DNA of 64,000 bases. It comes from Desulfobacteraceae bacterium (GTDB taxonomy: Bacteria > Desulfobacterota > DSM-4660 > Desulfatiglandales > Desulfatiglandaceae). Positions 1 through 64,000 of the stretch are shown here, piece by piece. The notes under the pieces were generated by a model, which worked only from the letters and a program-made list of their open reading frames with translations, was not told the origin of the DNA and searched no databases. The DNA is taken from assembly GCA_016844935.1 (NCBI GenBank), contig JAERTK010000316.1, positions 1-64,000 of the forward strand, in the 5' to 3' direction. Numbering within the stretch: position 1 is the first letter of the stretch; each line of letters starts with the position of its first letter. The translations under genes were made by a program, and so were the position numbers.

Positions 1-311
1 TATTTGCGCCCGAGCTTATGTCGAATATCCAGAATAACCAATGGAGGTTTGACTCCTGCCCGGAAACAATTCTATGATCAGGAAATCAATATCGCTTTTT
101 GTTACATCTAACGCGGCATAGCCGCAGTTTTCAGTTGTCAGTTGTCAGTTGTCAGATCTGGAGGTTATTTTCAAAGCAGAAGGGATCGAACGGCATTCAG
201 AAGCCTTCTTCAGAGAATTGAGAATAGATTGATACCAACAGGCTTTTACTGATAACTGACAACTGATAACTGACAACTTTCTTGTTTTTTGTGACAGAAA
301 ACCTGGAAATA
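1..311. other. Intergenic region with repeats, no clear gene
   Basis: No complete gene is visible. Position 1-111 is open on the plus strand but has no recognisable family. On the minus strand, about 20-125, a short stretch reads K-S-D-I-D-F-L-I followed by E-L-F-P-G, which recalls nucleotidyltransferase (MNT) motifs but hits a stop soon after. A short hairpin GCGGC-ATA-GCCGC lies at 113-125, directly before the TCAGTT(A/G)-type repeats at 131-155 and 248-278. Confidence 0.4.
131..278. repeat. Inverted heptad repeat (TCAGTTGTCAGTT family)
   Basis: Positions 131-155 contain tandem copies of the 7-mer TCAGTTG. Positions 248-278 contain the opposite orientation, built from ACTGATAACTGACA units. 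The two blocks can pair as a long imperfect stem around a roughly 90-base spacer. The same word family recurs at 53384-53457 between two ABC-transporter operons, so this is a dispersed intergenic repeat rather than a local accident. Its function is unknown. Confidence 0.7.
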
Positions 312-2315
312 CTAAATTCCCAGGCGTGTTTTTTCGGATTCCATTTTGTCATGACATCCTTCCCATTTTTCAAGCAGACTTTCCAGCTGGGTGCTCACTT
401 CTTTGTACTCAGCCAGAATCGGCACGCTTTTTACGCTGTCTTCGAAAAAATCCGGGTCGGCCAGGCAGGTCTCCATCTCTTTCTGCCGGGTTTCCAGTTG
501 AGAGATAGCGTTTTCGGTTTGTTCAAGTTCCTTTCGAATGGGTGCCATGATATGGTGAATCCGCTGTCTCTGTTCAGCCTCTTTTCGTTTATCCCGCTTT
601 CGATGCAGGTTTTTCTTGCCTGAAGGTCCCTTGCCCTTTTTTGTGCTATCCGAATCAGTTCCCAGCCCTTTTGCGGGGCTGGCCGGTTTAAGGTGAATAT
701 CCGCTTCGGTATCGGCAAGATGCCGGTAATACTCTTTCAGCGTGCCGGGGTATTCGATCATTTCCCGGCCCCTGATGTCCCAGATCCTGGTGGCCAGGCG
801 ATTCACAAAGGATTGATTGTGAGAGACGAAGAGAAGCGTTCCACCGTACCCCGATAAGGCATCGATGAGGGTTTCCGAGCTTTCGATATCAAGGTGGTTC
901 GTGGGTTCATCCATGAGCATGAAATTGCCCGGTTTGACAAGGAGTTTCGCCAGCGACACCCTTGCCCGCTCTCCGCCCGAAAGGACGCTGATGGGCTTGT
1001 CCACATCGTTTCCCGAAAAAAGAAAGGCCCCGCACACCGATCTGACGAATCCGATGCTCGCATTCGGTACCGACTGGTAAACTTCCTCTACCACCGTCTT
1101 TTGAGGATTGAGCAGATCCGAATGGTGCTGGGCAAAATAGGCGATATTGACCTGATGCCCCAGAACGATTTCCCCCTGATCCGGGGTGAGTTCACCCGCC
1201 ACGGCGCGAAGCAGGGTGGTTTTCCCGCAGCCGTTAGGACCGATAATGGCGATTCTTTCACCCCGGGTCACCCGCAGGTTGAGATGTTCGTATAAAATGT
1301 TGTCGCCGAACCATTTGGACACATCCCGAATGGCAACCACTTCCCCACCGCTTCGGGGGATGGGGGGAAAGGAAAACCGGAGGGTCTTTTCCTTGTGATG
1401 GGTCTGAACAATCTCCATTTTTTCCAACAGCTTAATTTTGCTCTGGGCCTGGCGGGCTTTGTTGGCCTTGGACCGAAACCGTTCGATGAATTTCTGCGCG
1501 TCTTTGACCTTCTGCTCCTGGTTTCGGGCCTTGTTTTCAAGAGATCGGACTTCTTCCTGACGGGCCTTCAGGTAGAAGTCATAATTGCCGCTGTAGCTCC
1601 GCATGCCTTCGGTTTCAAATGAAATAATGCGATGGATTTGGCGGTTGAGAAATTCCCTGTCATGGGAGACCAGGATCATGGCGCCCTTAAAACTTTGAAG
1701 AAAAGTCTCCAGCCACCTGACCGAAGGCATGTCCAGGTGATTGGTGGGCTCGTCCAAAAGGAGCAGGTCGGGTTTCTGGTATAGGAGCCTTGCCAGGGCG
1801 GCCCGCATTTTCCAGCCCCCGCTGAGTTCGCTGACGGGTTTTTCAAAATCCCGTACGTCGAAGCCAAGACCCAGCAGGATTTTTTCCGCCTCGTGATGGG
1901 GGAAATCCAGGTTCAGGCGGTTGACCTCCTGGTGTATGTTCGCAATTTGTTTGCCAAGGGTGCTCTGATCCAGTTCATCGGTTGCTTTTTCAAGGGAGTG
2001 TTCCGCATGGTTCAGGTCATTTTCCAGCTTCAGCCGTTGTGGTATGGCATTGAGGACCGATTGAAGCAGGGATCCCGATACGGTTTCCTGAACATCCTGA
2101 GCGAGGTAACCCATACGGGAGTTTCTGGCGATTTTGATCTCTCCCGCATCGGGAGTGATTTCGCCCATGATGATTCGAAGCAGGGTGGTTTTACCGGATC
2201 CATTGGGACCCACCAGTCCGATTCGATCTCCGGGATTGATCTGCAGCCCTATTTGGTCGAAAATCTGTCGTTCAACGAAATTGAGGGAGACCTTTATGGC
2301 GGTGACAAGACTCAT
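312..2315 (-). CDS. ABC-F family ATPase (Uup/YheS-like), duplicated ABC domains
   Basis: Soluble protein of 667 residues with two ATP-binding cassettes and no membrane segment, the hallmark of ABC-F proteins. These act on ribosomes during translation rather than as transporters. The first cassette has Walker A GPNGSGKT near residue 36, signature LSGGW and Walker B LLLLDEPTNHLD. The second has GPNGCGKT, LSGGERAR and LMDEPTNHLD. A charged linker joins them, and a basic, coiled-coil-like tail follows the second cassette. The full length fits YheS/Uup-like members. It is transcribed away from the cyclase gene. The exact subfamily, and any link to antibiotic protection, cannot be judged from sequence alone. 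Confidence 0.93.
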   Translation of the reverse strand: MSLVTAIKVSLNFVERQIFDQIGLQINPGDRIGLVGPNGSGKTTLLRIIMGEITPDAGEIKIARNSRMGYLAQDVQETVSGSLLQSVLNAIPQRLKLENDLNHAEHSLEKATDELDQSTLGKQIANIHQEVNRLNLDFPHHEAEKILLGLGFDVRDFEKPVSELSGGWKMRAALARLLYQKPDLLLLDEPTNHLDMPSVRWLETFLQSFKGAMILVSHDREFLNRQIHRIISFETEGMRSYSGNYDFYLKARQEEVRSLENKARNQEQKVKDAQKFIERFRSKANKARQAQSKIKLLEKMEIVQTHHKEKTLRFSFPPIPRSGGEVVAIRDVSKWFGDNILYEHLNLRVTRGERIAIIGPNGCGKTTLLRAVAGELTPDQGEIVLGHQVNIAYFAQHHSDLLNPQKTVVEEVYQSVPNASIGFVRSVCGAFLFSGNDVDKPISVLSGGERARVSLAKLLVKPGNFMLMDEPTNHLDIESSETLIDALSGYGGTLLFVSHNQSFVNRLATRIWDIRGREMIEYPGTLKEYYRHLADTEADIHLKPASPAKGLGTDSDSTKKGKGPSGKKNLHRKRDKRKEAEQRQRIHHIMAPIRKELEQTENAISQLETRQKEMETCLADPDFFEDSVKSVPILAEYKEVSTQLESLLEKWEGCHDKMESEKTRLGI

Positions 2316-2627
2316 GGCTTTTTGAAATGATCTCTGCTATTTTGAAAACTTTCACAAACTCGCGGCCCGTGATGAATAAGGCTTACTGCCATGGGGGCGA
2401 CGTTTTTTTATGAATGCCGGGAATTCGGTATCCTGCTGAATTGTTTTGCTCGCTTATATATAATGGTTTATGCTGAATTTGCAAGAGTCATTGATCTTCA
2501 GTTTCAGGGCCTTTTGTGCTATGACGCTACTGTCGGGGTTAATTGCCGCGGCTGGCATCTTTAATCCCCCGATGCCCTGAATTTGCAGGCTCCAAAGAAA
2601 TTGACATAGCTGAAGTTGAGGTCAAGG
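2316..2627. other. Divergent intergenic region
   Basis: This 312-base spacer separates the minus-strand ABC-F gene from the plus-strand cyclase gene. It must hold promoters for both. A perfect TATAAT lies at 2459-2464 on the plus strand, but no good -35 hexamer sits 16-18 bases upstream. No gene or RNA is recognised here. Confidence 0.4.
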
Positions 2628-4433
2628 GTGACATCAGAACCGGTACAACGCAAGCTTGCCGCCATTTTGAGCGCGGATGTGAAGGAATACAGCCGGCTCA
2701 TGGGGCAGGATGAAGCGGCGACGGTTACGGCCATCAGGGCGTGCCGTGAAATCATGGCTTCAGCCATAGAAAGGGCGCGGGGCAGGGTGGTGGATTCCCC
2801 GGGGGACAATGTCCTGGCTGAATTCGCCAGTGCTGTGGATGCCCTTGAATGCGCCGTGGCCATACAGGAAGCGCTGGAGAAGGAAAACGAGCAGTTTCCC
2901 GATGATCGCAGAATGGTTTTCCGCATGGGGATCAACATCGGGGACGTGATCGTCGAAGGTGATGAGATTTACGGGGACGGCGTCAATATCGCCGCTAGAA
3001 TTGAAGGCCTTGCCGACCCGGGAGGCATATGTATTTCAGGAACCTTGTATGACCAGGTGAAACGGAAGGTCCATTATCAATACGATTTTTTGGGCCGGCA
3101 GGAAGTGAAAAACATCTCTGAAGCCGTTCGCACATATCGCGTGGTCTGGAAGGACGCGGATATTTCGAAGGGGCCTTCGAAAGGTAAAAAGCCGAACAAG
3201 CTGACCCCATCGACCGGAAAAGGGTTTGGATTTGGTTCAAAAACAATTGCCACCTGTTTTTTGATGTTATTGCTCCTGCCATTTGTAAACCATTTCAAAA
3301 TCAACCTGGTGACGAAAATGTGGCAGTGTCGCCTGACCTTGTTGCCCAATGCTCAGCAGGTGACCGTTGTCACAATCGACAAAGACGAATATCGCAAAAT
3401 GAATGTGAAAGGCAAGGAACCGCCCCCTCCCTATGATGCCAGACCGAAGCTCTGGCGACGTTATCATCCGGAAGTTATCAAGAATCTATCCAAAATGGAT
3501 GTGGGGGCCGTGGGGTTTGATTTCTGGTACTCGCCCGCCAATGACACAGCCGAGAAGAAGGCCACGAGACGTTTTGTGGAGAGCCTCAAGTGGGCAAAAA
3601 AGAAGGGCCTTCCCATTGTTCTGGGCCAATATCAGAACTCCCAGGACAAAGCTGTTTACAACCAGGCCCACTGGGGGTTTATTTCCGTATACAGGGATTT
3701 GACCTGGATCAACGAGGTCATGTACCTGAAGACGTGGGACAAAATGGCGGTGTCGGGGGAGGTGATGGCGCGGCCGAGTTTCTTTTTGCAGGTGTTGGCG
3801 GAGAAGCTGAGATTGAAACCGGTGCTGGGCGTGGACGGCGTGAGGCTCATGGGGCCACCCATTCCGAGGCGGTTGTGGCTGGCCTTTGCCGAGACGCCTT
3901 TTGCAAAAGTCCCCTACCACGAAGTCTATAACGGCTGGGCGGACAAGAAACTGTTCTCGGGGCGGATTGTCCTGATCGGAATGGGCGGGAGTGAAACGGA
4001 CTACTTTCATGTTCCGTACAGTCCCACCGATTTTACCCCCCATACCAAAGAGGATGGTTACGGAATGCCGGGTGTATTTCTTTTTGCCCACGCCATCAAT
4101 CAGGTGATTCAGGGGTATTACCACAAGGAAATAAACGACGAATGGACGTTGAACTTTAGAGACAAAGGGTTTTCACTTTTTCATCTGGAGAGTATCCTTT
4201 ATCTCCTGGTTGAAACCATCGGTACTTGCCTGCTGCTCTCCGGGGTATTCTTTTTTGTCCGAAAAAAAGGGGGACGTCTGTTAACCCTCTCTTTTATGGG
4301 GTTGTCCACAGGGGTGATTATGGCGGCGCTGGCGCTTATTCCGGTGCTCTTCGGGTTGGCCAACATTTTCTTTGCAGGCCTCGTTTTTTCGGTGTTGTCT
4401 GTGTGGAAAATGAATAATCTGAAACTCCCCTGA
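2628..4433 (+). CDS. Class III adenylate/guanylate cyclase with C-terminal CHASE2 domain
   Basis: A 601-residue membrane protein likely to make cyclic AMP. Residues 1-170 form a class III cyclase domain: ILSADV carries the first metal aspartate, GDNVLAEF the second, and YGDGVNIAARIEG follows as usual for this bacterial subgroup. A membrane helix lies near residues 195-220. It is followed by a CHASE2-like extracytoplasmic sensor (VVTIDKDE, GAVGFDFWY) and about three C-terminal membrane helices. Most CHASE2 cyclases have the sensor first and the catalytic domain last; here the order is reversed. The GTG at 2628 is chosen over the upstream TTG at 2616 because a GAGG lies about seven bases before it. 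The small exported protein at 4477 follows closely and may be co-transcribed. Confidence 0.85.
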   Translation: MTSEPVQRKLAAILSADVKEYSRLMGQDEAATVTAIRACREIMASAIERARGRVVDSPGDNVLAEFASAVDALECAVAIQEALEKENEQFPDDRRMVFRMGINIGDVIVEGDEIYGDGVNIAARIEGLADPGGICISGTLYDQVKRKVHYQYDFLGRQEVKNISEAVRTYRVVWKDADISKGPSKGKKPNKLTPSTGKGFGFGSKTIATCFLMLLLLPFVNHFKINLVTKMWQCRLTLLPNAQQVTVVTIDKDEYRKMNVKGKEPPPPYDARPKLWRRYHPEVIKNLSKMDVGAVGFDFWYSPANDTAEKKATRRFVESLKWAKKKGLPIVLGQYQNSQDKAVYNQAHWGFISVYRDLTWINEVMYLKTWDKMAVSGEVMARPSFFLQVLAEKLRLKPVLGVDGVRLMGPPIPRRLWLAFAETPFAKVPYHEVYNGWADKKLFSGRIVLIGMGGSETDYFHVPYSPTDFTPHTKEDGYGMPGVFLFAHAINQVIQGYYHKEINDEWTLNFRDKGFSLFHLESILYLLVETIGTCLLLSGVFFFVRKKGGRLLTLSFMGLSTGVIMAALALIPVLFGLANIFFAGLVFSVLSVWKMNNLKLP

Positions 4434-4476
4434 GGTATTCTAAAATGGTGATAAGGCATTGAAAGGGGGTAAAAGC

Positions 4477-4962
4477 ATGGATTCTGCAAAATTGGGAAGG
4501 GCTCTGGCCCTTTCGTGCGTCGTGGTTTTGTGGGCGTTCCAGGGAGTCGCTGCAGAAACGATGGGCAAAGAAGTTCAGGGGAATCCGGGGACCATTGAAA
4601 TCGAGTGCAACATTTCAGGTCTGGAATTACATTTTTGTCCGCAGGAAAGGTACCAGAAAAAGGAAACGAAAGTGTTTTTTGGATTGATCAAATCGGAGAA
4701 GCGTCTCTGTTCCGAGGGGGAAATTTCCCTGGGTGAGACCCCCGTCAAACCGGTTCCCATGCCGCCGGGAAAATACGTGTTGCTGGTGCCTCAAGGGTAT
4801 CGCTGGGAGCACGACGGGCCCATTGAGATTGATATAGAAGCAGGAAAAAGAAAGTATTTCTTGTTAAAGCTTTTCAACAACAGGGCCGATAGAACCGATG
4901 AGGACCATGGTGGCGGCGGTGGCGGTGGCGGTGGCGGCGCCGGCGGTTCCCCCGGCCGGTGA
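4477..4962 (+). CDS. Small exported protein with poly-glycine tail, function unknown
   Basis: A 161-residue protein with an N-terminal signal peptide (hydrophobic core ALSCVVVLWAF, likely cleavage after VAA). The mature part is short and beta-rich in appearance. The stretch KPVPMPPGKYVLLVPQGY resembles PEGA-like surface domains, but this is not secure. It ends in a run of ten glycines, AGG and a short basic end, encoded by GGC/GGT repeats. The ATG at 4477 is preferred over the TTG at 4459 because AAAGGGGG lies just upstream at the right spacing. It starts 43 bases after the cyclase gene and may be an accessory to that membrane sensor; this is inference. Confidence 0.65.
   Translation: MDSAKLGRALALSCVVVLWAFQGVAAETMGKEVQGNPGTIEIECNISGLELHFCPQERYQKKETKVFFGLIKSEKRLCSEGEISLGETPVKPVPMPPGKYVLLVPQGYRWEHDGPIEIDIEAGKRKYFLLKLFNNRADRTDEDHGGGGGGGGGGAGGSPGR
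4911..4947 (+). repeat. GGC/GGT trinucleotide run encoding poly-glycine
   Basis: A compact run of GGT and GGC codons encodes the glycine tail of the small exported protein. Such runs are prone to slippage, so tail length may vary between strains. Confidence 0.8.
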
Positions 4963-4985
4963 AAAACCGCTTATGAATGGACGGT

Positions 4986-5432
4986 TTACATTTCTACGCC
5001 GCTGATACGTTCATGTTCCCTCATAATGCACCGGTTCATGACCGTTTCTATGCCCGCGTCCCTGGCCTTGGAAGCCGCTTCGTTGTGAACGACACCCAGC
5101 TGCATCCAGATGGTTTTGACCCCGATGCGGATGCACTGTTCCACCACTGGCGGAACACGGGAGGGGTTGAGGAACAGGTTGGCCACATCAACGGCGAATG
5201 GGATGTCTTCTAGGGTTTTGTAGCAGGTTCTTTCCAATATCTGCTGCTGGCCCGGGTTTACGGGGATGATATCATAACCCTGTTCCAACAGGTATCGGGC
5301 CACCTTGTTGCTGTCCCTGGATGGTTTGGGGGAAAGTCCCACAACGGCGATCCGCTTTGAATCTTGCAGGATTTTCTTCACATTCTCCGGAGGTGGCATG
5401 TAATCGGGCATATCACATTGGACTGTTTCCAT
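4986..5432 (-). CDS. CoA-binding domain protein (YccU-like)
   Basis: A 148-residue cytoplasmic protein of the CoA_binding_2 type. The Rossmann-like core begins IAVVGLSPKPSRDSNKVARYL and continues with IIPVNPG, VDVANLFLNP and KTIWMQLGVVHNEAA, which is the familiar pattern of this family. The family binds coenzyme A in known structures; its cellular role is not settled. It is the last gene of a minus-strand group after purM and tatA, with only seven bases between tatA and its start. Confidence 0.88.
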   Translation of the reverse strand: METVQCDMPDYMPPPENVKKILQDSKRIAVVGLSPKPSRDSNKVARYLLEQGYDIIPVNPGQQQILERTCYKTLEDIPFAVDVANLFLNPSRVPPVVEQCIRIGVKTIWMQLGVVHNEAASKARDAGIETVMNRCIMREHERISGVEM

Positions 5433-5439
5433 AAAGCTC

Positions 5440-5754
5440 CTATTTTAAAAGGTTTTTCACCGTTTCAGCCTTTTTCTTTACATCCATGGCTTGTTTGATC
5501 CCCGGGACCTGCTCAATGACCTTGTCAGCAACCTTGCTCTCCAGGGTTGGCTCTTTTTCGGCCTTTGGGGGATCAGTCTCTTTCGCGGATCCCTCTTCGG
5601 AGGATTTTTCCGGGCTCAATTCCTTTTTGACATTCTTGAATTCCTTGATGGCGCCGCCGAGACCCTTTCCGATATCCGGAAGGCGTTTGGCGCCAAAGAT
5701 CAGGATGACGATTACCGCAATGATGATCAGTTCCGTAGGACCAAGCCCGAACAT
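5440..5754 (-). CDS. tatA: Sec-independent translocase subunit TatA/TatE
   Basis: A 104-residue membrane protein that forms the protein-conducting part of the twin-arginine pathway. It has the standard N-terminal helix (LGPTELIIIAVIVILIFGAKRLPDIG), the hinge, an amphipathic helix (KGLGGAIKEFKN) and a charged, disordered tail longer than the minimum. No tatB or tatC is adjacent. A possible Tat client is in this window: the substrate-binding protein at 52078-53367 has a DRRTFIK motif. Confidence 0.93.
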   Translation of the reverse strand: MFGLGPTELIIIAVIVILIFGAKRLPDIGKGLGGAIKEFKNVKKELSPEKSSEEGSAKETDPPKAEKEPTLESKVADKVIEQVPGIKQAMDVKKKAETVKNLLK

Positions 5755-5835
5755 TATAATTTAACTCCTCAACAGTATGGTGAAGCTTCTGAGCCGCGGC
5801 CGAAAGTTTGCGTTTCCCCAGGGTGTTCCGGCCGT

Positions 5836-6924
5836 TTAGCATTCAGCTTCTATGGATTGAAGGCCCTCAAATTGAACGGCGGCCTCATTTTCTTCCCGTG
5901 CTTCTACGCGCCCGATGCAGTACGCCGCTTCACCCATGGCTTTCAGCCTCAGGAGCACCTCATCGGTTTCTTCCTCATTCACAACGATCAGCATGCCGAG
6001 GCCGTTGTTAAAGGTCAGCATCATGTCATGGTCCGACACCTGCCCGGCTTTCTTGATGTACTGAAATACAGGGTGGGGAACCCAGGTGGTTGTGTCAATG
6101 ATGGCTTTGCAGCGTGACGGCAATATGCGGGGAGGGTTATCGATGAGTCCGCCGCCGGTGATGTGACTGATGCCGTAAAGATTAAAGTCCCTCCTGAGGT
6201 TGCTGATGGTTCTGGCATATATGCGGGTGGGTTCGAGCAGCTCCTCCCCAAGGGTTCGGCCAAATTCAGGCACATGGTCGGAAACGGACATTTTCAGGTC
6301 ATCGAAAAAAATCTTCCGCACCAGTGAATAACCGTTGCTATGGAGCCCGCTGGAACCGATGCCGATGAGTTGATGGCCTACGGCAATTTCGGAGCCGTCC
6401 AGTAGCTCTTCATTATCGGCCATGCCCACCACGAATCCGGCCAGATCGTATTCGTTTTCCGCGTAAAAACCGGGCATCTCAGCGGTTTCCCCCCCGATGA
6501 GCGAACATTTGGCTTCCAGGCACCCGGTTGCGATCCCCTTTACGATTTCGACGGCCTTGTTTTCATCCAGAACGCTCATGGAGATGTAGTCAAGGAAGAA
6601 AAGGGGTGATGCGCCCTGTACGACGATGTCGTTGACACACATGGCCACGAGGTCCAGACCCACCGTATCATGTTTATCGAGCATGAAGGCAATCTTGAGC
6701 TTTGTGCCGACGCCATCGGTAGAACTGACGAGAACAGGGTTGTTCATGTGCTGAACATGCAGTGAAAAAAGACCGGCAAATCCACCGATATTTGTGATGA
6801 CGCCCGGGGTTTGCGTTTTGCTGACAATGGGTTTGATCAGTTCTACAAATCGATTTCCCGCTTCGATATCGACGCCTGCCTCAGCGTATGGGTTTTTTTG
6901 ATTAGGGGGTTTTGAAGGGTTCAT
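5836..6924 (-). CDS. purM: Phosphoribosylformylglycinamidine cyclo-ligase (AIR synthetase)
   Basis: PurM closes the imidazole ring in purine biosynthesis, converting formylglycinamidine ribotide to aminoimidazole ribotide with ATP. The protein has the family start YAEAGVDIEAGNRFVELIKP, the SSTDGVGTKLK motif, DLVAMCVNDI and GGETAEMPG, so the active-site parts are present. The ATG at 6924 gives 362 residues and has GGAG about nine bases upstream; ATG 6939 and GTG 6942 are alternatives. It lies upstream of tatA on the same strand, with no other pur gene near. Confidence 0.95.
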   Translation of the reverse strand: MNPSKPPNQKNPYAEAGVDIEAGNRFVELIKPIVSKTQTPGVITNIGGFAGLFSLHVQHMNNPVLVSSTDGVGTKLKIAFMLDKHDTVGLDLVAMCVNDIVVQGASPLFFLDYISMSVLDENKAVEIVKGIATGCLEAKCSLIGGETAEMPGFYAENEYDLAGFVVGMADNEELLDGSEIAVGHQLIGIGSSGLHSNGYSLVRKIFFDDLKMSVSDHVPEFGRTLGEELLEPTRIYARTISNLRRDFNLYGISHITGGGLIDNPPRILPSRCKAIIDTTTWVPHPVFQYIKKAGQVSDHDMMLTFNNGLGMLIVVNEEETDEVLLRLKAMGEAAYCIGRVEAREENEAAVQFEGLQSIEAEC

Positions 6925-6987
6925 TATTCTTGACTCCATCACTCAGGATCAATTTGAATGACCCCGAGTTTGTGAATAAAAGAGCTG

Positions 6988-7314
6988 CTAAAGGGGAAAT
7001 AACTGCTCAATTCTTTGGGCGAGCATGATGTCCCCGGTGGCTTTGAGCTGTCCGCCCATAAATGCCTGCATGCCGTTGATTTCTTTATTGATCATGCCAA
7101 GCCATGTTTCAGCCGACATGGTGAGCGTTACCGTGGGTTCATCATGACTGCCTTCCGCAATTTCACAGGTACCGTCTTTTACGATGATGCTCCAGTTTCC
7201 TCCGCCATCACCGGTAATTTCAAATTGGAATACCGCGCTCAAACCCTGAGCCGCATCGGCATCGAACACCCCGGGCATTTTGTCGAAGATGTCTTTAACG
7301 TTTGTTATTGCCAT
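6988..7314 (-). CDS. SCP2 sterol/lipid-binding domain protein
   Basis: A 108-residue stand-alone SCP2 domain. It shows the typical order: an N-terminal helix (VKDIFDKMPGVFDADAA), a strand-rich core (FQFEITGDGGGNWSIIVKDGTCEI), the PTVTLTMSAETWLGMINKEING turn and the ending GQLKATGDIMLAQRIEQLF. Members bind acyl-CoA, fatty acids or other lipids in a hydrophobic tunnel. It precedes purM on the same strand but with a 60-base gap, so joint transcription is only likely. Confidence 0.9.
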   Translation of the reverse strand: MAITNVKDIFDKMPGVFDADAAQGLSAVFQFEITGDGGGNWSIIVKDGTCEIAEGSHDEPTVTLTMSAETWLGMINKEINGMQAFMGGQLKATGDIMLAQRIEQLFPL

Positions 7315-7563
7315 TTTGCACTTCCCTCCATGATTATTTGCCTTTCACTCCGGGTATAACTAGCCAATGATGGTATTGTCAATCAATATCAACACAGTCC
7401 GAAAATTCTGACTTTCATACGGATATCTTCAATTGACCGACGGCTGCACAGGTTGCCGATTAGTGAATCGCTTTTGGAAGGATTGATGGGTTTGTGATTT
7501 TTCTTGCAATATGGTCGAGTGTGTGTTAGAACTCGCGCATTTCGATCAGGGATGCAAGGGTCC

Positions 7564-7899
7564 ATGAAGAGGAAAACACCTCGAATTACAGCGTTTTTGG
7601 GTAGGGACACGGCGTTTGAGGGTACGTTGACGTTTACAGGTGGCCTTCGCATCGACGGTCGTTTTCAGGGTGAGATCTCTACCGGAGGGACCCTGATCAT
7701 CGGGGATAGCGCCGTGGTCCGGGGTGATATCCATGCGTCGTGTGTTCTTGTGAGTGGTGAAATTCACGGCAACACGATTGCGGACGAGAGGATAGAGATT
7801 TTGACTTCTGCCAGGATTTTCGGGGATGTCCAATCCCCGGAGATTATTGTGGGCGCGGGGGCGGTTTTCGAAGGTAAATGCCGAACCGATATCAGTTGA
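7564..7899 (+). CDS. Bactofilin family cytoskeletal protein
   Basis: A protein of about 111 residues made almost wholly of the bactofilin right-handed beta-helix repeat: GTLTFTGGLRIDGRFQGEI, GTLIIGDSAVVRGDIHA, CVLVSGEIHGNTIADERIEI and ARIFGDVQSPEIIVGAGAVFEGKC. Bactofilins polymerise without nucleotide and scaffold cell-wall or polarity factors. The start is uncertain: ATG 7564 fits the family beginning (KRKTPRITAFLG), while ATG 7552 and TTG 7504 are in frame upstream. It sits just before the ATP synthase operon, a neighbourhood also seen in other deltaproteobacteria. Confidence 0.88.
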   Translation: MKRKTPRITAFLGRDTAFEGTLTFTGGLRIDGRFQGEISTGGTLIIGDSAVVRGDIHASCVLVSGEIHGNTIADERIEILTSARIFGDVQSPEIIVGAGAVFEGKCRTDIS

Positions 7900-7942
7900 A
7901 CCGGATCATCTGTTTATGGCGTGCCCGCCTTAAAAAAAGGTT

Positions 7943-7971
7943 TTGACAATCGCCGTTTTTTTTTGTAAAAG
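7943..7971 (+). promoter_or_regulatory. Sigma70-type promoter of the ATP synthase operon
   Basis: TTGACA at 7943-7948 is a perfect -35 hexamer. It is followed after exactly 17 bases by TAAAAG at 7966-7971, a four-of-six match to the -10 consensus. It lies about 90 bases before atpF' with no gene between, so it is the natural candidate for the operon promoter. Confidence 0.6.
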
Positions 7972-8058
7972 GCGTTACTTTTGTGTGAAGTGCTCCGAAT
8001 CGGAATTAATTGTGAACCTGAAACCCGTGGGAAATCGTGATGAAAGGATGCGTCTGAT

Positions 8059-8487
8059 ATGCTAAACATAGACGGTACACTAATTCTTCAGATAGCCAAT
8101 TTTCTTATCCTTCTTGTGGTGATGAATATCATCCTTTACAAGCCCATACGGGGGATATTGGCCAAAAGGGATGATGAGATGAACTCCCGCCAGAAAACCA
8201 TTGATGATTACCAGGGTCGTGCTAAGGATAATGAGGACGCGATTGAGAGCGGCATGGTTTCGGCGAGGAAAGAAGGCTACCAGGAAAAGGAATCTCTGAA
8301 AGCCCAGGGTCAGGAAGAAGAAAAAGGGGTCCTTCAGGAAGCGGGTGCTGCTGTGGAGCGTAAGTTGACGGCTGCAAAACAGGAAATTGAGACCAAGATT
8401 ACGGCTGCCAGAGAGAACTTGGAGAGTGAGATCTCCGGTTTTTCCGGTGAATTGGCTGAAAAGATATTGGGAAGGAGCGTTCAATGA
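8059..8487 (+). CDS. atpF': F-type ATP synthase subunit b'
   Basis: A 142-residue b-type stator subunit. One membrane helix lies near residues 9-26 (LQIANFLILLVVMNIILYKP), followed by a long charged helix that forms half of the peripheral stalk. Having two different b genes in tandem (b' then b) is typical of many deltaproteobacteria, photosynthetic bacteria and others. AAAGGAT lies upstream of the ATG. The next gene, atpF, overlaps its stop by four bases (ATGA), which implies translational coupling and balanced b'/b production. Confidence 0.92.
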   Translation: MLNIDGTLILQIANFLILLVVMNIILYKPIRGILAKRDDEMNSRQKTIDDYQGRAKDNEDAIESGMVSARKEGYQEKESLKAQGQEEEKGVLQEAGAAVERKLTAAKQEIETKITAARENLESEISGFSGELAEKILGRSVQ

Positions 8488-9083
8488 TCCGCGTCATAGG
8501 CAAGAAAGGACAAGCATCCCTGATTCTCGGCATGGCACTGCTGTTTTTGATTACTTTATGCGGTGTCGCTTTTGCGAGCGGCGGCGGGGGTAATAGTCAC
8601 GACCAGATGTTGAACCTTCTCTATCGTATCCTCAATTTCACCCTTTTGGTGATCATCCTGGTTGTGGTGGTCAAAAAGACTTCCATGCTGCGGTTTTTTG
8701 GAGAGCGCAGGGATGAAATCAAGGAAAAACTTGAGGCGTTGACAAAAGAGCGTCAAATTGCCGAAAGCCGCAGCCGGGAGCTTGAGACAAAACTTGGGGA
8801 GTTTGAAGTTCAGAAAAAGGAGATCCTCGAACAGTTCAGGGTGGAAGGCGCCAAGGAAAAAGCGCGAATTGTCGCCGAAGCCCGGGAGCGGGCAGCGCAA
8901 CTTATCAGCCAGGCTGACCACACCATTGAGCGTGAGATTCTAGGTGCCACTGAAAGGTTGAAACAGGAAGTGGTTGAAATGGCGGCCCTACGGGCGGAAG
9001 AAATTATCGCCAAAGGGATAAATGACAGCGACCAGGACCACTTGGTGGATGAATTCATTAAAAGCGTGGAGAAACTACATTGA
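8484..9083 (+). CDS. atpF: F-type ATP synthase subunit b
   Basis: The second stator subunit, 199 residues. An N-terminal hydrophobic segment with signal-peptide character (LILGMALLFLITLCGVAFA) is followed by a second helix (LLYRILNFTLLVIILVVVV) and a long coiled coil rich in E, K and R. An extra N-terminal hydrophobic stretch is common in deltaproteobacterial b subunits. It partners with b' to link F1 to the membrane part. The stop overlaps the TTG start of atpH. Confidence 0.93.
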   Translation: MIRVIGKKGQASLILGMALLFLITLCGVAFASGGGGNSHDQMLNLLYRILNFTLLVIILVVVVKKTSMLRFFGERRDEIKEKLEALTKERQIAESRSRELETKLGEFEVQKKEILEQFRVEGAKEKARIVAEARERAAQLISQADHTIEREILGATERLKQEVVEMAALRAEEIIAKGINDSDQDHLVDEFIKSVEKLH

Positions 9084-9631
9084 CCGGTTCAAAGATTTCC
9101 AAAAGATATGCAAAAGCGCTGCTCAGTCTGGGGCAGGAAGACGGGAATTATGGGGCATACGGTGAGAACCTGAAAGAATTCGCGGGGCTCTGCGCGGATA
9201 ACCCGGAGTTCAGCAAGGCCATCGGCAATCCGGTATTTTCCGTGGAAGATCGAAAAAAGGTGTTGAATGCGGTGTTGGAGGAGAGCGCCTTTGCGGATCT
9301 TGTCAAAAACTTTCTAAGGCTTCTCCTGGATAACAACAGGATAGGCGGCATCGAAGACGTTTCAGCCTATTACACGCAACTCACCGATGAGATTTCAAAC
9401 ATTATCCGCGCCGAAATCGTTACGGCACGACCGTTGAAAGACGAAGTAATGGACAAACTGGATGTTGTCCTTTCAAAAATTACGTCTAAGACGGTGAAAG
9501 CAAAAGTTGAAGAAGATGAGTCTCTCATCGGGGGGCTTGTCGTAAAAATAGGTGATTTGGTATTGGATGGCAGTGTCAGGGCACAGCTGGAAGGCCTAAA
9601 AGAATCATTAAAGAGGGGTGAATATAACTAA
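9080..9631 (+). CDS. atpH: F-type ATP synthase subunit delta
   Basis: A 183-residue F1 delta subunit that caps the alpha3beta3 head and holds the b stalk. Family marks are [11 protein letters not shown] at the start, the helical bundle with [13 protein letters not shown], and the C-terminal [29 protein letters not shown]. Translation most likely begins at TTG 9080, inside the atpF stop region. The stop overlaps the first base of the atpA start. Confidence 0.94.
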
Positions 9632-11145
9632 TGGAGATCAGAGCTGCAGAAATAAGTGATATAATCCGGGGCCAGATTAAAGACTACGAGAAGAAGGTCG
9701 AAGTAAGTGAGACCGGAAGCGTATTGTCTGTGGGTGATGGTATCGCTCGCGTGTACGGGATTGAGAAGGCCATGGCCATGGAGATGGTGGAGTTCTCCGG
9801 AGGCATCTTTGGCCTTTGCCTTAATCTGGAAGAAGATAACGTGGGTGTCGCAATTATGGGCGATGACTCCAAAATTAAAGAGGGTGATACGGTCAAGAGA
9901 ACCGGCAAGATTGCTGAAATCCCTGTTGGGGAAGCGGTTCTCGGGCGCGTTATTGATGCGGTGGGGCAGCCCCTTGACGGTAAGGGACCCATTGAAGCAA
10001 CCGAATTCAATCGGCTTGAGGTGGTCGCACCGGGCGTTATCGACCGTCAATCCGTTTCCGAGCCCCTTTACACAGGCATCAAGGCCATTGATGCCATGAC
10101 ACCGGTGGGGCGCGGCCAGCGTGAATTGATCATCGGTGACCGGCAGATTGGTAAAACGGCCATCTGTGTTGATGCCATCATCAATCAGAAAGATACGGAT
10201 GTCTACTGTATTTATGTGGCGACGGGACAGAAAAAATCGACCGTAGCCCAGGTGGTTGACATTCTGGAAAAACATGGTGCCATGGAATACACAACCGTTG
10301 TGGCGGCCTGTGCCAGCGATCCCGCAACCCAGCAGTTTATTTCTCCCTATGCCGGATGCGCCATCGGCGAATACTATCGTGACCAGGGAAAACATGCCCT
10401 GATTATCTACGACGATCTTTCAAAACAAGCGACAGCCTATCGACAGGTCTCCCTTCTGCTCAGACGTCCCCCTGGACGTGAGGCGTTTCCCGGAGATATT
10501 TTTTACAACCATTCCAGGCTTCTTGAGCGTGCCGCCAAAGTGAATGATAAACTGGGTGCGGGTTCCCTGACGGCCCTGCCCATTATTGAAACCCAGGCAG
10601 GTGACGTTTCCGCCTATATCCCGACCAACGTTATTTCCATTACAGATGGTCAGGTTTATCTGGAGCCCAATCTGTTTTTCTCCGGCGTGCGCCCGGCCAT
10701 TAATGTGGGCCTGTCCGTTTCCCGGGTGGGGGGTGCCGCCCAGACCAAGGCCATGAGAAAGGTTGCCGGTTCTCTGAAACTGGACATGGCCCAGTTCCGT
10801 GAGTTGGAGGCGTTTGCCGCTTTCGGCAGCGATCTGGATAAAGCCACATTGCAGCAGCTCGATCGAGGTCGAAGGCTGGTGGAAATTTTGAAGCAGCCAC
10901 AGTTTCAGCCCATGAGTGCCGAGAAAGAGGTGGCGATCCTGTTTGCTGGTTCGAACGGTTTTCTCGACAAGTGGCCTGAAAATGCCGCTCTTGAATATGA
11001 AAAACAGATGCTTGAATTCATGGGCAGCAAATACGCCGATGTTCTGGCGGATATCAAGGAAAAGGGTGATATTTCAGAGGAGACGGACGGCAAAATGAAA
11101 AAGGCCCTGGAAGAATTTGAGGGAATTTTTCAACCCGAGGCCTGA
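9631..11145 (+). CDS. atpA: F-type ATP synthase subunit alpha
   Basis: A 504-residue non-catalytic nucleotide-binding subunit of F1. It has Walker [10 protein letters not shown], the motif [12 protein letters not shown] and the signature [17 protein letters not shown]. Length and motifs are standard, and no key residue is missing. It starts one base into the atpH stop, so coupling is likely. Confidence 0.98.
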
Positions 11146-11211
11146 TGCGCCCTATTGTTCAGAATATGAAATGGACGATAAACTTCAGATAAATAGAGAG
11201 AGAAAGGCCAC

Positions 11212-12090
11212 ATGGCAACCTTAAGTGATATTCAGAGGAAGATAGGCGCTGTAAAGAAAACGCGGCAAATTACCAAAGCCATGAATATGGTTGCTGCCGC
11301 CAAACTTCGTGGCGCCCAGATGAAAATGGAGAGCTTTGAGCCTTACGCGACCAAGTTTGCGGAAGTGCTTGGGAATCTGGCAAGCCGGATTGAGTCTGAC
11401 ATTCATCCCCTGCTGGTGAAAAAGGAGAAGGTTTCCCGGGTGGAGCTGTTGCATTTCTCAGGGGATAAAGGTCTTTGCGGCAGTTTCAATGCAAACCTGT
11501 TCAACCGGGCTGAAAAGTGGGTAAAAGAAGAAAAGGATGATGGCGTTGATTTGGCCCTGACCACCGTTGGAAAACGGGGACGCGATTATTTTAAAAAGAG
11601 AGGGTATGATCTTATCGAAAGCCATATCAATGCATACGGGAGCGTTGATATCTCCTTTGTGAATCAAATCAGCAGAGGCATGATCGATCGGTATCTTACA
11701 GACGAGGTGGATGCCGTTTATATGATTTACAGCCGTTTTCTCGGCATGGGCAAGCAGGTGCCCACATTGGTCAAATTGATTCCCGTTGAGCCGCCTGTGG
11801 CTGAAGCGGAAGAAGCGTCAGGGGGGGAAGCAGAGTATCTTTGCGAGCCGGACCCTGAAGGGCTTTTGATCGAACTTTTACCCAAACATATTAATGTGCA
11901 AATTTATAATGCATTTCTGCAAAACGAAACAAGCGAGCATGCCGCGCGTATGGCTGCCATGGACAATGCTTCGAGGAATTGTGACGATCTTGTGGAAAGT
12001 CTTACCCTTGCTTACAATAAAGCACGACAGGCGGCTGTTACTGCTGAACTGATGGACATTGTAGGTGGCGCCGCCGCCTTGAAGGGATAA
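11212..12090 (+). CDS. atpG: F-type ATP synthase subunit gamma
   Basis: The rotary shaft of F1, 292 residues. The N-terminal helix begins DIQRKIGAVKKTRQITKAMNMVAAAKLR and the C-terminal helix includes RMAAMDNASRNCDDLVESLTLAYNKARQAAVTAELMDIVGGA; both are diagnostic. SDKGLCG appears here as GDKGLCGSFN. A 66-base gap separates it from atpA. Confidence 0.97.
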   Translation: MATLSDIQRKIGAVKKTRQITKAMNMVAAAKLRGAQMKMESFEPYATKFAEVLGNLASRIESDIHPLLVKKEKVSRVELLHFSGDKGLCGSFNANLFNRAEKWVKEEKDDGVDLALTTVGKRGRDYFKKRGYDLIESHINAYGSVDISFVNQISRGMIDRYLTDEVDAVYMIYSRFLGMGKQVPTLVKLIPVEPPVAEAEEASGGEAEYLCEPDPEGLLIELLPKHINVQIYNAFLQNETSEHAARMAAMDNASRNCDDLVESLTLAYNKARQAAVTAELMDIVGGAAALKG

Positions 12091-12108
12091 CGGTTTTAAC
12101 CATACTAA

Positions 12109-13536
<1,428 letters not shown>

Positions 13537-13551
13537 CAGAGGGGATAATCC

Positions 13552-13962
13552 ATGGGAAAGTTAAATCTGGAAGTTGTTACCCCTGAGAAGGTGATGGTGA
13601 GTCAGGAGGTGGACATTGTTGTCGCCCCCGGGACCATGGGTGAGTTCGGCGTTTTGGAGGGGCACGTTCCCTTTTTGTCAGGAATTGAGCCGGGTGAATT
13701 GCGGTTCTCCAGTGGGAGTCAGACTGAACGGTTCCTGGTGACGACGGGGTTTTCCGAAGTTTCCGACGACAAGGTATCGATTTTGGTGGATGCTGCTGAA
13801 AAGGCCACGGAAATTGATTTGGATCGCGCTCGAAAGTCCATGGAAAGGGCTAAAGAAAGACTTGCCGCGGATCGAGGTGGTGAAGATGTGGACTTTTTGA
13901 GGGCTGAAGCAGCTCTTAAACGCGCCATTGTTCGCATTAGAATTTCTGAAAAGAAAATTTAA
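13552..13962 (+). CDS. atpC: F-type ATP synthase subunit epsilon
   Basis: A 136-residue epsilon subunit that couples gamma to the c-ring and can inhibit ATP hydrolysis. The N-terminal beta sandwich (LNLEVVTPEKVMVSQEVDIVVAPGTMGEFGVLEGHVPFLS) and the C-terminal helical pair are both present. It is the last gene of the operon and is followed after about 20 bases by a strong terminator. Confidence 0.96.
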   Translation: MGKLNLEVVTPEKVMVSQEVDIVVAPGTMGEFGVLEGHVPFLSGIEPGELRFSSGSQTERFLVTTGFSEVSDDKVSILVDAAEKATEIDLDRARKSMERAKERLAADRGGEDVDFLRAEAALKRAIVRIRISEKKI

Positions 13963-13980
13963 TAAAAGAATACCGAACAA

Positions 13981-14015
13981 AAAAAGGCAAGCGGAATTCC
14001 GCTTGCCTTTTTTTA
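13981..14015 (+). terminator. Rho-independent terminator of the ATP synthase operon
   Basis: The arms AAGGCAAGCGG and CCGCTTGCCTT pair perfectly around an AATT loop, and a run of seven T follows. A matching A run on the 5' side makes it bidirectional in principle. It directly follows atpC. Confidence 0.93.
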
Positions 14016-14191
14016 TGTATTGACCTTTCTCCATTTCAACGATAGTATAAACGCGGTGTTGATCTAAAATCTCTCGGTTGATCTGAAATCTCTCGGTTGT
14101 TCAAAAAATCGAGGTGTTCGTGATCTCCGCTGTTGTTTCTAATATTTCTGTCCTTCTTTGCATATTGGGTTTTGAAGAGGTTTGGGTGTCT

Positions 14192-14473
14192 ATGGAAACA
14201 GAAGTTGATAATAAACAATATAATGTATGGGAGTCTCCAAATTCCGAAGACGAGACGGACCAGTTTCAGTTGCTTGAGGCAAAAGTCGATAGCCTTATTG
14301 AAAAAACTGTGGCGTTAAAAACTGAAAATGAGGCTCTTGGAGAGAAATTGCGGATAGAAGAGGGGAAGGTCTCCGATTTAAACAACAAAATAGAGGAACT
14401 GAACTCCGGCAGAAATGACGCCAAACAAAAGATCATGTCCCTTCTTGAAAAAATGGAACAGGTCCCCAGTTAG
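14192..14473 (+). CDS. Short coiled-coil protein, ZapB-like
   Basis: About 93 residues, almost all one coiled coil: FQLLEAKVDSLIEKTVALKTENEALGEKLRIEEGKVSDLNNKIEELN. Size, heptad pattern and position directly before zapA match the ZapB-type cell-division proteins that bridge FtsZ rings through ZapA. Coiled coils are weak evidence on their own, so the call leans on context. ATG 14192 with GAAGAGG upstream is preferred over GTG/TTG codons that would add a poorly coding N-terminus. Confidence 0.65.
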   Translation: METEVDNKQYNVWESPNSEDETDQFQLLEAKVDSLIEKTVALKTENEALGEKLRIEEGKVSDLNNKIEELNSGRNDAKQKIMSLLEKMEQVPS

Positions 14474-14508
14474 GCCCTTGTTTCTAAAATTTTCGGTTGA
14501 GTTTTGTG

Positions 14509-14787
14509 ATGGAAAATCCAATTAGAATCAGGATCCTGGACAATGAATACCTGCTGAGAAGTGATGAAAACCCTGAGCAGGTTAATGAAATTGCGAAACT
14601 GGTTAATGATAAGTTGGATGAGGTTAGAAAGAACTCCGATAAGCTCTCCGAAGGAAAAACTGCGATTCTGGTTGCTTTTGATATCGCTGGTGATTACCTC
14701 CGACTGCTCAAAGAAAATGATGTTAAGCTTCGAGATGTGCAGGATCGTTGCCGGTTAATGAATCGGCAGATTGAAAGGTTGGAATAG
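14509..14787 (+). CDS. zapA: Cell division protein ZapA
   Basis: A 92-residue ZapA. The globular head (IRIRILDNEYLLRSDENPEQVNEIAKLVNDKLDEV) is followed by the tetramerising coiled coil (LLKENDVKLRDVQDRCRLMNRQIERL). ZapA bundles FtsZ filaments at the division site. ATG 14509 is chosen over the upstream TTG 14497 and GTG 14506. It follows the ZapB-like gene by 35 bases. Confidence 0.87.
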   Translation: MENPIRIRILDNEYLLRSDENPEQVNEIAKLVNDKLDEVRKNSDKLSEGKTAILVAFDIAGDYLRLLKENDVKLRDVQDRCRLMNRQIERLE

Positions 14788-14863
14788 CATATCTGTTACA
14801 TTTCCGCCCTTGTCGGGCCGTTGTCCGTTTTGTGAGTACGGTCCCTTCAGGGTGATTACGACG

Positions 14864-14889
14864 CCCGATTCATCTGATCGGGATTTTTA
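14864..14889 (+). terminator. Possible terminator after zapA
   Basis: CCCGAT at 14864-14869 pairs with ATCGGG at 14877-14882 around a seven-base loop and is followed by A and five T. The stem is short, so efficiency is doubtful. Confidence 0.45.
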
Positions 14890-15134
14890 TATATATGAGG
14901 GTTTGGGAACACTCGGGAAAACACGCTTTACGTGATGATATATACTAAATCAAACGAGATTATCGTGAATGTTGCTCTGAGATGGTGAGATAGGTTTGAC
15001 TATGATCTCAAGATGGGATTTTATGTGCCTGTCTGCGTGTATGGCAATGGCGTAAAGGTTCGTTTTAACTGTCTATATTTTGATTCTAGATTTTCCCCTT
15101 TCTTCCCCTTTTTTTCCCTCAGATAATTGTGTGC

Positions 15135-15270
15135 TGTAAGCGGTTATTTTTGCTGAAGGCTGTGTGTGTGAGCCCTTGCGGGTGAAGGTGCGTAAACTTT
15201 TCGCACCCTTGATTCTCTTTGTGCTTGCTACACATCAGTTTTCAAAGTCTTGAAGCAAATAACCTCCATA
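15135..15270 (+). ncRNA. Candidate structured RNA between zapA and rny (possibly 6S-like)
   Basis: GGTTATTTTTGCT at 15142-15154 pairs with AGCAAATAACC at 15254-15264 (one small bulge), closing about 120 bases. Inside, CTGTGTGT near 15160 can pair with ACACATCAG near 15230, and AAGGTGCG/CGCACCCTT at 15185-15210 form a terminal hairpin. A long broken helix with a central open part is the general plan of 6S RNA, whose gene lies downstream of zapA in many proteobacteria. No conserved 6S primary motif was confirmed, so a leader element of rny is an equal alternative. Confidence 0.3.
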
Positions 15271-15302
15271 TATGCTGAATTTCGGGATCGGGATAATAAA
15301 TT

Positions 15303-16865
15303 ATGAGCTCATTGTATATGATAGTGATAGGCGGCGCAGGGCTGATTGTTGGAATCCTTTGTGGCTTTCTGGCTAGAAAAAAGCTGGTCGAGAGTCGGAT
15401 TCAAGCCATCGAAGAATACTCAAGGAAGGTTTTGGCTGAAGCCCAGAAAGAAGCCAAGACAACGAAACGGGAGGCAGAACTCCAAGCCAAGGACACCTTG
15501 TACCAGATGAAGGTGGAATTTGAAAAGGAGAGCAAAGAAAAGAAAGATCAAGTATCGGCTCAGGAGAAGCGCCTGCATGGTAAGGAAGCCAATATCGATC
15601 GCAAAATTGAGCAACTTGAAAAACGGGAAGATCGGATTACTGAAAAAGAAAAATCCATCAGTAGAAATGAGCGGGAAGTTAAGAAAAAGGAAGCGGAATT
15701 TGACAATCTTATTGCCAAACAGAGAATTCAGTTGGAAAATATCGCCGGCATGTCTGGGGAAGAGGCAAAACAGCTTCTGGTAAAGTCCATGGAGATGGAG
15801 GCCAAGCACGATGCCGCAAAAATGATCCGACGTATCGAAAATGAAACGAAAGCTGAAGCAGACCGAAAAGCGCAGGAAATTATTGCACTGGCCGTCAAAA
15901 GATACTCCGGAGATTATGCTGCTGAGAAAATTGTGTCTGTTGTGAACCTCCCCGGCGAAGAGATGAAAGGCCGAATTATCGGGAGAGAGGGGCGAAACAT
16001 CCGGGCTATCGAAGCAGCGACCGGAATTGATCTGATTATAGACGACACGCCTGAGGCGGTCATTTTGTCGGGTTTCAATCCGGTGAGGAGACAGATTGCG
16101 AAAGTATCCCTGGAGCGGTTGATTGAAGATGGCCGAATCCATCCGGCGCGAATCGAAGAGATTGTGGCCAAGGCGACCAAAGAAATTGAAAACAGCATGA
16201 AAGAGGCTGGTGAGCAGGCCACCTTTGATGTGGGGGTGCATGGGATTAATCATGAACTGGTCAAGCTCATCGGGCGTCTGAAGTACCGATCGAGTTATGC
16301 CCAGAATGTTCTGCAGCATTCCATGGAAGTGAGCTTCCTTTGTGGTATTATGGCCGCAGAATTGGGCCTCAACGTGAAACAGGCGAAACGTGCCGGTCTG
16401 CTCCATGATATTGGAAAGGCCGTTGATCATGAAGTTGAAGGGCCCCATGCCATGATTGGCGCGGATCTGGCGAGGCGCCACGGTGAATCGAACCTGGTGG
16501 TCCACGCCATCGAGGCGCACCATGAGGATGTGGAGATGACGTCTGTTCTGGATGTGCTGGTTCAGGCATCTGACACCCTTTCCGGCGCTCGGCCCGGCGC
16601 CCGCCAGGAAATGCTTGAAAGCTATGTGAAAAGACTTGAAAAACTGGAAAAAATTGCCACATCATTTCGCGGTGTAACCAAGTCCTTTGCCATTCAGGCT
16701 GGTCGTGAGATTCGAATCATGGTGGAAGGCAAAATCGTCAGTGATGATCAGTCCAACGTGCTTTGCAGGGATATTGCAAAGAAAATCGAGAAAGAGCTTA
16801 CCTATCCCGGACAGATCAGGGTCATCGTAATCCGTGAGACCCGTGCTGTCAGCTACGCCAAATAG
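15303..16865 (+). CDS. rny: Ribonuclease Y
   Basis: A 520-residue membrane-anchored endoribonuclease that starts mRNA decay. It has an N-terminal anchor helix ([21 protein letters not shown]), a long coiled coil to about residue 200, a KH domain ([33 protein letters not shown]) and an HD domain ([26 protein letters not shown]). Full family length and all motifs are present. The following 430 bases are non-coding. Confidence 0.97.
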
Positions 16866-16989
16866 TGCCCACCCACAAATGGCCAATTTTCCCGATTTTG
16901 GCGTCAGTCTCAAACAATTTGTCCAATTCAATGTCAGCGGAGAAAAGCACGATTTCTTCATTTCGAGCTGTTACGGAAGACGAATTTCC

Positions 16990-17018
16990 TTGCACAACGA
17001 AATTATCGCAGCTATAAT
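16990..17018 (+). promoter_or_regulatory. Sigma70-type promoter upstream of the receiver/TRAP genes
   Basis: TTGCAC at 16990-16995 (four of six) and a perfect TATAAT at 17013-17018 are separated by exactly 17 bases. Transcription from here would give a leader of about 280 bases before the receiver start at 17303. Confidence 0.6.
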
Positions 17019-17178
17019 GTAGCTCTATTGCAGCCATGTCTGAGAGACATCTACTGTTTGGGCCCAGGTTTTCCGGAAGGTGGTTTTTTTATCCACCGTC
17101 TCACTATCCAGGCTCAGAACCGTTTCGGATTTATTTGTGCAATAATGTCATTTATATGAGGAGCAAGTTGGTTTTGCC

Positions 17179-17207
17179 TTGACAGGCGACTAATACTCTC
17201 CTAATCT
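17179..17207 (+). promoter_or_regulatory. Second, weaker candidate promoter for the receiver gene
   Basis: A perfect TTGACA at 17179-17184 is followed after 17 bases by TAATCT, a three-of-six -10. It is closer to the receiver start and would give a leader of about 90 bases. Confidence 0.35.
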
Positions 17208-17302
17208 TCAAATGGCCGGAAAGTCCCTGTTTGAGTCACTCCATGTTTGTTTTCCGGCTGATGATGTGGAATCGGTCGCTGTTTCTGAAAGGAGGGGTGG
17301 TA

Positions 17303-17860
17303 ATGTCGAGAACGAAGTCCTATTTGGAAGGGATGCGAATCCTGGCTGTGGATGATGAAGAAGACGTTCTTGATACGATTGAGGAAGACCTGGAATTTTC
17401 ACACGTGGACAAGGCCTCCGATTACCATATGGCCAAAGAGAAAATCGAGAAAGAAAAATATGATCTGGCCATCCTGGATATTATGGGCGTTGATGGGTTG
17501 AATCTTCTCCAGGACACGGTTGCCAAAGGTATCCCCACCGTTATGTTAACCGCCCATGCCATGAATGCGGATACGCTGATGACATCCATTCAGAGGGGTG
17601 CTATTTCTTTTTTGCCCAAGGAAAAACTGGCGGAGCTGGAAGCGTTGCTGGCGTATATTCTTGAAGCCCATCATTCTGGGAAACCCACCTGGAAACTCCT
17701 CTTTGAAGAGCTTGGGGAGCATTTTGACGAAAAATTTGGACCGGGCTGGCAAGAAAAGAATGGCGATTTCTGGTCCAAGTTCAATCAAACCTACAGTGTC
17801 AGCAAAGGGATTCAAACCCGTTTGATGCATGACCGCGAGGTTTTGTCGAAGGGTGTTTGA
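17303..17860 (+). CDS. Response regulator receiver protein with C-terminal extension
   Basis: A 185-residue protein with a receiver domain in residues 10-125: acidic pocket VDDEED, phospho-acceptor in LAILDIMG, TAHA for the switch threonine and PKEKL for the lysine. The remaining 60 residues are aromatic- and charge-rich (WKLLFEELGEHFDEKFGPGW) and match no output domain I know. ATG 17303 follows a perfect GGAGGGG, so the longer frame from 17231 is rejected. It precedes the TRAP genes by 240 bases and may regulate or sense for them; no cognate kinase is adjacent. Confidence 0.85.
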   Translation: MSRTKSYLEGMRILAVDDEEDVLDTIEEDLEFSHVDKASDYHMAKEKIEKEKYDLAILDIMGVDGLNLLQDTVAKGIPTVMLTAHAMNADTLMTSIQRGAISFLPKEKLAELEALLAYILEAHHSGKPTWKLLFEELGEHFDEKFGPGWQEKNGDFWSKFNQTYSVSKGIQTRLMHDREVLSKGV

Positions 17861-18099
17861 GCGATTCTTCCGGCGTGATGCAGGCACCGGAATAATTTTC
17901 TTTTCATACGTGTTGTAAGGCTTGTTTCAGCACAAACATTTTTTGCTCGAATGAGGTGGCAATGACTTCGAGCGTGTTTACTTGGTTTTTGAAAGGAGGT
18001 GAACTCTTCAAGAATTTTGAAAAACTGGATTGAGGTGCGTTGTGGCGTCTTGACCGGCTTGATGAAAAAGCGGTTCTATCAGAAAGGAGCAAGTGGGCG

Positions 18100-19182
18100 A
18101 TGAAAAAGCTATTTTTTGCTGTAATAGTGTGTCTGGTAGCGGTTGTGATGGTCTGTGGTGTGGGATGGGCGAAAAAGAAACCTTCCCTGGATAAATGGAA
18201 AGCAGCTTTCGATCCTTCCGGCGCAAAATATAAATGTATCGTTTCAAATGTCTCTCATCCCGTTATCAAAGGCGTTTTTGCCGGTTTTGCAATCAGAGAT
18301 GAGTTGTGGAAACGCACCAACGGTCAGATCTATCTCGATTACAAGCCTTTCTCCATGTTGGGTGGAGAGGTGGAAGTTTTAAACCAGCTCCAGATGGGCG
18401 CCATCCAGGGTATGAGTTGTAGCTCCGTTGCCGCCACCAACCTCGGCCCACGGTTCGGGCTCATCAACCTTCCTTTTCTCGTGGATTCCTTCGTAAAACT
18501 CGATAAATTTGTCAAAAGCGGTAAGATTTTCGACCATTACATGAACGCCATGGGTCACCAGGGGATCATGGGGCTGGATATTACCGGTTACGGCAATTAC
18601 GGATGGGCAACGACCATTCCTGTCAGGAATATCGCGGAAGCCAAAAAAGTGAAATTCAGAATTGCGGAAGCTGCCGTCAATAAGCTGCTCTACAAGGCAT
18701 GGGGTTTCAATCCCGTGGTCATGCCGTGGCCGGATGTTCCGGTTGCCCTGAAACAAGGGGTTATCACGGGCCTGGATCATACGCCCATGGTTTGCTACAT
18801 CACCAAAAAATTTGAAGTTGCAAAATATTTTACCCGCATCAATTATGCCCAAGGGTTGTTTATCTGGATCTTTAACAAAGCCTGGTTCAACAAACTGCCC
18901 GGTGACCTTCAAAAAACCTTCAAGGACGTGGTCCATGAGGTATGCGCCAAGATCCGTCAGGAGACCATCGTTCAGGAAGCATGGGCCATCAAAGAAGCCA
19001 AGGCCAAGGCCGGTGTGACCTTCATCGATCTGTCCGAAGCGGATATGGCAACCCTCCGAAAAGAAGGGAATTACGTCTACAAGGACTTTGCCCCCCAGAT
19101 CAACAGGCTTTATTCCGGCGACAAATATCGCCCCGAGAATTTCTTGAATGAAGTCCAGGTCTATCTGGATTATAAGCCGTAA
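18100..19182 (+). CDS. dctP: TRAP transporter substrate-binding protein (DctP family)
   Basis: A 360-residue periplasmic binding protein. A Sec signal peptide (KKLFFAVIVCLVAVVMVCGVGWA) precedes the mature domain. GGEVEVLNQLQMGAIQGMS, the helix-strand KVKFRIAEAAVNKLLYKAWGFNPVVMPWPDVPVALKQGVITGLD and the late FNKAWFNKLPGDLQKTF are typical of DctP proteins, which bind carboxylates through an arginine. The ATG at 18100 has AAAGGAG ten bases upstream. A short frame of 34 codons (17999-18103) ends over this ATG. Its substrate is not predictable, but the acyl-CoA ligase at the operon end points to an organic acid. Confidence 0.93.
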   Translation: MKKLFFAVIVCLVAVVMVCGVGWAKKKPSLDKWKAAFDPSGAKYKCIVSNVSHPVIKGVFAGFAIRDELWKRTNGQIYLDYKPFSMLGGEVEVLNQLQMGAIQGMSCSSVAATNLGPRFGLINLPFLVDSFVKLDKFVKSGKIFDHYMNAMGHQGIMGLDITGYGNYGWATTIPVRNIAEAKKVKFRIAEAAVNKLLYKAWGFNPVVMPWPDVPVALKQGVITGLDHTPMVCYITKKFEVAKYFTRINYAQGLFIWIFNKAWFNKLPGDLQKTFKDVVHEVCAKIRQETIVQEAWAIKEAKAKAGVTFIDLSEADMATLRKEGNYVYKDFAPQINRLYSGDKYRPENFLNEVQVYLDYKP

Positions 19183-19191
19183 ACCTGTCAT

Positions 19192-19227
19192 CGGCGGGGG
19201 GAGGTAACTCTTCCCGCCGTTTATTTT
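19192..19227 (+). terminator. Intercistronic GC hairpin after dctP
   Basis: CGGCGGG at 19192-19198 pairs with CCCGCCG at 19213-19219, followed by a T-rich run. Such hairpins behind a binding-protein gene often cause partial termination or protect the upstream message, giving more binding protein than membrane subunits. Confidence 0.6.
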
Positions 19228-19239
19228 TCGGGAGTTGAT

Positions 19240-19743
19240 ATGTTTTCAAAGGTATTGGGCTTTCTTGATAAAGTGCTGGTTTTCATCGAAGAGTGGACGC
19301 TTTTTATTGCCACTTTTGCCGCTTTGCTTGCCCTTTTTGTGAATGTGGTTTTGAGGTATGGGTTCAATTATTCCCTGGCCTGGTCGGAAGAACTGGTGCG
19401 GGAGGTGATTATTCTGACCACCTTTATCGGGTGCAGTGCCGCCATAAAGGCCCGTTCCATGATTAAGATCGATGCCCTGGTACAATTGGTTCCAAGGCTG
19501 AAAACACCTCTTGCCATTGTCAGCCATCTGGTGACGCTCCTGTTTTCTGTCATGATGGTCTATTATGGCTGGAAAATGGCGGCCCTTCAGATTATGACGG
19601 AACAGAAAACCATCATACTTGAGATTCCCCTCGTGTATCTCTATGCCATACTGCCGATTATGGGGGTCATGATGTTCATTCGAACGGTTCAAGTGATGTA
19701 TCAGGATTTTCTGGAAATGCGGACTGAAACGGAAGTGGCCTGA
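19240..19743 (+). CDS. dctQ: TRAP transporter small membrane subunit (DctQ)
   Basis: A 167-residue protein with four predicted membrane helices (TLFIATFAALLALFVNVVLRY, EVIILTTFIGCSAAI, IVSHLVTLLFSVMMVYYGWKM, LVYLYAILPIMGVMMFI). The YGFNYSLAWSEELVRE motif is typical of DctQ. It pairs with DctM in the membrane. GGGAG lies upstream of the ATG. Confidence 0.93.
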   Translation: MFSKVLGFLDKVLVFIEEWTLFIATFAALLALFVNVVLRYGFNYSLAWSEELVREVIILTTFIGCSAAIKARSMIKIDALVQLVPRLKTPLAIVSHLVTLLFSVMMVYYGWKMAALQIMTEQKTIILEIPLVYLYAILPIMGVMMFIRTVQVMYQDFLEMRTETEVA

Positions 19744-19798
19744 TTGCAGACGTCGTTTTAGATCTCCACCCCTATCGATTTCGGAGACGAGCTTTCAT

Positions 19799-21094
19799 AT
19801 GGAACTAAGCTATTTGGTTATTCTGCTTATTCTTCTCGGGTGCATGGCCGCAACGGTGCCGGTCTTCATGTGCCTCTTTTTTACCTCGGTCATGGGGTTT
19901 GTGTTGTTCACCGACCTGCCTGTCCTTGTTCTGGCGCAAAGCCTGTTTCGGAGTATGGATAAATTTGCCCTTGTGGTGGTTCTGTATTTCATACTTTGCG
20001 GCAATATTATGACGGCCGGGACGACTGTGGACAAACTCATTAAGGTGGCCAACGTGCTGGTCAGTTGGCTACCTGGCGGACTGGGAATGGCAGGTGTTAT
20101 TGCTTGCGGTCTTTTCGGCGCCATATCAGGATCAACCGTGGCCACGGTGGTGGCACTGGGTGGTTTCATGATTCCCGCGCTCATAGAGAACGGATACCAG
20201 GAAAAATACACCCTGGGGCTTATGACCACCTCCCCAAACCTGGGGGTGATCATTCCGCCCAGTATCGGAATGATACTCTATTGCATGATCAGTAATGTTT
20301 CTCTGGAAGGGCTGTTTCTGACCGGATTCGTGCCCGGGCTTCTGATTATCATCGCAACCTGTGTTTATTCTTATTTTTACTACCGAAAAAGGACCGATTT
20401 TGTGCGCATGCCTGTTCCGGATGTCAAGAAGGTTTTTTCTACCCTTAAGGAAGGCTTCTGGGCACTCATGTTGCCGGTCATTATTTTTGGCGGGATTTTT
20501 TCAGGCGCCTTTACCGCCAACGAAGCAGCGGTTGTGGCATGTGTATTCGCCTTTGTGGTTGAGCTGTTCATTCATAAATCCATTAAATTCAGTGATGTGA
20601 AAAGAATAACCGTCAGCTCCGCGGTCACCTCGGCGACCCTTTTGATCATTGTCGCGGGAGCCACCTGTTTCGGCCGTTATCTGACGCTGGAGGACATCCC
20701 CGGCAAGATTACGGAGGTTGTCTTGTCCAATATTCAATCGCCCATATTGTTTCTGGCGGTTTTGAATATCCTGCTGCTGATTGTCGGCATGTTCATGGAC
20801 ATCATTTCGGCCACCCTTATTCTGGGACCGGTTTTTCTGCCCATGCTTGGCGCGTTCGATATTAATCCCATGCATTTTGGTTTGATACTCACCGTTAACC
20901 TGGCCATCGGCTACTGTACGCCACCCATGGGGGTCAGTTTGTACATTACGGGGTCCATTGCCAACCGGGATCTGGTCTATGTCTCAAAAGCGGTGATGCC
21001 GTTTTTGGCCATACAGATCGGCGTATTGATCCTCATGACCTACTGGCCGGAGCTGGTGCTGTGGTTGCCCGCCAAATTTGGTTATTTGAACTGA
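19799..21094 (+). CDS. dctM: TRAP transporter large permease (DctM)
   Basis: A 431-residue permease of about 12 membrane helices that couples substrate import to a sodium or proton gradient. Motifs include GLFGAISGSTVATVVALGGFMIPALIENGY, TSPNLGVIIPPSIGMILY and NLAIGYCTPPMGVSLYI. Full length for DctM. Confidence 0.96.
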   Translation: MELSYLVILLILLGCMAATVPVFMCLFFTSVMGFVLFTDLPVLVLAQSLFRSMDKFALVVVLYFILCGNIMTAGTTVDKLIKVANVLVSWLPGGLGMAGVIACGLFGAISGSTVATVVALGGFMIPALIENGYQEKYTLGLMTTSPNLGVIIPPSIGMILYCMISNVSLEGLFLTGFVPGLLIIIATCVYSYFYYRKRTDFVRMPVPDVKKVFSTLKEGFWALMLPVIIFGGIFSGAFTANEAAVVACVFAFVVELFIHKSIKFSDVKRITVSSAVTSATLLIIVAGATCFGRYLTLEDIPGKITEVVLSNIQSPILFLAVLNILLLIVGMFMDIISATLILGPVFLPMLGAFDINPMHFGLILTVNLAIGYCTPPMGVSLYITGSIANRDLVYVSKAVMPFLAIQIGVLILMTYWPELVLWLPAKFGYLN

Positions 21095-21162
21095 CGGTTT
21101 GCGGGATAAACAGTTATGGTTATTTTCATTCAGCAAAGATTTTACCATAGGAGAGAACAGGA

Positions 21163-22743
21163 ATGAATTACGCTAAATACGCGACGCTTCACGCGCGTCA
21201 CCTGCCCGACAAAGAATGCCTCATTGAGCGGACCCCCTCTTTGAACCAGAGAAGGTCTCTTACCTGGAAACAGTTCAACGATGAGATCAATCGAACGGCC
21301 AACTATCTCTCCAAGGAACTGGGCATTCAGTTTGGCGACTATGTCATGCATCTTCAGAACAATTCCCTGGAATGGCTCATAACCTATTATGGCATTATTA
21401 AACTTGGCGCCGTGGTGGTGCCACTCAATTTCAGGTTTGTAGGGGATGATATCCTTTATGCCGCTGAGGTTTGCGATCCCAAAGTCTTTATCATCGGTTC
21501 GGAATTCCTTCCGGTGGTGCAGTCCGTGCAGAAAGATTTGAAAACCGTTGATAAATATATCTGTGTGGGTGCAGAAGTACCCGATGATATGATTGATTAC
21601 AAAACCATTGCAGCTTATGGGGATATTTCCGAGGCCACGGTGGATGTGGACAGTCAGCATGATCTGGCCATGATGTTCACTTCCGGAACCACTGGTCAGC
21701 CGAAACCCGTACTTCACACCCACGATTCCCTGAACAACACGGCCATTGGAAATGGGATGAGCTATTTTGTGGAGAAAAATGACAATTATGTTTTTTTCCT
21801 TCCCCTCTACCACAGTGGTACCATGTTCTTATGGGCGCCTTTCTATGCCACGGGGGCGAAGGGAACCATTCTCCGGGAGTTCACGGATCCCAAATGGATC
21901 ATGGAGGCCCTGGCAGAAGAGAAGGGGACGGATATTCTTTTTGTGGTGCCCATTGCTGTCGCCATCCTGAATGCCCTCAGGGATGGGAAATTGAAACTCG
22001 AGGACTATGATCTTTCAGCCTGGCGTTATCTGGAGATCGGTGCTCAGCCCGTGCCTTTTGATGTGATGAAAAAGCTGGTGGAAACGTTCCCCGTAGGCGT
22101 ATCCAATATTTACGGCATTACCGAGGGCGGGGGCGGCGGACTGTTTAACCTGTACCCTGAAGATGTTTTGCGGAAGCCGGGATCCATCGGGAAACCCACT
22201 TTTGGCGTTGAGGGGAAGATTGTTGATATTAAAGGGGATGAACTGCCCCCAGGCGAGGTGGGTGAACTGGTTTTCTCCACCCCTCGAATGATGAAAGGGT
22301 ATTTCAAAAATGAGGAAATGACCCGGGAGGGGCTCAAGGACGGGTGGCTCTATACGGGGGATCTGCTGCAGACCGATGAAGAAGGCTTCTTTTACATAGT
22401 CGATCGGAAAAAAGACATGATTACCAGCGGGGGTGAAAATATTTTTCCCGTTGAAATCGAAGACGCCCTTATGGAACACCCGAAAATCGATGATGTTGCC
22501 TGCATCGGCCATCCCGATGAACGCCTCGTGGAGGTTGTGATGGCCATCGTTCAATTGAAAGAAGGGGAAACCATGACGGAAGAGGAAATGCTTGAGTTTG
22601 GCAAAACCAAGCTGGCCAAATACAAATTGCCCAGGAAAGTGCTTTTTGACAACGTCATGCGGAATCCCACCGGAAAACTGATGAAACCCCAGATGCGTGA
22701 AAAGTATACGGGAAGAAAAGAGGCGTTTCAGAAATTAAGCTGA
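21163..22743 (+). CDS. AMP-forming acyl-CoA synthetase/ligase
   Basis: A 526-residue enzyme of the adenylate-forming family that joins an organic acid to coenzyme A using ATP. The ATP-binding loop reads MFTSGTTGQPKPVLHTHD, the A5 region YGITEGGGG, the A7-A8 region GWLYTGDLLQTDEEGFFYIVDRKKDM, and the C-terminal catalytic lysine is in NPTGKLMKP. The loop normally reads PKG; here it is PKP, a small deviation with the lysine kept. It is the last gene of the TRAP operon, which suggests that the imported acid is activated at once. The acid itself is unknown. Confidence 0.92.
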   Translation: MNYAKYATLHARHLPDKECLIERTPSLNQRRSLTWKQFNDEINRTANYLSKELGIQFGDYVMHLQNNSLEWLITYYGIIKLGAVVVPLNFRFVGDDILYAAEVCDPKVFIIGSEFLPVVQSVQKDLKTVDKYICVGAEVPDDMIDYKTIAAYGDISEATVDVDSQHDLAMMFTSGTTGQPKPVLHTHDSLNNTAIGNGMSYFVEKNDNYVFFLPLYHSGTMFLWAPFYATGAKGTILREFTDPKWIMEALAEEKGTDILFVVPIAVAILNALRDGKLKLEDYDLSAWRYLEIGAQPVPFDVMKKLVETFPVGVSNIYGITEGGGGGLFNLYPEDVLRKPGSIGKPTFGVEGKIVDIKGDELPPGEVGELVFSTPRMMKGYFKNEEMTREGLKDGWLYTGDLLQTDEEGFFYIVDRKKDMITSGGENIFPVEIEDALMEHPKIDDVACIGHPDERLVEVVMAIVQLKEGETMTEEEMLEFGKTKLAKYKLPRKVLFDNVMRNPTGKLMKPQMREKYTGRKEAFQKLS

Positions 22744-22765
22744 GCGTAATGAAAAACAGGAATAG

Positions 22766-22798
22766 AAAAAGAGGCGGCATTTTGCCGCCTCTTTTTTT
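22766..22798 (+). terminator. Rho-independent terminator of the TRAP/acyl-CoA ligase operon
   Basis: AAAAAGAGGCGGCA pairs with TGCCGCCTCTTTTT around a three-base loop, followed by further T residues. The stem is perfect and sits about 25 bases after the ligase stop. Confidence 0.93.
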
Positions 22799-22905
22799 GT
22801 GGGAATTGATTGAGCGGTTGCTATCTGGGAAGATGAACTCAAAAGATGGCACAAAGCGTTTAAATCACCAATCAAGGTTTCCCCTTTTCTCATTTCAAAA
22901 TTCAC

Positions 22906-22934
22906 TTGCTTTTTTGCCGTTATAGCGGTAAAAT
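22906..22934 (+). promoter_or_regulatory. Upstream hip promoter with operator in its spacer
   Basis: TTGCTT at 22906-22911 and TAAAAT at 22929-22934 are separated by 17 bases. The palindrome-like word CCGTTATAGCGG fills 22917-22928, inside the spacer, so a bound repressor would block the promoter. The same site occurs in reverse orientation at 23054-23074. Confidence 0.6.
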
Positions 22935-23026
22935 ATGTCCACAAATTAGGAATTTCCATTTTCCTAAAAATGAAACAGGCGAAATTTACCTGTATGACAG
23001 TAAAAAATGATATTCATTTGTCTCTG

Positions 23027-23074
23027 CTGACAATTTTAAGAATATATTGTACGATTTTACCGCTAAGGCGGCAA
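23027..23074 (+). promoter_or_regulatory. Second hip promoter and operator
   Basis: CTGACA at 23027-23032 and TACGAT at 23050-23055 with a 17-base spacer form a second promoter. Directly behind lies the palindrome CCGC-TAAG-GCGG at 23060-23071. The longer block 23054-23074 is the near-perfect reverse complement of 22914-22934 (18 of 21 bases). Both are likely HipB binding sites. Confidence 0.6.
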
Positions 23075-23092
23075 TTTTAGGAGATATGAGCT

Positions 23093-23317
23093 TTGGATTA
23101 TAGGGTGAGCGAAATCGTTCTGTTTCATCGCAAAAAAAGTGGTCTGACGCGAAATCAGTTGGCTGATCTAGCGGGTGTGGGTAAGACCGCTATTTATGAT
23201 ATGGAAAAAGGAAAAGAAACCATTCGGTTTTCAACCCTGCAAAAGGTGCTAAAGGCCCTGAATGTAAAAATCACTTTTACAAGTCCCTTAATGGAGGTGC
23301 TGAATGAGAAGCGCTGA
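23093..23317 (+). CDS. hipB: HipB-like XRE antitoxin/repressor
   Basis: A 74-residue Cro/C1-type helix-turn-helix protein (KSGLTRNQLADLAGVGKTAIYDMEKGKETIRFSTLQKVLKALNVKITF), the size of the DNA-binding HipB. Translation starts at TTG 23093, eight bases after a GGAG. Its end overlaps the next start by 14 bases. Together with the next two genes it makes a HipB-HipS-HipT arrangement. It probably binds the two palindromes just upstream. Confidence 0.88.
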   Translation: MDYRVSEIVLFHRKKSGLTRNQLADLAGVGKTAIYDMEKGKETIRFSTLQKVLKALNVKITFTSPLMEVLNEKR

Positions 23318-23618
23318 GGTATCGATGCATGGTGTGCCGTCCGGTATTTTAGAGGAAATAGAACCTGGAAAAAAATACCGGTTTACATATTTTGAGAAAT
23401 ATACAGGGCCCTCAATCGCATTAACCATGCCGGTGGAGGGAAAGGAATTTGTTTTTGAACGGTTTCCTCCATTTTTCGATGGTCTGTTGCCGGAAGGGGT
23501 CCTTCTTGAGGGCCTTTTGAGGCAGCGCAAGATTGATAAATTTGATTATTTAAGTCAGTTAATAACGGTGGGAAACGATCTGGTGGGCGCTGTTACCGTT
23601 CAGGAGAAAATTGAATGA
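23304..23618 (+). CDS. hipS: HipS-like protein (HipA N-terminal subdomain as a separate gene)
   Basis: A 104-residue protein equal to the Couple_hipA N-terminal domain: EVSMHGVPSGILEE, FTYFEKYTGPSIALTMP, FPPFFDGLLPEGVLLEGLLRQRKID and VGNDLVGAVTV. In two-gene hipBA systems this domain is fused to the kinase. In the three-gene HipBST systems it is a free small protein that acts as the antitoxin. It overlaps hipB by 14 bases and hipT by four (ATGA). Confidence 0.87.
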   Translation: MRSAEVSMHGVPSGILEEIEPGKKYRFTYFEKYTGPSIALTMPVEGKEFVFERFPPFFDGLLPEGVLLEGLLRQRKIDKFDYLSQLITVGNDLVGAVTVQEKIE

Positions 23619-24544
23619 GACGATGCCCGATTACCTACGAGGAATGTGAAAGCGGTCAGTATTCTCTTCGGGGTTTGAAAAAACTTTCACCCAGATTGAA
23701 GTTTTTAAAAGACTTCCCTTTCTCGGCTGAAGACCAGGTTAGAGAGGCAATTGCCCGGGCTGCAAAAATGTCAATTCAGGGAGTTCAACCCAAATTAAGT
23801 GTGCGCTTAAATTTAAAAAATGAGATCTTTGAGATTGCGGACACCGGTGGCCGGTATATTTTCAAACCGCAAACGGAGAATTACAGCGAAGTTCCGGAAA
23901 ATGAAGCTGTGACCATGCGGCTGGCCAAACTCATTGGAATCGATACGCCCCTGCATGGCCTGGTGTATTCCAAAGATGACACCATGACCTATTTCATCCG
24001 TCGCTTTGATCGAGCGGGCAGAAATAAGAAAATTCCGGTGGAAGATTTCGCTCAACTTTCTGGAAAAGATCGAGAGACCAAATATGATTCGTCCATGGAG
24101 CAGGTTGTTTCCCTCATCGAACAGTTTTGCACATTTCCGGCCATTGAAAAATTGAAACTTTTCAATCTAACACTTTTCAATTATCTCGTCGGAAATGAAG
24201 ATATGCATCTAAAGAATTTTTCCCTGATCAGGCAAGATCTGAAAGTGGAACTCTCCCCGGCCTATGATCTTTTAAACACAACGATTATATTAAATGCCCG
24301 GGAAGAGCTTGCACTTCCACTCGGCGGTAAGAAGAATAAACTGAAGAAAGATGACTTTTTTGTGTATTTCGCAAAAGAGCGCCTTGATTTAACCCGAAAA
24401 TCCATCGAGCAAACGGTGAATCGCATTGCAGAGGCATTTCCCGGATGGACTGATCTTATTCAAAAATGCTTTTTATCCGATCCCATGAAGGCTCAATACA
24501 TCGATCTTCTCAATGAGAGATTCAACAAACTGGATTTATTGTAA
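23615..24544 (+). CDS. hipT: HipT-like serine/threonine kinase toxin (HipA C-terminal domain)
   Basis: A 309-residue kinase lacking the HipA N-terminal subdomain. The glycine-rich loop reads KMSIQGVQPKL (Ser53-Ile-Gln55), where the E. coli O127 prototype has a Ser-Ile-Ser motif. The catalytic loop is GNEDMHLKNFSL and the metal motif is in SPAYDLLNT, so it should be active. HipA kinases inhibit growth by phosphorylating aminoacyl-tRNA synthetases: HipA acts on GltX and the described HipT on TrpS. The target here is unknown. Coupled to hipS by ATGA. Confidence 0.87.
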   Translation: MRRCPITYEECESGQYSLRGLKKLSPRLKFLKDFPFSAEDQVREAIARAAKMSIQGVQPKLSVRLNLKNEIFEIADTGGRYIFKPQTENYSEVPENEAVTMRLAKLIGIDTPLHGLVYSKDDTMTYFIRRFDRAGRNKKIPVEDFAQLSGKDRETKYDSSMEQVVSLIEQFCTFPAIEKLKLFNLTLFNYLVGNEDMHLKNFSLIRQDLKVELSPAYDLLNTTIILNAREELALPLGGKKNKLKKDDFFVYFAKERLDLTRKSIEQTVNRIAEAFPGWTDLIQKCFLSDPMKAQYIDLLNERFNKLDLL

Positions 24545-24571
24545 TTTTAGATTGACTTACTGCTGATTTGT

Positions 24572-24631
24572 AATCTGCCCCTTTAGGCCTTGTCGCTGCT
24601 GCCCCGTTTTGTTCCAGAGACCAGACGTTGA
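24572..24631 (+). pseudogene. Relic of a DUF4143 ATPase C-terminus
   Basis: The plus-strand frame reads N-L-P-L-stop-A-L-S-L-L-P-R-F-V-P-E and ends at a stop. The intact ATPase at 25554-26873 ends N-L-P-L-Y-A-V-S-Q-L-P-R-F-V-S-G. The nucleotide match is also clear (shared CTGCCCCTTTA and CCCCGTTTTGTT blocks). The in-frame TAG replaces a tyrosine codon. This is the decayed tail of a second copy. Confidence 0.6.
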
Positions 24632-24720
24632 CCGGGGATTTCGTCGTGCACTGACTTGGACGATCCGAACGCCTGTGTACCCTGTCATCCATGTTAACCA
24701 CGGAGAGCATGTTGTATAAA

Positions 24721-24744
24721 AGCAATAAAATGTTGCATATTGCT
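24721..24744. promoter_or_regulatory. Inverted repeat, likely operator of the ParD/ParE-like pair
   Basis: AGCAATA at 24721-24727 and TATTGCT at 24738-24744 form a perfect seven-base inverted repeat with a ten-base spacer, 50 bases before the antitoxin gene. Ribbon-helix-helix antitoxins usually bind such sites to repress their own operon. Confidence 0.45.
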
Positions 24745-24793
24745 ATTACATACGGTACGGTGGTGTGAAATGTCCTGATAGGGGGTGATTACA

Positions 24794-25012
24794 ATGACAA
24801 GTGCCGTAAGAGTTTCCGAGGAGTTGGTGCGGGAAGCAAGAATATTCAGCAAAGTTGATCAACGATCTTTAACTGGGCAAATTGAGCACTGGGCAAAAAT
24901 AGGCAAGTGCGCTGAGGAAAACCCTGACCTGACTTATAGCCTAATAAAGGATATCCTTATTGGTCTTGTTGAGCTTGAACAAGGTGAATCATCAGAATAC
25001 AAGTTCGGATAA
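24794..25012 (+). CDS. ParD-like antitoxin
   Basis: A 72-residue protein starting TSAVRVSEELVREARIFSKVDQRSLTGQIEHWAKIGKCAEENPDL, the pattern of the ParD-like/TA_antitoxin family. The N-terminal strand and helix would form a ribbon-helix-helix DNA-binding dimer and the C-terminal helix would cover the toxin. ATG 24794 is chosen because TAGGGGG lies at a good distance; GTG 24785 is an alternative. The toxin gene starts six bases after its stop. Confidence 0.8.
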   Translation: MTSAVRVSEELVREARIFSKVDQRSLTGQIEHWAKIGKCAEENPDLTYSLIKDILIGLVELEQGESSEYKFG

Positions 25013-25018
25013 CCGCCA

Positions 25019-25300
25019 ATGAAAATTTTACAGGCTCGGCAATTTGGAAGAAAGGTTAAAAAATTCACCCAACAAGAAAAAAGATCGCTCGACAAGCAGA
25101 TTCAAAAAATCGTTGACAATCCTGCCATCGGTTCCGAAAAAAGAGGCGACCTTCGAGGGGTATATGTTCATAAATTCAAGATGAAACAGACACAATATCT
25201 GCTTTCTTATCGTTTTGCCGAAGAGATTCTTGAATTAATCATGATTGGTCCCCATGAAAACTACTATAGAGACCTGAAAGGCTATTTGAAAAGTAGCTAA
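25019..25300 (+). CDS. RelE/ParE superfamily toxin
   Basis: A 93-residue toxin: MKILQARQFGRKVKKFTQQEKRSLDKQIQKIVDNPAIGSEKRGDLRGVYVHKFKMKQTQYLLSYRF and then the ILELIMIGPHENYYRDLK ending. The pattern (two helices, DLRGVYVHKF, YLLSYRF, GPHENYY) is that of RelE/ParE toxins which cut mRNA on the ribosome or poison gyrase. Which of the two applies is not decided by sequence. It is the downstream partner of the ParD-like antitoxin. Confidence 0.85.
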   Translation: MKILQARQFGRKVKKFTQQEKRSLDKQIQKIVDNPAIGSEKRGDLRGVYVHKFKMKQTQYLLSYRFAEEILELIMIGPHENYYRDLKGYLKSS

Positions 25301-25350
25301 CAAGCAAACAATCATAGACCAAGGTTTGACACCGCTCTCCAACTTGCTAA

Positions 25351-25389
25351 AATCCGCAAACAAAATAAATATTTGTTTGTTTGCGGATT
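25351..25389. repeat. Perfect 14-base inverted repeat
   Basis: AATCCGCAAACAAA and TTTGTTTGCGGATT pair perfectly with an 11-base loop. No T run follows on either side, so it is a weak terminator at best; it could separate the toxin gene from the ATPase gene. Confidence 0.6.
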
Positions 25390-25484
25390 AAACGGTTTCA
25401 GTACGGCCTTTGATGAGTACCCTTCTTTTCTATGACCGTAAGGGAGTATTTTGTGACAAAACGCACGTTTTACGTCCGAATAAA

Positions 25485-25498
25485 GTGCAAGTTTGCAC
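25485..25498. promoter_or_regulatory. Palindrome upstream of the first DUF4143 ATPase
   Basis: GTGCAA-GT-TTGCAC, a six-base inverted repeat, lies 56 bases before the ATPase start. It may be an operator; the second ATPase also has a palindrome in the same region. Confidence 0.35.
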
Positions 25499-25553
25499 AA
25501 AATCAACCTGAAAAGCTTGACGGTGACCCACATTTGTGGCAAACTACCATGCC

Positions 25554-26873
25554 ATGAAAAGAGATATTTATGAAAAGTTGGTAACGTGGAAATCGTCTCC
25601 CCGGAGGAAGCCACTTCTCTTGCAGGGTGCCCGGCAAACGGGAAAAACGTTCATCCTCAGGGAGTTCGGCCAAAAAGAATACCAAGGTGTCGTATACTGC
25701 AACTTTGAAGAAGATCCCGGTCTCGACCAGCTGTTTCAACGGGATTTGAATCCGGAGCACATACTGGCGGAACTTTCCATTTATATGAACGTGGAGATTC
25801 ATCCAGGGTCCGATTTGATTATCTTCGACGAGATCCAGGCTTCAAATGGTGCCTTGAATTCACTGAAGTACTTTGCTGAGCAGCGACCCGCTGTTCATAT
25901 GGCGGCTGCAGGCTCTCTTCTCGGGGTGAAACTATCCAGCCCAGGATCTTTTCCGGTGGGGAAAGTGAATTTCCTCCATCTCTATCCCATGAATTTTTTG
26001 GAATTCTTAGATGCAATGGGGGAATCCAGATATAGAAAACTGATTGAAAATCTCGACCCGCCTGTTCCCATAAACGAAGCATTTCATTCACACCTAATCG
26101 ATCTGCTCAGATGCTATTATTTTGTCGGCGGCATGCCAGAACCTGTCGAGCATTTTGTCGAAACAGGCAACGGACGCGAAACCAGGGAGATTCAGGAAGA
26201 AATTATTAAGTCATATGTTCTGGATTTCGCCAAACATGCTCCGTCAACCGACATACCGAAACTTACTCAGCTCTGGGACTCTATCCCAAAGCATTTGGGA
26301 AGAGAGAACAAGAAATTCGTGTTTTCTGCTGTCAGAAAAGGGGCCAGGGCCCGAGCCTATGAAAATGCGCTGACCTGGCTTGAAGATGCCGGTCTTATCC
26401 ACAGGGCAAATGCAGTTGAGACCTGTAAACATCCACTCAAACATTATGCGGATGTGAGTTGTTTCAAAATATATGCCCTGGATGTTGGATTGTTAGGGGC
26501 TCTGGCCGGATCTCCTGTTGAGCTGCTGGCACAAGGCGGGCGGCTCTTCAATGAGTATGAGGGTGCTTTTGTCGAAAATTACGTTGCCCAGCAACTGGTC
26601 TCGCATTTCCGCCAGGACCTCTTCTACTGGCGAAGTAAAGGCGGAAAGGCCGAGCTTGACTTTCTTTGTGAATTTGCGGATCGGATCTGTCCGCTGGAGG
26701 TTAAAGCCGGGATTAATCCAAAAAGCAAAAGCTTGAAGTCCTACGATTTACAGTTCCAACCGGTCCGGCTCATGCGCACGAATCTGCTTAATTTCAAGAT
26801 GGATGGGAAAATCTGCAACCTGCCCCTTTACGCTGTATCGCAGCTACCCCGTTTTGTTTCAGGGGCCGGTTGA
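25554..26873 (+). CDS. AAA ATPase with DUF4143 C-terminal domain (copy 1)
   Basis: A 439-residue protein of the AAA_14/DUF4143 family. The N-terminal half has Walker A GARQTGKT and Walker B DLIIFDEIQ, and the arginine-finger region follows. The C-terminal half ends in a nuclease-like core, FYWRSKGGKAELDFLCEF with PLEVKAG, which carries the E-x-K pattern of PD-(D/E)XK folds. The family is common in accessory DNA but has no settled role. ATG 25554 fits the family beginning (KRDIYEKLVTWK); GTG 25536 is an alternative. A relic of its C-terminus lies 1 kb upstream. Confidence 0.85.
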   Translation: MKRDIYEKLVTWKSSPRRKPLLLQGARQTGKTFILREFGQKEYQGVVYCNFEEDPGLDQLFQRDLNPEHILAELSIYMNVEIHPGSDLIIFDEIQASNGALNSLKYFAEQRPAVHMAAAGSLLGVKLSSPGSFPVGKVNFLHLYPMNFLEFLDAMGESRYRKLIENLDPPVPINEAFHSHLIDLLRCYYFVGGMPEPVEHFVETGNGRETREIQEEIIKSYVLDFAKHAPSTDIPKLTQLWDSIPKHLGRENKKFVFSAVRKGARARAYENALTWLEDAGLIHRANAVETCKHPLKHYADVSCFKIYALDVGLLGALAGSPVELLAQGGRLFNEYEGAFVENYVAQQLVSHFRQDLFYWRSKGGKAELDFLCEFADRICPLEVKAGINPKSKSLKSYDLQFQPVRLMRTNLLNFKMDGKICNLPLYAVSQLPRFVSGAG

Positions 26874-26957
26874 ACGTGAGGAAAATGACAATTTCAAAAT
26901 TACGGAGAAGACCCATTTGGGTCGCTGACAAAGCCTGCGGTTCGATTCTGGAAACGT

Positions 26958-28541
26958 TTATGATTTTTTTTGGGCCATCAGCTTCTCAAACACTTGATCT
27001 CGGTTCTTCTGAATCCCGTTCCCGTCGTGATAGAGAAGGACCAACTCTAAGGGGCCTCCCCCGAGGGCCTTCCGGGCCACATTGTCCGGGCTGATGGTGT
27101 ATCGCCCCATGATTTTTTCCGTGGGCCAGCCGGGATCCGGATAGGTCAAGTAGACCAATTCGGAACAAACGATTTTGTCCGTCGTCTCCACGTCAAAGTT
27201 GAAATCATACGCCTTGCCGATCTGGCGCAAGGCGCGGATGATGGCTTGGCCCAACGCCTCTTTGCCAAGAGATTTCACGCGCAGCACGGCCAAATCATCG
27301 ATATTGAGAAAATGTTCCAGGGTGTTCAACTGAACCCCCTCCCGCAGTGCCTCAGCAACGGACGCGCCGCGTCGAATGGCATTGTGGTGTTTTTGGACCA
27401 CCGGGTGGTCCCAAATCCCCAGCGCTTTCAATTCCTGTTCATTGCCGACCCATATGGCCGCATGTCCCCAGTGGCCCGGGATCAAACGGTCCGTAAGCCG
27501 AAAGGGGGTTTTCTCCAGAAGGATGTCCCCGGCCTTCAAGTTCTTCACCGCGTCTTGCCGTACATGGGGGTCTTCATAAAGTTTGCCTTTTCTTTCCTCC
27601 ACCAGCCCCACCACATTTCCGAAAAATTGGCTGACACCCCCTACCACCGATCGATTAATGATATTCAGGTTGTCCTTGACCCGGTTCGTACGTGCGTCGG
27701 TTTCAATGGCCTCAATCCGCTCCGATGCCCCCTCTTTGAACAGGGCAAAGGAAGGACTCTGCTGTATCAGAAGGTTGAAATAGGTGAGCTGATCGTCTTC
27801 CCTATGACTGGTTTCTAAATCTTTCATCCGGCTGGCATAATAATCGATGCCCTCCTGAATGTATAGGGCGTTTGACCGGGAGAGGAAGGCCTCAGTAATG
27901 GCCTCCATCTGATTTTCTTTGATGCCGTAGCCCAGATCGCTTGCATTTAAAAAGCGCCTAATGCGTTCGTCTTCGTTTAAAACGGCCAATGTCCCCAGGT
28001 AGGTATCATAGAGCATCAAAGAGGCTGCAAGGGAGAGCATGACGCCCTTGAGCCGGGTGGTCTCATCCAAAGGTTCCAGTCCCATTTCCGCCACCATTGC
28101 GGGGTGGGCCCGCAGCCAGCAGGAATGGCGGCCCACGAAACCGGCGAAACCGTCGCTCAGGGAAAGTCCCTTTCGCATTCTTTTCTTCATGGTATTTTGA
28201 AGCCCGGGCCGCATGGGACCATCGTTCTTCATTTCCTCCTTAAGCTTCTGGACAAGCTTCATGGTCTGGGCACGCGACGTCAGAAGATCCTCGACCATGG
28301 TTTGGAGAAGCTCGGTTTCGCGGTCCAGCATGGATGTCAGTTGCGTCTTATGGCCTTTGGTGTTTCGAAGCGTATCCCAGCAGTTTTGCTCACTGAACAC
28401 AATCAGGTCCTGGTTTCGGCCCTGGATGGATTGTGGCCCACAGCCGGTGAAAGCAATGAGCACCGCCAATAACAAAACCCTGCGCCACATGACAAAAAAG
28501 GCTTTAAAGGCATAAATGAAAGAAGGGGATTCCAAAAACAT
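26958..28541 (-). CDS. Lipoprotein with C-terminal permuted papain-like (YiiX/YebB) domain
   Basis: About 527 residues. A signal peptide with lipobox (VLLLAVLIAFTGCG) indicates attachment to a membrane by a lipidated cysteine. The middle is mainly helical and unlike any family I recognise. The last 200 residues resemble the YiiX/YebB branch of NlpC/P60: GHWGHAAIWVG carries the histidine, DKIVCSELVYLTYP the cysteine, and GKAYDFNFD a conserved turn. Such domains cut peptide or ester bonds in the cell envelope. ATG 28541 has GGAG upstream; ATG 28490 would give a more usual 18-residue signal. Confidence 0.75.
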   Translation of the reverse strand: MFLESPSFIYAFKAFFVMWRRVLLLAVLIAFTGCGPQSIQGRNQDLIVFSEQNCWDTLRNTKGHKTQLTSMLDRETELLQTMVEDLLTSRAQTMKLVQKLKEEMKNDGPMRPGLQNTMKKRMRKGLSLSDGFAGFVGRHSCWLRAHPAMVAEMGLEPLDETTRLKGVMLSLAASLMLYDTYLGTLAVLNEDERIRRFLNASDLGYGIKENQMEAITEAFLSRSNALYIQEGIDYYASRMKDLETSHREDDQLTYFNLLIQQSPSFALFKEGASERIEAIETDARTNRVKDNLNIINRSVVGGVSQFFGNVVGLVEERKGKLYEDPHVRQDAVKNLKAGDILLEKTPFRLTDRLIPGHWGHAAIWVGNEQELKALGIWDHPVVQKHHNAIRRGASVAEALREGVQLNTLEHFLNIDDLAVLRVKSLGKEALGQAIIRALRQIGKAYDFNFDVETTDKIVCSELVYLTYPDPGWPTEKIMGRYTISPDNVARKALGGGPLELVLLYHDGNGIQKNRDQVFEKLMAQKKS

Positions 28542-28628
28542 GTCGGACTCCATGAAAACTATTTTGCTGAATTTATAGCATTTGCAGGGATAGGGATCAA
28601 ACTTTCATATGTTTTGATTTTTTGAGGC

Positions 28629-28694
28629 GATGAAGAAAAAGGTGTCAGAGTCCTCCCGGTTCACAGATTTTACAGAAAATCTACAAAATCATGA
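28629..28694 (+). pseudogene. Relic of a second DUF4143 ATPase C-terminus
   Basis: In the plus frame the sequence reads E-E-K-G-V-R-V-L-P-V-H-R-F-Y-R-K and ends at a stop (28692-28694). The intact ATPase at 28871-30010 ends E-K-N-G-V-R-V-L-P-F-H-T-F-C-K-E. Nucleotides GGTGTCAG-GTCCT-CC and TTCACA are shared. Only the tail remains, with stop codons immediately upstream. Confidence 0.55.
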
Positions 28695-28832
28695 AAAAGC
28701 CCTGATAAGGGATTTACTCACATTTGGGGCGCATGGGTTTTTCAAACATGTGAAGGTGGGCTGATGTGCCCCCAGAAAAAAGCATGGTCTGGAAGCGGGG
28801 TTTTGGAATTTATAAAATCATGTGCATTCTAC

Positions 28833-28848
28833 TTTACTCATGAGTAAA
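28833..28848. promoter_or_regulatory. Perfect 16-base palindrome before the second DUF4143 ATPase
   Basis: TTTACTCATGAGTAAA is its own reverse complement and lies 23 bases before the ATG. A site this symmetrical in this place is likely an operator; no regulator gene is adjacent, so self-control or a distant factor is possible. Confidence 0.55.
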
Positions 28849-28870
28849 ATCGTGTTATAGCGATTTTGCC

Positions 28871-30010
28871 ATGAAAAAAATATATAAACGATACATCAAA
28901 GATTCGGTTGATGAAGACCTGAAAAACAAAATGGTCTTTGTGGGTGGTCCCAGACAGGTTGGCAAGACGACCTTTGCGTTAACATTTCTTGCAGAACCCC
29001 ATGAAAAACATCCCGCCTACCTGAACTGGGATGATGTTTTGACCCGCTCATCGCTACTGAGGGGAGAATTGCCCCCGAATCAAGACTTGATCGTTTTAGA
29101 CGAAATCCATAAATATGCAAGATGGCGCAACCTCGTCAAAGGGTTCTATGATACAAAAAAAACTGATATCTCTTTTATCATCACCGGCTCCGCAAGATTG
29201 GACTATTACAGCAAGGGGGGAGACTCCCTTCATGGCAGATATCATTATTACCGGCTTCACCCTTTTTCCATTCAAGAAGTTAATACCACCCCTTCGGCAA
29301 GTGATGTTCAGGGGTTGCTTAAATTCGGAGGTCTCCCCGAGCCTTTTTTAAGAGCGGACGAAAAATTCTGGAGAAGATGGCAAAAAGAGAGACTCCAGAG
29401 GGTTATTTACGAAGATATCCGGGATCTTGAAAACATTAAAGAGATAAGCCTTCTTGAATTGCTGGCGGAAGAAATCCCCAATCGGGTAGGTTCACCGCTT
29501 TCTGTAAAAAACCTGAAAGAACTCCTGCAGGTAGCCCATGAAACCGTGGAACGCTGGCTGAAAATCTTTGAACGAATGTATTATTGCTATCGCATCCCTC
29601 CCTATGGACCTCCAAAAGTTCGGGCTGTGAAAAAAGAACAGAAGCTGTATCTGTGGGACTGGTCCATTATTCCAGACCCCGGTCCGAGGTTTGAAAATTT
29701 TGTGGCCTCTCAACTTTTGAAGTATTGTCATTTCGTGGAAGACACGGAAGGTTTCCGTATGGATCTTCGTTTCTTGAGAGATACGGACAAACGCGAAATC
29801 GATTTTGTTGTTTTAAAAGAAGGCAGACCCCTGTTTGCGGTTGAATGCAAAAGCGGTGAGAAGAACATCAATCCTTCCCTCTTTTATTTCATGAAGAGAA
29901 CCTCTATACCCAGGTTCTACCAGGTGCATGAAGGCAATAGAGATTACGAAAAAAATGGTGTCAGGGTCCTTCCCTTTCACACATTTTGCAAAGAGCTTTG
30001 TCTGCCATAA
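28871..30010 (+). CDS. AAA ATPase with DUF4143 C-terminal domain (copy 2)
   Basis: A 379-residue relative of the protein at 25554, diverged enough to be a separate acquisition. Walker A is GGPRQVGKTTFA, Walker B DLIVLDEIHKYARW, sensor region FIITGSARLD. The C-terminal nuclease-like core reads DKREIDFVVLKEGRPLFAVECKSGE, again with the D...E-x-K pattern. It lies behind a perfect palindrome and a relic of its own C-terminus. Confidence 0.87.
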   Translation: MKKIYKRYIKDSVDEDLKNKMVFVGGPRQVGKTTFALTFLAEPHEKHPAYLNWDDVLTRSSLLRGELPPNQDLIVLDEIHKYARWRNLVKGFYDTKKTDISFIITGSARLDYYSKGGDSLHGRYHYYRLHPFSIQEVNTTPSASDVQGLLKFGGLPEPFLRADEKFWRRWQKERLQRVIYEDIRDLENIKEISLLELLAEEIPNRVGSPLSVKNLKELLQVAHETVERWLKIFERMYYCYRIPPYGPPKVRAVKKEQKLYLWDWSIIPDPGPRFENFVASQLLKYCHFVEDTEGFRMDLRFLRDTDKREIDFVVLKEGRPLFAVECKSGEKNINPSLFYFMKRTSIPRFYQVHEGNRDYEKNGVRVLPFHTFCKELCLP

Positions 30011-30034
30011 GAAAATAACATTCGGAGAAGCCTG

Positions 30035-30427
30035 ATGAATCAAGACAGCAACACTCCCGTTAAGGGGGATATTCTTGTTGTAGATGATGACCCGTCGAGC
30101 CTGAGTGCCCTGTCATCCATGCTGACCGTTGAGGGATACGAGGTGCGGGGTGTCACGGACGGAAAAGCGGCACTGACCGAGGTCCAAAACAAACCTCCGG
30201 AATTGATCTTACTGGATGTTAAAATGCCCGGCATGGATGGTTTTGAAGTTTGTCAACAGATAAAAGCGGACGAAAAATCATCCCCCATACCGGTCCTCTT
30301 CCTGAGTGCTCTGGATGCGATGGAAGATAAGGTCAAAGGGTTTCACGCTAGAGCGGTGGACTTTATCACCAAACCATTTCAAGTGGAAGAGGTGTTGGCC
30401 CGGGTAAACCTCAAGCCGGCTTTTTAA
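30035..30427 (+). CDS. Response regulator receiver protein, probably truncated
   Basis: A 130-residue receiver domain: VVDDDPSS acidic pocket, phospho-acceptor in LILLDVKMPGMDG, VLFLSALD and the lysine in FITKPFQ. The domain is complete up to VEEVLARVN and then ends abruptly (LKPAF). Related receivers of this type usually continue with HLTLR-like sequence into a kinase or output domain. The stop falls inside the left arm of an 11-base inverted repeat (30423-30490), so the gene was probably cut short there. Confidence 0.75.
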   Translation: MNQDSNTPVKGDILVVDDDPSSLSALSSMLTVEGYEVRGVTDGKAALTEVQNKPPELILLDVKMPGMDGFEVCQQIKADEKSSPIPVLFLSALDAMEDKVKGFHARAVDFITKPFQVEEVLARVNLKPAF

Positions 30428-30490
30428 TGGTCCGTTGACAATAATAGAGGGTTTCTCTGCACTCTGTCCTCGTCCAGTGGGACCATTAAA
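30423..30490. repeat. Inverted repeat at the end of the truncated receiver gene
   Basis: TTTAATGGTCC at 30423-30433 and GGACCATTAAA at 30480-30490 are perfect inverted copies around a 46-base centre. The form resembles a very small non-autonomous element or its scar. It carries the stop codon of the receiver gene. Confidence 0.6.
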
Positions 30491-30729
30491 GGGGGAAAGG
30501 CCAACATCTTTCAAGTGAGGTTTCAGTTCGTGCTCTGAGTTGGCGCGCTTGATGGGAAACAGAAACCGCGAGTCAAGGCAGCCGTCCGGCGTTAACCCAT
30601 AAATAACTTGTTTATCACTTCCCGATTGTTCTAAAATAAACGCCTAAGATGATTTGAAAAGCGCATCATATTTTTCTGCCCGAATAAATGATGTCACATA
30701 AAGGTGAATGGGAAGGGAGATAAACATTG
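30491..30729. other. Intergenic region before the hydrogenase operon
   Basis: About 240 bases without gene. AAGGGAG lies before the hydrogenase start. No clear sigma70 or sigma54 promoter was found. Confidence 0.4.
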
Positions 30730-32562
30730 ATGGAATATAAAACCATCGGCAAGCGGGATTTTCGAGATTTCGTCAACAAGCTCATTCAGGGGGATCATGA
30801 AATCAACGGTGTGGTGGGGAAGGGAACCGCTTTTGTCTATGACACCCTGGCGGATGCGTCGGACCTTTGCCTGGACTATGATGAAACCCTGCTTCCGCCC
30901 AAAAAATATTTTCTTCCCGTCAAAGAAACCCTCCTGACTTTCAAGACCGGAGACCCCTCTTCCTATCACGAAAGCGTTGAAGCCGAACCGAGAATCATTA
31001 TCGGTATACACCCCTGGGACCTGGCGGCCATCGCGCTACTGGACAAGGCCTTTTCCACGGGACAGTCGGATGTCAACTACCTTTCAAGGCGAAATCAAAG
31101 CCTGCTGATCGGCATATACCCCACCCGGGCCTTTAAACATCGATTCAGTGGTTCCATGATCACCGATGAGCATTATCAGGTGGCGGATCTCATGTTGGTG
31201 GATATGGGAGATGGCACCTATGCTATTGAGGTGGTATCGGAAAAGGGAAGTGTGTTGATTCAAAAAAGCGCTGCCGTACCGGCCGACGAACACACCATCG
31301 AAAATATGGAAAGGCGAAAGCATGTGGTTCAGGATGAAGCGCGTCTCTCCATGCCAATGAAGGATTTGCCGGCATTTCTGCAAAAACAGCAGCAGTCGAA
31401 AGTGATCGATCGGCGTGCGGAAAGATGCTTTTCCTGCGGTTCATGCGTTCTCGTTTGCCCCACCTGCTACTGCTTCCACGTGGAGGAAGAGGTGGACCTT
31501 TCCCTTCAGGCGGGCCGGCGTACGCGTACCTGGGACGGGTGCATGATGGAGGGGTTTGCATCGGCTGCCGGTGGGCACAATTTCAGGGAAACCCCGGCCA
31601 ACCGCTTGCGGCATCGTGTTCTGAGAAAGGGAAAATACCTTCCCGACCACTTTCATCTGCCCGGCTGCGTCGGATGCGGTCGGTGCGCACGGGCCTGTGT
31701 GGCGGACATCGCTTCCCCATTGGAAATTGTCAACGAAATGAACCGTTCCATCTATCTCCCCGAGGTGGCCACCCTTCAAAAAGTCGAAGATATGACGGAT
31801 AAGGACCGCTTCTTTGAGTTTACCCTGGAAGGGCGGGATCTGGACCACCAACCCGGGCAGTTTGTGGAACTGTCAATTCCCGGCATCGGGGAAGCCCCCT
31901 TTTCCATTTCCTCATCCCCCACAAAACAGGGAAGTTTTGAGATGTTGATTCGAAATGTGGGAAAAGTGACCGAAGCGGTTCACCGCCTGGCACCGGGTGA
32001 CCAGGTGGGTATCCGGGGGCCGTTCGGTTCCCATTTTGCGGTGGAAAGGTACCTGGGGAAGGACCTCCTTTTTATTGCGGGAGGCCTGGGGCTGGCGCCC
32101 CTCCGATCCGCCATCAATTATGTCATGGACGACCGGAAAAATTACGGGCAGGTGATCATTCTTTCAGGGGCCAGGGACCGATCCCAGCGGCTTTTTCCCG
32201 AAGAAGTAAAGAGATGGTCCCGGGCGCCCGATACTCTTGTGCTGGAGACCCTGGACCAGGGGGACGAAGCGTGGTCCGGGCAGACCGGCGTGATTACCAC
32301 CCTGATCCCCATGGTTTCGGACCGCATTATTCCTTCCAACACAAAGGCGTTCGTTGTGGGTCCGCCGATCATGTACCGCTTCGTCATCCGTGAACTGGAA
32401 ACTTTGGGCTTTGATCATAAAGACATCCTGGTATCGCTGGAAAGGCGCATGGAATGCGGCGTTGGCAAGTGCGGTCACTGCCAGATCGACGACATCTATG
32501 TATGCCAGGAGGGACCGGTCTTTACCTATGAATCAATCCGAGAATCCATGGAGGCGTTATGA
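30730..32562 (+). CDS. [NiFe] hydrogenase electron-transfer subunit, fused beta (Fe-S) and gamma (FAD/NAD(P)) modules
   Basis: A 610-residue fusion. Residues 1-355 match the beta subunit of sulfhydrogenase-type enzymes, with two ferredoxin-like [4Fe-4S] sites: CFSCGSCVLVCPTC and CVGCGRCARAC. Residues 365-610 match the flavin reductase gamma subunit: flavin-binding GEAPFSISSSP, nucleotide-binding AGGLGLAPLRS, and a C-terminal [2Fe-2S] site (ECGVGKCGHC with a later cysteine in YVCQEGP). In typical group 3b enzymes these are separate proteins. It would carry electrons between NAD(P)H and the small subunit. ATG 30730 follows AAGGGAG. Overlaps the small-subunit gene by four bases. Confidence 0.88.
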   Translation: MEYKTIGKRDFRDFVNKLIQGDHEINGVVGKGTAFVYDTLADASDLCLDYDETLLPPKKYFLPVKETLLTFKTGDPSSYHESVEAEPRIIIGIHPWDLAAIALLDKAFSTGQSDVNYLSRRNQSLLIGIYPTRAFKHRFSGSMITDEHYQVADLMLVDMGDGTYAIEVVSEKGSVLIQKSAAVPADEHTIENMERRKHVVQDEARLSMPMKDLPAFLQKQQQSKVIDRRAERCFSCGSCVLVCPTCYCFHVEEEVDLSLQAGRRTRTWDGCMMEGFASAAGGHNFRETPANRLRHRVLRKGKYLPDHFHLPGCVGCGRCARACVADIASPLEIVNEMNRSIYLPEVATLQKVEDMTDKDRFFEFTLEGRDLDHQPGQFVELSIPGIGEAPFSISSSPTKQGSFEMLIRNVGKVTEAVHRLAPGDQVGIRGPFGSHFAVERYLGKDLLFIAGGLGLAPLRSAINYVMDDRKNYGQVIILSGARDRSQRLFPEEVKRWSRAPDTLVLETLDQGDEAWSGQTGVITTLIPMVSDRIIPSNTKAFVVGPPIMYRFVIRELETLGFDHKDILVSLERRMECGVGKCGHCQIDDIYVCQEGPVFTYESIRESMEAL

Positions 32563-33311
32563 GCACGAAACCGAAAGTGGCGTTTTTCGATTTTGCATCC
32601 TGCGAGGGGTGTCAGCTGCAGATCGCCAATCTGGAAGAGGAAATCATCGGCCTGGTAGACCTGGTGGATGTGGTGGAGTTCAGGGAGGTGATGACGGAAA
32701 AGGCCCCAAGCTACGACATTGCTTTTATTGAAGGCTCCATTACCCGGGAGAAAGATGAAGCGCGTCTGCGGGATATCCGCAAGCGGTCCGGTCTCCTGGT
32801 GGCCCTGGGCGCCTGTGCCGCCACCGGTGGCCTGAACAAACTCAAGAATGTTCGTGGCAACCTCGAACAGGTGAGGCGGGATGTGTATGGGGGCGATTGG
32901 GATCGTCCGCATCTGGAAACCTATGCCACCCGGGCTGTGGGTGAAATCGTTCCCGTGGATTTTCAAATTCATGGGTGTCCCATCAGCCGGGACGAGTTTC
33001 TTCATGTTGTGGAAGCCTTTGCGTTGGGTACAAATCCTGAAATACCCGATTATCCCGTCTGTGCCGAATGCAAAACCAAGGAAAATATCTGTCTTTTTCA
33101 TATGGGACAAACCTGTCTGGGCCCCGTCGTCCGTGCCGGCTGCGGGGCCATATGCCCCAGTAACGGTGTCGGGTGCGAGGGGTGTCGCGGCATCATTCCC
33201 CATGCCAACCAGAATGCCATGAAAGACGTTTTAGCTGAGCACAATCTGACAGTGGAGCAGATCACCGAAAAATTCAATCTGTTTCCCCTTTACCCGGAGG
33301 TGAACCCGTGA
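32559..33311 (+). CDS. [NiFe] hydrogenase small subunit (group 3 type)
   Basis: A 250-residue small subunit. DFASCEGCQ gives the first two cluster cysteines, followed by GACAATGG, IHGCPISRDEF, and the C-terminal cysteine set CAECKTKENIC and CGAICPSNGVGCEGC. These can hold three [4Fe-4S] clusters that wire the active site to the beta/gamma subunit. No twin-arginine signal is present, so the enzyme is cytoplasmic. Overlaps both neighbours by four bases. Confidence 0.93.
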   Translation: MSTKPKVAFFDFASCEGCQLQIANLEEEIIGLVDLVDVVEFREVMTEKAPSYDIAFIEGSITREKDEARLRDIRKRSGLLVALGACAATGGLNKLKNVRGNLEQVRRDVYGGDWDRPHLETYATRAVGEIVPVDFQIHGCPISRDEFLHVVEAFALGTNPEIPDYPVCAECKTKENICLFHMGQTCLGPVVRAGCGAICPSNGVGCEGCRGIIPHANQNAMKDVLAEHNLTVEQITEKFNLFPLYPEVNP

Positions 33312-34609
33312 CAGGAAAATCCATACGCATTGAAAACGCCCATATCTCAAGGGTGGAAGGCCATGGTAGTATTGTGGTGTACATGGAAGGGGACCGTCTT
33401 GAAAGAGTGGAATGGCAGATTCCCGAAGCCCCCCGCTTTTTCGAGTCCATGGTGGTTGGCAGAGACTGGAGCGAGCTCTCCCGAATTACCTCGCGCATCT
33501 GCGGCATCTGTTCCATTGGTCATACCTTCGCGTCCCAGAAGGCCACGGAAGCGGCCATGGGGATTACCATAACGGAACAGACCCGGCGTTTGAGGGAGAT
33601 TCTCAACCATGCGGAAAACCTTCAGAGCCATATCCTGCACGTGTGCTACCTGGTGCTGCCGGATCTTCTGGGGGTTGGGAGTGTTCTGCCCCTCATCGAA
33701 ACCCACCGGGAAGTGGTCCTTCTGGCCATCCGGCTCCATCGGCTGGCCAACGAAACCTGCGACAAAATCGGTGGCCGGACCACCCATCCCATACGGTCCT
33801 GCGTCAACGGTTGGAGCATGTTCCCAGACAAAAAAACTTTCCAGGAAATTCGGGATAACCACGTAAAGGCCATGGCGGATCTGAAACACCTGGCGGAATT
33901 TGTACAATCCCTCACCCATAAATTGCCCGATTTTGAGCGGGAAACGGAATACGTGAGCCTGACCCATCCCAGGGAATACGCCCTTTATGATGGCGTCATC
34001 AAGTCGAGTGATGTACCGGACCCCATATCTCCCCGGGACTACGAACGCGTTACCAACGAATATGTGGATGATCGCTCCACGGCCAAATGGACCCGGTTTA
34101 ATCGGGATGCCTATGCCGTGGGGGCCATGGCCCGGTTCAACAACAATCCGGACCAATTGAGTGATGGGGCAAAAGCCGTCGCCGGTCAACTGGGGCTGTC
34201 GGCACCCTGTCACAACCCCTTCATGAACAGCGTGGCCCAGGTGGTGGAGTGTGTGCTTTCCGTGGAAAAGACCATTGAACATTCACAATGGTTCCTGGAT
34301 AATGGGATCAAGGAAGAGGATAGGGGGTTTACTGTTTGTGAGGGTCGTGGAGTGGGTGCAGTGGATGTGCCACGGGGAACCCTGTTTCATGACTACACCT
34401 ACGACGGGAAGGGAAAATGCGTGGATGCCAACCTGGTGATTCCCACCAACCAGAACCATGCCAATATTCAGGTGGACATGGAAGAACTGGTGCCTCTTAT
34501 AACGGATATGCCCAGCGAAAAAATGAACCTGACACTGGAAATGCTGGTACGGGCCTATGACCCCTGTATTTCATGCTCAACCCATTTCGTTGATTTGAGA
34601 AGCACTTGA
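33308..34609 (+). CDS. [NiFe] hydrogenase large subunit (group 3 type)
   Basis: A 433-residue catalytic subunit. The N-terminal nickel motif is RICGICSIGH (R-x-C-G-x-C-x3-H) and the C-terminal one DPCISCSTH; all four nickel cysteines are present, so this is a true hydrogenase and not a complex I homologue. After the last histidine only FVDLRST remains, the short tail that a maturation protease would remove. No maturation gene is adjacent. The operon order is beta/gamma fusion, small, large. The usual role of such enzymes is reversible H2/NAD(P)H exchange. Confidence 0.95.
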   Translation: MTGKSIRIENAHISRVEGHGSIVVYMEGDRLERVEWQIPEAPRFFESMVVGRDWSELSRITSRICGICSIGHTFASQKATEAAMGITITEQTRRLREILNHAENLQSHILHVCYLVLPDLLGVGSVLPLIETHREVVLLAIRLHRLANETCDKIGGRTTHPIRSCVNGWSMFPDKKTFQEIRDNHVKAMADLKHLAEFVQSLTHKLPDFERETEYVSLTHPREYALYDGVIKSSDVPDPISPRDYERVTNEYVDDRSTAKWTRFNRDAYAVGAMARFNNNPDQLSDGAKAVAGQLGLSAPCHNPFMNSVAQVVECVLSVEKTIEHSQWFLDNGIKEEDRGFTVCEGRGVGAVDVPRGTLFHDYTYDGKGKCVDANLVIPTNQNHANIQVDMEELVPLITDMPSEKMNLTLEMLVRAYDPCISCSTHFVDLRST

Positions 34610-34648
34610 GTCCCCTGCGCTTTTATGGGTGCTGCGGCATGGAGAAAT

Positions 34649-36424
34649 TTATTCTGCCTCCAACCGAAATTTTCCCGAGCGAAACAGGTTGAGGCACATA
34701 TCTGCCACATCCTTGTCGTAGAGCATCCCCCGGCCTCTTTCAATTTCTTCAAGCGCTTTTTCGATGCCCAGCGATGCCCTGTAGGGCCTGTGGGTGGCCA
34801 TGGCTTCCACAACGTCGGCTACCGCAATGATCCTGGCTTCCAGCAGAATTTCCGTCCCCGATAACCCGCCTGGATACCCTGATCCATCAAGACGTTCATG
34901 GTGCTGTAGAACGATTTTGGATATGGGCCATGGAAAGTTGATATTTTTCAGGATGTTGTAACCGGCTTCGGAATGGGTTCGAATCAGATCGAATTCCGGC
35001 TGACTCAGTGCTCCGGGTTTGCTGAGAATTTCCGCCGGTACGTTGATTTTTCCGATATCATGTACCAGTGATGCCAGTCTCAGCCCCTGAAACCGATCTT
35101 GGTCCATCTCCATTTCAAGGGCGATGGCGGAGACGATTTGTGTTACTCTTCGTTGATGGCCGGCCGTATAGGGGTCCTTCATTTCAAATGCCGATGCCAG
35201 GGAAATGACGGCTTCTTCAAGATTCTTGCTCAACCTGACGATGCCCTTGCGGATCTTTTTTTCGGCCTCTTTGCGTTCGCTGATGTCCCTCAGCGTCACG
35301 ATGTGGGCGGGCATCCCCTTGAACATGATATTGGTGCCCAGGCTTTCAACATCCTTCCCCGCGCCATCTGACGAGATGATTTTATATTCATTGAGAAACT
35401 TGGCATGGCGCCTTTTGACCATCAGATAATTTCTGATAACCGATTTCATGTAATCAGGGTGGATGAATTCTCCCACGTGTTTTCCCACCAGCTCCAGGGG
35501 GGATTCCATGTCAACGAGTTCAGCTGCGGCATTGTTGGCGAAAAGGGCTTTGCCGCCCTGGTCAATGATAACCGCCGCATCCAGCATATTGTCCACCAGG
35601 GAGCCTATGAGACCCTGGCTTTCCCTCAATTCCAGCTCTTTTCGTTTGCGTTCGGTAATGTCGTTGATGATGATAACCTTGTGGTCTTTTAGTGGAATTA
35701 GGTTCAGTACCACAAGACGTCCACAGAACAAGGCGGGTGCGTCTTCATCGATCCCAACAATTTCTTTTGTTTGATTGTTCTGTTTCAGCAAATCCGTGAT
35801 TCGCGACTGGTGCTCCTCGGCAAACAGCGCGGTAAATCGGGTTCCCAGCAGATCAATTTCAGAGAGCCCGGTCAAAAGCCGGACCCTTGAGTTGACGGAT
35901 ATGATCCTGCCATCGGCTTCTATTTCCAGGATACCCTCTTTCATTCTTTCGAGGATGATTTCAAAATGCTGCTTCGCAGAAAGCAGTTCCTGGGTGATCT
36001 TTCTGGGCCAGATGTCTTCGCTACCCAGGACATCACCGCCCAGGCATTTACGGCGGTTTTCCTCGGGGTTTTTCACCACCGACAGAATATTGCGGGAGAG
36101 TTCTGGAAGCGGCCCTTTTGCGATGAGGATGTCCGCAGCAAGATCAGCGATATTGTCCCGTTCTTCAGCTGCCAGCGCGGACATGACAGCAATGATGCTG
36201 TTTTCCTGGCGCTTCATTTCACGAATGGCGTGGCACAATTGGCGGCCATCAATGTTGGGCATGACCAGGTCCACAAATATGAGGTCCGGAAAATAGGTTT
36301 GAAGTACGTCCAGGGCTTTCAACCCATCTTCAGCCACGCGGACCTCGTGCCCGTTTTCCTCAAGCAGGTCCTTGACAAATTCAAGGATCAGCAGGTCATT
36401 ATCGACGACAAGGATTTTTTTCAT
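34649..36424 (-). CDS. REC-PAS-PAS-HD-GYP response regulator (c-di-GMP phosphodiesterase)
   Basis: A 591-residue protein. Residues 1-120: receiver (VVDNDLL, LIFVDLVMPNIDG). Residues about 160-400: two PAS domains (ILEIEADGRIISVNSRVRLLTG; ALFANNAAAELVDMESPLELVGKHVGEF). Residues 405-590: HD-GYP domain with HQRRVTQIVSAIA, LVHDIGKINVPAEILSKPG and LQHHERLDGSGYPGG, all metal and signature residues present. It should hydrolyse c-di-GMP. ATG 36424 with AAGGAT upstream is preferred to the longer frame. It converges on the hydrogenase operon. Confidence 0.92.
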   Translation of the reverse strand: MKKILVVDNDLLILEFVKDLLEENGHEVRVAEDGLKALDVLQTYFPDLIFVDLVMPNIDGRQLCHAIREMKRQENSIIAVMSALAAEERDNIADLAADILIAKGPLPELSRNILSVVKNPEENRRKCLGGDVLGSEDIWPRKITQELLSAKQHFEIILERMKEGILEIEADGRIISVNSRVRLLTGLSEIDLLGTRFTALFAEEHQSRITDLLKQNNQTKEIVGIDEDAPALFCGRLVVLNLIPLKDHKVIIINDITERKRKELELRESQGLIGSLVDNMLDAAVIIDQGGKALFANNAAAELVDMESPLELVGKHVGEFIHPDYMKSVIRNYLMVKRRHAKFLNEYKIISSDGAGKDVESLGTNIMFKGMPAHIVTLRDISERKEAEKKIRKGIVRLSKNLEEAVISLASAFEMKDPYTAGHQRRVTQIVSAIALEMEMDQDRFQGLRLASLVHDIGKINVPAEILSKPGALSQPEFDLIRTHSEAGYNILKNINFPWPISKIVLQHHERLDGSGYPGGLSGTEILLEARIIAVADVVEAMATHRPYRASLGIEKALEEIERGRGMLYDKDVADMCLNLFRSGKFRLEAE

Positions 36425-36597
36425 GGGTTCATCCTTATAACCTAAAAGTTGCAAGCGTCTTTTTTGCCAAAAATGGCAATAATTTAAGGAAGGTTCTGAA
36501 AATCGGCACCCAATCTATCTGAATATCAGGCTTTTGGCAAGGGTATCCCGCATTTCACACTTTTTATTGCGGGTCCCATATTGTCTGTTTGTGGGGT

Positions 36598-39003
36598 TTA
36601 CGGGTTGAGTTGCAGGGTATGTTCCGTATGGGCATCGATGGCTTTGTCGCTGAACCACCAGTACCTTTTGGTTCCATCCATGAAAGATTGAACCTGGTCT
36701 TTATGATGCGGGCTGAAAAGGCGACCCGTGATGCCGCCTGGTAACACCGCGGCCACTTTTTCATCATCAGACATGTCGGCAACCATGCGGAGTGATGCGG
36801 AAACGGTCACCGAAAACGGGTCATTGGGGTCATATAGCCCCCTGTAAAGCGTCTCTCCGGAGCCCCCCATGGGCATTTGGCCGCTTCCAAGGAGTCCTTT
36901 CCCAGGGCCTTTTCGACGAAGGGGGCTGACCAATTCAAGGGTGTGCGCCTTTCCCCAGAGCCATTTTCGGGGGTCATTTCCGAATTTTTCACTGAGTTGG
37001 GCTTTGGCTTTCAAAGCCGCCTGATGGAAAAGATCGTTCAATGTTTCGCTTCTTTCTCCGGTGTTTACATTATCAAACCAATCTGAAGAACCGCTAAGGA
37101 CCATTTTCTGCAGACGTTCCTGCCAGAAATACCAGTTGCCCAGAAAGGTATCCGTTGCTTTTTCCCCCAGCTCATCTTCAAATACCAGCCTGGCAAAAGC
37201 GAGATAAGTGGCCTGAAAAATGGTGGGAGCGGCAAGATCCGGCCTGTCCATGAAATTCCATCCGGAGAGAAGTTCCCCCATCTCTTCCGTGTCCTTGTGC
37301 GCCAGGAGGGCCTTCGCCATGATAGGCGCAATTTTTTCCGCCAGGAGATTTTTCTCGTCCCGCTGATATTGCCAGTGGTCATCTATGCTCTTGGGTCCTG
37401 GACTGTTCAGCAGTTCCATCAATCTTCTGTATCGATAGGAAGGGGAGAAATGGGAAGAATAATAATAGGGGTAGTCGTTGGAAACCACCTTGTGATTGCA
37501 GGTCCCGAGCCATCCTTTCCCGGGGTTTGTACTGTGGGGCATCCGGGATTGGGGAATCCATCCTTTCCAGTTGTCGTTACCGTCCACTACCCTGTAAGGA
37601 ACCGTACCGTCGTTGTTGGAACGAATGGGGATTTTTCCGCTTGCCCGGTACCCGATATTCCCCGATGTATCGGCAAAAACCCAGTTGAGACAGAGCATGG
37701 GAACATCCTCCAGGGCTTTGTGCATTTCATCCACCGACTTTGCCGTTAAAAACCGGAAAATTCCGATACTGTCGCCCATGCTTTCCACAGGGGCCCAGCG
37801 CAGGGTGATGACTTTGTCGGTTTCAAGACCCTTCAACACTTCTGAAACAACCGGCCCTCTTTTGGTGGATCTGATCTTGATCACTTCCACGCGGTATCCC
37901 CCGGGTGCTTCTTTGTCTTTTATTTTGAGCTTTTCTTCAACCACCTGGAACGGGTGGGAAACCTTTCCTTCAAGATAATGATCCGGTCGGGTCGGATGGA
38001 CCGTTTCCACATATAGATCCTGCATGTCGCCATAATTATTGGTCATGGATACCGAAATGTAAGAAGTCCTCCCCATGGCAAAACCCGGTAAACCGGGAAT
38101 ATTGGCACCAACCACCCGGATTTCCGGTGTTATCATGCCAAAGGGGTACCACACTCCGGGCAGTATCCTGGTATCAAGATGGGGATCACCCGCCAGGACC
38201 GGCTTTCCACCGGCAGAGAGCGCCGGTGAAACCGCCCAGTTATTGCTGCCCACCCGAAGATGCCGATCGCTTGCAACGGCAAAGAGTTTTTCGTAATTGG
38301 AGAGGGGAAATCCGTATGGCACCGCGGAAGCATGGGGTGCCGATTTTTTTGGGTCAGTGGGGTCATCTGGATTGATGTTGATGGGCATGATTTCCATGGC
38401 CTTGTCAGGTCCCACCGCCTCTATGAGCATCTGGGCAACAATCTCCGTCTGGATATTGGCTGAAGTGGAAAAGCCCATGTAGTATAAAACAGACAGTGAG
38501 TCGGCCACGGTCCAGAGTTCCGGCTTTATCCCCGCCAGTTTGAATTCAAGGTGAGCATCCTTTGGGCATTCCTTGATAAAAGCGTTTACGCCATCCACAT
38601 ACCACTGAAAAAAGTCGCGGGTCTCACGGTTCAGCACCGCCGCCTGCTTTTTCGCGATGCCATGAAGCCCGAAGGTTCGCATGCGGGTATCAAGGGCTCT
38701 AGCCTTTTCTCCGGCCAGTTCAGAGATCCGTCCCTGGGCGAAAAGCCGGGTCAATTGCATCTGAAACAACCGATCCTGTGCGGTCACAAACCCTTGCGCC
38801 ATAATGGCGTCATGGAGGTTCTCCGCATAAATATAGGCCATTGCTTTTTCATCCCGCTTGATGGTGACGGATTTTTCCAGGCCTGGGAGCTTCAGTTCTC
38901 CGTCCTTCTGGTAATCGTTCAGATACGGGAGGAACCGTGGAACGGCAAAATAGGCGATTGCCAGGAATATCAGCAGGTATAAAAGGCGTTTGATCCATTT
39001 CAT
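36598..39003 (-). CDS. Penicillin acylase family Ntn hydrolase
   Basis: An 801-residue precursor. An N-terminal hydrophobic segment (LLYLLIFLAIAYFAVPRFL) exports it or anchors it in the membrane. After a propeptide-containing alpha part (AYIYAENLHDAIMAQGFVTAQDRLFQMQL), the serine of GSNNWAVSP is the expected autocatalytic cleavage site and nucleophile of the beta chain. GDPHLD, GRTSYISVSMTNNYGDMQDLYVE and GNIGYRASGKIP are further family motifs. Members split amides such as beta-lactam side chains or acyl-homoserine lactones; the substrate here is not predictable. It lies alone on the minus strand. Confidence 0.9.
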   Translation of the reverse strand: MKWIKRLLYLLIFLAIAYFAVPRFLPYLNDYQKDGELKLPGLEKSVTIKRDEKAMAYIYAENLHDAIMAQGFVTAQDRLFQMQLTRLFAQGRISELAGEKARALDTRMRTFGLHGIAKKQAAVLNRETRDFFQWYVDGVNAFIKECPKDAHLEFKLAGIKPELWTVADSLSVLYYMGFSTSANIQTEIVAQMLIEAVGPDKAMEIMPININPDDPTDPKKSAPHASAVPYGFPLSNYEKLFAVASDRHLRVGSNNWAVSPALSAGGKPVLAGDPHLDTRILPGVWYPFGMITPEIRVVGANIPGLPGFAMGRTSYISVSMTNNYGDMQDLYVETVHPTRPDHYLEGKVSHPFQVVEEKLKIKDKEAPGGYRVEVIKIRSTKRGPVVSEVLKGLETDKVITLRWAPVESMGDSIGIFRFLTAKSVDEMHKALEDVPMLCLNWVFADTSGNIGYRASGKIPIRSNNDGTVPYRVVDGNDNWKGWIPQSRMPHSTNPGKGWLGTCNHKVVSNDYPYYYSSHFSPSYRYRRLMELLNSPGPKSIDDHWQYQRDEKNLLAEKIAPIMAKALLAHKDTEEMGELLSGWNFMDRPDLAAPTIFQATYLAFARLVFEDELGEKATDTFLGNWYFWQERLQKMVLSGSSDWFDNVNTGERSETLNDLFHQAALKAKAQLSEKFGNDPRKWLWGKAHTLELVSPLRRKGPGKGLLGSGQMPMGGSGETLYRGLYDPNDPFSVTVSASLRMVADMSDDEKVAAVLPGGITGRLFSPHHKDQVQSFMDGTKRYWWFSDKAIDAHTEHTLQLNP

Positions 39004-39170
39004 GGGGAGTTCTCCATTACGGGGAGACGGGCTGGAATCACAGAAATCCTATTGGCTATTTGTTCCGAATGCTGAATACCATAACCGGAGACGCTTCCGA
39101 GATTCTATGAGAAATAGTACCACCCTTGCTCGCTAAATAAAACCCGATAACAAAAAATAGGGGAAATTTG

Positions 39171-39215
39171 TCACACGTGAGCGATGGCCTCGATTTCAAC
39201 CCGCGTCTCAAAGGG
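39171..39215. repeat. 45-base exact repeat, copy A (ridA 3' end)
   Basis: This block is identical to 48349-48393, the 3' end of ridA, and both copies have the same orientation. Neighbouring bases differ on both sides, so the copied segment is precisely this long. Confidence 0.9.
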
Positions 39216-39599
39216 CGGAATTTCGAGGATATCATACAACTTCACCAATCGCTTCACAACCCCCAGTCCCAGCCCTGTACCGGTGGTGGGTTTCGTGGAA
39301 TAGAAGGGTTCAAAAATTTCGTTCAGACTTTCTTCCGGTATTCCGGGGCCGTTATCGGTAACCGTTATGTCAAAAACGCTACCGGTTTCATCATCCCGCT
39401 TTTCAACTGTGACCCTTATCTCCTTTGGCCGGTCTGTTTCAATTTCTTCAAGGGCATCTTTGGCATTCAGGATGAGATTGCTGAAGATGGAATTGATATG
39501 GGTTTCGTCGGCTTTGACAATAGCAGTTTCCAGATCAGAAAAGATTTCCGAATCATAAGAAGTGGTGCTTCTCTTCAGTTCCCCGTTGGTTGGTAGCAC
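39171..39599 (-). pseudogene. Histidine kinase fragment fused in frame to a ridA tail
   Basis: The 142-residue frame starts inside a histidine kinase ATPase domain: N box SNLILNAKDALEEI, G1 box VTDNGPGIPEE, F box FEPFYSTKPTTG and G2 box GTGLGLGVV. The upstream sensor and phospho-acceptor parts are absent, with an in-frame stop just before the GTG. After the G2 box the kinase stops matching and the frame ends PFETRVEIEAIAHV, identical to the end of the RidA protein at 48349-48732. The last 45 bases are an exact copy of that gene end. This is a chimeric remnant, not a working kinase. Confidence 0.75.
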
Positions 39600-39619
39600 A
39601 TCAACGTGTCACATCGTGT

Positions 39620-39898
39620 TCAGTGAGAATTTATAGCGCTTATGTCCGACCTGTAGGCTTCTTTTCGATGCCGTATTCTCAGGATCAGCGCCGTGTCACC
39701 TATTGTCGAAAAGATTACCCTGAAATCCCCGACTCTGAATTTCCTCAGACCTGAAAATCTACCTGTCAACATTGGAAAAGTTTCAGCCTTCTTGGGAAGT
39801 TCATCTTCAATTTTTCTCAAAATTCTCTCAGCCTGTTTCTTTTGGATTTTCCTTAGATCGCGAGAAACGGATTTCTTGAAAGCGATTTTATAATTCAA
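39620..39898 (-). CDS. RelE/ParE family toxin
   Basis: A 92-residue toxin: YKIAFKKSVSRDLRKIQKKQAERILRKIEDEL, then LTGRFSGLRKFRVGDFRVIFSTIGDTALILRIRHRKEAYR. The G-L-R-K-F-R-V-G-D-F-R-V pattern and the final HRKEAYR are hallmarks of the RelE branch, which cuts mRNA at the ribosome. It overlaps the antitoxin gene by 11 bases and is translated from the same message. Confidence 0.88.
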   Translation of the reverse strand: MNYKIAFKKSVSRDLRKIQKKQAERILRKIEDELPKKAETFPMLTGRFSGLRKFRVGDFRVIFSTIGDTALILRIRHRKEAYRSDISAINSH

Positions 39899-40106
39899 GT
39901 TCTTTCCTCATGTTCTCAATAGAAACAACCGGATCGGTTGTATCATGCAGCCGATCAAAGGCAACCTGCAAATCAGCAATTTCAGACAAGTAGGATTCCA
40001 GCGCTTTTTGGACATGAAACGATTTCGGCCGTTCTGTTTCTTCCGCTATTTCGGAAAGTTTTAGCGCGAGCTCATCAGAGACTCTTACTGACAATGGTTT
40101 GCTCAT
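39888..40106 (-). CDS. Ribbon-helix-helix antitoxin (RelB/CopG-like)
   Basis: A 72-residue antitoxin. The N-terminal ribbon-helix-helix (SKPLSVRVSDELALKLSEIAEETERPKSFHVQKALESYLSEI) binds DNA; the C-terminal acidic tail neutralises the toxin. ATG 40106 follows GGAGG at six bases and is preferred over the upstream start at 40124. Autorepression is likely through the inverted repeat at 40139-40166. Confidence 0.88.
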   Translation of the reverse strand: MSKPLSVRVSDELALKLSEIAEETERPKSFHVQKALESYLSEIADLQVAFDRLHDTTDPVVSIENMRKELEL

Positions 40107-40137
40107 ACCGCACCTCCAGTGCATTTATTTGTAATAC

Positions 40138-40166
40138 ATTGTAAACACCATGTCCTTCGTTTACAA
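40138..40166 (-). promoter_or_regulatory. Promoter and overlapping operator of the RelE-type pair
   Basis: On the minus strand TTGTAA (40166-40161) and TACAAT (40143-40138) are spaced by 17 bases. A perfect eight-base inverted repeat, TTGTAAAC/GTTTACAA at 40139-40146 and 40159-40166, overlaps both hexamers. A repressor bound here would exclude RNA polymerase. Confidence 0.65.
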
Positions 40167-40700
40167 GTTCTTTTTTAAACGTTGTAACGGCTTTATTTTA
40201 CATAGTTCGCTTGGAACCGGATTCCGGTTTTACACAAAGAGGCTCAAAATCAGGCAAAACACTGCCGATAGGGTATTTCGATGGGAGATAGAGTGAATCA
40301 AGAAGATCACCACTTTGAAGATCAGGCGTATTCGCAACATAATTAAGGAGCTGAACCCAGTTCTTGCAACAAATCTCTTTAGGCATGGGTTTGGGCGAGC
40401 TTACAGGCATGGACAGCCTTTTTAGAGTCGGTAGACAGTGGTTCTTAAAAGTGAATCCAAGTAACTATAATAGTATGAAAGTTAAAATCAAATAATCTAA
40501 TTGATCGACCACTATTTGTCAAACAAATCAAGTGTATCCAACTATTTTCAAACAGGCTCTAAGGATCTTTCGAAGTTCAGGCGATATATTTTGCAATTTG
40601 TGATGGAAACGCCGTCTTTTGTTGGGGGCGTGGATTTTGTGATGCCAAAACCAACATTGCTTGACAACTTTATATTAATGTGGTAAGTTATTATTTTATA
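40167..40700. other. AT-rich intergenic region
   Basis: No recognised gene. Two short open frames exist (minus 40198-40410, 70 codons, with a possible inner start reading MPKEICCKNWVQLLNYV; plus 40501-40686, 61 codons), neither with a known family or clear ribosome-binding site. The base composition is lower in G+C than the neighbours, consistent with acquired DNA. Confidence 0.4.
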
Positions 40701-40892
40701 AGGAATATCTTCCTGGCGTATTCTTGGTGCTCAAAATCCAACGCGTTGTGGCATGTGTCGCCGGATGTGGAAATGCCCTAGGTTCGTGATGGCGATGGTG
40801 TCGATGAATGGCTTACCGTGACGGATTATGTCCACGATTATGGTGGGTATCGGCAAGAATTCCCTGGAATCAGATTGCGGGGGTTGAAATGA
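40701..40892 (+). pseudogene. Possible decayed reading frame coupled to the PilZ gene
   Basis: The plus frame reads like protein: FLAYSWCSKSNALWHVSP, one TAG at 40779-40781, then RDGDGVDEWLTVTDYV and YGGYRQEFPGIRLRG. It ends at TGA 40890-40892, overlapping the PilZ-gene ATG (ATGA). No family is recognised. It may be the end of a gene that once preceded the PilZ gene in an operon. Confidence 0.35.
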
Positions 40893-43057
40893 TGAAAGAT
40901 GCCTTTTCTGAAGCGCCGCTAAGAAGTGCCAAGGTTTTGAAATTCCCCAGCAGCAAACCGGAAGAGGACAAAGAAAAACCAATTATCGGACGGGAGGAAT
41001 TAAGCGAACCTGTTGCCGAAAGAGAGTTCGCGCCGCCACCCTGGCTGTTCCAGCATCAGGATCTCAATAACGCGTTAAAATCTGCTAAAATTATCGATAG
41101 CAAATCTCTTAAGAATAAACTTAATTATGCCCATTTCATGGACAAGCATCTTCTTGTCCTGTTGCGTCATCCCAAATACGACGATAACGTGATTGTGAAA
41201 GCAAAGCCTGGCCCATGCCTTAACGGTGAATTGACTTGTCGGTTTCATGATGACGGCTCGTTACGAACAAAATTCAAGAAATATACGTTTCTTCAACTCA
41301 TTATCGATGATGGGAAATCTGTGACACTGATACCGGCCAACCTGACCCGGATGGACAAGGGCAGCTTTTCCTTCAGTCTGCCGCAGGAAGGCTATTCCGT
41401 GGGTCAACGCCGGGCAAGGCGCTATCCTTGCGAGAAAACAGAGGTTGAACTGATTCAACGGGGTCTGGTGATCAGCGGAGAGTTGTTGGATTTTAGTCCT
41501 GAAGGGCTTTGCATTCGATTAAGTCATAAGTCTTTCAATGGTTTTGAATGGCTGCCTGGGTCGGATGTCCTGACCATGGTTCATCTTCGCAATGGTCAAC
41601 AGTGCTTGTTTTCCGGCCTCTGTCACTGTGTCCGTCAACAGAAAAGCTCGGATTACCAGGATGTTGTGCTGGTGCCCGCAGAAAATCAGGTCAAGGGTTC
41701 CGAGAGTGAGAAAGTCAGGGAGTCGACACAGAATATTTCACTGAAACCCCTTATCATTTTTGACCATCCCTTTTTTGGGAAAAGGGTGCAACTCGATGTC
41801 TCAGCCATCTCTACCTCAGGGTTTTCCGTATATGAAATAAGAGATGAAGGTGTCTTGATGCAGGGCATGATCATTCCCGTGCTGACCATCGAATTTGCCG
41901 GTGCCATAACAATGGAATGCTCTGCCCAGGTTATCGGGCGTTACGAAAAAGATGAGAGGGTCGTTGTCCTCTGCGACTTTGCCATTCTCGACATGGATAT
42001 CGATTGTTACACCCGTCTGGTCCATATCCTGGCCAATTCAACGGACCCTTCTTCACGTATTTCCAGTAGGGTGGATATGGATGCGTTGTGGGAGTTCTTT
42101 TTCGAAACAGGTTTTATTTATCCCAAGAAATACGACCTCATCCGGTCCCAGAAGGAAAAATTCAAGCAAACCTATCGGGATCTTTATAATAATAATCCAG
42201 ACATTGCCAGGCATTTTGTCTATCAGCGAAACGGGTTGCTTCTTGCCCACATTTCAATGGTAAGGGCCTATGAGCGTGCCTGGATGATCCAACATCATGC
42301 CGCCAGGAGCGTGGACGGGAGCAGGGCCGGCTTTGCTGTGTTGAAGCAGATTGTACTGTATCTGAATGACATGCATCGTCTCCCCTCTACTAAGATCGAT
42401 CAAATGATGGTTTACTTCAGGCCCGAAAACAAATTTCCAGATAGAGTATTTGGTGGATTTTCCAGGTCCAAAGAGAACACAGGGGTCTGTTCCATGGATC
42501 TTTTTTCTTATCTACCCTACTCAGGCCTTACAGTTTCAGGTAAACTCCCCGAGGGATGGTCCGTCAGCGAGTGCTCGGCCATGAACCTTTGGGAACTGAA
42601 TCTTTTTTACCGAAACCGTTCTGGGGGACTCTTTATGGATGCCCTGGGTCTTGCCCAAAAAAGCCGTAGCGAAAAACCCCTTGAGGAAGCGTACAGCCGC
42701 CTCGGTTTTTTGAGAGAATGGCGGGCATATTCCCTCAAATTCATGGGGGAACTTGAGGCAGTCCTGATTGTAAACAGGTCAGATTTCGGATTCAATCTCT
42801 CTGAACTGCTAAATGGCATAAAGGTTTTACTGGTAAATCCCGAACATTTATCATGGCGTATTCTATCAACGGTCATTGAACAGTTGCTTAGAAAATTTCA
42901 TATGGAAGAAGTTTCCATTATGTTTTTTCCAACCGAACATGTGGAGACCATGAACATACCTTATGAAAAACAGTATCAGCTGTGGATCTATGATGCTCGT
43001 TTCGTTGATCGATTTGTCCAATATATGAAAAGAAAATTCAGGATAAAGGACTGGTAG
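40889..43057 (+). CDS. PilZ-domain protein with C-terminal acyltransferase-like region
   Basis: About 722 residues. Near residue 180 lies a PilZ domain with both c-di-GMP-binding motifs, RRARR and DFSPEG. A second PilZ-like barrel follows near residues 285-390 without the full arginine motif. The C-terminal 320 residues (from SSRVDMDALWEFFFETGFIYPKKYDLI, with HHAARSVDGSRAGFAVLKQIVLYLND) have the outline of a GNAT-type acyltransferase, but catalytic residues cannot be assigned. GGGGG precedes the tandem ATGs at 40889/40892. It stands before a hybrid kinase and an HD-GYP protein and is probably their c-di-GMP effector partner. Confidence 0.78.
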   Translation: MMKDAFSEAPLRSAKVLKFPSSKPEEDKEKPIIGREELSEPVAEREFAPPPWLFQHQDLNNALKSAKIIDSKSLKNKLNYAHFMDKHLLVLLRHPKYDDNVIVKAKPGPCLNGELTCRFHDDGSLRTKFKKYTFLQLIIDDGKSVTLIPANLTRMDKGSFSFSLPQEGYSVGQRRARRYPCEKTEVELIQRGLVISGELLDFSPEGLCIRLSHKSFNGFEWLPGSDVLTMVHLRNGQQCLFSGLCHCVRQQKSSDYQDVVLVPAENQVKGSESEKVRESTQNISLKPLIIFDHPFFGKRVQLDVSAISTSGFSVYEIRDEGVLMQGMIIPVLTIEFAGAITMECSAQVIGRYEKDERVVVLCDFAILDMDIDCYTRLVHILANSTDPSSRISSRVDMDALWEFFFETGFIYPKKYDLIRSQKEKFKQTYRDLYNNNPDIARHFVYQRNGLLLAHISMVRAYERAWMIQHHAARSVDGSRAGFAVLKQIVLYLNDMHRLPSTKIDQMMVYFRPENKFPDRVFGGFSRSKENTGVCSMDLFSYLPYSGLTVSGKLPEGWSVSECSAMNLWELNLFYRNRSGGLFMDALGLAQKSRSEKPLEEAYSRLGFLREWRAYSLKFMGELEAVLIVNRSDFGFNLSELLNGIKVLLVNPEHLSWRILSTVIEQLLRKFHMEEVSIMFFPTEHVETMNIPYEKQYQLWIYDARFVDRFVQYMKRKFRIKDW

Positions 43058-43068
43058 AACACCATTTG

Positions 43069-46000
43069 ATGGACAATACTCCCCTATATAACAGTCGGAT
43101 TATCAGGACGTTTGTGGAATACTTGCGAAAACACTATCCTGAGGTAGAGATTGATTCTGTTTTGGCCTACGCAGGAATAACGACGTCCGAAATTCAAGAT
43201 GGGACACAATGGTTTACACAAAGTCAGGTTGATCGCTTTTATGAAATCGTGGCTACCAAGACGGGCAATCCGAATGTGGCCAGGGAGGCGGGGCGGTTTT
43301 CAGCGTCTACCGAAGGGCTGGGTGCTGCAAAACAATATACAATGGGTTTAATGAGCCTGACGTCTATCTATTTGCTAATGGGAAAGCTCTATCCTTTAAT
43401 GAGTCGGGCAGCCCACATAAAGGCAAATAAAATAGGTCCCAACAAGGTTGAAATTATTTGCACGCCCAAGCCGGGTGTGGCGGAAAAGCCATACCAGTGC
43501 GAAAATCGGATAGGCACATTTGAAGCTGTCGCAAAATTTTTAACCGACAGGGCCGCTCAGGTGGAGCATATTTCATGCTTCCACAAAGGTGATATGGCCT
43601 GTCGGTATGTTGTTACTTGGGAAAAAACACCATCCCATTTTTGGAAAAAGATACGCAATTACGGGATTTTGTCCTCAATTGTTCTTTGCTCTGCCCTCAT
43701 CCCGTTTCTTCCAACGGTTTCATGGGTAACCCTTTTGATGATATGTGCCTCTTTCACAACGGCCGCCTCGTTTTATTCCCAGTATCTGGAAAAAGCAGAG
43801 CTGATCAAAACCATTAAGACCCAGGGCGATGCCGCCAAAGACCTTTTGGAGGAGACCGATATCCGGTACAATAACGCTATTTTTGTGCAGGAGATCGGAC
43901 AGGCTATTGCTTCTATTCTGGATATCGATGACCTTATCAGAACTGTGGTCAGTGTGATGCAGAAGCGGTTGGATTTTGACCGCGGCATGGTGATGATTGC
44001 CAATCGAGAAAAGACCCGCCTTATTTACAAAGACGGTTATGGGCACTCCCCTGAGTTGGAAGTGCTTCTTACACGTACAGGTTTTCATTTGGACAATCCA
44101 CATTCACGAGGGGTTGCGGTGGAGGCGTTCAAAAAACAAAAACCTTTCCTTGTAAATGATATCGCTGAGATAGAAAAGGACCTTTCTGAAAGGAGCTGGG
44201 CATTTGTCAAAAAGATGGGCTCCCGTTCGTTTATCTGCGTACCGATTGTCTATGAAAATGAATCCCTGGGGATCATCATCATGGACAATATCCGTTCAAA
44301 AAGGACACTCGCCGGGAGCGATATGAGCCTTTTGATGGGCGTCGCATCCCAGGCGGCCATCAGTATGGTTAACGCGATCTCTTTTAAGAAACTCCAGGAA
44401 AGTGAGGAAAAATACCGAACCATCCTGGAAGGGATTGAAGAGGGATACTTTGAAGTGGATCTGACTGGCTGCTTAACGTTTTTCAATGACTCCATCTGCA
44501 GGATAGTAGGATACCCCCGTGAGAGACTCATGGGTATGAACAACCGGGAGTATACCGATTCGGAGACCTCTGAGAGGATGTATAAGGTTTTCAATGAAAT
44601 TTATCGTACCGGAAAGACGACGAATATTATCGATTACCAGGTTATGCGGGGGGATGGGGGAACGGTAAGCCTCGAGCTTTCCGTCTCCCTGTTGAACGAT
44701 TCGGCAAGCAAACCGGCGGGCTTCAGGGGGGTTGTCCGGGATGTCACTGAAAGAAAACAAGCCGAGGCGGCTCACCGGGAGAAACTGGCGGCAGAAGCCG
44801 CCAACAGGGCAAAGAGCAAATTCCTGGCCAGCATGAGCCACGAGATAAGGACCCCTCTAAACGGCATCATCGGCATGACGGAACTGGCCATGATGACGGA
44901 TATGGATGGCAAGCAGCGGAATATTTTACAGACCATCCAGGCGGAATCGAACTCCCTGCTGGGTATTATCAATGATGTCCTCGATTTTTCCAAGATTGAG
45001 GCGGGAATGCTTGAACTGGAGGAAATATCATTTGATCTCGGGAGTATCGTCGACAATCTTTTGAACAGCTTTGCACACAGGGCCAAGGAAAAAGGTCTGG
45101 AGATTAAGGCATTACTGGCGCCGGATGTCCCTTCCGGTGTTATTGGCGATCCCGGGCGGTTGAGACAGATATTGACAAACCTTGTGGCCAATGCCGTTAA
45201 ATTCACTTCCGGAGGAGAGATCAATGTGGAGGTTCATGTGGCTGAAGATCTTGGCAGGGGTGTGAAGCTGCGCTTTTTGGTACGGGATACGGGGATTGGA
45301 ATTCCAGAGGATAAAAAGGAGACCATCTTCGAAAGCTTCACACAGGCGGACAGCTCAACCACCCGGAAATACGGTGGAACGGGCCTGGGAATCAGTATAT
45401 CAAAACACCTGGCGGAAATGATGGGCGGCGAGATCAGTGTTGAGAGTGAAGTGGGGGTGGGGAGCTGTTTCCGGTTTACGGCGGTTTTCCCCGGGAAAAC
45501 CACTGAAAAGGGTGCCAGGATCAAAAATGATGAAAAACCGGTTATCAAGCCAAATCGGGAAGAGAAACCGAGGAATCCGGTTAAGGTGCTATTGGTGGAA
45601 GATTATCCAACCAATCAGGATGTGGCCATAGCCCATCTCAACATGGCCGGTTACCATGTGGACCTGGCGGAAAATGGCCTGGAGGCATTGGCGCTTTACG
45701 GGAAGAACCACTACCACCTCATCCTCATGGATCTTCAAATGCCTGTCATGGATGGTAATGAGGCTACCCGGGAAATCAGGAAACTTGAAATTCAAAGCAG
45801 GCAACCGGAAACCGGCCATGAGACATCCGATCATCATCAGGCACCATCCGGCAGTGCTCATTCGCGATCAACAACCCAAAGGATCCCTATCATTGCCATG
45901 ACAGGACACGCGGTGGAAGGTTACCGGGAGGAATGTTTAGCCGCCGGGATGGATGATTACATCACCAAACCCTTGACGAGGAAACGTTTTTTGGCCATGG

Positions 46001-46479
46001 TGGAGAAGTGGGCCGGGGGTGGGGATGGGGAAATTCCGAACCCCCAGCCCGCCCCGCAATTGAATACATTTATCCCTGATACACCGGGACTTGCGTTGCG
46101 CTCCGGTAAGGATCAATCCAAAAAGGGCCTTCCCATGGATTTTGAGAGGGCATTGAACGAATTTGAAGAAAACGAGGCGCTGCTCATGGAGGTTTTGAAG
46201 GGTTTCATCGAAAATGTCAGAGGTCAGATAGAGGTCATTCAACAGGCCCTGATACGCCAGGACGCTGACCGGCTGATGAGAGAGGCGCATTCCATAAAGG
46301 GAGGCGCGGCGAACCTGAGAGCGAACACGCTTTCCAGAATAGCATTTGAGCTTGAAAGTATCGGGAAATCCGGTGAATTTCGGAACGGACCTGAGGCGCT
46401 CGGAAGGCTCGAAAAGGAGCTTTGTGGTCTGGAAAGATTTGAAAGAGCCCTGGTAGACAGATCGGAACATCTTTTATGA
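43069..46479 (+). CDS. Hybrid sensor histidine kinase with GAF, PAS, receiver and Hpt domains
   Basis: A 1136-residue membrane kinase. Residues 1-190 are a sensor region whose end (GTFEAVAKFLTDRAAQVEHISCFHKGDMACRY) recalls V4R-type ligand domains. Two membrane helices lie near 195-240. Then come GAF (275-440), PAS (445-560), HisKA (phospho-acceptor in FLASMSHEIRTPLN), HATPase (DTGIGIPEDKK, GGTGLGISI), receiver (VEDYPTNQ, LILMDLQMPVMDG) and Hpt (EAHSIKGGAANL). A 30-residue low-complexity insert splits the receiver before IPIIAMTG. The layout allows a full phosphorelay, probably to the HD-GYP protein whose gene overlaps its stop by four bases. Confidence 0.92.
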   Translation: MDNTPLYNSRIIRTFVEYLRKHYPEVEIDSVLAYAGITTSEIQDGTQWFTQSQVDRFYEIVATKTGNPNVAREAGRFSASTEGLGAAKQYTMGLMSLTSIYLLMGKLYPLMSRAAHIKANKIGPNKVEIICTPKPGVAEKPYQCENRIGTFEAVAKFLTDRAAQVEHISCFHKGDMACRYVVTWEKTPSHFWKKIRNYGILSSIVLCSALIPFLPTVSWVTLLMICASFTTAASFYSQYLEKAELIKTIKTQGDAAKDLLEETDIRYNNAIFVQEIGQAIASILDIDDLIRTVVSVMQKRLDFDRGMVMIANREKTRLIYKDGYGHSPELEVLLTRTGFHLDNPHSRGVAVEAFKKQKPFLVNDIAEIEKDLSERSWAFVKKMGSRSFICVPIVYENESLGIIIMDNIRSKRTLAGSDMSLLMGVASQAAISMVNAISFKKLQESEEKYRTILEGIEEGYFEVDLTGCLTFFNDSICRIVGYPRERLMGMNNREYTDSETSERMYKVFNEIYRTGKTTNIIDYQVMRGDGGTVSLELSVSLLNDSASKPAGFRGVVRDVTERKQAEAAHREKLAAEAANRAKSKFLASMSHEIRTPLNGIIGMTELAMMTDMDGKQRNILQTIQAESNSLLGIINDVLDFSKIEAGMLELEEISFDLGSIVDNLLNSFAHRAKEKGLEIKALLAPDVPSGVIGDPGRLRQILTNLVANAVKFTSGGEINVEVHVAEDLGRGVKLRFLVRDTGIGIPEDKKETIFESFTQADSSTTRKYGGTGLGISISKHLAEMMGGEISVESEVGVGSCFRFTAVFPGKTTEKGARIKNDEKPVIKPNREEKPRNPVKVLLVEDYPTNQDVAIAHLNMAGYHVDLAENGLEALALYGKNHYHLILMDLQMPVMDGNEATREIRKLEIQSRQPETGHETSDHHQAPSGSAHSRSTTQRIPIIAMTGHAVEGYREECLAAGMDDYITKPLTRKRFLAMVEKWAGGGDGEIPNPQPAPQLNTFIPDTPGLALRSGKDQSKKGLPMDFERALNEFEENEALLMEVLKGFIENVRGQIEVIQQALIRQDADRLMREAHSIKGGAANLRANTLSRIAFELESIGKSGEFRNGPEALGRLEKELCGLERFERALVDRSEHLL

Positions 46480-47477
46480 AAATCTTGATAGTGGATGATG
46501 AACTTGTGAGCCGCAAGAAACTGGACCTGCTGGTCAGGAGTTTAGGCTATGAGACCCTTGTTGCCAATGATGGGGTGGAGGGCTGGGAGGTTTGGAAAAA
46601 AGAGAGACCGAGAATGGTGATTACGGACTGGATGATGCCCCGTATGGATGGTCTGGAACTCTGCACGAGAATTAGAGAGGCTGAAGGGAGCCAGTACATC
46701 TACATCATAATGGTCACCTCAAGGGAAGATGTCAACGACCTTGTCAGGGGCATGGATGCAGGTGCAGATGACTTCATCACAAAACCTTTTGTTAAAGCGG
46801 AACTGGCTGTAAGGATCAGGGCCGGAGAAAGGATATCCGGTTTCGAGAGCAGGGATATCGTTATCTTTTCCCTGGCCAGGCTGGTGGAGTCACGCGATTT
46901 GGAAACAGGCCATCATCTGGAACGTATACGGCATTACTCAAAAGAGCTGACAGCAGCCATCCTGGAGCTGGATAATCCCCCCCGGGAAATCGATGCTTTG
47001 TTTCAGGATAATATTTTCCTCACCAGCCCGCTGCATGATATCGGAAAGGTGGGGATTCCGGACCATATATTGCTTAAACCGGGGCGGCTTGATGATGAAG
47101 AGATGCAGATCATGAGAAAACACGCCATCATCGGTTTTAATACCATCAACGAGGCCTTAAGAAAATATCCCAAGGCCGACTATCTGCGCATGAGTGCGGA
47201 AATTGCCCTCTCTCATCATGAAAGATTCGATGGCCACGGATACCCCAACGGCCTCAGAGGGGGAGAGATCCCACTTGCTGCGCGGATAGTGGCCTTGGCG
47301 GATGTATATGACGCGTTGGTCAGCAAGCGGGTATATAAAGAGGCGTATGAGCATGGTATGGCAAAGACAATCATCGAAAAAGAGCGAGGACGGGGTTTTG
47401 ATCCCATGGTAGTGGACGCTTTCCTGTCCTGCGAGGACAAATTCATAGGAATCTGCGAGCGCTTCCCCAAAAATTAA
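46476..47477 (+). CDS. REC-HD-GYP response regulator (c-di-GMP phosphodiesterase)
   Basis: A 333-residue protein. Residues 1-120 form the receiver (IVDDELVSRKK, MVITDWMMPRMDG, FITKPFVKAEL). Residues 135-330 are an HD-GYP domain with HHLERIRHYSKEL, SPLHDIGKVGIPDHILLKPG and SHHERFDGHGYPNG, all signature residues present. Its ATG overlaps the stop of the hybrid kinase gene, so the two are translated together, and the kinase is its likely phospho-donor. Confidence 0.93.
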   Translation: MKILIVDDELVSRKKLDLLVRSLGYETLVANDGVEGWEVWKKERPRMVITDWMMPRMDGLELCTRIREAEGSQYIYIIMVTSREDVNDLVRGMDAGADDFITKPFVKAELAVRIRAGERISGFESRDIVIFSLARLVESRDLETGHHLERIRHYSKELTAAILELDNPPREIDALFQDNIFLTSPLHDIGKVGIPDHILLKPGRLDDEEMQIMRKHAIIGFNTINEALRKYPKADYLRMSAEIALSHHERFDGHGYPNGLRGGEIPLAARIVALADVYDALVSKRVYKEAYEHGMAKTIIEKERGRGFDPMVVDAFLSCEDKFIGICERFPKN

Positions 47478-48331
47478 GTCGGCCTGGTGCCTTTGCAGAG
47501 GATCAACGGTGTATAGGTAAACCGCCTGGGGTCATTGAAGAATTTGGAAAAATCGGCAAAAAATTTCTTATGCCCGCCCGGATAATGCTCAAAGGTATTT
47601 GGGGTCTTCCGGGAGGCCATCTCCAGTTTCTTTGTCCAATTGAACAGATCCGATTCCTTTGTCTTTCCGTAAATCAGATGGTGTGCTTTCAGATCCATCC
47701 GGATATTTTCATAGCCTAGATCATATAAATATGAATAGAGTTTTCTTCCCGCGTAGGGGTCAAAGTCATACTCCCTCTGCATCACGTCGACGATCTGAGA
47801 CAGTATCCTTTCCACTTCCGGGGGCATCTCGTAATGACTCATGCAGTTATAATCCAGGTCAAGCAAGCAAAGAGAGCCACCCGGTTTAAGGCAGGCCGTC
47901 AGGTTTTTAACGATATTGACACTTTCTGTACGGTGGTATTCCAGCACAAAACGGACCCAGATCAGGTCAAACAGTCCCTCATCTTCTAAAGGGTCCCTCA
48001 GATTGTGGACACGGAAATCCATATGCGGTTTGCGGTAATGCTTTTTTGCATATCTGATCCTTTCCCTGGAATAGTCAACCCCGAGTATGCTGCCGCCCGG
48101 GTGAACTTTTTCATGAAGGATAGCGGTTACTTTCCCCGGGCCGCATGCCGCATCCAGAACCCTCATACCTGGGGCTATGCCGCACCAGTCGGCCTCTTCA
48201 CGTACCTTTTCCGGATGGGTTTTAATATCCAACCGAAAAGCTTCTTCGTCGTTTTCCATCAAGTAAGAACCGGAATGTGGCATGGCTGACTCAATCAAAA
48301 AGGGACAAAAGAAAAACCTGGCATTTGGCAT
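47474..48331 (-). CDS. SAM-dependent class I methyltransferase
   Basis: About 285 residues with a Rossmann methyltransferase core: motif I VLDAACGPGKVT, motif II region ILGVDYSRERI, FDLIWVRFVLEYH and LKPGGSLCLLDLDYN. The C-terminal part is less typical and may set the substrate, which is unknown. ATG 48331 is chosen because AGGGGGT lies five bases upstream; the frame could also start at ATG 48283. It follows ridA closely and converges on the HD-GYP gene with a four-base overlap. Confidence 0.85.
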   Translation of the reverse strand: MPNARFFFCPFLIESAMPHSGSYLMENDEEAFRLDIKTHPEKVREEADWCGIAPGMRVLDAACGPGKVTAILHEKVHPGGSILGVDYSRERIRYAKKHYRKPHMDFRVHNLRDPLEDEGLFDLIWVRFVLEYHRTESVNIVKNLTACLKPGGSLCLLDLDYNCMSHYEMPPEVERILSQIVDVMQREYDFDPYAGRKLYSYLYDLGYENIRMDLKAHHLIYGKTKESDLFNWTKKLEMASRKTPNTFEHYPGGHKKFFADFSKFFNDPRRFTYTPLILCKGTRPT

Positions 48332-48348
48332 GATACCCCCTAAGGCTA

Positions 48349-48393
48349 TCACACGTGAGCGATGGCCTCGATTTCAACCCGCGTCTCAAAGGG
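48349..48393. repeat. 45-base exact repeat, copy B (ridA 3' end)
   Basis: Parent copy of the block found at 39171-39215. It lies in the native ridA gene and codes for PFETRVEIEAIAHV and the stop. Confidence 0.9.
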
Positions 48394-48732
48394 GAGGCAC
48401 GCTGCCTGGATGCACGTTCTGGCCGGGAGATCTTCCCCGAAATATTTTTTGTAGACGACGTTAAAACGGGCAAACTCCTCCATATCAAGGAGGTAAACGG
48501 TTACCTTCAACACCTTTTTCAGGGACGATCCCGCTTCTTCCAGGATGATTTTCAGGTTCTGCAGGGCGAGCTCCGCTTCTTCCTCCACACTTCCCAGCTT
48601 GAGCTCATTCGTCTCCGGATCGATAGCGCCCTGTCCCGCTGTATAGATGAGCCCGTCATGGACGACCGCCTGGGCGTAGGGGCCGCCTGTAACTGCTGCC
48701 TTCTCTGTATGAAATACTTTTTTATCTCCCAT
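48349..48732 (-). CDS. ridA: RidA family enamine/imine deaminase
   Basis: A 127-residue RidA (YjgF/YER057c) protein. It begins KVFHTEKAAVTGGPYAQAVVHDGLIYTAGQGAIDPETNEL and ends with the conserved arginine and glutamate in PARTCIQAACLPFETRVEIEAIA. RidA hydrolyses reactive enamine and imine intermediates formed by PLP enzymes. GGAGAG precedes ATG 48732. It follows a branched-chain-type ABC transporter, and RidA is linked to branched-chain amino acid metabolism. Its last 45 bases are copied at 39171-39215. Confidence 0.93.
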   Translation of the reverse strand: MGDKKVFHTEKAAVTGGPYAQAVVHDGLIYTAGQGAIDPETNELKLGSVEEEAELALQNLKIILEEAGSSLKKVLKVTVYLLDMEEFARFNVVYKKYFGEDLPARTCIQAACLPFETRVEIEAIAHV

Positions 48733-48779
48733 TTTTTCTCTCCGTTGAAACGATTTGTATGAACCCACATCCAAAAAAA

Positions 48780-49484
48780 CTACAAACCCAAATAGGTTTT
48801 TCTGATATGCGGATTTTCCAAGAGCCATTGCCCATCGCCGCTCAGGGCGATTTCTCCGTTTTCGAGGATATATCCCCTGTGGGAGATGGTCAGGGCGTGA
48901 AAAACGTTCTGCTCAATGAGGAGGATAGCGGTGTTCCGCTCATTGATCTTACGGATGATCTCAAATATGGTGGTGACCAGAAGCGGCGCAAGCCCCAGGG
49001 AAGGCTCATCGAACATCATGAGCTTGGGTTTGGACATCAACCCCCTTCCGATGGCCACCATCTGCTGTTCCCCGCCGCTCAGGGTCCCCGCCTTCTGGCC
49101 GAACCGCTCCTTCAAGCGGGGGAAAAACCCGAATACTTCCGCCATGGTTTCCTTTCGGACCTTTTTTGTATGGGGGAACTGCGCGCCCATTTCAAGATTC
49201 TCCCCCACCGTCATGGTGGGGAAAAGTTGCCTTCCTTCAGGAATATGGCTGATCCCCATTTCCACAATCCGGGTCGTGGAGGCCCGGGTGATATGTTCAC
49301 CCCCAAATTCAATGGTGCCCTTCCGGGGACGGAGAATACCGGAGACGGTTTTGAGGGTGGTTGATTTTCCGGCGCCGTTGGAGCCGATAACGGAGACTAT
49401 TTCTCCTTCGTCTGCCTCAAAACCGACGCCTCTCAAAGCCTGAAGGTCCCCGTAAAAGACATCTATGCCGTCAACCCTGAGCAT
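48780..49484 (-). CDS. livF: Branched-chain-type ABC transporter ATPase (LivF), system 2
   Basis: A 234-residue ATPase: Walker A GSNGAGKST, signature LSGGEQQM, Walker B LMMFDEPSLGLAPLLV. The short length and FHALTISHRGYILENGEIALSG region are typical of LivF. It overlaps livG by 14 bases and closes the operon livK-livH-livM-livG-livF. Confidence 0.94.
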   Translation of the reverse strand: MLRVDGIDVFYGDLQALRGVGFEADEGEIVSVIGSNGAGKSTTLKTVSGILRPRKGTIEFGGEHITRASTTRIVEMGISHIPEGRQLFPTMTVGENLEMGAQFPHTKKVRKETMAEVFGFFPRLKERFGQKAGTLSGGEQQMVAIGRGLMSKPKLMMFDEPSLGLAPLLVTTIFEIIRKINERNTAILLIEQNVFHALTISHRGYILENGEIALSGDGQWLLENPHIRKTYLGL

Positions 49485-50202
49485 TTAAAAACTCCTTGCC
49501 CAAATAGGCTTCAATCACTTTCTCATTTTTCACAACGTCCGTGGGGGTGCCTTCGGCAATCCTGCTGCCGTAATTGATGACCAGCACCCGTTCTGAAAGG
49601 GCCATAATTCCCTGCATGACATGTTCAATGAGCAGAATGGAGACCCCTTTTTGGTTGACCTCCCGGATCAGATCAATAATCTCAGATACCTCCGTGGGGT
49701 TCAGTCCCGCCATGACCTCGTCCAGAAGCAGAAGTTTCGGCCGGGTTGCCAGGGCGCGTGCCATTTCCAGCCTTTTTCTGAGGGGAAGGGGCAATCCTTC
49801 GGCTTCCTTATGGGCCATGGGACCCAAGCCGGCCCACCCGATGATCTCCATGGATTCTTCGCGAGCCTTTTTTATGGAAGTTTCCCGTGTCAGGGCCCCC
49901 ACCATCACGTTGTCCAGAACCGATATGGTCAGGAATGGCTTCACGATCTGGAAAGTTCGGGCAAGACCCGCCTGGCATACCTGGTAAGGCTGCATATTTG
50001 CCAGGGATTTTCCTGAAAATATCATCTCTCCTGAATCAGGCGCGTTAAAGCCGCTCAAGCAATTGAAAAGGGTGGTTTTGCCGGCGCCATTGGGACCGAT
50101 CAGTCCCAGGATCTCTCCTTCCCCCAATTCAAAAGTGAGTTTCGAGATGGCCGTCAGACCCCCGAACCGCTTATTCAGCTCTGTTACCTTCAGGATGCTC
50201 AC
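49471..50202 (-). CDS. livG: Branched-chain-type ABC transporter ATPase (LivG), system 2
   Basis: A 243-residue ATPase with Walker A GPNGAGKTT, the LivG motif FQIVKPFLTISVLDNVMVGAL, Walker B LLLLDEVMAGLNPTEV and the ending AYLG. The usual signature LSGGQ is replaced by GLPLPLRKRLEMARALA, as is common in LivG proteins. Confidence 0.94.
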   Translation of the reverse strand: MSILKVTELNKRFGGLTAISKLTFELGEGEILGLIGPNGAGKTTLFNCLSGFNAPDSGEMIFSGKSLANMQPYQVCQAGLARTFQIVKPFLTISVLDNVMVGALTRETSIKKAREESMEIIGWAGLGPMAHKEAEGLPLPLRKRLEMARALATRPKLLLLDEVMAGLNPTEVSEIIDLIREVNQKGVSILLIEHVMQGIMALSERVLVINYGSRIAEGTPTDVVKNEKVIEAYLGKEFLNAQG

Positions 50203-51212
50203 GATTCCGCTTCAGCCTCATTTCTTTTTTGGGTGTAAACCGAGTTCTTTTCATCCAGCTTCAGCATGGGGTTTAACCATCTTTTCACGTAATAGATAAT
50301 CCCTTTCGGCATGAAAAGTACCACGAGAACCGCAATAACCCCGTACAGAATCAAATGAAGTCCTTCAAACCCTCCCTTTGTAAAATAGGCTCTGGAGATT
50401 TCGGAGAGGGGTGTGAGGATAAATGATCCCAGGACCGGTCCCAGAATGGTTCCCAGGCCCCCGATGATGGGGCGCAGAATCAGTTCTATGCTGAGGGCCA
50501 TGCCGAACAGGGTATCGGGGTGAAGGTAGAAAATATAGTTGGCATAAAAGGTGCCGGCCAGAGAGGTCATGAAAGCGCTTAAGGCAATGGCGATCATATT
50601 ATATTTGAAAGCATTGACGCCCAGGGCCTGGGCTGCATCTTCATCTTCCCTGATGGCTACCATGAAACGCCCGGCCCTTGAAAGTTCCAGGATGCGCACC
50701 ACAATGACGGAAAAGACCATGAAGCCTAAGGCGATATAATAGTAGGGAACATTCCCCCTGAACTGGAAGTTCCAAAAAGAGGGGTTGAAGTCCAGAAAGA
50801 TCCCCGAAAAGGACCCGAGGGCTTCCACGTGGGAAACAATCAGGCGGGTAATTTCCGCAAAGGCGATGGTCAGGATGACGAAATAAACGCCCCTGAGCCC
50901 GAAACGAAATCCCAGGTAGCCCAGGAAAAGGGCGATCATTACCGCGAAGACGCCTCCCACCAGCATACCGATCCATGGGCTGAGCCCGTAGTTCTGGGCC
51001 AGGTAGGTGGAGGTGTAGGCCCCCACTCCCACGTAGAGCGCATGTCCCAGAGAAATATGTCCCGTATACCCGGTGAGGATATTCCACGATTGCCCCAGAT
51101 AGGCAAAGAAAAAGATCATGACAAAAATACCCAGGACATACTTCTCAAGGAAAAGCGGCAGCAGTAGAAGAATGGCCAGCACGGCGGCAAGGAAGATATG
51201 GAGCCGGGTCAT
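50199..51212 (-). CDS. livM: Branched-chain-type ABC transporter permease (LivM), system 2
   Basis: A 337-residue permease with 8-10 membrane helices. The motifs LTGYTGHISLGHALYVGVGAYT and RLIVSHVEALGSFSG and the cytoplasmic coupling loop GRFMVAIREDEDAAQALGVN are typical of LivM. Overlaps livG and livH by four bases. Confidence 0.95.
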   Translation of the reverse strand: MTRLHIFLAAVLAILLLLPLFLEKYVLGIFVMIFFFAYLGQSWNILTGYTGHISLGHALYVGVGAYTSTYLAQNYGLSPWIGMLVGGVFAVMIALFLGYLGFRFGLRGVYFVILTIAFAEITRLIVSHVEALGSFSGIFLDFNPSFWNFQFRGNVPYYYIALGFMVFSVIVVRILELSRAGRFMVAIREDEDAAQALGVNAFKYNMIAIALSAFMTSLAGTFYANYIFYLHPDTLFGMALSIELILRPIIGGLGTILGPVLGSFILTPLSEISRAYFTKGGFEGLHLILYGVIAVLVVLFMPKGIIYYVKRWLNPMLKLDEKNSVYTQKRNEAEAES

Positions 51213-52078
51213 TTCTTCCCCCCTAAAAGTCCCTGGGGACGAAAAAGCATGATGACAATCAGTATCCCGAAACTGACCACCTGTTTGAGAGTGGCAGGCA
51301 AAAAGAGGGTGGACATGGATTCGGCCAGGCCCAAGATGAGGCCTCCCACAAGGGCGCCCACGAGATTTCCCATGCCGCCCAGAATCACCACAATAAAGGC
51401 GGTCAGCGTGAAATCGTGGCCCAGACTGGGAGAAAGGGGCATGAGCGGCAGCAGCAGCGCCCCCGCGGCCCCGGTTGTGGCCGCCCCCAGACCGAAGGAA
51501 AAGTTGTTAATGCGGCTCACATTGATGCCCACGAGGGTCGCGGCCATGCGGTTATCGGCCGCGGCCCTGATGCGTTTGCCCATATTGCTCTTTTTGAGGA
51601 AAATGAAGATGGCAAAGGTAATAATAATAGCAAAGGAAAAGGCAATGAGGCGTGACACGTCGATCATGGCGCCTCCCAGCCAGATGGTATCCAGACTGAA
51701 AGCGGTGTGCGGGCTCCGGTGGTCCGGGCCCCACAGCAAAAGCGCCGTATTTTCCAGGATGATCCCGATGGCCACAAGGGGAAGCACCTGCATGGCCTCA
51801 GGGTAATCGAGGATCCGGTTGACCACAGAAGACTGGATGACATAACCGAGGAGGAAGATGCCGGCTGAAACGATGATAAGCGACAGATAGGGCTCCACGC
51901 CCAACAGAACAAATATCCAGTAGGAGATATACATGCCGATGACCATCATCTGGCCATGGGCGAAATTAATGACCCCCATTACCCCGAAAATGAGGGAGAG
52001 CCCCAGGGCAATGAGCCCATAGAGCCCTCCCAGCAGAATCCCCTGGAACAGGAGCTGCAGGGCAAGGGTGGAATCCAT
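51209..52078 (-). CDS. livH: Branched-chain-type ABC transporter permease (LivH), system 2
   Basis: A 289-residue permease: LYGLIALGLSLIFGVMGVINFAHGQMMVIGMY at the start, coupling loop MGKRIRAAADNRMAATLVGINVSRIN and GGMGNLVGALVGGLILGLAES near the end, all diagnostic of LivH. Its start shares a base with the livK stop. Confidence 0.95.
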   Translation of the reverse strand: MDSTLALQLLFQGILLGGLYGLIALGLSLIFGVMGVINFAHGQMMVIGMYISYWIFVLLGVEPYLSLIIVSAGIFLLGYVIQSSVVNRILDYPEAMQVLPLVAIGIILENTALLLWGPDHRSPHTAFSLDTIWLGGAMIDVSRLIAFSFAIIITFAIFIFLKKSNMGKRIRAAADNRMAATLVGINVSRINNFSFGLGAATTGAAGALLLPLMPLSPSLGHDFTLTAFIVVILGGMGNLVGALVGGLILGLAESMSTLFLPATLKQVVSFGILIVIMLFRPQGLLGGKK

Positions 52079-53367
52079 TATCCTCTATCCCACATCTGGG
52101 GGGCGGGAAACACGTAATCCGCCTGGGCGAAGCTCTTGGGCAGAACCACCTTGACCCGTTTTACGGGATCCGGATCCGGCAGGACCTGGACCATGGCCGT
52201 TGCGGCGTTGATATTGTCGCCGTTCGGAGCAAAACGGATGGCGTCTCCCACCATGGGTTGCGCTTTAAGATCCGTCTTCCGGATGGCGGCCAGGAGTTTA
52301 TCACTGTCTGCGGACCCGGCCCTTTCCAGGGCATCGGCAATCACCAGGATGCCCGTATAGGCATAACCGGAATTGGTGTCCAGATAACCGCCGTATTTCT
52401 TGTTGAAAAGCGCATTGGCTTCCTGGTACACCGGGCTCGCCGTATTGACCCAGGGGACATTGTCCATGACATAGTAGACCAGTTTCCCCAGGTCCTTGAT
52501 CACTTTCGGCTCATACCATCCCGGACTCCCCGGGCTGATGATCCCCATGAGGGGCACCCTCTGTTTAAGAAGCTGCCGCGTCAAAATAATCGAATCTCCC
52601 GGACGGCAGACGGGAAAGAGCAGGTCCGGTTTGGCGGCCTTTATTTTGGCCACCTCTGAGGAAAGGTCGTGGATGCCTAAGGGGTAGGTGATATGTTCCA
52701 CGATTTCCACCGGGATACCGGATTTCTTGAACCACTTGATGAAATTTCCCCCCTGACCTTTTCCAAATGGGTCGCCCGTGTTGGTGACCACCGCTCTTTT
52801 GGGCGTCACCTTTCTTTCCTTAATCATCTGTTCGATATATTTGCAGGCGGTTTTCCCAAAGGTGGTGACTGTGGGGAAAATGCGAAAGCTGTATTTGTAC
52901 CCTTTCTGGGTAATGACATCCAGGGCAGCCACATCCATCACAAAGGGGATCTGCCGCTGTTCCGCCAGGGTGGCGATGGCCATGCCGGTACCGCTCTGGA
53001 AAGCGCCGATCAACACGGATGCACCGTCCTTGATCAACCGGTCCGCTTCGCTGCGGCCCACCGTGGCTTTGGTTTCACTGTCCCCGAGCAGGAGTTCCAG
53101 CTTGGCCCCTCCCATGGATTTGATGCCGCCCTTGGCGTTGATATAATCCACCGCAAGCTGATTTCCCCTGCGCTGCCCCTGCCCGATGACCGCAAGGGGT
53201 CCGGTTGCCGGCTGAACAGACCCGATTTTAATGGTCGCGGGCGCAGCCCTGAGCAGGGTGGGAACACCAAACGAGGTGGCTGTCAGGCCCAAGCCTACAG
53301 CCCCCGTGACTTTGATGAAAGTCCTTCTGTCCATCTCTTTTCTGACCAGATCTTTTTTGCCCATCAT
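52078..53367 (-). CDS. livK: Branched-chain-type ABC transporter substrate-binding protein, twin-arginine signal, system 2
   Basis: A 429-residue periplasmic binding protein. The signal (MDRRTFIKVTGAVGLGLTATSFG) has the twin-arginine pattern D-R-R-T-F-I-K, so it is probably exported folded by Tat; tatA lies at 5440. The mature domain begins TIKIGSVQPATGPLAVIGQGQRRGNQLAVDYINAKGG, typical of the LivK/Peripla_BP_6 group. Such proteins bind amino acids, amides, urea or aromatic and short-chain acids; the ligand is unknown here. AAAGGAGG precedes tandem ATGs at 53367/53364. Confidence 0.92.
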   Translation of the reverse strand: MMGKKDLVRKEMDRRTFIKVTGAVGLGLTATSFGVPTLLRAAPATIKIGSVQPATGPLAVIGQGQRRGNQLAVDYINAKGGIKSMGGAKLELLLGDSETKATVGRSEADRLIKDGASVLIGAFQSGTGMAIATLAEQRQIPFVMDVAALDVITQKGYKYSFRIFPTVTTFGKTACKYIEQMIKERKVTPKRAVVTNTGDPFGKGQGGNFIKWFKKSGIPVEIVEHITYPLGIHDLSSEVAKIKAAKPDLLFPVCRPGDSIILTRQLLKQRVPLMGIISPGSPGWYEPKVIKDLGKLVYYVMDNVPWVNTASPVYQEANALFNKKYGGYLDTNSGYAYTGILVIADALERAGSADSDKLLAAIRKTDLKAQPMVGDAIRFAPNGDNINAATAMVQVLPDPDPVKRVKVVLPKSFAQADYVFPAPQMWDRG

Positions 53368-53383
53368 AAACCTCCTTTGTCAG

Positions 53384-53457
53384 GTATCAGTTATCAGTGG
53401 TCAGTTATCAGTAACAGCGTAATAATCGCCAGTGATGACAACTGATAACTGACAACT
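53384..53457. repeat. Dispersed heptad repeat (TCAGTTATCAGT family), second copy
   Basis: The block has TATCAGTTATCAGTGGTCAG on the left and ACTGATAACTGACAACTG on the right, so it can form a stem of about 18 base pairs. The words match the repeat at 131-278. It lies between two ABC-transporter operons and could act as a transcript end or processing site. Confidence 0.75.
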
Positions 53458-53472
53458 GCCCCCTATACAATA

Positions 53473-54276
53473 TTAAGTGAGCCACCGTTTTCTTCTTCGG
53501 TAGTGTTTGACATCCCGATAGCTCTTCTTTTTGCCCACTTCCGTAAGCCCCAGGTAGAATTCCCTTACATCGGCATTCTCCTTGAGCTTTTCCACCGTGT
53601 CGTCCAGGACGATGCGGCCGTTTTCCATGACATAGCCGTGGCTTGCGATGGAAAGGGCGAGGCGCGCGTTTTGTTCCACCAGCAGGATGCTCACTTTTTC
53701 CTCCTGGTTGATGCGCTGAATGATCTTGAAAATTTCGGAAACCAGGAGCGGCGAAAGGCCCATGGAGGGTTCATCCAGGAGCATGAGGGTGGGGATACTC
53801 ATGAGACCCCGGCCGATGACCAGCATCTGCTGCTCACCGCCACTGATATACCCGGCCAGAACATTTTTTCTAGCCTTCAATCGTGGGAACATGCCGTAAA
53901 CCTTTTGAACGTCCTCTTTCATTTTCCTGCGACTTCGATTGGTATGACCGCCTGCGATAAGGTTCTCTTCAATGGAGAGATCCTCAAAAACCCGCCGCCC
54001 CTCCATGACCTGAAATATGCCCTTTCGAACGATTTCTTCCGGATATTTGCGGTCGATGCGTTCCCCTTTAAATTGGATTTGGCCGTCGGTGACGGCGCCA
54101 TCCTCGGATTTGAGCAGGCCTGAAATGGCTTTGAGGGTGGTGGTCTTGCCGGCCCCGTTATTGCCCAGGACCGCCACAATGCGCCCTTCATCCACCTGGA
54201 GGCTCATGCCTTTCAGCACAAGGATCACATTATGATAAATAACTTCAATGTTGTTGACGGCAAGCAATGGTTCCAT
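53473..54276 (-). CDS. livF: Branched-chain-type ABC transporter ATPase (LivF), system 1
   Basis: A 267-residue ATPase: Walker A GNNGAGKTT, signature YISGGEQQM, Walker B LMLLDEPSMGLSPLLV, with ALSIASHGYVMENGRIVLDD. It is longer than the LivF of system 2 by a basic C-terminal tail (YRDVKHYRRRKRWLT). The insert SGLLKSEDGAVTDGQIQFKGERIDRKYPEE is typical of LivF-like proteins in acyl-CoA-synthetase-linked HAAT systems. It is the last gene of this operon. Confidence 0.93.
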   Translation of the reverse strand: MEPLLAVNNIEVIYHNVILVLKGMSLQVDEGRIVAVLGNNGAGKTTTLKAISGLLKSEDGAVTDGQIQFKGERIDRKYPEEIVRKGIFQVMEGRRVFEDLSIEENLIAGGHTNRSRRKMKEDVQKVYGMFPRLKARKNVLAGYISGGEQQMLVIGRGLMSIPTLMLLDEPSMGLSPLLVSEIFKIIQRINQEEKVSILLVEQNARLALSIASHGYVMENGRIVLDDTVEKLKENADVREFYLGLTEVGKKKSYRDVKHYRRRKRWLT

Positions 54277-54308
54277 AGGGTTGTTCTCTGGTTTCTTCTG
54301 ACAAGCTG

Positions 54309-55115
54309 TTATGCCCCGAGCCTGGAGTAGGTGATGTCTTCTTCTCCCAGGTAGGCTTTGATGACTTTTTCATTGTGCCGGATTTCCCGTGGCTTTCCCT
54401 CGGCGATCTTAATCCCGAAATCGAGCACGCAGATGCGGTTACTGATATCCATCACCACGCCCATATCATGTTCGATCAAAATGATGGTGATGCCCCACTC
54501 TTCGTTGATATCCAGGATGAAACGGGCAATATCCTCGGTTTCTTCCAGGTTCATGCCGGTTGCCGGTTCATCCAGCAGGAGCACACGGGGCCGCATGGCC
54601 AGGGCCCGGGCCATTTCCACACGTTTCTGAAGCCCATAGGGGAGGGAGTGTACCACATGTTTTCGAATGGGTTCGATTTCCAGGAGGTCGACAATTCGCT
54701 CTTCCACGTCCTTCCTGAGCGCCATCTCCTCGGCCCGGGTTTTGCCGTAATAGATACCGCCCGAAATGGGCCCTGATTTCAAATGAACGTGGGCCCCCAG
54801 CTTGATATTGTCCAGGACGTTCATGTGGCCGAAAAGCTCCACGTTCTGAAAGGTCCGTGCAATGCCCAAACGAGCGATGCGGTGCGGTTTCAGATGGGTA
54901 ATATCCCGGTCTTCAAAAAAGATCTGACCCTCGTCCGGTTGGTAAAACCGATTAATACAGTTCAAAAGACAGGTCTTCCCCGCGCCGTTGGGGCCGATGA
55001 TGGAGAATATTTCTCCCTTTTTGACGCCCGTGGTCACGCCATGGAGGGCTTTGATGCCACCGAAACTGAGATGGATGTTCTTTAGGTGAAGCTGATATTC
55101 GTTTTTTTCGTCCAT
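54309..55115 (-). CDS. livG: Branched-chain-type ABC transporter ATPase (LivG), system 1
   Basis: A 268-residue ATPase with Walker A GPNGAGKT, ARTFQNVELFGHMNVLDNIKLGAHVH, Walker B LLLDEPATGMNLEETED and the ending AYLGEE. Its gene lies between the acyl-CoA synthetase gene and livF. Confidence 0.94.
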   Translation of the reverse strand: MDEKNEYQLHLKNIHLSFGGIKALHGVTTGVKKGEIFSIIGPNGAGKTCLLNCINRFYQPDEGQIFFEDRDITHLKPHRIARLGIARTFQNVELFGHMNVLDNIKLGAHVHLKSGPISGGIYYGKTRAEEMALRKDVEERIVDLLEIEPIRKHVVHSLPYGLQKRVEMARALAMRPRVLLLDEPATGMNLEETEDIARFILDINEEWGITIILIEHDMGVVMDISNRICVLDFGIKIAEGKPREIRHNEKVIKAYLGEEDITYSRLGA

Positions 55116-55148
55116 TTTCTTTCGTATGGGTGAATGAGATTTCGTTTG

Positions 55149-57056
55149 CTATGCAACAGGTTCCACCTGTTTGATCCAAACAGTGGTTTTCATGCGAAAA
55201 CCTTTGCCGTCCTTGTAACGAATGTCGGCTTCAACCGGAATTTCCTCTCGGTCGCCATACAGGCCGTCGATCAGGTCCTTGTACCTCTCTTCAACGAACT
55301 TTCGCCGGACCTTGCGGGTTCTGGTCAATTCATCATCATCGGCATCCAGTTCCTTATAAAGCAGTACGAATCGATTCACCTTGGCCACTTTGGGTAGCGT
55401 CTCATTGGCTTTGGTCACTTCCAGTGCAATGATGTCGTAGACTTCCTTTTTCTGGGAAAGATCCGTAAAAGTGGTGTAGGCCAGTTGGTTGTTTTCGGCC
55501 CATTTTCCCACGTTGGCCATATCGATGGCGATCATGGCCGTGATAAAGGGCCGGTCTTTTCCGATGACCACGGCATCCACAATATAGGGGCTGAACCGCA
55601 GTTTGTTTTCAATGAGCTGGGGTGAGAATTTACCGCCATCCACCAGTTTCATCACATCGCTCATGCGGTCGATGATAATGATGTGGTCGTCATCTTCAAT
55701 GATGGCCGCGTCTCCCGAATGAAACCAGCCGTCCCGCAAGGCTTCATCGCTGGCTTCCGGATTCTTGTAATACCCCTTGAAGATGGTATCCCCCCGGCTC
55801 AACAGTTCTCCCGAATCGGATATTTTGAACTCAACGCCCGGAATGGGTTTCCCCACCGTATCCAGGCGAATGTCGCCGGTCCGGTGCATGATGGAACCCG
55901 CGGTCTGCTCCGTCATGCCGTAGACCTGTTTGATGTCTACGTTCAGGGCCATGAACATGTTGAAAATCTCCTGCCCCAGAGGTGCTCCGCCCGTATAGAC
56001 ATGGCGCAGCCGGGCAAGACCCAGATAATTCTTCAGGGACCTGAACAGAAAAACATACCCCAGCATGTTCAAGAATTTCAAGCCCATGGGGAGCGGCTTT
56101 TTGTTTAATACGTGGTCCGCCACCTTATAGCCAACGGACAAGAACCATTTGTAAGCCAGTCGTTTGATCCATACGGCATCTTGAATTTTAACCTGAATAT
56201 CCGAGCACATGCGCTCCCATATGCGTGGCGGCGCCAGCATGATGTGGGGGCCGATCTCGCGAATGTTTTCCTGGACCGTTTCCACTTTTTCAGGAAAATT
56301 AACGGTGAAGGCCTTGTAAAGGGCCCAGTAGACGCCGAATTCCTGCTCGCCGATCCAGGGAAGCGGCAGGAAGGAAACATATTCAAAATCATCCCGTGCC
56401 TCATCCACGCTATCCTGGCCCCTGGCCACCGAGTACATGTTCTTGTGGGTGATCATGCTCCCCTTGGGCAGTCCGGTGGTGCCTGAAGTATAATTGATCA
56501 TGCCCACGTCATCGGGCTGGACCATGGCAATCATGTCATCAAAAAGGTGAGGTTCTTTTTCATGAAGTTCCCTGCCCAGTTTCTGAATGTCCTTGAAGTA
56601 AGCGAGAATCGGTTCTTCGTAGCGCCGCATTCCCTTTGGATCATCCACAATGATCTTGATGATGTCGGGGCACTTGTCTTTGATTTCCAGGATTTTGTCC
56701 GCCTGTTCCTGGTCGCCGGCCACCACGAAAATGGAATCGGAATGGTTGATGATGTATTCCACCTGGTCCAGGTGGCTGTCAGGATAGATGCCCACGATGG
56801 CGCCGCCCAGGGACTGAACAGCCAATTCCGAATAGAGCCCTTCGGGCCGGTTGTCACCGGCGTAGGAGAGCTTGTTCTCAGGTCTGAATCCCAGTTGGTG
56901 GAGTCCCAGGGCAAAATCCCGTACATTTTCAAAGTACCCTTTCCAGGTGACGGGTTGCCAGATACCGAACTCCTTTTCACGAATGGCCACCCGGGTGTCT
57001 CCCAGGCGGTCGGCATTTCGCTTCAGCAGCATGGGCATGGTGATGAAGTCGGTCAT
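55149..57056 (-). CDS. Long-chain-type AMP-forming acyl-CoA synthetase
   Basis: A 635-residue adenylate-forming enzyme. ATP loop INYTSGTTGLPKGSMITHKN; A5 YGMTEQTAG; A7-A8 GWFHSGDAAIIEDDDHIIIIDRMSDVMKL. It has the length and insertions of the FadD/long-chain (AMP-dependent synthetase, FadD15-like) branch. The C-terminal region RTRKVRRKFVEERYKDLIDGLY holds the hinge end; the usual last catalytic lysine is in KVRRK. Placed inside a HAAT operon between the binding-protein and livG genes, it probably activates the imported acid. Such operons are frequent in degraders of fatty or aromatic acids; the substrate is not known. Confidence 0.92.
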   Translation of the reverse strand: MTDFITMPMLLKRNADRLGDTRVAIREKEFGIWQPVTWKGYFENVRDFALGLHQLGFRPENKLSYAGDNRPEGLYSELAVQSLGGAIVGIYPDSHLDQVEYIINHSDSIFVVAGDQEQADKILEIKDKCPDIIKIIVDDPKGMRRYEEPILAYFKDIQKLGRELHEKEPHLFDDMIAMVQPDDVGMINYTSGTTGLPKGSMITHKNMYSVARGQDSVDEARDDFEYVSFLPLPWIGEQEFGVYWALYKAFTVNFPEKVETVQENIREIGPHIMLAPPRIWERMCSDIQVKIQDAVWIKRLAYKWFLSVGYKVADHVLNKKPLPMGLKFLNMLGYVFLFRSLKNYLGLARLRHVYTGGAPLGQEIFNMFMALNVDIKQVYGMTEQTAGSIMHRTGDIRLDTVGKPIPGVEFKISDSGELLSRGDTIFKGYYKNPEASDEALRDGWFHSGDAAIIEDDDHIIIIDRMSDVMKLVDGGKFSPQLIENKLRFSPYIVDAVVIGKDRPFITAMIAIDMANVGKWAENNQLAYTTFTDLSQKKEVYDIIALEVTKANETLPKVAKVNRFVLLYKELDADDDELTRTRKVRRKFVEERYKDLIDGLYGDREEIPVEADIRYKDGKGFRMKTTVWIKQVEPVA

Positions 57057-57117
57057 AAATGTTAAACCCTGCTTGTGAGCGGGCAGAATGCAAATGACGG
57101 AATATGTTCAAATCCAT

Positions 57118-57151
57118 TCATTCCGCAATCCGCATTCTGCAATCCGCAATG
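57118..57151. repeat. Short tandem repeat (CCGCAATCCGCATT type)
   Basis: Three imperfect copies of the word TTCCGCAATCCGCA-like occur in the gap between the acyl-CoA synthetase and binding-protein genes. No function is evident. Confidence 0.5.
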
Positions 57152-57156
57152 TTTGT

Positions 57157-58335
57157 CTATTCGGTTTTAATCCAGTCGGAAATGGGTTCGAAGATCTTCT
57201 TCTTTGTGTTTGCCCTGTAAACCCTTCCATAGGGAATTTTGTTGTCAACCACCGTGTAGGGACACATGAGTCCGCCGGTATCCACGTCTTTTAAGGTCTG
57301 AAGCGCTTTGGCCAGGCCCGGGCCATTCAATTCACCGGCTTTATCCGCCCTTTTCAGGCATTCCACAAACACCAGGCCCGTGAAAAATCCCTGCATGTAG
57401 GAGGTGGGTCGGTATTTGATCTTGGGGTAGTTTTTTTCCGTCCATGCTCTTATTTTTTTGATCATGGGAATTTCCGTCTGGTAGTAAAAGGCATACGGCA
57501 TGACGCCCAGGTACCCTTCGGCCAAAGGACCCAGTTTATCCAGGAGCATTTTGTGGGTGCCCCAGAAGGTTCCCAAAAATTTGGCTTTCAGCCCGTAGTC
57601 CTTCGCCTGTTTCAGGACCTGCGGGATGGGGGAGAGCACGAACCCCTGAAAGATAACGTATTCCGCTTTTTTCCGTTTCAGGTCCAGGACCTGGGATGTG
57701 ATGTCCACACCCCCCACCTTGGCCACTTCTTCCGCCACCAGGTTGAGTCCCAATTCCTTGCATTTTTTGCGGCCATAAGGAACCGGGTCTTTTCCAAATT
57801 CCGTGTCGCTGTAAAAAAAGGCCACGTTGGCGCCGGGTTTTTCCTTGGCGATGTATTGGAGCAGGATACCGAACATGTCGCTGTAGGTGGGTCCGGGCAC
57901 GAATACAAAGGGGTTTTTGGCCGTATCGGCCAATTCGCTGGAAAAGGAGGTGGAACTGTAGAGAACCTTGTATCGATCCTTGATTTCGGGGGCCATGGCT
58001 TTGCCCAGCGCTGTGCTTTCGCCGTACATGGCCACCGGGTTGTCCCGGGCCATGATCCTTTTAAAAGCGGCCACGGCCACATCCACCTTGTAGGTACCGT
58101 CTTCCATGATATATTTGATTTTCTTCCCGTTGATGCCCCCTTCGGCATTGGCCATTTTCAACGCATCTTCCAGGCCCGCATTGATGTGGACTCCCGCAAA
58201 GGCAAACCGACCGGTCACCGGCTGAACGGCCCCGATCTTGATTTCATCGGCTGAAAAGGCGGTTGGTGCCAAGCTCATCATGAAAAGAATTCCCAGAACT
58301 GCCAGTCCCAATGACGTAAAAACACTTTTTTTCAT
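57157..58335 (-). CDS. livK: Branched-chain-type ABC transporter substrate-binding protein, system 1
   Basis: A 392-residue periplasmic protein with a Sec signal (FTSLGLAVLGILFMMSLAPTAFSA). The mature start DEIKIGAVQPVTGRFAFAGVHINAGLEDALKMANAEGG is typical of the family, followed by YGESTALGKAMAPEI and FFYSDTEFGKDPVPYGR. It is unlike the Tat-exported homologue of system 2, so the two systems probably have different ligands. Confidence 0.93.
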   Translation of the reverse strand: MKKSVFTSLGLAVLGILFMMSLAPTAFSADEIKIGAVQPVTGRFAFAGVHINAGLEDALKMANAEGGINGKKIKYIMEDGTYKVDVAVAAFKRIMARDNPVAMYGESTALGKAMAPEIKDRYKVLYSSTSFSSELADTAKNPFVFVPGPTYSDMFGILLQYIAKEKPGANVAFFYSDTEFGKDPVPYGRKKCKELGLNLVAEEVAKVGGVDITSQVLDLKRKKAEYVIFQGFVLSPIPQVLKQAKDYGLKAKFLGTFWGTHKMLLDKLGPLAEGYLGVMPYAFYYQTEIPMIKKIRAWTEKNYPKIKYRPTSYMQGFFTGLVFVECLKRADKAGELNGPGLAKALQTLKDVDTGGLMCPYTVVDNKIPYGRVYRANTKKKIFEPISDWIKTE

Positions 58336-58458
58336 TGTCGTCTCCTCCTCGAATTTCTGATGGGGGCCCTGGATCGGGCGTCTGTTTCAGGCTTTGGTGA
58401 TCAATCCTTATGAAACTAATGGTTAACCGGCATCACCTCCCTTTTTATGATTGAGATA

Positions 58459-59502
58459 TCAGTATGAAAAAGGCCATAAAAGAAAAAAGGCCTTGATCCG
58501 GCGCCAGATTTCCGCGAGACCACGGGGTTCAAAAATGAGAAAAAATACGATGAGGCCACCGAAAACCACCTCTTTAAAGGGAATGAAGAAGTGGGCTGCT
58601 CCCGCAAAGACACTGGTCAGGCTGCTGCTTAAAACATTGAGTAATTCAGGGATAAGGGTCATGAAGATGGCGCCGAAGATGGATCCCAGCACGCTTCCCA
58701 TGCCCCCCACAATGACCATGGCCAGGTATTGTACCGACAGATGGAAGGGGAAGTGTTCCGGGGTGACGATGCGGATGAAGCCCACCCACAGGGCCCCGGC
58801 AATACCCGCATAAAACGACGAGATGGCAAAGGCGGTCAGTTTATATCGAAAGAGGTTGATGCCGATGATTTCAGCTGCCAGATCCCGGTCCCGAATGGCC
58901 ACAAAGGCGCGGCCCACACGGCTGCGAACCAGGTTGCGCGCATAAACAACGGCAAGTATCACCACAAAGAGCGTGACAAAATAGAAGCGTTTTTCCGTGT
59001 TGATGAGAAAGCTTCCGATGCTGGGAGGCGGTACGTTGATACCGCGAACCCCTTGGGTCAGGCTTTCCCAGTGAACGAAAATAAATTCGAAAATAAACTG
59101 GGCCGCCAGGGTGGCGATGCAGAGGTAGAGCCCTTTAACCCGAAGGGATGGAATGCCGATGATGAGCCCCGAAATGGCGGCCATGACGCCGGCCAGAGGC
59201 AGCGCAATCCAGAAAGAAAAACCGAGTTTTGTGACCAAAATGGCGGAGGTATAGCCGCCCACGCCGGCAAAGGCAGCGTGTCCCAGGGAAATCTGGCCGG
59301 TAAAGCCCGTGAGGATGTTAAGACCGACGGCGGCAATCACCGCGAATCCGATCATGTTGGCCACATACAATAGATATGCGTTGGCCATAAAGGGAAAGAT
59401 CAGCAGGAACACCAAAAAAAGGCCCAGACACCACTTGACAAACAAGGATTGGAAAATTTCTTCGTCCTTGATGTAGGTTTCTCTAAAATCGCCACATCTC
59501 AT
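58459..59502 (-). CDS. livM: Branched-chain-type ABC transporter permease (LivM), system 1
   Basis: A 347-residue permease with motif LTGFTGQISLGHAAFAGVGGYTSAIL, coupling loop GRAFVAIRDRDLAAEIIGINLFRYK and GGMGSVLGSIFGAIFMTLIPELLN. The C-terminus IFEPRGLAEIWRRIKAFFLLWPF is longer than in system 2. Confidence 0.95.
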   Translation of the reverse strand: MRCGDFRETYIKDEEIFQSLFVKWCLGLFLVFLLIFPFMANAYLLYVANMIGFAVIAAVGLNILTGFTGQISLGHAAFAGVGGYTSAILVTKLGFSFWIALPLAGVMAAISGLIIGIPSLRVKGLYLCIATLAAQFIFEFIFVHWESLTQGVRGINVPPPSIGSFLINTEKRFYFVTLFVVILAVVYARNLVRSRVGRAFVAIRDRDLAAEIIGINLFRYKLTAFAISSFYAGIAGALWVGFIRIVTPEHFPFHLSVQYLAMVIVGGMGSVLGSIFGAIFMTLIPELLNVLSSSLTSVFAGAAHFFIPFKEVVFGGLIVFFLIFEPRGLAEIWRRIKAFFLLWPFSY

Positions 59503-59543
59503 GGTTTTGTCCCGATTTGGTATATTATAGTATGATCCCTACA

Positions 59544-60428
59544 CTACACCCGCTCGATAATCTTTTTGCCGAACAGGCCATAGGGGCGGATCATCAGGAT
59601 GATGACCAGGATGAAAAAGGGGGCTACTGCCTTTGCGCCACCGCCCACAAGGGGGTCGATATAGAGGCCGGTCAGGTTCTCCAAGATTCCGATGATGAAA
59701 CCGCCGATGATGGCGCCCCCGATACTGTCCAGCCCCCCCAATATGATGACCGCCAGGACTTTCAGGCCGATGTCTCCCATGTAAATACTGATGCCACTGA
59801 TATTTCCGATGACGATGCCGCCGATGACAGCGGCAATGGCGCCGAAACTCCAGGAAAGGGCGAATATCCACCGAACGCTGATGCCCATGGAGAGCGCCGC
59901 CTGCTGGTCGTTGGCCGTCGCCCGCATGGCCACACCGGTACGGGTAAATTTAAAGATAAGGATGAAGATGATGGTGCCGATGACGGCAAAGACGAAGCCC
60001 CACAACAGCCCTGAGGGGACGATGGCGAAATTGAGATCAAGGGGTTCGGGCGGGAAGATTTCGGGAAAAGACCGGTATTCGGGAGACCAGATAATGTGGG
60101 TGATGCCCTGGAGCATGAAGGCCAGGCCGATGGTGACCATGATGACCGATATGATGGGTTCTCCAATGAGCTGCCGCAATACCAGCCTTTCGATAACCAG
60201 GCCCAGCAGAAAGGCAAAGCCCAGGGTGCCGGTGAAGGCAACCCAGAAAGGCGCGCCAGCATCCGCGAGGATCGTCAGGCAAACGAAGGCTCCCAGAGAC
60301 ATGAAAGCGCCCGTGGCAAGGTTCAAAATGCTGGTGGCTTTGTAAATGAGAACGAATCCAAGGGCGATCAGGCCGTAAACACCGCCGGTGGCCAGACCGG
60401 TAACAATAACCTGCAGAAGAATATCCAT
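59544..60428 (-). CDS. livH: Branched-chain-type ABC transporter permease (LivH), system 1
   Basis: A 294-residue permease: VYGLIALGFVLIYKATSILNLATGAFMSLGAF, coupling loop TGVAMRATANDQQAALSMGISVRWI, and GGLDSIGGAIIGGFIIGILEN. First gene of the operon livH-livM-livK-acyl-CoA synthetase-livG-livF. It is transcribed away from the pfaD-like gene. Confidence 0.95.
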   Translation of the reverse strand: MDILLQVIVTGLATGGVYGLIALGFVLIYKATSILNLATGAFMSLGAFVCLTILADAGAPFWVAFTGTLGFAFLLGLVIERLVLRQLIGEPIISVIMVTIGLAFMLQGITHIIWSPEYRSFPEIFPPEPLDLNFAIVPSGLLWGFVFAVIGTIIFILIFKFTRTGVAMRATANDQQAALSMGISVRWIFALSWSFGAIAAVIGGIVIGNISGISIYMGDIGLKVLAVIILGGLDSIGGAIIGGFIIGILENLTGLYIDPLVGGGAKAVAPFFILVIILMIRPYGLFGKKIIERV

Positions 60429-60636
60429 GAAAAAATACCCCGGAGCATTATGTTTCCGATATGAGTAGCACTCATTTCACAGTTGTGTCAATACCAAAGG
60501 CGGACCTTTGATTTTCGCACAATTTTATTCGCGAATCTCAGATTCACCTTGCATATGGGGAAGAAACGTGTAAATTGCTTTTGGGTCCCTACTTCGGTAC
60601 CTATCAGAGCTCACATCAATATTTAAAAGGATCAAG

Positions 60637-62472
60637 ATGCAAAGACCCACCTATTTTATCAGTCAGCCCATGCTTTATCGGAACAACCGGAACTGGTATG
60701 GATACAAGAAAATCGATGGAAAAGTTGTTTTTAAAAAAAGCCTTCGAACCACAAAAAAACAGGAAGCCGAAAGCTGGCTGAGCCGTATGAAGGTTTCCTT
60801 TAAAGCCATTGAAGCGAGCAAGCCTTTTGTCGACAGTGAATTTTTACCAGGGCCCGCCATCGGCTGGCTCCATAAAAGTGCCAACGTCCTTCCTTGCGAC
60901 AAACCGGAGAGTTGGGAGGCCGTCAGGCATCTGAACTGTCCCGTTCATATTGTTTTTAAGAACAACTCCCTGGGGTTGGTCGTCATAAACGGGGACATGC
61001 CCGAGGCCATGTTGAGTTCGGATTCCACCATTCCCATTATCGGCAGTTTGGCGGCGTTGCCCGCCGCCAAACTTGGAGACAGATCCTTTTGCGATGATCA
61101 TGGAATAGACTATGCCTACTATACCGGGGCCATGGCCAACGGCATCGCTTCCGTGGAAATGGTGGAAGCGGTTGCCGGTTGCGGATTGCTGGGAATTTTC
61201 GGATCCGGAGGGCTTGATCTCGCCGAAATTGAACAGGCCATTGACCAGTTGACTGAAAGATGCTTGGATAAGCCTTTCGGATTTAATCTCATCCACAGCC
61301 CCAACGAGCCGAAGTTGGAAGCAGGCACGGTTCAGCTTTATCTGGATCGAAATATGCGGCTTGTGGAGGCTGCCGCTTTCCTTGACGTGACCCTGCCGCT
61401 GGTGCGATACCGGGTTTCGGGCATCTCACGGGACCATGGGGGCCAAGTGGTCACCCCCAATCATATCATTGCAAAATTATCGAGAGAGGAAGTGGCGGAA
61501 AAATTTCTCTCCCCACCGCCGAAACATTTCATCGATGAATTGGTGCGCTTAGGGGAACTCAGCCCCGAACAGGCCGAATTATGCGCTCTTATTCCTCTTG
61601 CCCAGGATATCGTTGCCGAGGCCGATTCCGGGGGCCATACGGACAATCGACCGGCTTTGACGCTTTTTCCCACCATACTGGCCTTGAGAGATAAAAAACA
61701 GGCGGCGTTCAATTATGCTCAACCGCCCAGAATCGGTCTTGGCGGCGGCATATCCAACCCGTGGTCCGCGGCCGCGGCCTATGCCATGGGGGCGGCCTTC
61801 ATTGTGACCGGGTCGGTCAACCAAGGCTGTGTTGAATCGGGCACTTCCCATGGTGTTCGCCAAATGCTGGCCGAGACCCGACAGGCGGATGTGGCCATGG
61901 CGCCCGCGGCGGACATGTTTGAAATGGGCGTGAAGGTCCAGGTTCTCAAAAGAGGCACCATGTTCGCCATGAGAGCCGCAAAACTTTACGAGTTGTACCG
62001 GAATTACGGCGCCATTGAAGAGATCCCTTCGGCCGAACGAAAAAAGATCGAGAAATCCATATTGAGATGTTCCCTTGAGACGTCGTGGCAGGAGACAAAG
62101 TCCTTTTGGGAACACCGTGATCCCGGGGAGGTTGAAAGGGCTTCCGTCAACCCGAAACACAAGATGGCGCTCATCTTTCGATCGTACCTGGGCAGAGCGG
62201 CCCTCTGGGCGCGAAACGGCGAACATTCGCGTAAAATCGATTACCAGATCTATTGCGGGCCTTCCATGGGCGCCTTTAATGAATGGGTCAAAGAGAGTTT
62301 TTTAGAAACGCCCGAAAACCGGAAGGTGGGAACGGTGGCCTTGAATATTCTTTACGGCGCCGCCTTTTTAAGACGGTCAAATTACATTCAACATATGGGG
62401 ATTTCTCTTCCTGAAAACCTCAAAAAGATAAAGCCTCTTCCATTGGATCGGGTTTTGGAGTACCTGAAGTGA
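60637..62472 (+). CDS. pfaD: PfaD-like enoyl reductase (nitronate monooxygenase fold)
   Basis: A 611-residue flavoprotein of the PfaD family, the separate enoyl reductase of polyunsaturated fatty acid and related iterative polyketide synthases. Typical features are an N-terminal region with IGWLHKSANVLPCDKPESWE, then the FMN barrel: GIFGSGGLDL, FGFNLIHSPNEP, DVTLPLVRYRVSG, VVTPNHIIAKLSR, IGLGGGISNPWSAAAAYAMGAAFIVTGSVNQ and the C-terminal YCGPSMGAFNEWVKES. AAAGGAT precedes ATG 60637. It overlaps the ketosynthase gene (GTGA), so the two are co-translated. Here pfaD comes first, unlike the pfaABCDE order of marine gammaproteobacteria. Confidence 0.93.
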   Translation: MQRPTYFISQPMLYRNNRNWYGYKKIDGKVVFKKSLRTTKKQEAESWLSRMKVSFKAIEASKPFVDSEFLPGPAIGWLHKSANVLPCDKPESWEAVRHLNCPVHIVFKNNSLGLVVINGDMPEAMLSSDSTIPIIGSLAALPAAKLGDRSFCDDHGIDYAYYTGAMANGIASVEMVEAVAGCGLLGIFGSGGLDLAEIEQAIDQLTERCLDKPFGFNLIHSPNEPKLEAGTVQLYLDRNMRLVEAAAFLDVTLPLVRYRVSGISRDHGGQVVTPNHIIAKLSREEVAEKFLSPPPKHFIDELVRLGELSPEQAELCALIPLAQDIVAEADSGGHTDNRPALTLFPTILALRDKKQAAFNYAQPPRIGLGGGISNPWSAAAAYAMGAAFIVTGSVNQGCVESGTSHGVRQMLAETRQADVAMAPAADMFEMGVKVQVLKRGTMFAMRAAKLYELYRNYGAIEEIPSAERKKIEKSILRCSLETSWQETKSFWEHRDPGEVERASVNPKHKMALIFRSYLGRAALWARNGEHSRKIDYQIYCGPSMGAFNEWVKESFLETPENRKVGTVALNILYGAAFLRRSNYIQHMGISLPENLKKIKPLPLDRVLEYLK

Positions 62473-64000
62473 AAACCACAAAAGACCATCAAAAAATCGG
62501 TGCGAACCCTGTATGTGAACCCATTGCCATTATCGGTATCGGCTGTATTTTCCCCGGGGCCGACAACCATGGCGCTTACTGGGCCAACCTCAAAAACGGT
62601 GTGGACGGCATCAGGGAAATCCCTGAAAATTATTGGCGCATCGACGACTACTATTCCGCCGATCCTTCCTCCCAGGACCATACCCACGCAAAACGGGGCG
62701 GGTTTTTGTCTCCCATGGATTTTTCCCCTCTCGAATTCGGTGTTACCCCCAATGCCATAGAGGCCACCGACACCGCTCAACTCCTCGGCATGGTTGCGGC
62801 CAAACAGGCGCTTTTTGATGCAGGATACGGCGATGATGCCACTTACGACAAGGATCGGGTCAGCGTCATCCTCGGCGTGACGGGCGCTCTGGAATTGACC
62901 ACCACCTTAGGCGCCCGCCTGGGGCATCCAAAATGGCGGCGGGCCCTAAAAGATGAAGGGCTGGACGACGCGCTTTCGGACAGTATCGTTAATCGCATCT
63001 CGGAACAATATGTGCCCTGGCAGGAAAACTCTTTCCCGGGTCTATTGGGCAATGTCGTGGCGGGCCGCATATCCAATGCCCTCGATCTGGGAGGGACCAA
63101 CTGCGTTGTGGATGCCGCATGTGCCAGTTCTTTTTCCGCCATACACCTGGCAAGCATGGAACTGGAGACCGGAAGGGCCGACATGGTGATCAGCGGCGGC
63201 ATCGATACCTTTAACGATGTCTTCATGTACATGTGCTTCAGCAAAACCCTGGCCCTTTCCCCCACCAGCGACGCAAAACCCTTTGACGAAAACGCCGATG
63301 GTACGATTTTAGGCGAGGGGTTGGGGCTTGTGGTGTTAAAACGCCTCGGGGATGCCGAGCGGGACAAGGATACTATATACGCCGTTATTCGCGCCATGGG
63401 CACGTCCAGCGACGGAAAGGGGAAAGCCATCTATGCGCCCAGCGCGGAAGGCCAGCAAAAAGCCATAAAACAGGCCTATCGATTGGCGCATATGGATCCT
63501 TGCACCATCACCCTTCTGGAAGCCCACGGCACCGGAACAAAAGTTGGCGACGCGGTGGAGATCAAAGCCATTACCGAGGTGTATAAAAAGGGTGCGGAGA
63601 CTCCCCGGTGTGCCATCGGCTCCGTGAAATCCCAGATCGGTCATACCAAGGCCGCGGCGGGTGCCGCCGGATTGATAAAGGCGGCCCTGGCTCTCCATCA
63701 TAAAGTGTTGCCCCCCACCATCAAAGTGACCACGCCTACCCAGGTTTTGCGTGAAAACAGCCCCTTCTACATTAATAAAACCCCCAAACCGTGGGTAGCG
63801 AACCCTGAACACCCCCGCCGGGCTGCCGTGAGTGCCTTTGGGTTCGGCGGAAGCAATTTTCACTGCGTGCTGGAGGAGTACGGGGCCGAAAAAGCCGACC
63901 CTGATTTTGACGGTGCCACTGAAATACTGGCAGTTTCTTCAAACACTCATGAAGGCCTTAAAAGGGAACTGGACGGGATCGATGACGGATTGTCATGGGA
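62469..64000 (+). CDS. pfaA: PfaA-like beta-ketoacyl synthase / iterative type I polyketide synthase, partial
   Basis: The N-terminal 510 residues are in the window and the frame is still open at its end. After a short lead the ketosynthase begins EPIAIIGIGCIFPGADNHGAYWANLKNGVDGI. The active-site cysteine is in VVDAACASSFSAI, the two histidines in LEAHGTGTKVGD and SQIGHTKAAAG, and the domain closes with SAFGFGGSNFHCVLEEY. It starts at GTG 62469 inside the pfaD stop. The domains after the ketosynthase (acyltransferase, ACP repeats, ketoreductase in PfaA) would lie beyond the window, so the product class is not settled. Confidence 0.92.
   Translation, partial: MKTTKDHQKIGANPVCEPIAIIGIGCIFPGADNHGAYWANLKNGVDGIREIPENYWRIDDYYSADPSSQDHTHAKRGGFLSPMDFSPLEFGVTPNAIEATDTAQLLGMVAAKQALFDAGYGDDATYDKDRVSVILGVTGALELTTTLGARLGHPKWRRALKDEGLDDALSDSIVNRISEQYVPWQENSFPGLLGNVVAGRISNALDLGGTNCVVDAACASSFSAIHLASMELETGRADMVISGGIDTFNDVFMYMCFSKTLALSPTSDAKPFDENADGTILGEGLGLVVLKRLGDAERDKDTIYAVIRAMGTSSDGKGKAIYAPSAEGQQKAIKQAYRLAHMDPCTITLLEAHGTGTKVGDAVEIKAITEVYKKGAETPRCAIGSVKSQIGHTKAAAGAAGLIKAALALHHKVLPPTIKVTTPTQVLRENSPFYINKTPKPWVANPEHPRRAAVSAFGFGGSNFHCVLEEYGAEKADPDFDGATEILAVSSNTHEGLKRELDGIDDGLSW

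Follow-up and report, generated by a model that had tools for sequence, protein, structure and literature searches.

A hipBST operon with three upstream operators

The window, a 64,000-nucleotide stretch of contig JAERTK010000316.1, contains the genes hipB, hipS and hipT in that order and in a single tight operon, preceded by three operators (Table 1). Reading of the open reading frames confirmed the three overlapping genes of an earlier preliminary description, with overlaps of 14 bases between hipB and hipS and 4 bases between hipS and hipT. HipB matches HTH_3 (7e-13) and TIGR03070 (2.2e-16, below the TIGR03070 cut-off), and its recognition helix reads GVGKTAIYD. HipS matches TIGR03071 (1.2e-21) and has Couple_hipA (8.7e-21) without HipA_C, and HipT harbors HipA_C (3.7e-51) without Couple_hipA. 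Because Couple_hipA is present only in HipS and HipA_C only in HipT, the domains of HipA are distributed over two proteins, with HipT consisting of a kinase core that lacks N-subdomain-1. The HipB-HipS-HipT design proposed in the preliminary description was right.

Searches against solved structures gave the Legionella pneumophila (Lp) proteins as best matches for all three, namely HipB(Lp) 8ezt (2.8e-19), HipS(Lp) 7vkb_B (1.7e-35) and HipT(Lp) 8ezr_B (2.1e-116); the match of HipT to E. coli HipT was far weaker (3.2e-25). The Gly-rich loop of HipT is K-M-S53-I-Q-G, in which a single P-loop Ser is followed by an aliphatic residue and then by Gln. Asp196 and Asp218, the putative catalytic/Mg residues, are invariant in A1, as are Asp132, Arg133, Glu143, Arg153, Lys156 and Lys200, which match the residues that HipT(Lp) needs to bind HipS (D133, R134, E144, R154, K157 and K201; PMC9325769). 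On these sequence comparisons the assignment of the module to HipBST, and within it to the L. pneumophila (S-Psi-Q) subclade, is settled to a high degree.

Table 1 Features of the hipBST locus and its surroundings in the window
Feature	Position	Strand	Sequence	Remarks
Segment without counterpart in G003	22799-34649			Variable segment
Unit shared with Ca. Desulfatibia vada	22905-24546	+		Starts 9 bp ahead of O3 and ends at the hipT stop
Operator O3	22914-22931		TTGCCGTTATAGCGGTAA	PWM 25.8; exact pattern match
Linker O3-O2	22932-22985			54 bp; A/T tracts about every 10 bp
Operator O2	22986-23003		TTACCTGTATGACAGTAA	PWM 16.8; two mismatches to degenerate pattern
Linker O2-O1	23004-23056			53 bp
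Weak promoter candidate	23027-23055	+	CTGACA-17-TACGAT	9/12 consensus match; just upstream of O1
Operator O1	23057-23074		TTACCGCTAAGGCGGCAA	PWM 24.0; exact pattern match; 18 bp before the hipB start codon
Motif before hipB	23079-23083		AGGAG	
hipB	23093-23317	+		74-aa XRE/HTH repressor; TTG start
hipS	23304-23618	+		104-aa free HipA N-subdomain-1; predicted antitoxin
hipT	23615-24544	+		309-aa HipA_C kinase; predicted toxin
Imperfect direct repeat	24566-24622 and 26811-26867			About 57 bp
ParD-like/ParE-like pair	24785-25300			PF11903, PF15781
REP-like element	25342-25392			Small, palindromic
AAA_14-DUF4143 ATPases	25536-26873 and 28871-30010			Two genes

Relatives of the module and the HipT loop

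Relatives were gathered by a scan of named genomes and by unbiased genome searches, which yielded 106 further non-redundant loci. All of them, from many phyla, contain hipS and hipT, and nearly all have hipB in the expected place; hipS and hipT almost always overlap by 4 bases, and hipB and hipS mostly by 14 or 4. As the gene order and the overlaps recur in relatives of so many phyla, no frameshift is involved. The loop is SIQ or SVQ in nearly all relatives. One retrieval used a pattern that contained KMS[IV]QG, which biases the SIQ/SVQ frequency in that retrieval, and in protein-based searches SIQ was universal too. A single locus (L100:1501-2418) has Cys-Ile-Gln, so that the position of the autophosphorylated serine is replaced. 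The preliminary description had taken the Ser-Ile-Gln loop for an unusual trait, which was mistaken: an "SIQ group" of HipT was named in eLife 2023 (PMC10627512), and mBio 2023 (PMC10653801) gave SVQ/SIQ as the loop of HipT(Lp) and of its homologues in Legionella; in that study autophosphorylation of the single loop serine did not stop the toxicity of HipT(Lp).

Operators and promoter candidates

The operators stand at positions -179 (O3), -107 (O2) and -36 (O1) relative to hipB, with O3-O2 and O2-O1 spacings of 72 and 71 bp and gaps of 54 and 53 bp. In the whole 6.09-Mb genome, O1 and O3 are the sole exact matches to the degenerate 18-mer TTRCYGYYAWRRCRGYAA, and O2 is weak in this copy. The 21-nt arms at 22914-22934 and 23054-23074 form an inverted pair that is 86% complementary. 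Thus, the two inverted palindromes of the preliminary description are real, but they are the outer members of a set of three, of which the central O2 had been missed. The promoters to which these palindromes had been assigned fared less well. A consensus scan found 6 sigma-70-like sites against 4.0 ± 2.1 expected, a number not above chance, and two separate promoters were rejected as unsupported; the site at 22906 scores only 8/12, and the O1 palindrome sits just downstream of the hexamers of the weak candidate, not within them. In the upstream regions of relatives, sigma-70-like sites showed no shared position with respect to the operators, and promoters are placed differently from taxon to taxon.

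Operator spacing across phyla

A PWM was trained on the upstream regions of the relatives and then scored on the same regions, and spacing was never used. At PWM >= 9, 234 sites were found in 89 upstream regions, compared to 0.3 in Markov nulls. Exactly three sites are present in 64 of these regions, and some arrays show only two recognisable sites. Full triples occur in Pseudomonadota, Bacteroidota, Ignavibacteriota, Thermodesulfobacteriota, Acidobacteriota and Chlorobiota, and also in Spirochaetota, Verrucomicrobiota, Myxococcota, Margulisiibacteriota and Fidelibacterota. In 107 loci, adjacent operators are 71 (68 cases), 72 (45), 61 (29), 70 (7), 62 (4) or 73 bp (4) apart, and more rarely 41 (3), 31, 68 or 82 bp (1 each). 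These values are fitted by 10.17 bp x n + 0.3, and nearly all fall on a ladder of ~10.2 bp (31, 41, 52, 61, 71-72, 82); the spacing of 68 bp, at L031, involves a weak site. The HipT tree shows at least five changes of spacing class between O1 and O2 and at least seven between O2 and O3. Of the ten departures listed, nine come within 1 bp of the ladder (P 2e-6, a nominal value, as the data themselves supplied the period and origin and the events were listed by eye). Between O1 and the start codon the distance is free to vary (-18 to -52 in most loci) and has no ~10-bp phasing.

The spacing also persists where the operator sequence does not. HipB proteins with a GVGKN (six loci) or GVSR (five loci) recognition helix have other palindromes upstream, and in all 11 of these loci the top self-similar distance, determined without a motif model, is 71/72. 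The conservation of the array across phyla and three operator specificities, along with the ~10.2-bp spacing ladder, is apparently new; within the set of papers searched, nothing relevant turned up on phased operators of toxin-antitoxin modules or on decoy operators of phages. A geometric rule for autorepression that outlasts changes in operator sequence would bear on the assembly of HipB, HipS and HipT on DNA.

Linkers between operators were sampled with one locus per 70%-identity cluster, giving 53 linkers. In these, A/T tracts recur with a period of 10-10.25 bp and keep phase with the operators (z of 15.5 phase-locked and 6.8 individually), and trimming of the linker ends left z values of 13.1 and 4.1, respectively. 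The 61-bp linkers show the same A/T phase, and the region upstream of O3 gave no individual, per-linker A/T-tract signal (z about -1). The hipB coding control gave a phase-locked signal as well, reaching z 10.8 though with a period of 11-11.5 bp, indicating that shared descent contributes to such statistics. The helically phased A/T tracts of the linkers appear from these comparisons to be a new feature of such arrays. In a wedge model, the O3-O1 segment ranks at the 99.6th percentile of the window for curvature and at the 97.8th among equally AT-rich segments; given this second percentile, curvature serves as supporting evidence only.

A second HipBST clade

Three loci with SIS-type HipT proteins (L012-L014; 37-38% identity) carry three to five operators of the form TATACCC-N4-GGGTATA, which are 41 bp apart where all are recognised. 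A pattern-only search found TATACCC pairs in 5 of 395 Bacteroidota genomes. In three of the five, the array lies directly before hipBST, with spacings of 41, 52, 41; 40, 41; and 41, 41, 41. Two Bacteroidota genomes (L219 and L221) have a TATACCC pair at 41 bp with hipBST absent from the fetched locus. A second HipBST clade with other operators 41 bp apart is apparently new.

Mobility and genomic surroundings

Between the window and Ca. Desulfatibia vada (L020), the shared unit is 89% identical at the DNA level and is set in unrelated flanks, and the HipT tree joins these two copies apart from relatives of the same family. The shared unit, its unrelated flanks and the tree placement together indicate that the cassette moves with its operators. 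In L020 the cassette is flanked by two nearly identical copies of one small gene (12-476 and 3497-3943), which suggests that it was inserted with a duplication. A genome of the same genus as the window (G003) lacks 22799-34649, its synteny jumping from 22798 to 34650, which places hipBST in a variable segment.

Directly downstream of hipBST is a ParD-like/ParE-like toxin-antitoxin pair; the stretch 24711-25311 has a counterpart of 90% identity in a different genus of the family (L134). The ~57-bp direct repeat flanks this pair together with the first AAA/DUF4143 gene, and the second AAA_14-DUF4143 gene is located in the same variable segment. The REP-like element is present in several genomes of the same family. 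The genome that contains the window has four further HipA_C genes (L001, L003, L004 and L005), of which three are long, undivided frames of 441-467 aa.

Operator pairs in phage contigs

Viral contigs were scanned for class I operator pairs by pattern only, with spacing left free between 53 and 82 bp. Pairs were found in ten contigs, with spacings of 72, 61, 72, 71, 70, 71, 72, 72, 71 and 72 bp, and the fetched loci of these ten contained no hipB, hipS or hipT. Seven of the ten are related, tRNA-rich contigs in which the pair lies near tRNA-Asp and tRNA-Glu genes; the other three (L140, L143 and L144) differ from them. The tRNA-rich contigs (L141, L142 and L145-L149) have a second palindrome, AAGTRYCATATATGATACTT, beside the pairs, which likewise occurs as a pair, at 61-62 or 71 bp.

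The corresponding scan for TATACCC pairs, with spacing free between 28 and 54 bp, found them in 60 viral contigs, nearly all spaced 40 or 41. Only one of the 60 (L180) carries hipBST, directly downstream of the pair, and serves as a positive control. The remaining 59 contigs represent 35 independent contexts, and 31 context-spacing entries are at 40 or 41. By a mechanical ORF map, 54 of the 60 pairs are intergenic, and the genes that they adjoin are diverse and include terminase and tape measure. HipA_C exceeded the cut-off only in the L180 record among 43 whole records searched, some of which are fragments. In one contig (L144), both kinds of pair are present in a single gap, each at its own spacing. 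The linker centre of the phage pairs is A/T-rich beyond shuffles (2/2000), and palindromes scrambled for both kinds of pair gave 0 and 0 matches in viral contigs. The phage operator sites are real and specific. Among named phages with a relationship to the pair-bearing contigs, Flavobacterium 11b and Polaribacter P12002L contained no operator pairs, nor did most of Cellulophaga phi10:1 or the part of a 642-kb uncultured phage that was covered. TTTCCC pairs gave three matches in viral contigs, mostly spaced 23 or 34 bp, and were not counted because this spacing is not that of hipBST; in the viral contigs L214, L215 and L216, three TTTCCC-N6-GGGAAA palindromes stand 23 or 34 bp apart. Apparently new is the presence of intergenic operator pairs of both kinds, with the spacings seen before hipBST, in phage contigs without HipA-type kinases (10 and 59 contigs).

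Proposed working of the module and alternatives

We propose, with a probability of about 0.85, that the locus is a horizontally mobile Legionella-type HipBST in which HipS would be the antitoxin and HipB, with its three operators, would build one bent or wrapped repressing array. By analogy with the Legionella relatives, HipS, as the detached N-terminal subdomain of HipA, would block HipT by displacing its P-loop and HipB would act as a DNA-binding autorepressor. HipB dimers, probably carrying HipT and HipS, may occupy the three operators upstream of hipB. These are about seven helical turns apart and thus share one face of the helix, in DNA with A/T tracts every ~10 bp, so that the bound operators could fold into a single nucleoprotein array over ~160 bp. 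With a geometry deduced from sequence comparison, such an array would shut the promoter near O1. A free loop would hardly form over as little as ~71 bp, so the DNA would have to bend strongly. The comparison across relatives supports the array model, and the looping suggested in the preliminary description appears nearer the truth than its evidence allowed, given three operators, conserved spacing and phased A/T tracts.

Other readings of the module have to be weighed against this proposal. That HipS and HipT correspond to neighbouring portions of HipA would fit a sequencing error that split one hipA frame, but the same split and overlaps are found in ~100 relatives of many phyla and in the solved Legionella proteins; this conserved split refutes the error, to which we assign almost no probability, and the HipA split taken as genuine in the preliminary description is so. 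An E. coli O127-type HipBST, phosphorylating tryptophanyl-tRNA synthetase (TrpS) and subject to dual loop phosphorylation, would have the same gene order and domains. It is nevertheless very unlikely, as the loop is SIQ and not SIS, the Trp65 position of HipS is occupied by Val, HipT matches the Legionella protein at 1e-116 and E. coli HipT at 1e-25, and cells are not rescued from HipT(Lp) by TrpS; by analogy with the Legionella toxin, TrpS is an unlikely target of HipT. It could also be that the three operators act independently, each blocking its own promoter or serving as a roadblock, and that their even spacing was kept by descent, not by selection for helical phase. HipB(Lp) indeed binds single 50-bp operator fragments alone, in a study that found the sites not to differ in affinity and demonstrated no looping (PMC10653801), many arrays share ancestry on the tree, and promoters shift between taxa. 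Yet the HipT tree shows at least 12 changes of spacing class, of which a single one misses the ~10-bp ladder, 71/72 is kept with three operator specificities while the second clade uses 41, and the linker A/T tracts keep their period though the sequences diverge. We consider independent operators unlikely, but not negligibly so.

For the phage pairs two readings compete. HipBST repressors may read a geometric code in which operators are set whole numbers of ~10.2-bp turns apart on phased, curved DNA, and the phage pairs (70-72/61 and 40-41 bp) may be decoys that capture HipB or HipBST; this is a tentative proposal to which we give somewhat less than an even chance, although decoy operators as such are plausible. 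The paired palindromes might instead be RNA hairpins, terminators or targets of another phage regulator, a possibility that likewise falls short of even odds. They are perfect inverted repeats in short intergenic gaps and able to form hairpins, seven of the ten class I pairs belong to phages that are related to one another, the pair-bearing phages have no assigned host, and a pair was found in no named phage. On the other side, the spacing windows were free and the pairs still fall at 61/70-72 and 40/41, as do the operators in hipBST arrays that share the motif; the scrambled palindromes had no matches, L144 keeps each kind of pair at its own spacing, and bacterial TATACCC arrays directly precede hipBST in three of five genomes. 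If the phage pairs do bind host HipB, they would represent a protein-free form of phage interference, a DNA-based counter-measure against a toxin-antitoxin system.

Comparison with known Hip systems

The module itself is one more HipBST of ordinary appearance. The nearest solved structures are those of L. pneumophila HipBST (lpg2368-2370; PDB 8ezr, 8ezs, 8ezt and 7vkb), with which it shares the gene order, the three proteins, the S-Psi-Q loop and three evenly spaced HipB-type operators with gaps of ~53 bp. Three operators with 53-bp gaps, a spacing of 71 bp, are present in 28 Legionella species, and HipB(Lp) binds each of the three Legionella operators in a complex that HipT and HipS-HipT supershift (mBio 2023, PMC10653801). 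The two modules come from different phyla and a large share of their residues differs; the HipB-HipS overlap is 14 bases here compared to 4 in L. pneumophila, the loop is SIQ here and SVQ there, and O2 has drifted in the window.

HipBST of E. coli O127:H6 (PDB 7ab3-7ab5) has the same three-gene design, with HipS a homologue of HipA N-subdomain-1. In contrast to the SIQ of the window, its loop is SIS (S-Psi-S) with two phosphorylatable serines, and its HipS has a Trp65 wedge, the role of which has been described (PMC10627512), where alignment to 7ab4_B places Val in the HipS studied here. The Legionella-type operator motif was reported absent upstream of the E. coli HipBST operon (PMC10653801). 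With HipBA of E. coli K-12 the module has in common a kinase core and an HTH repressor; HipA of K-12 is one chain, whereas in the window N-subdomain-1 is a separate protein encoded by its own ORF.
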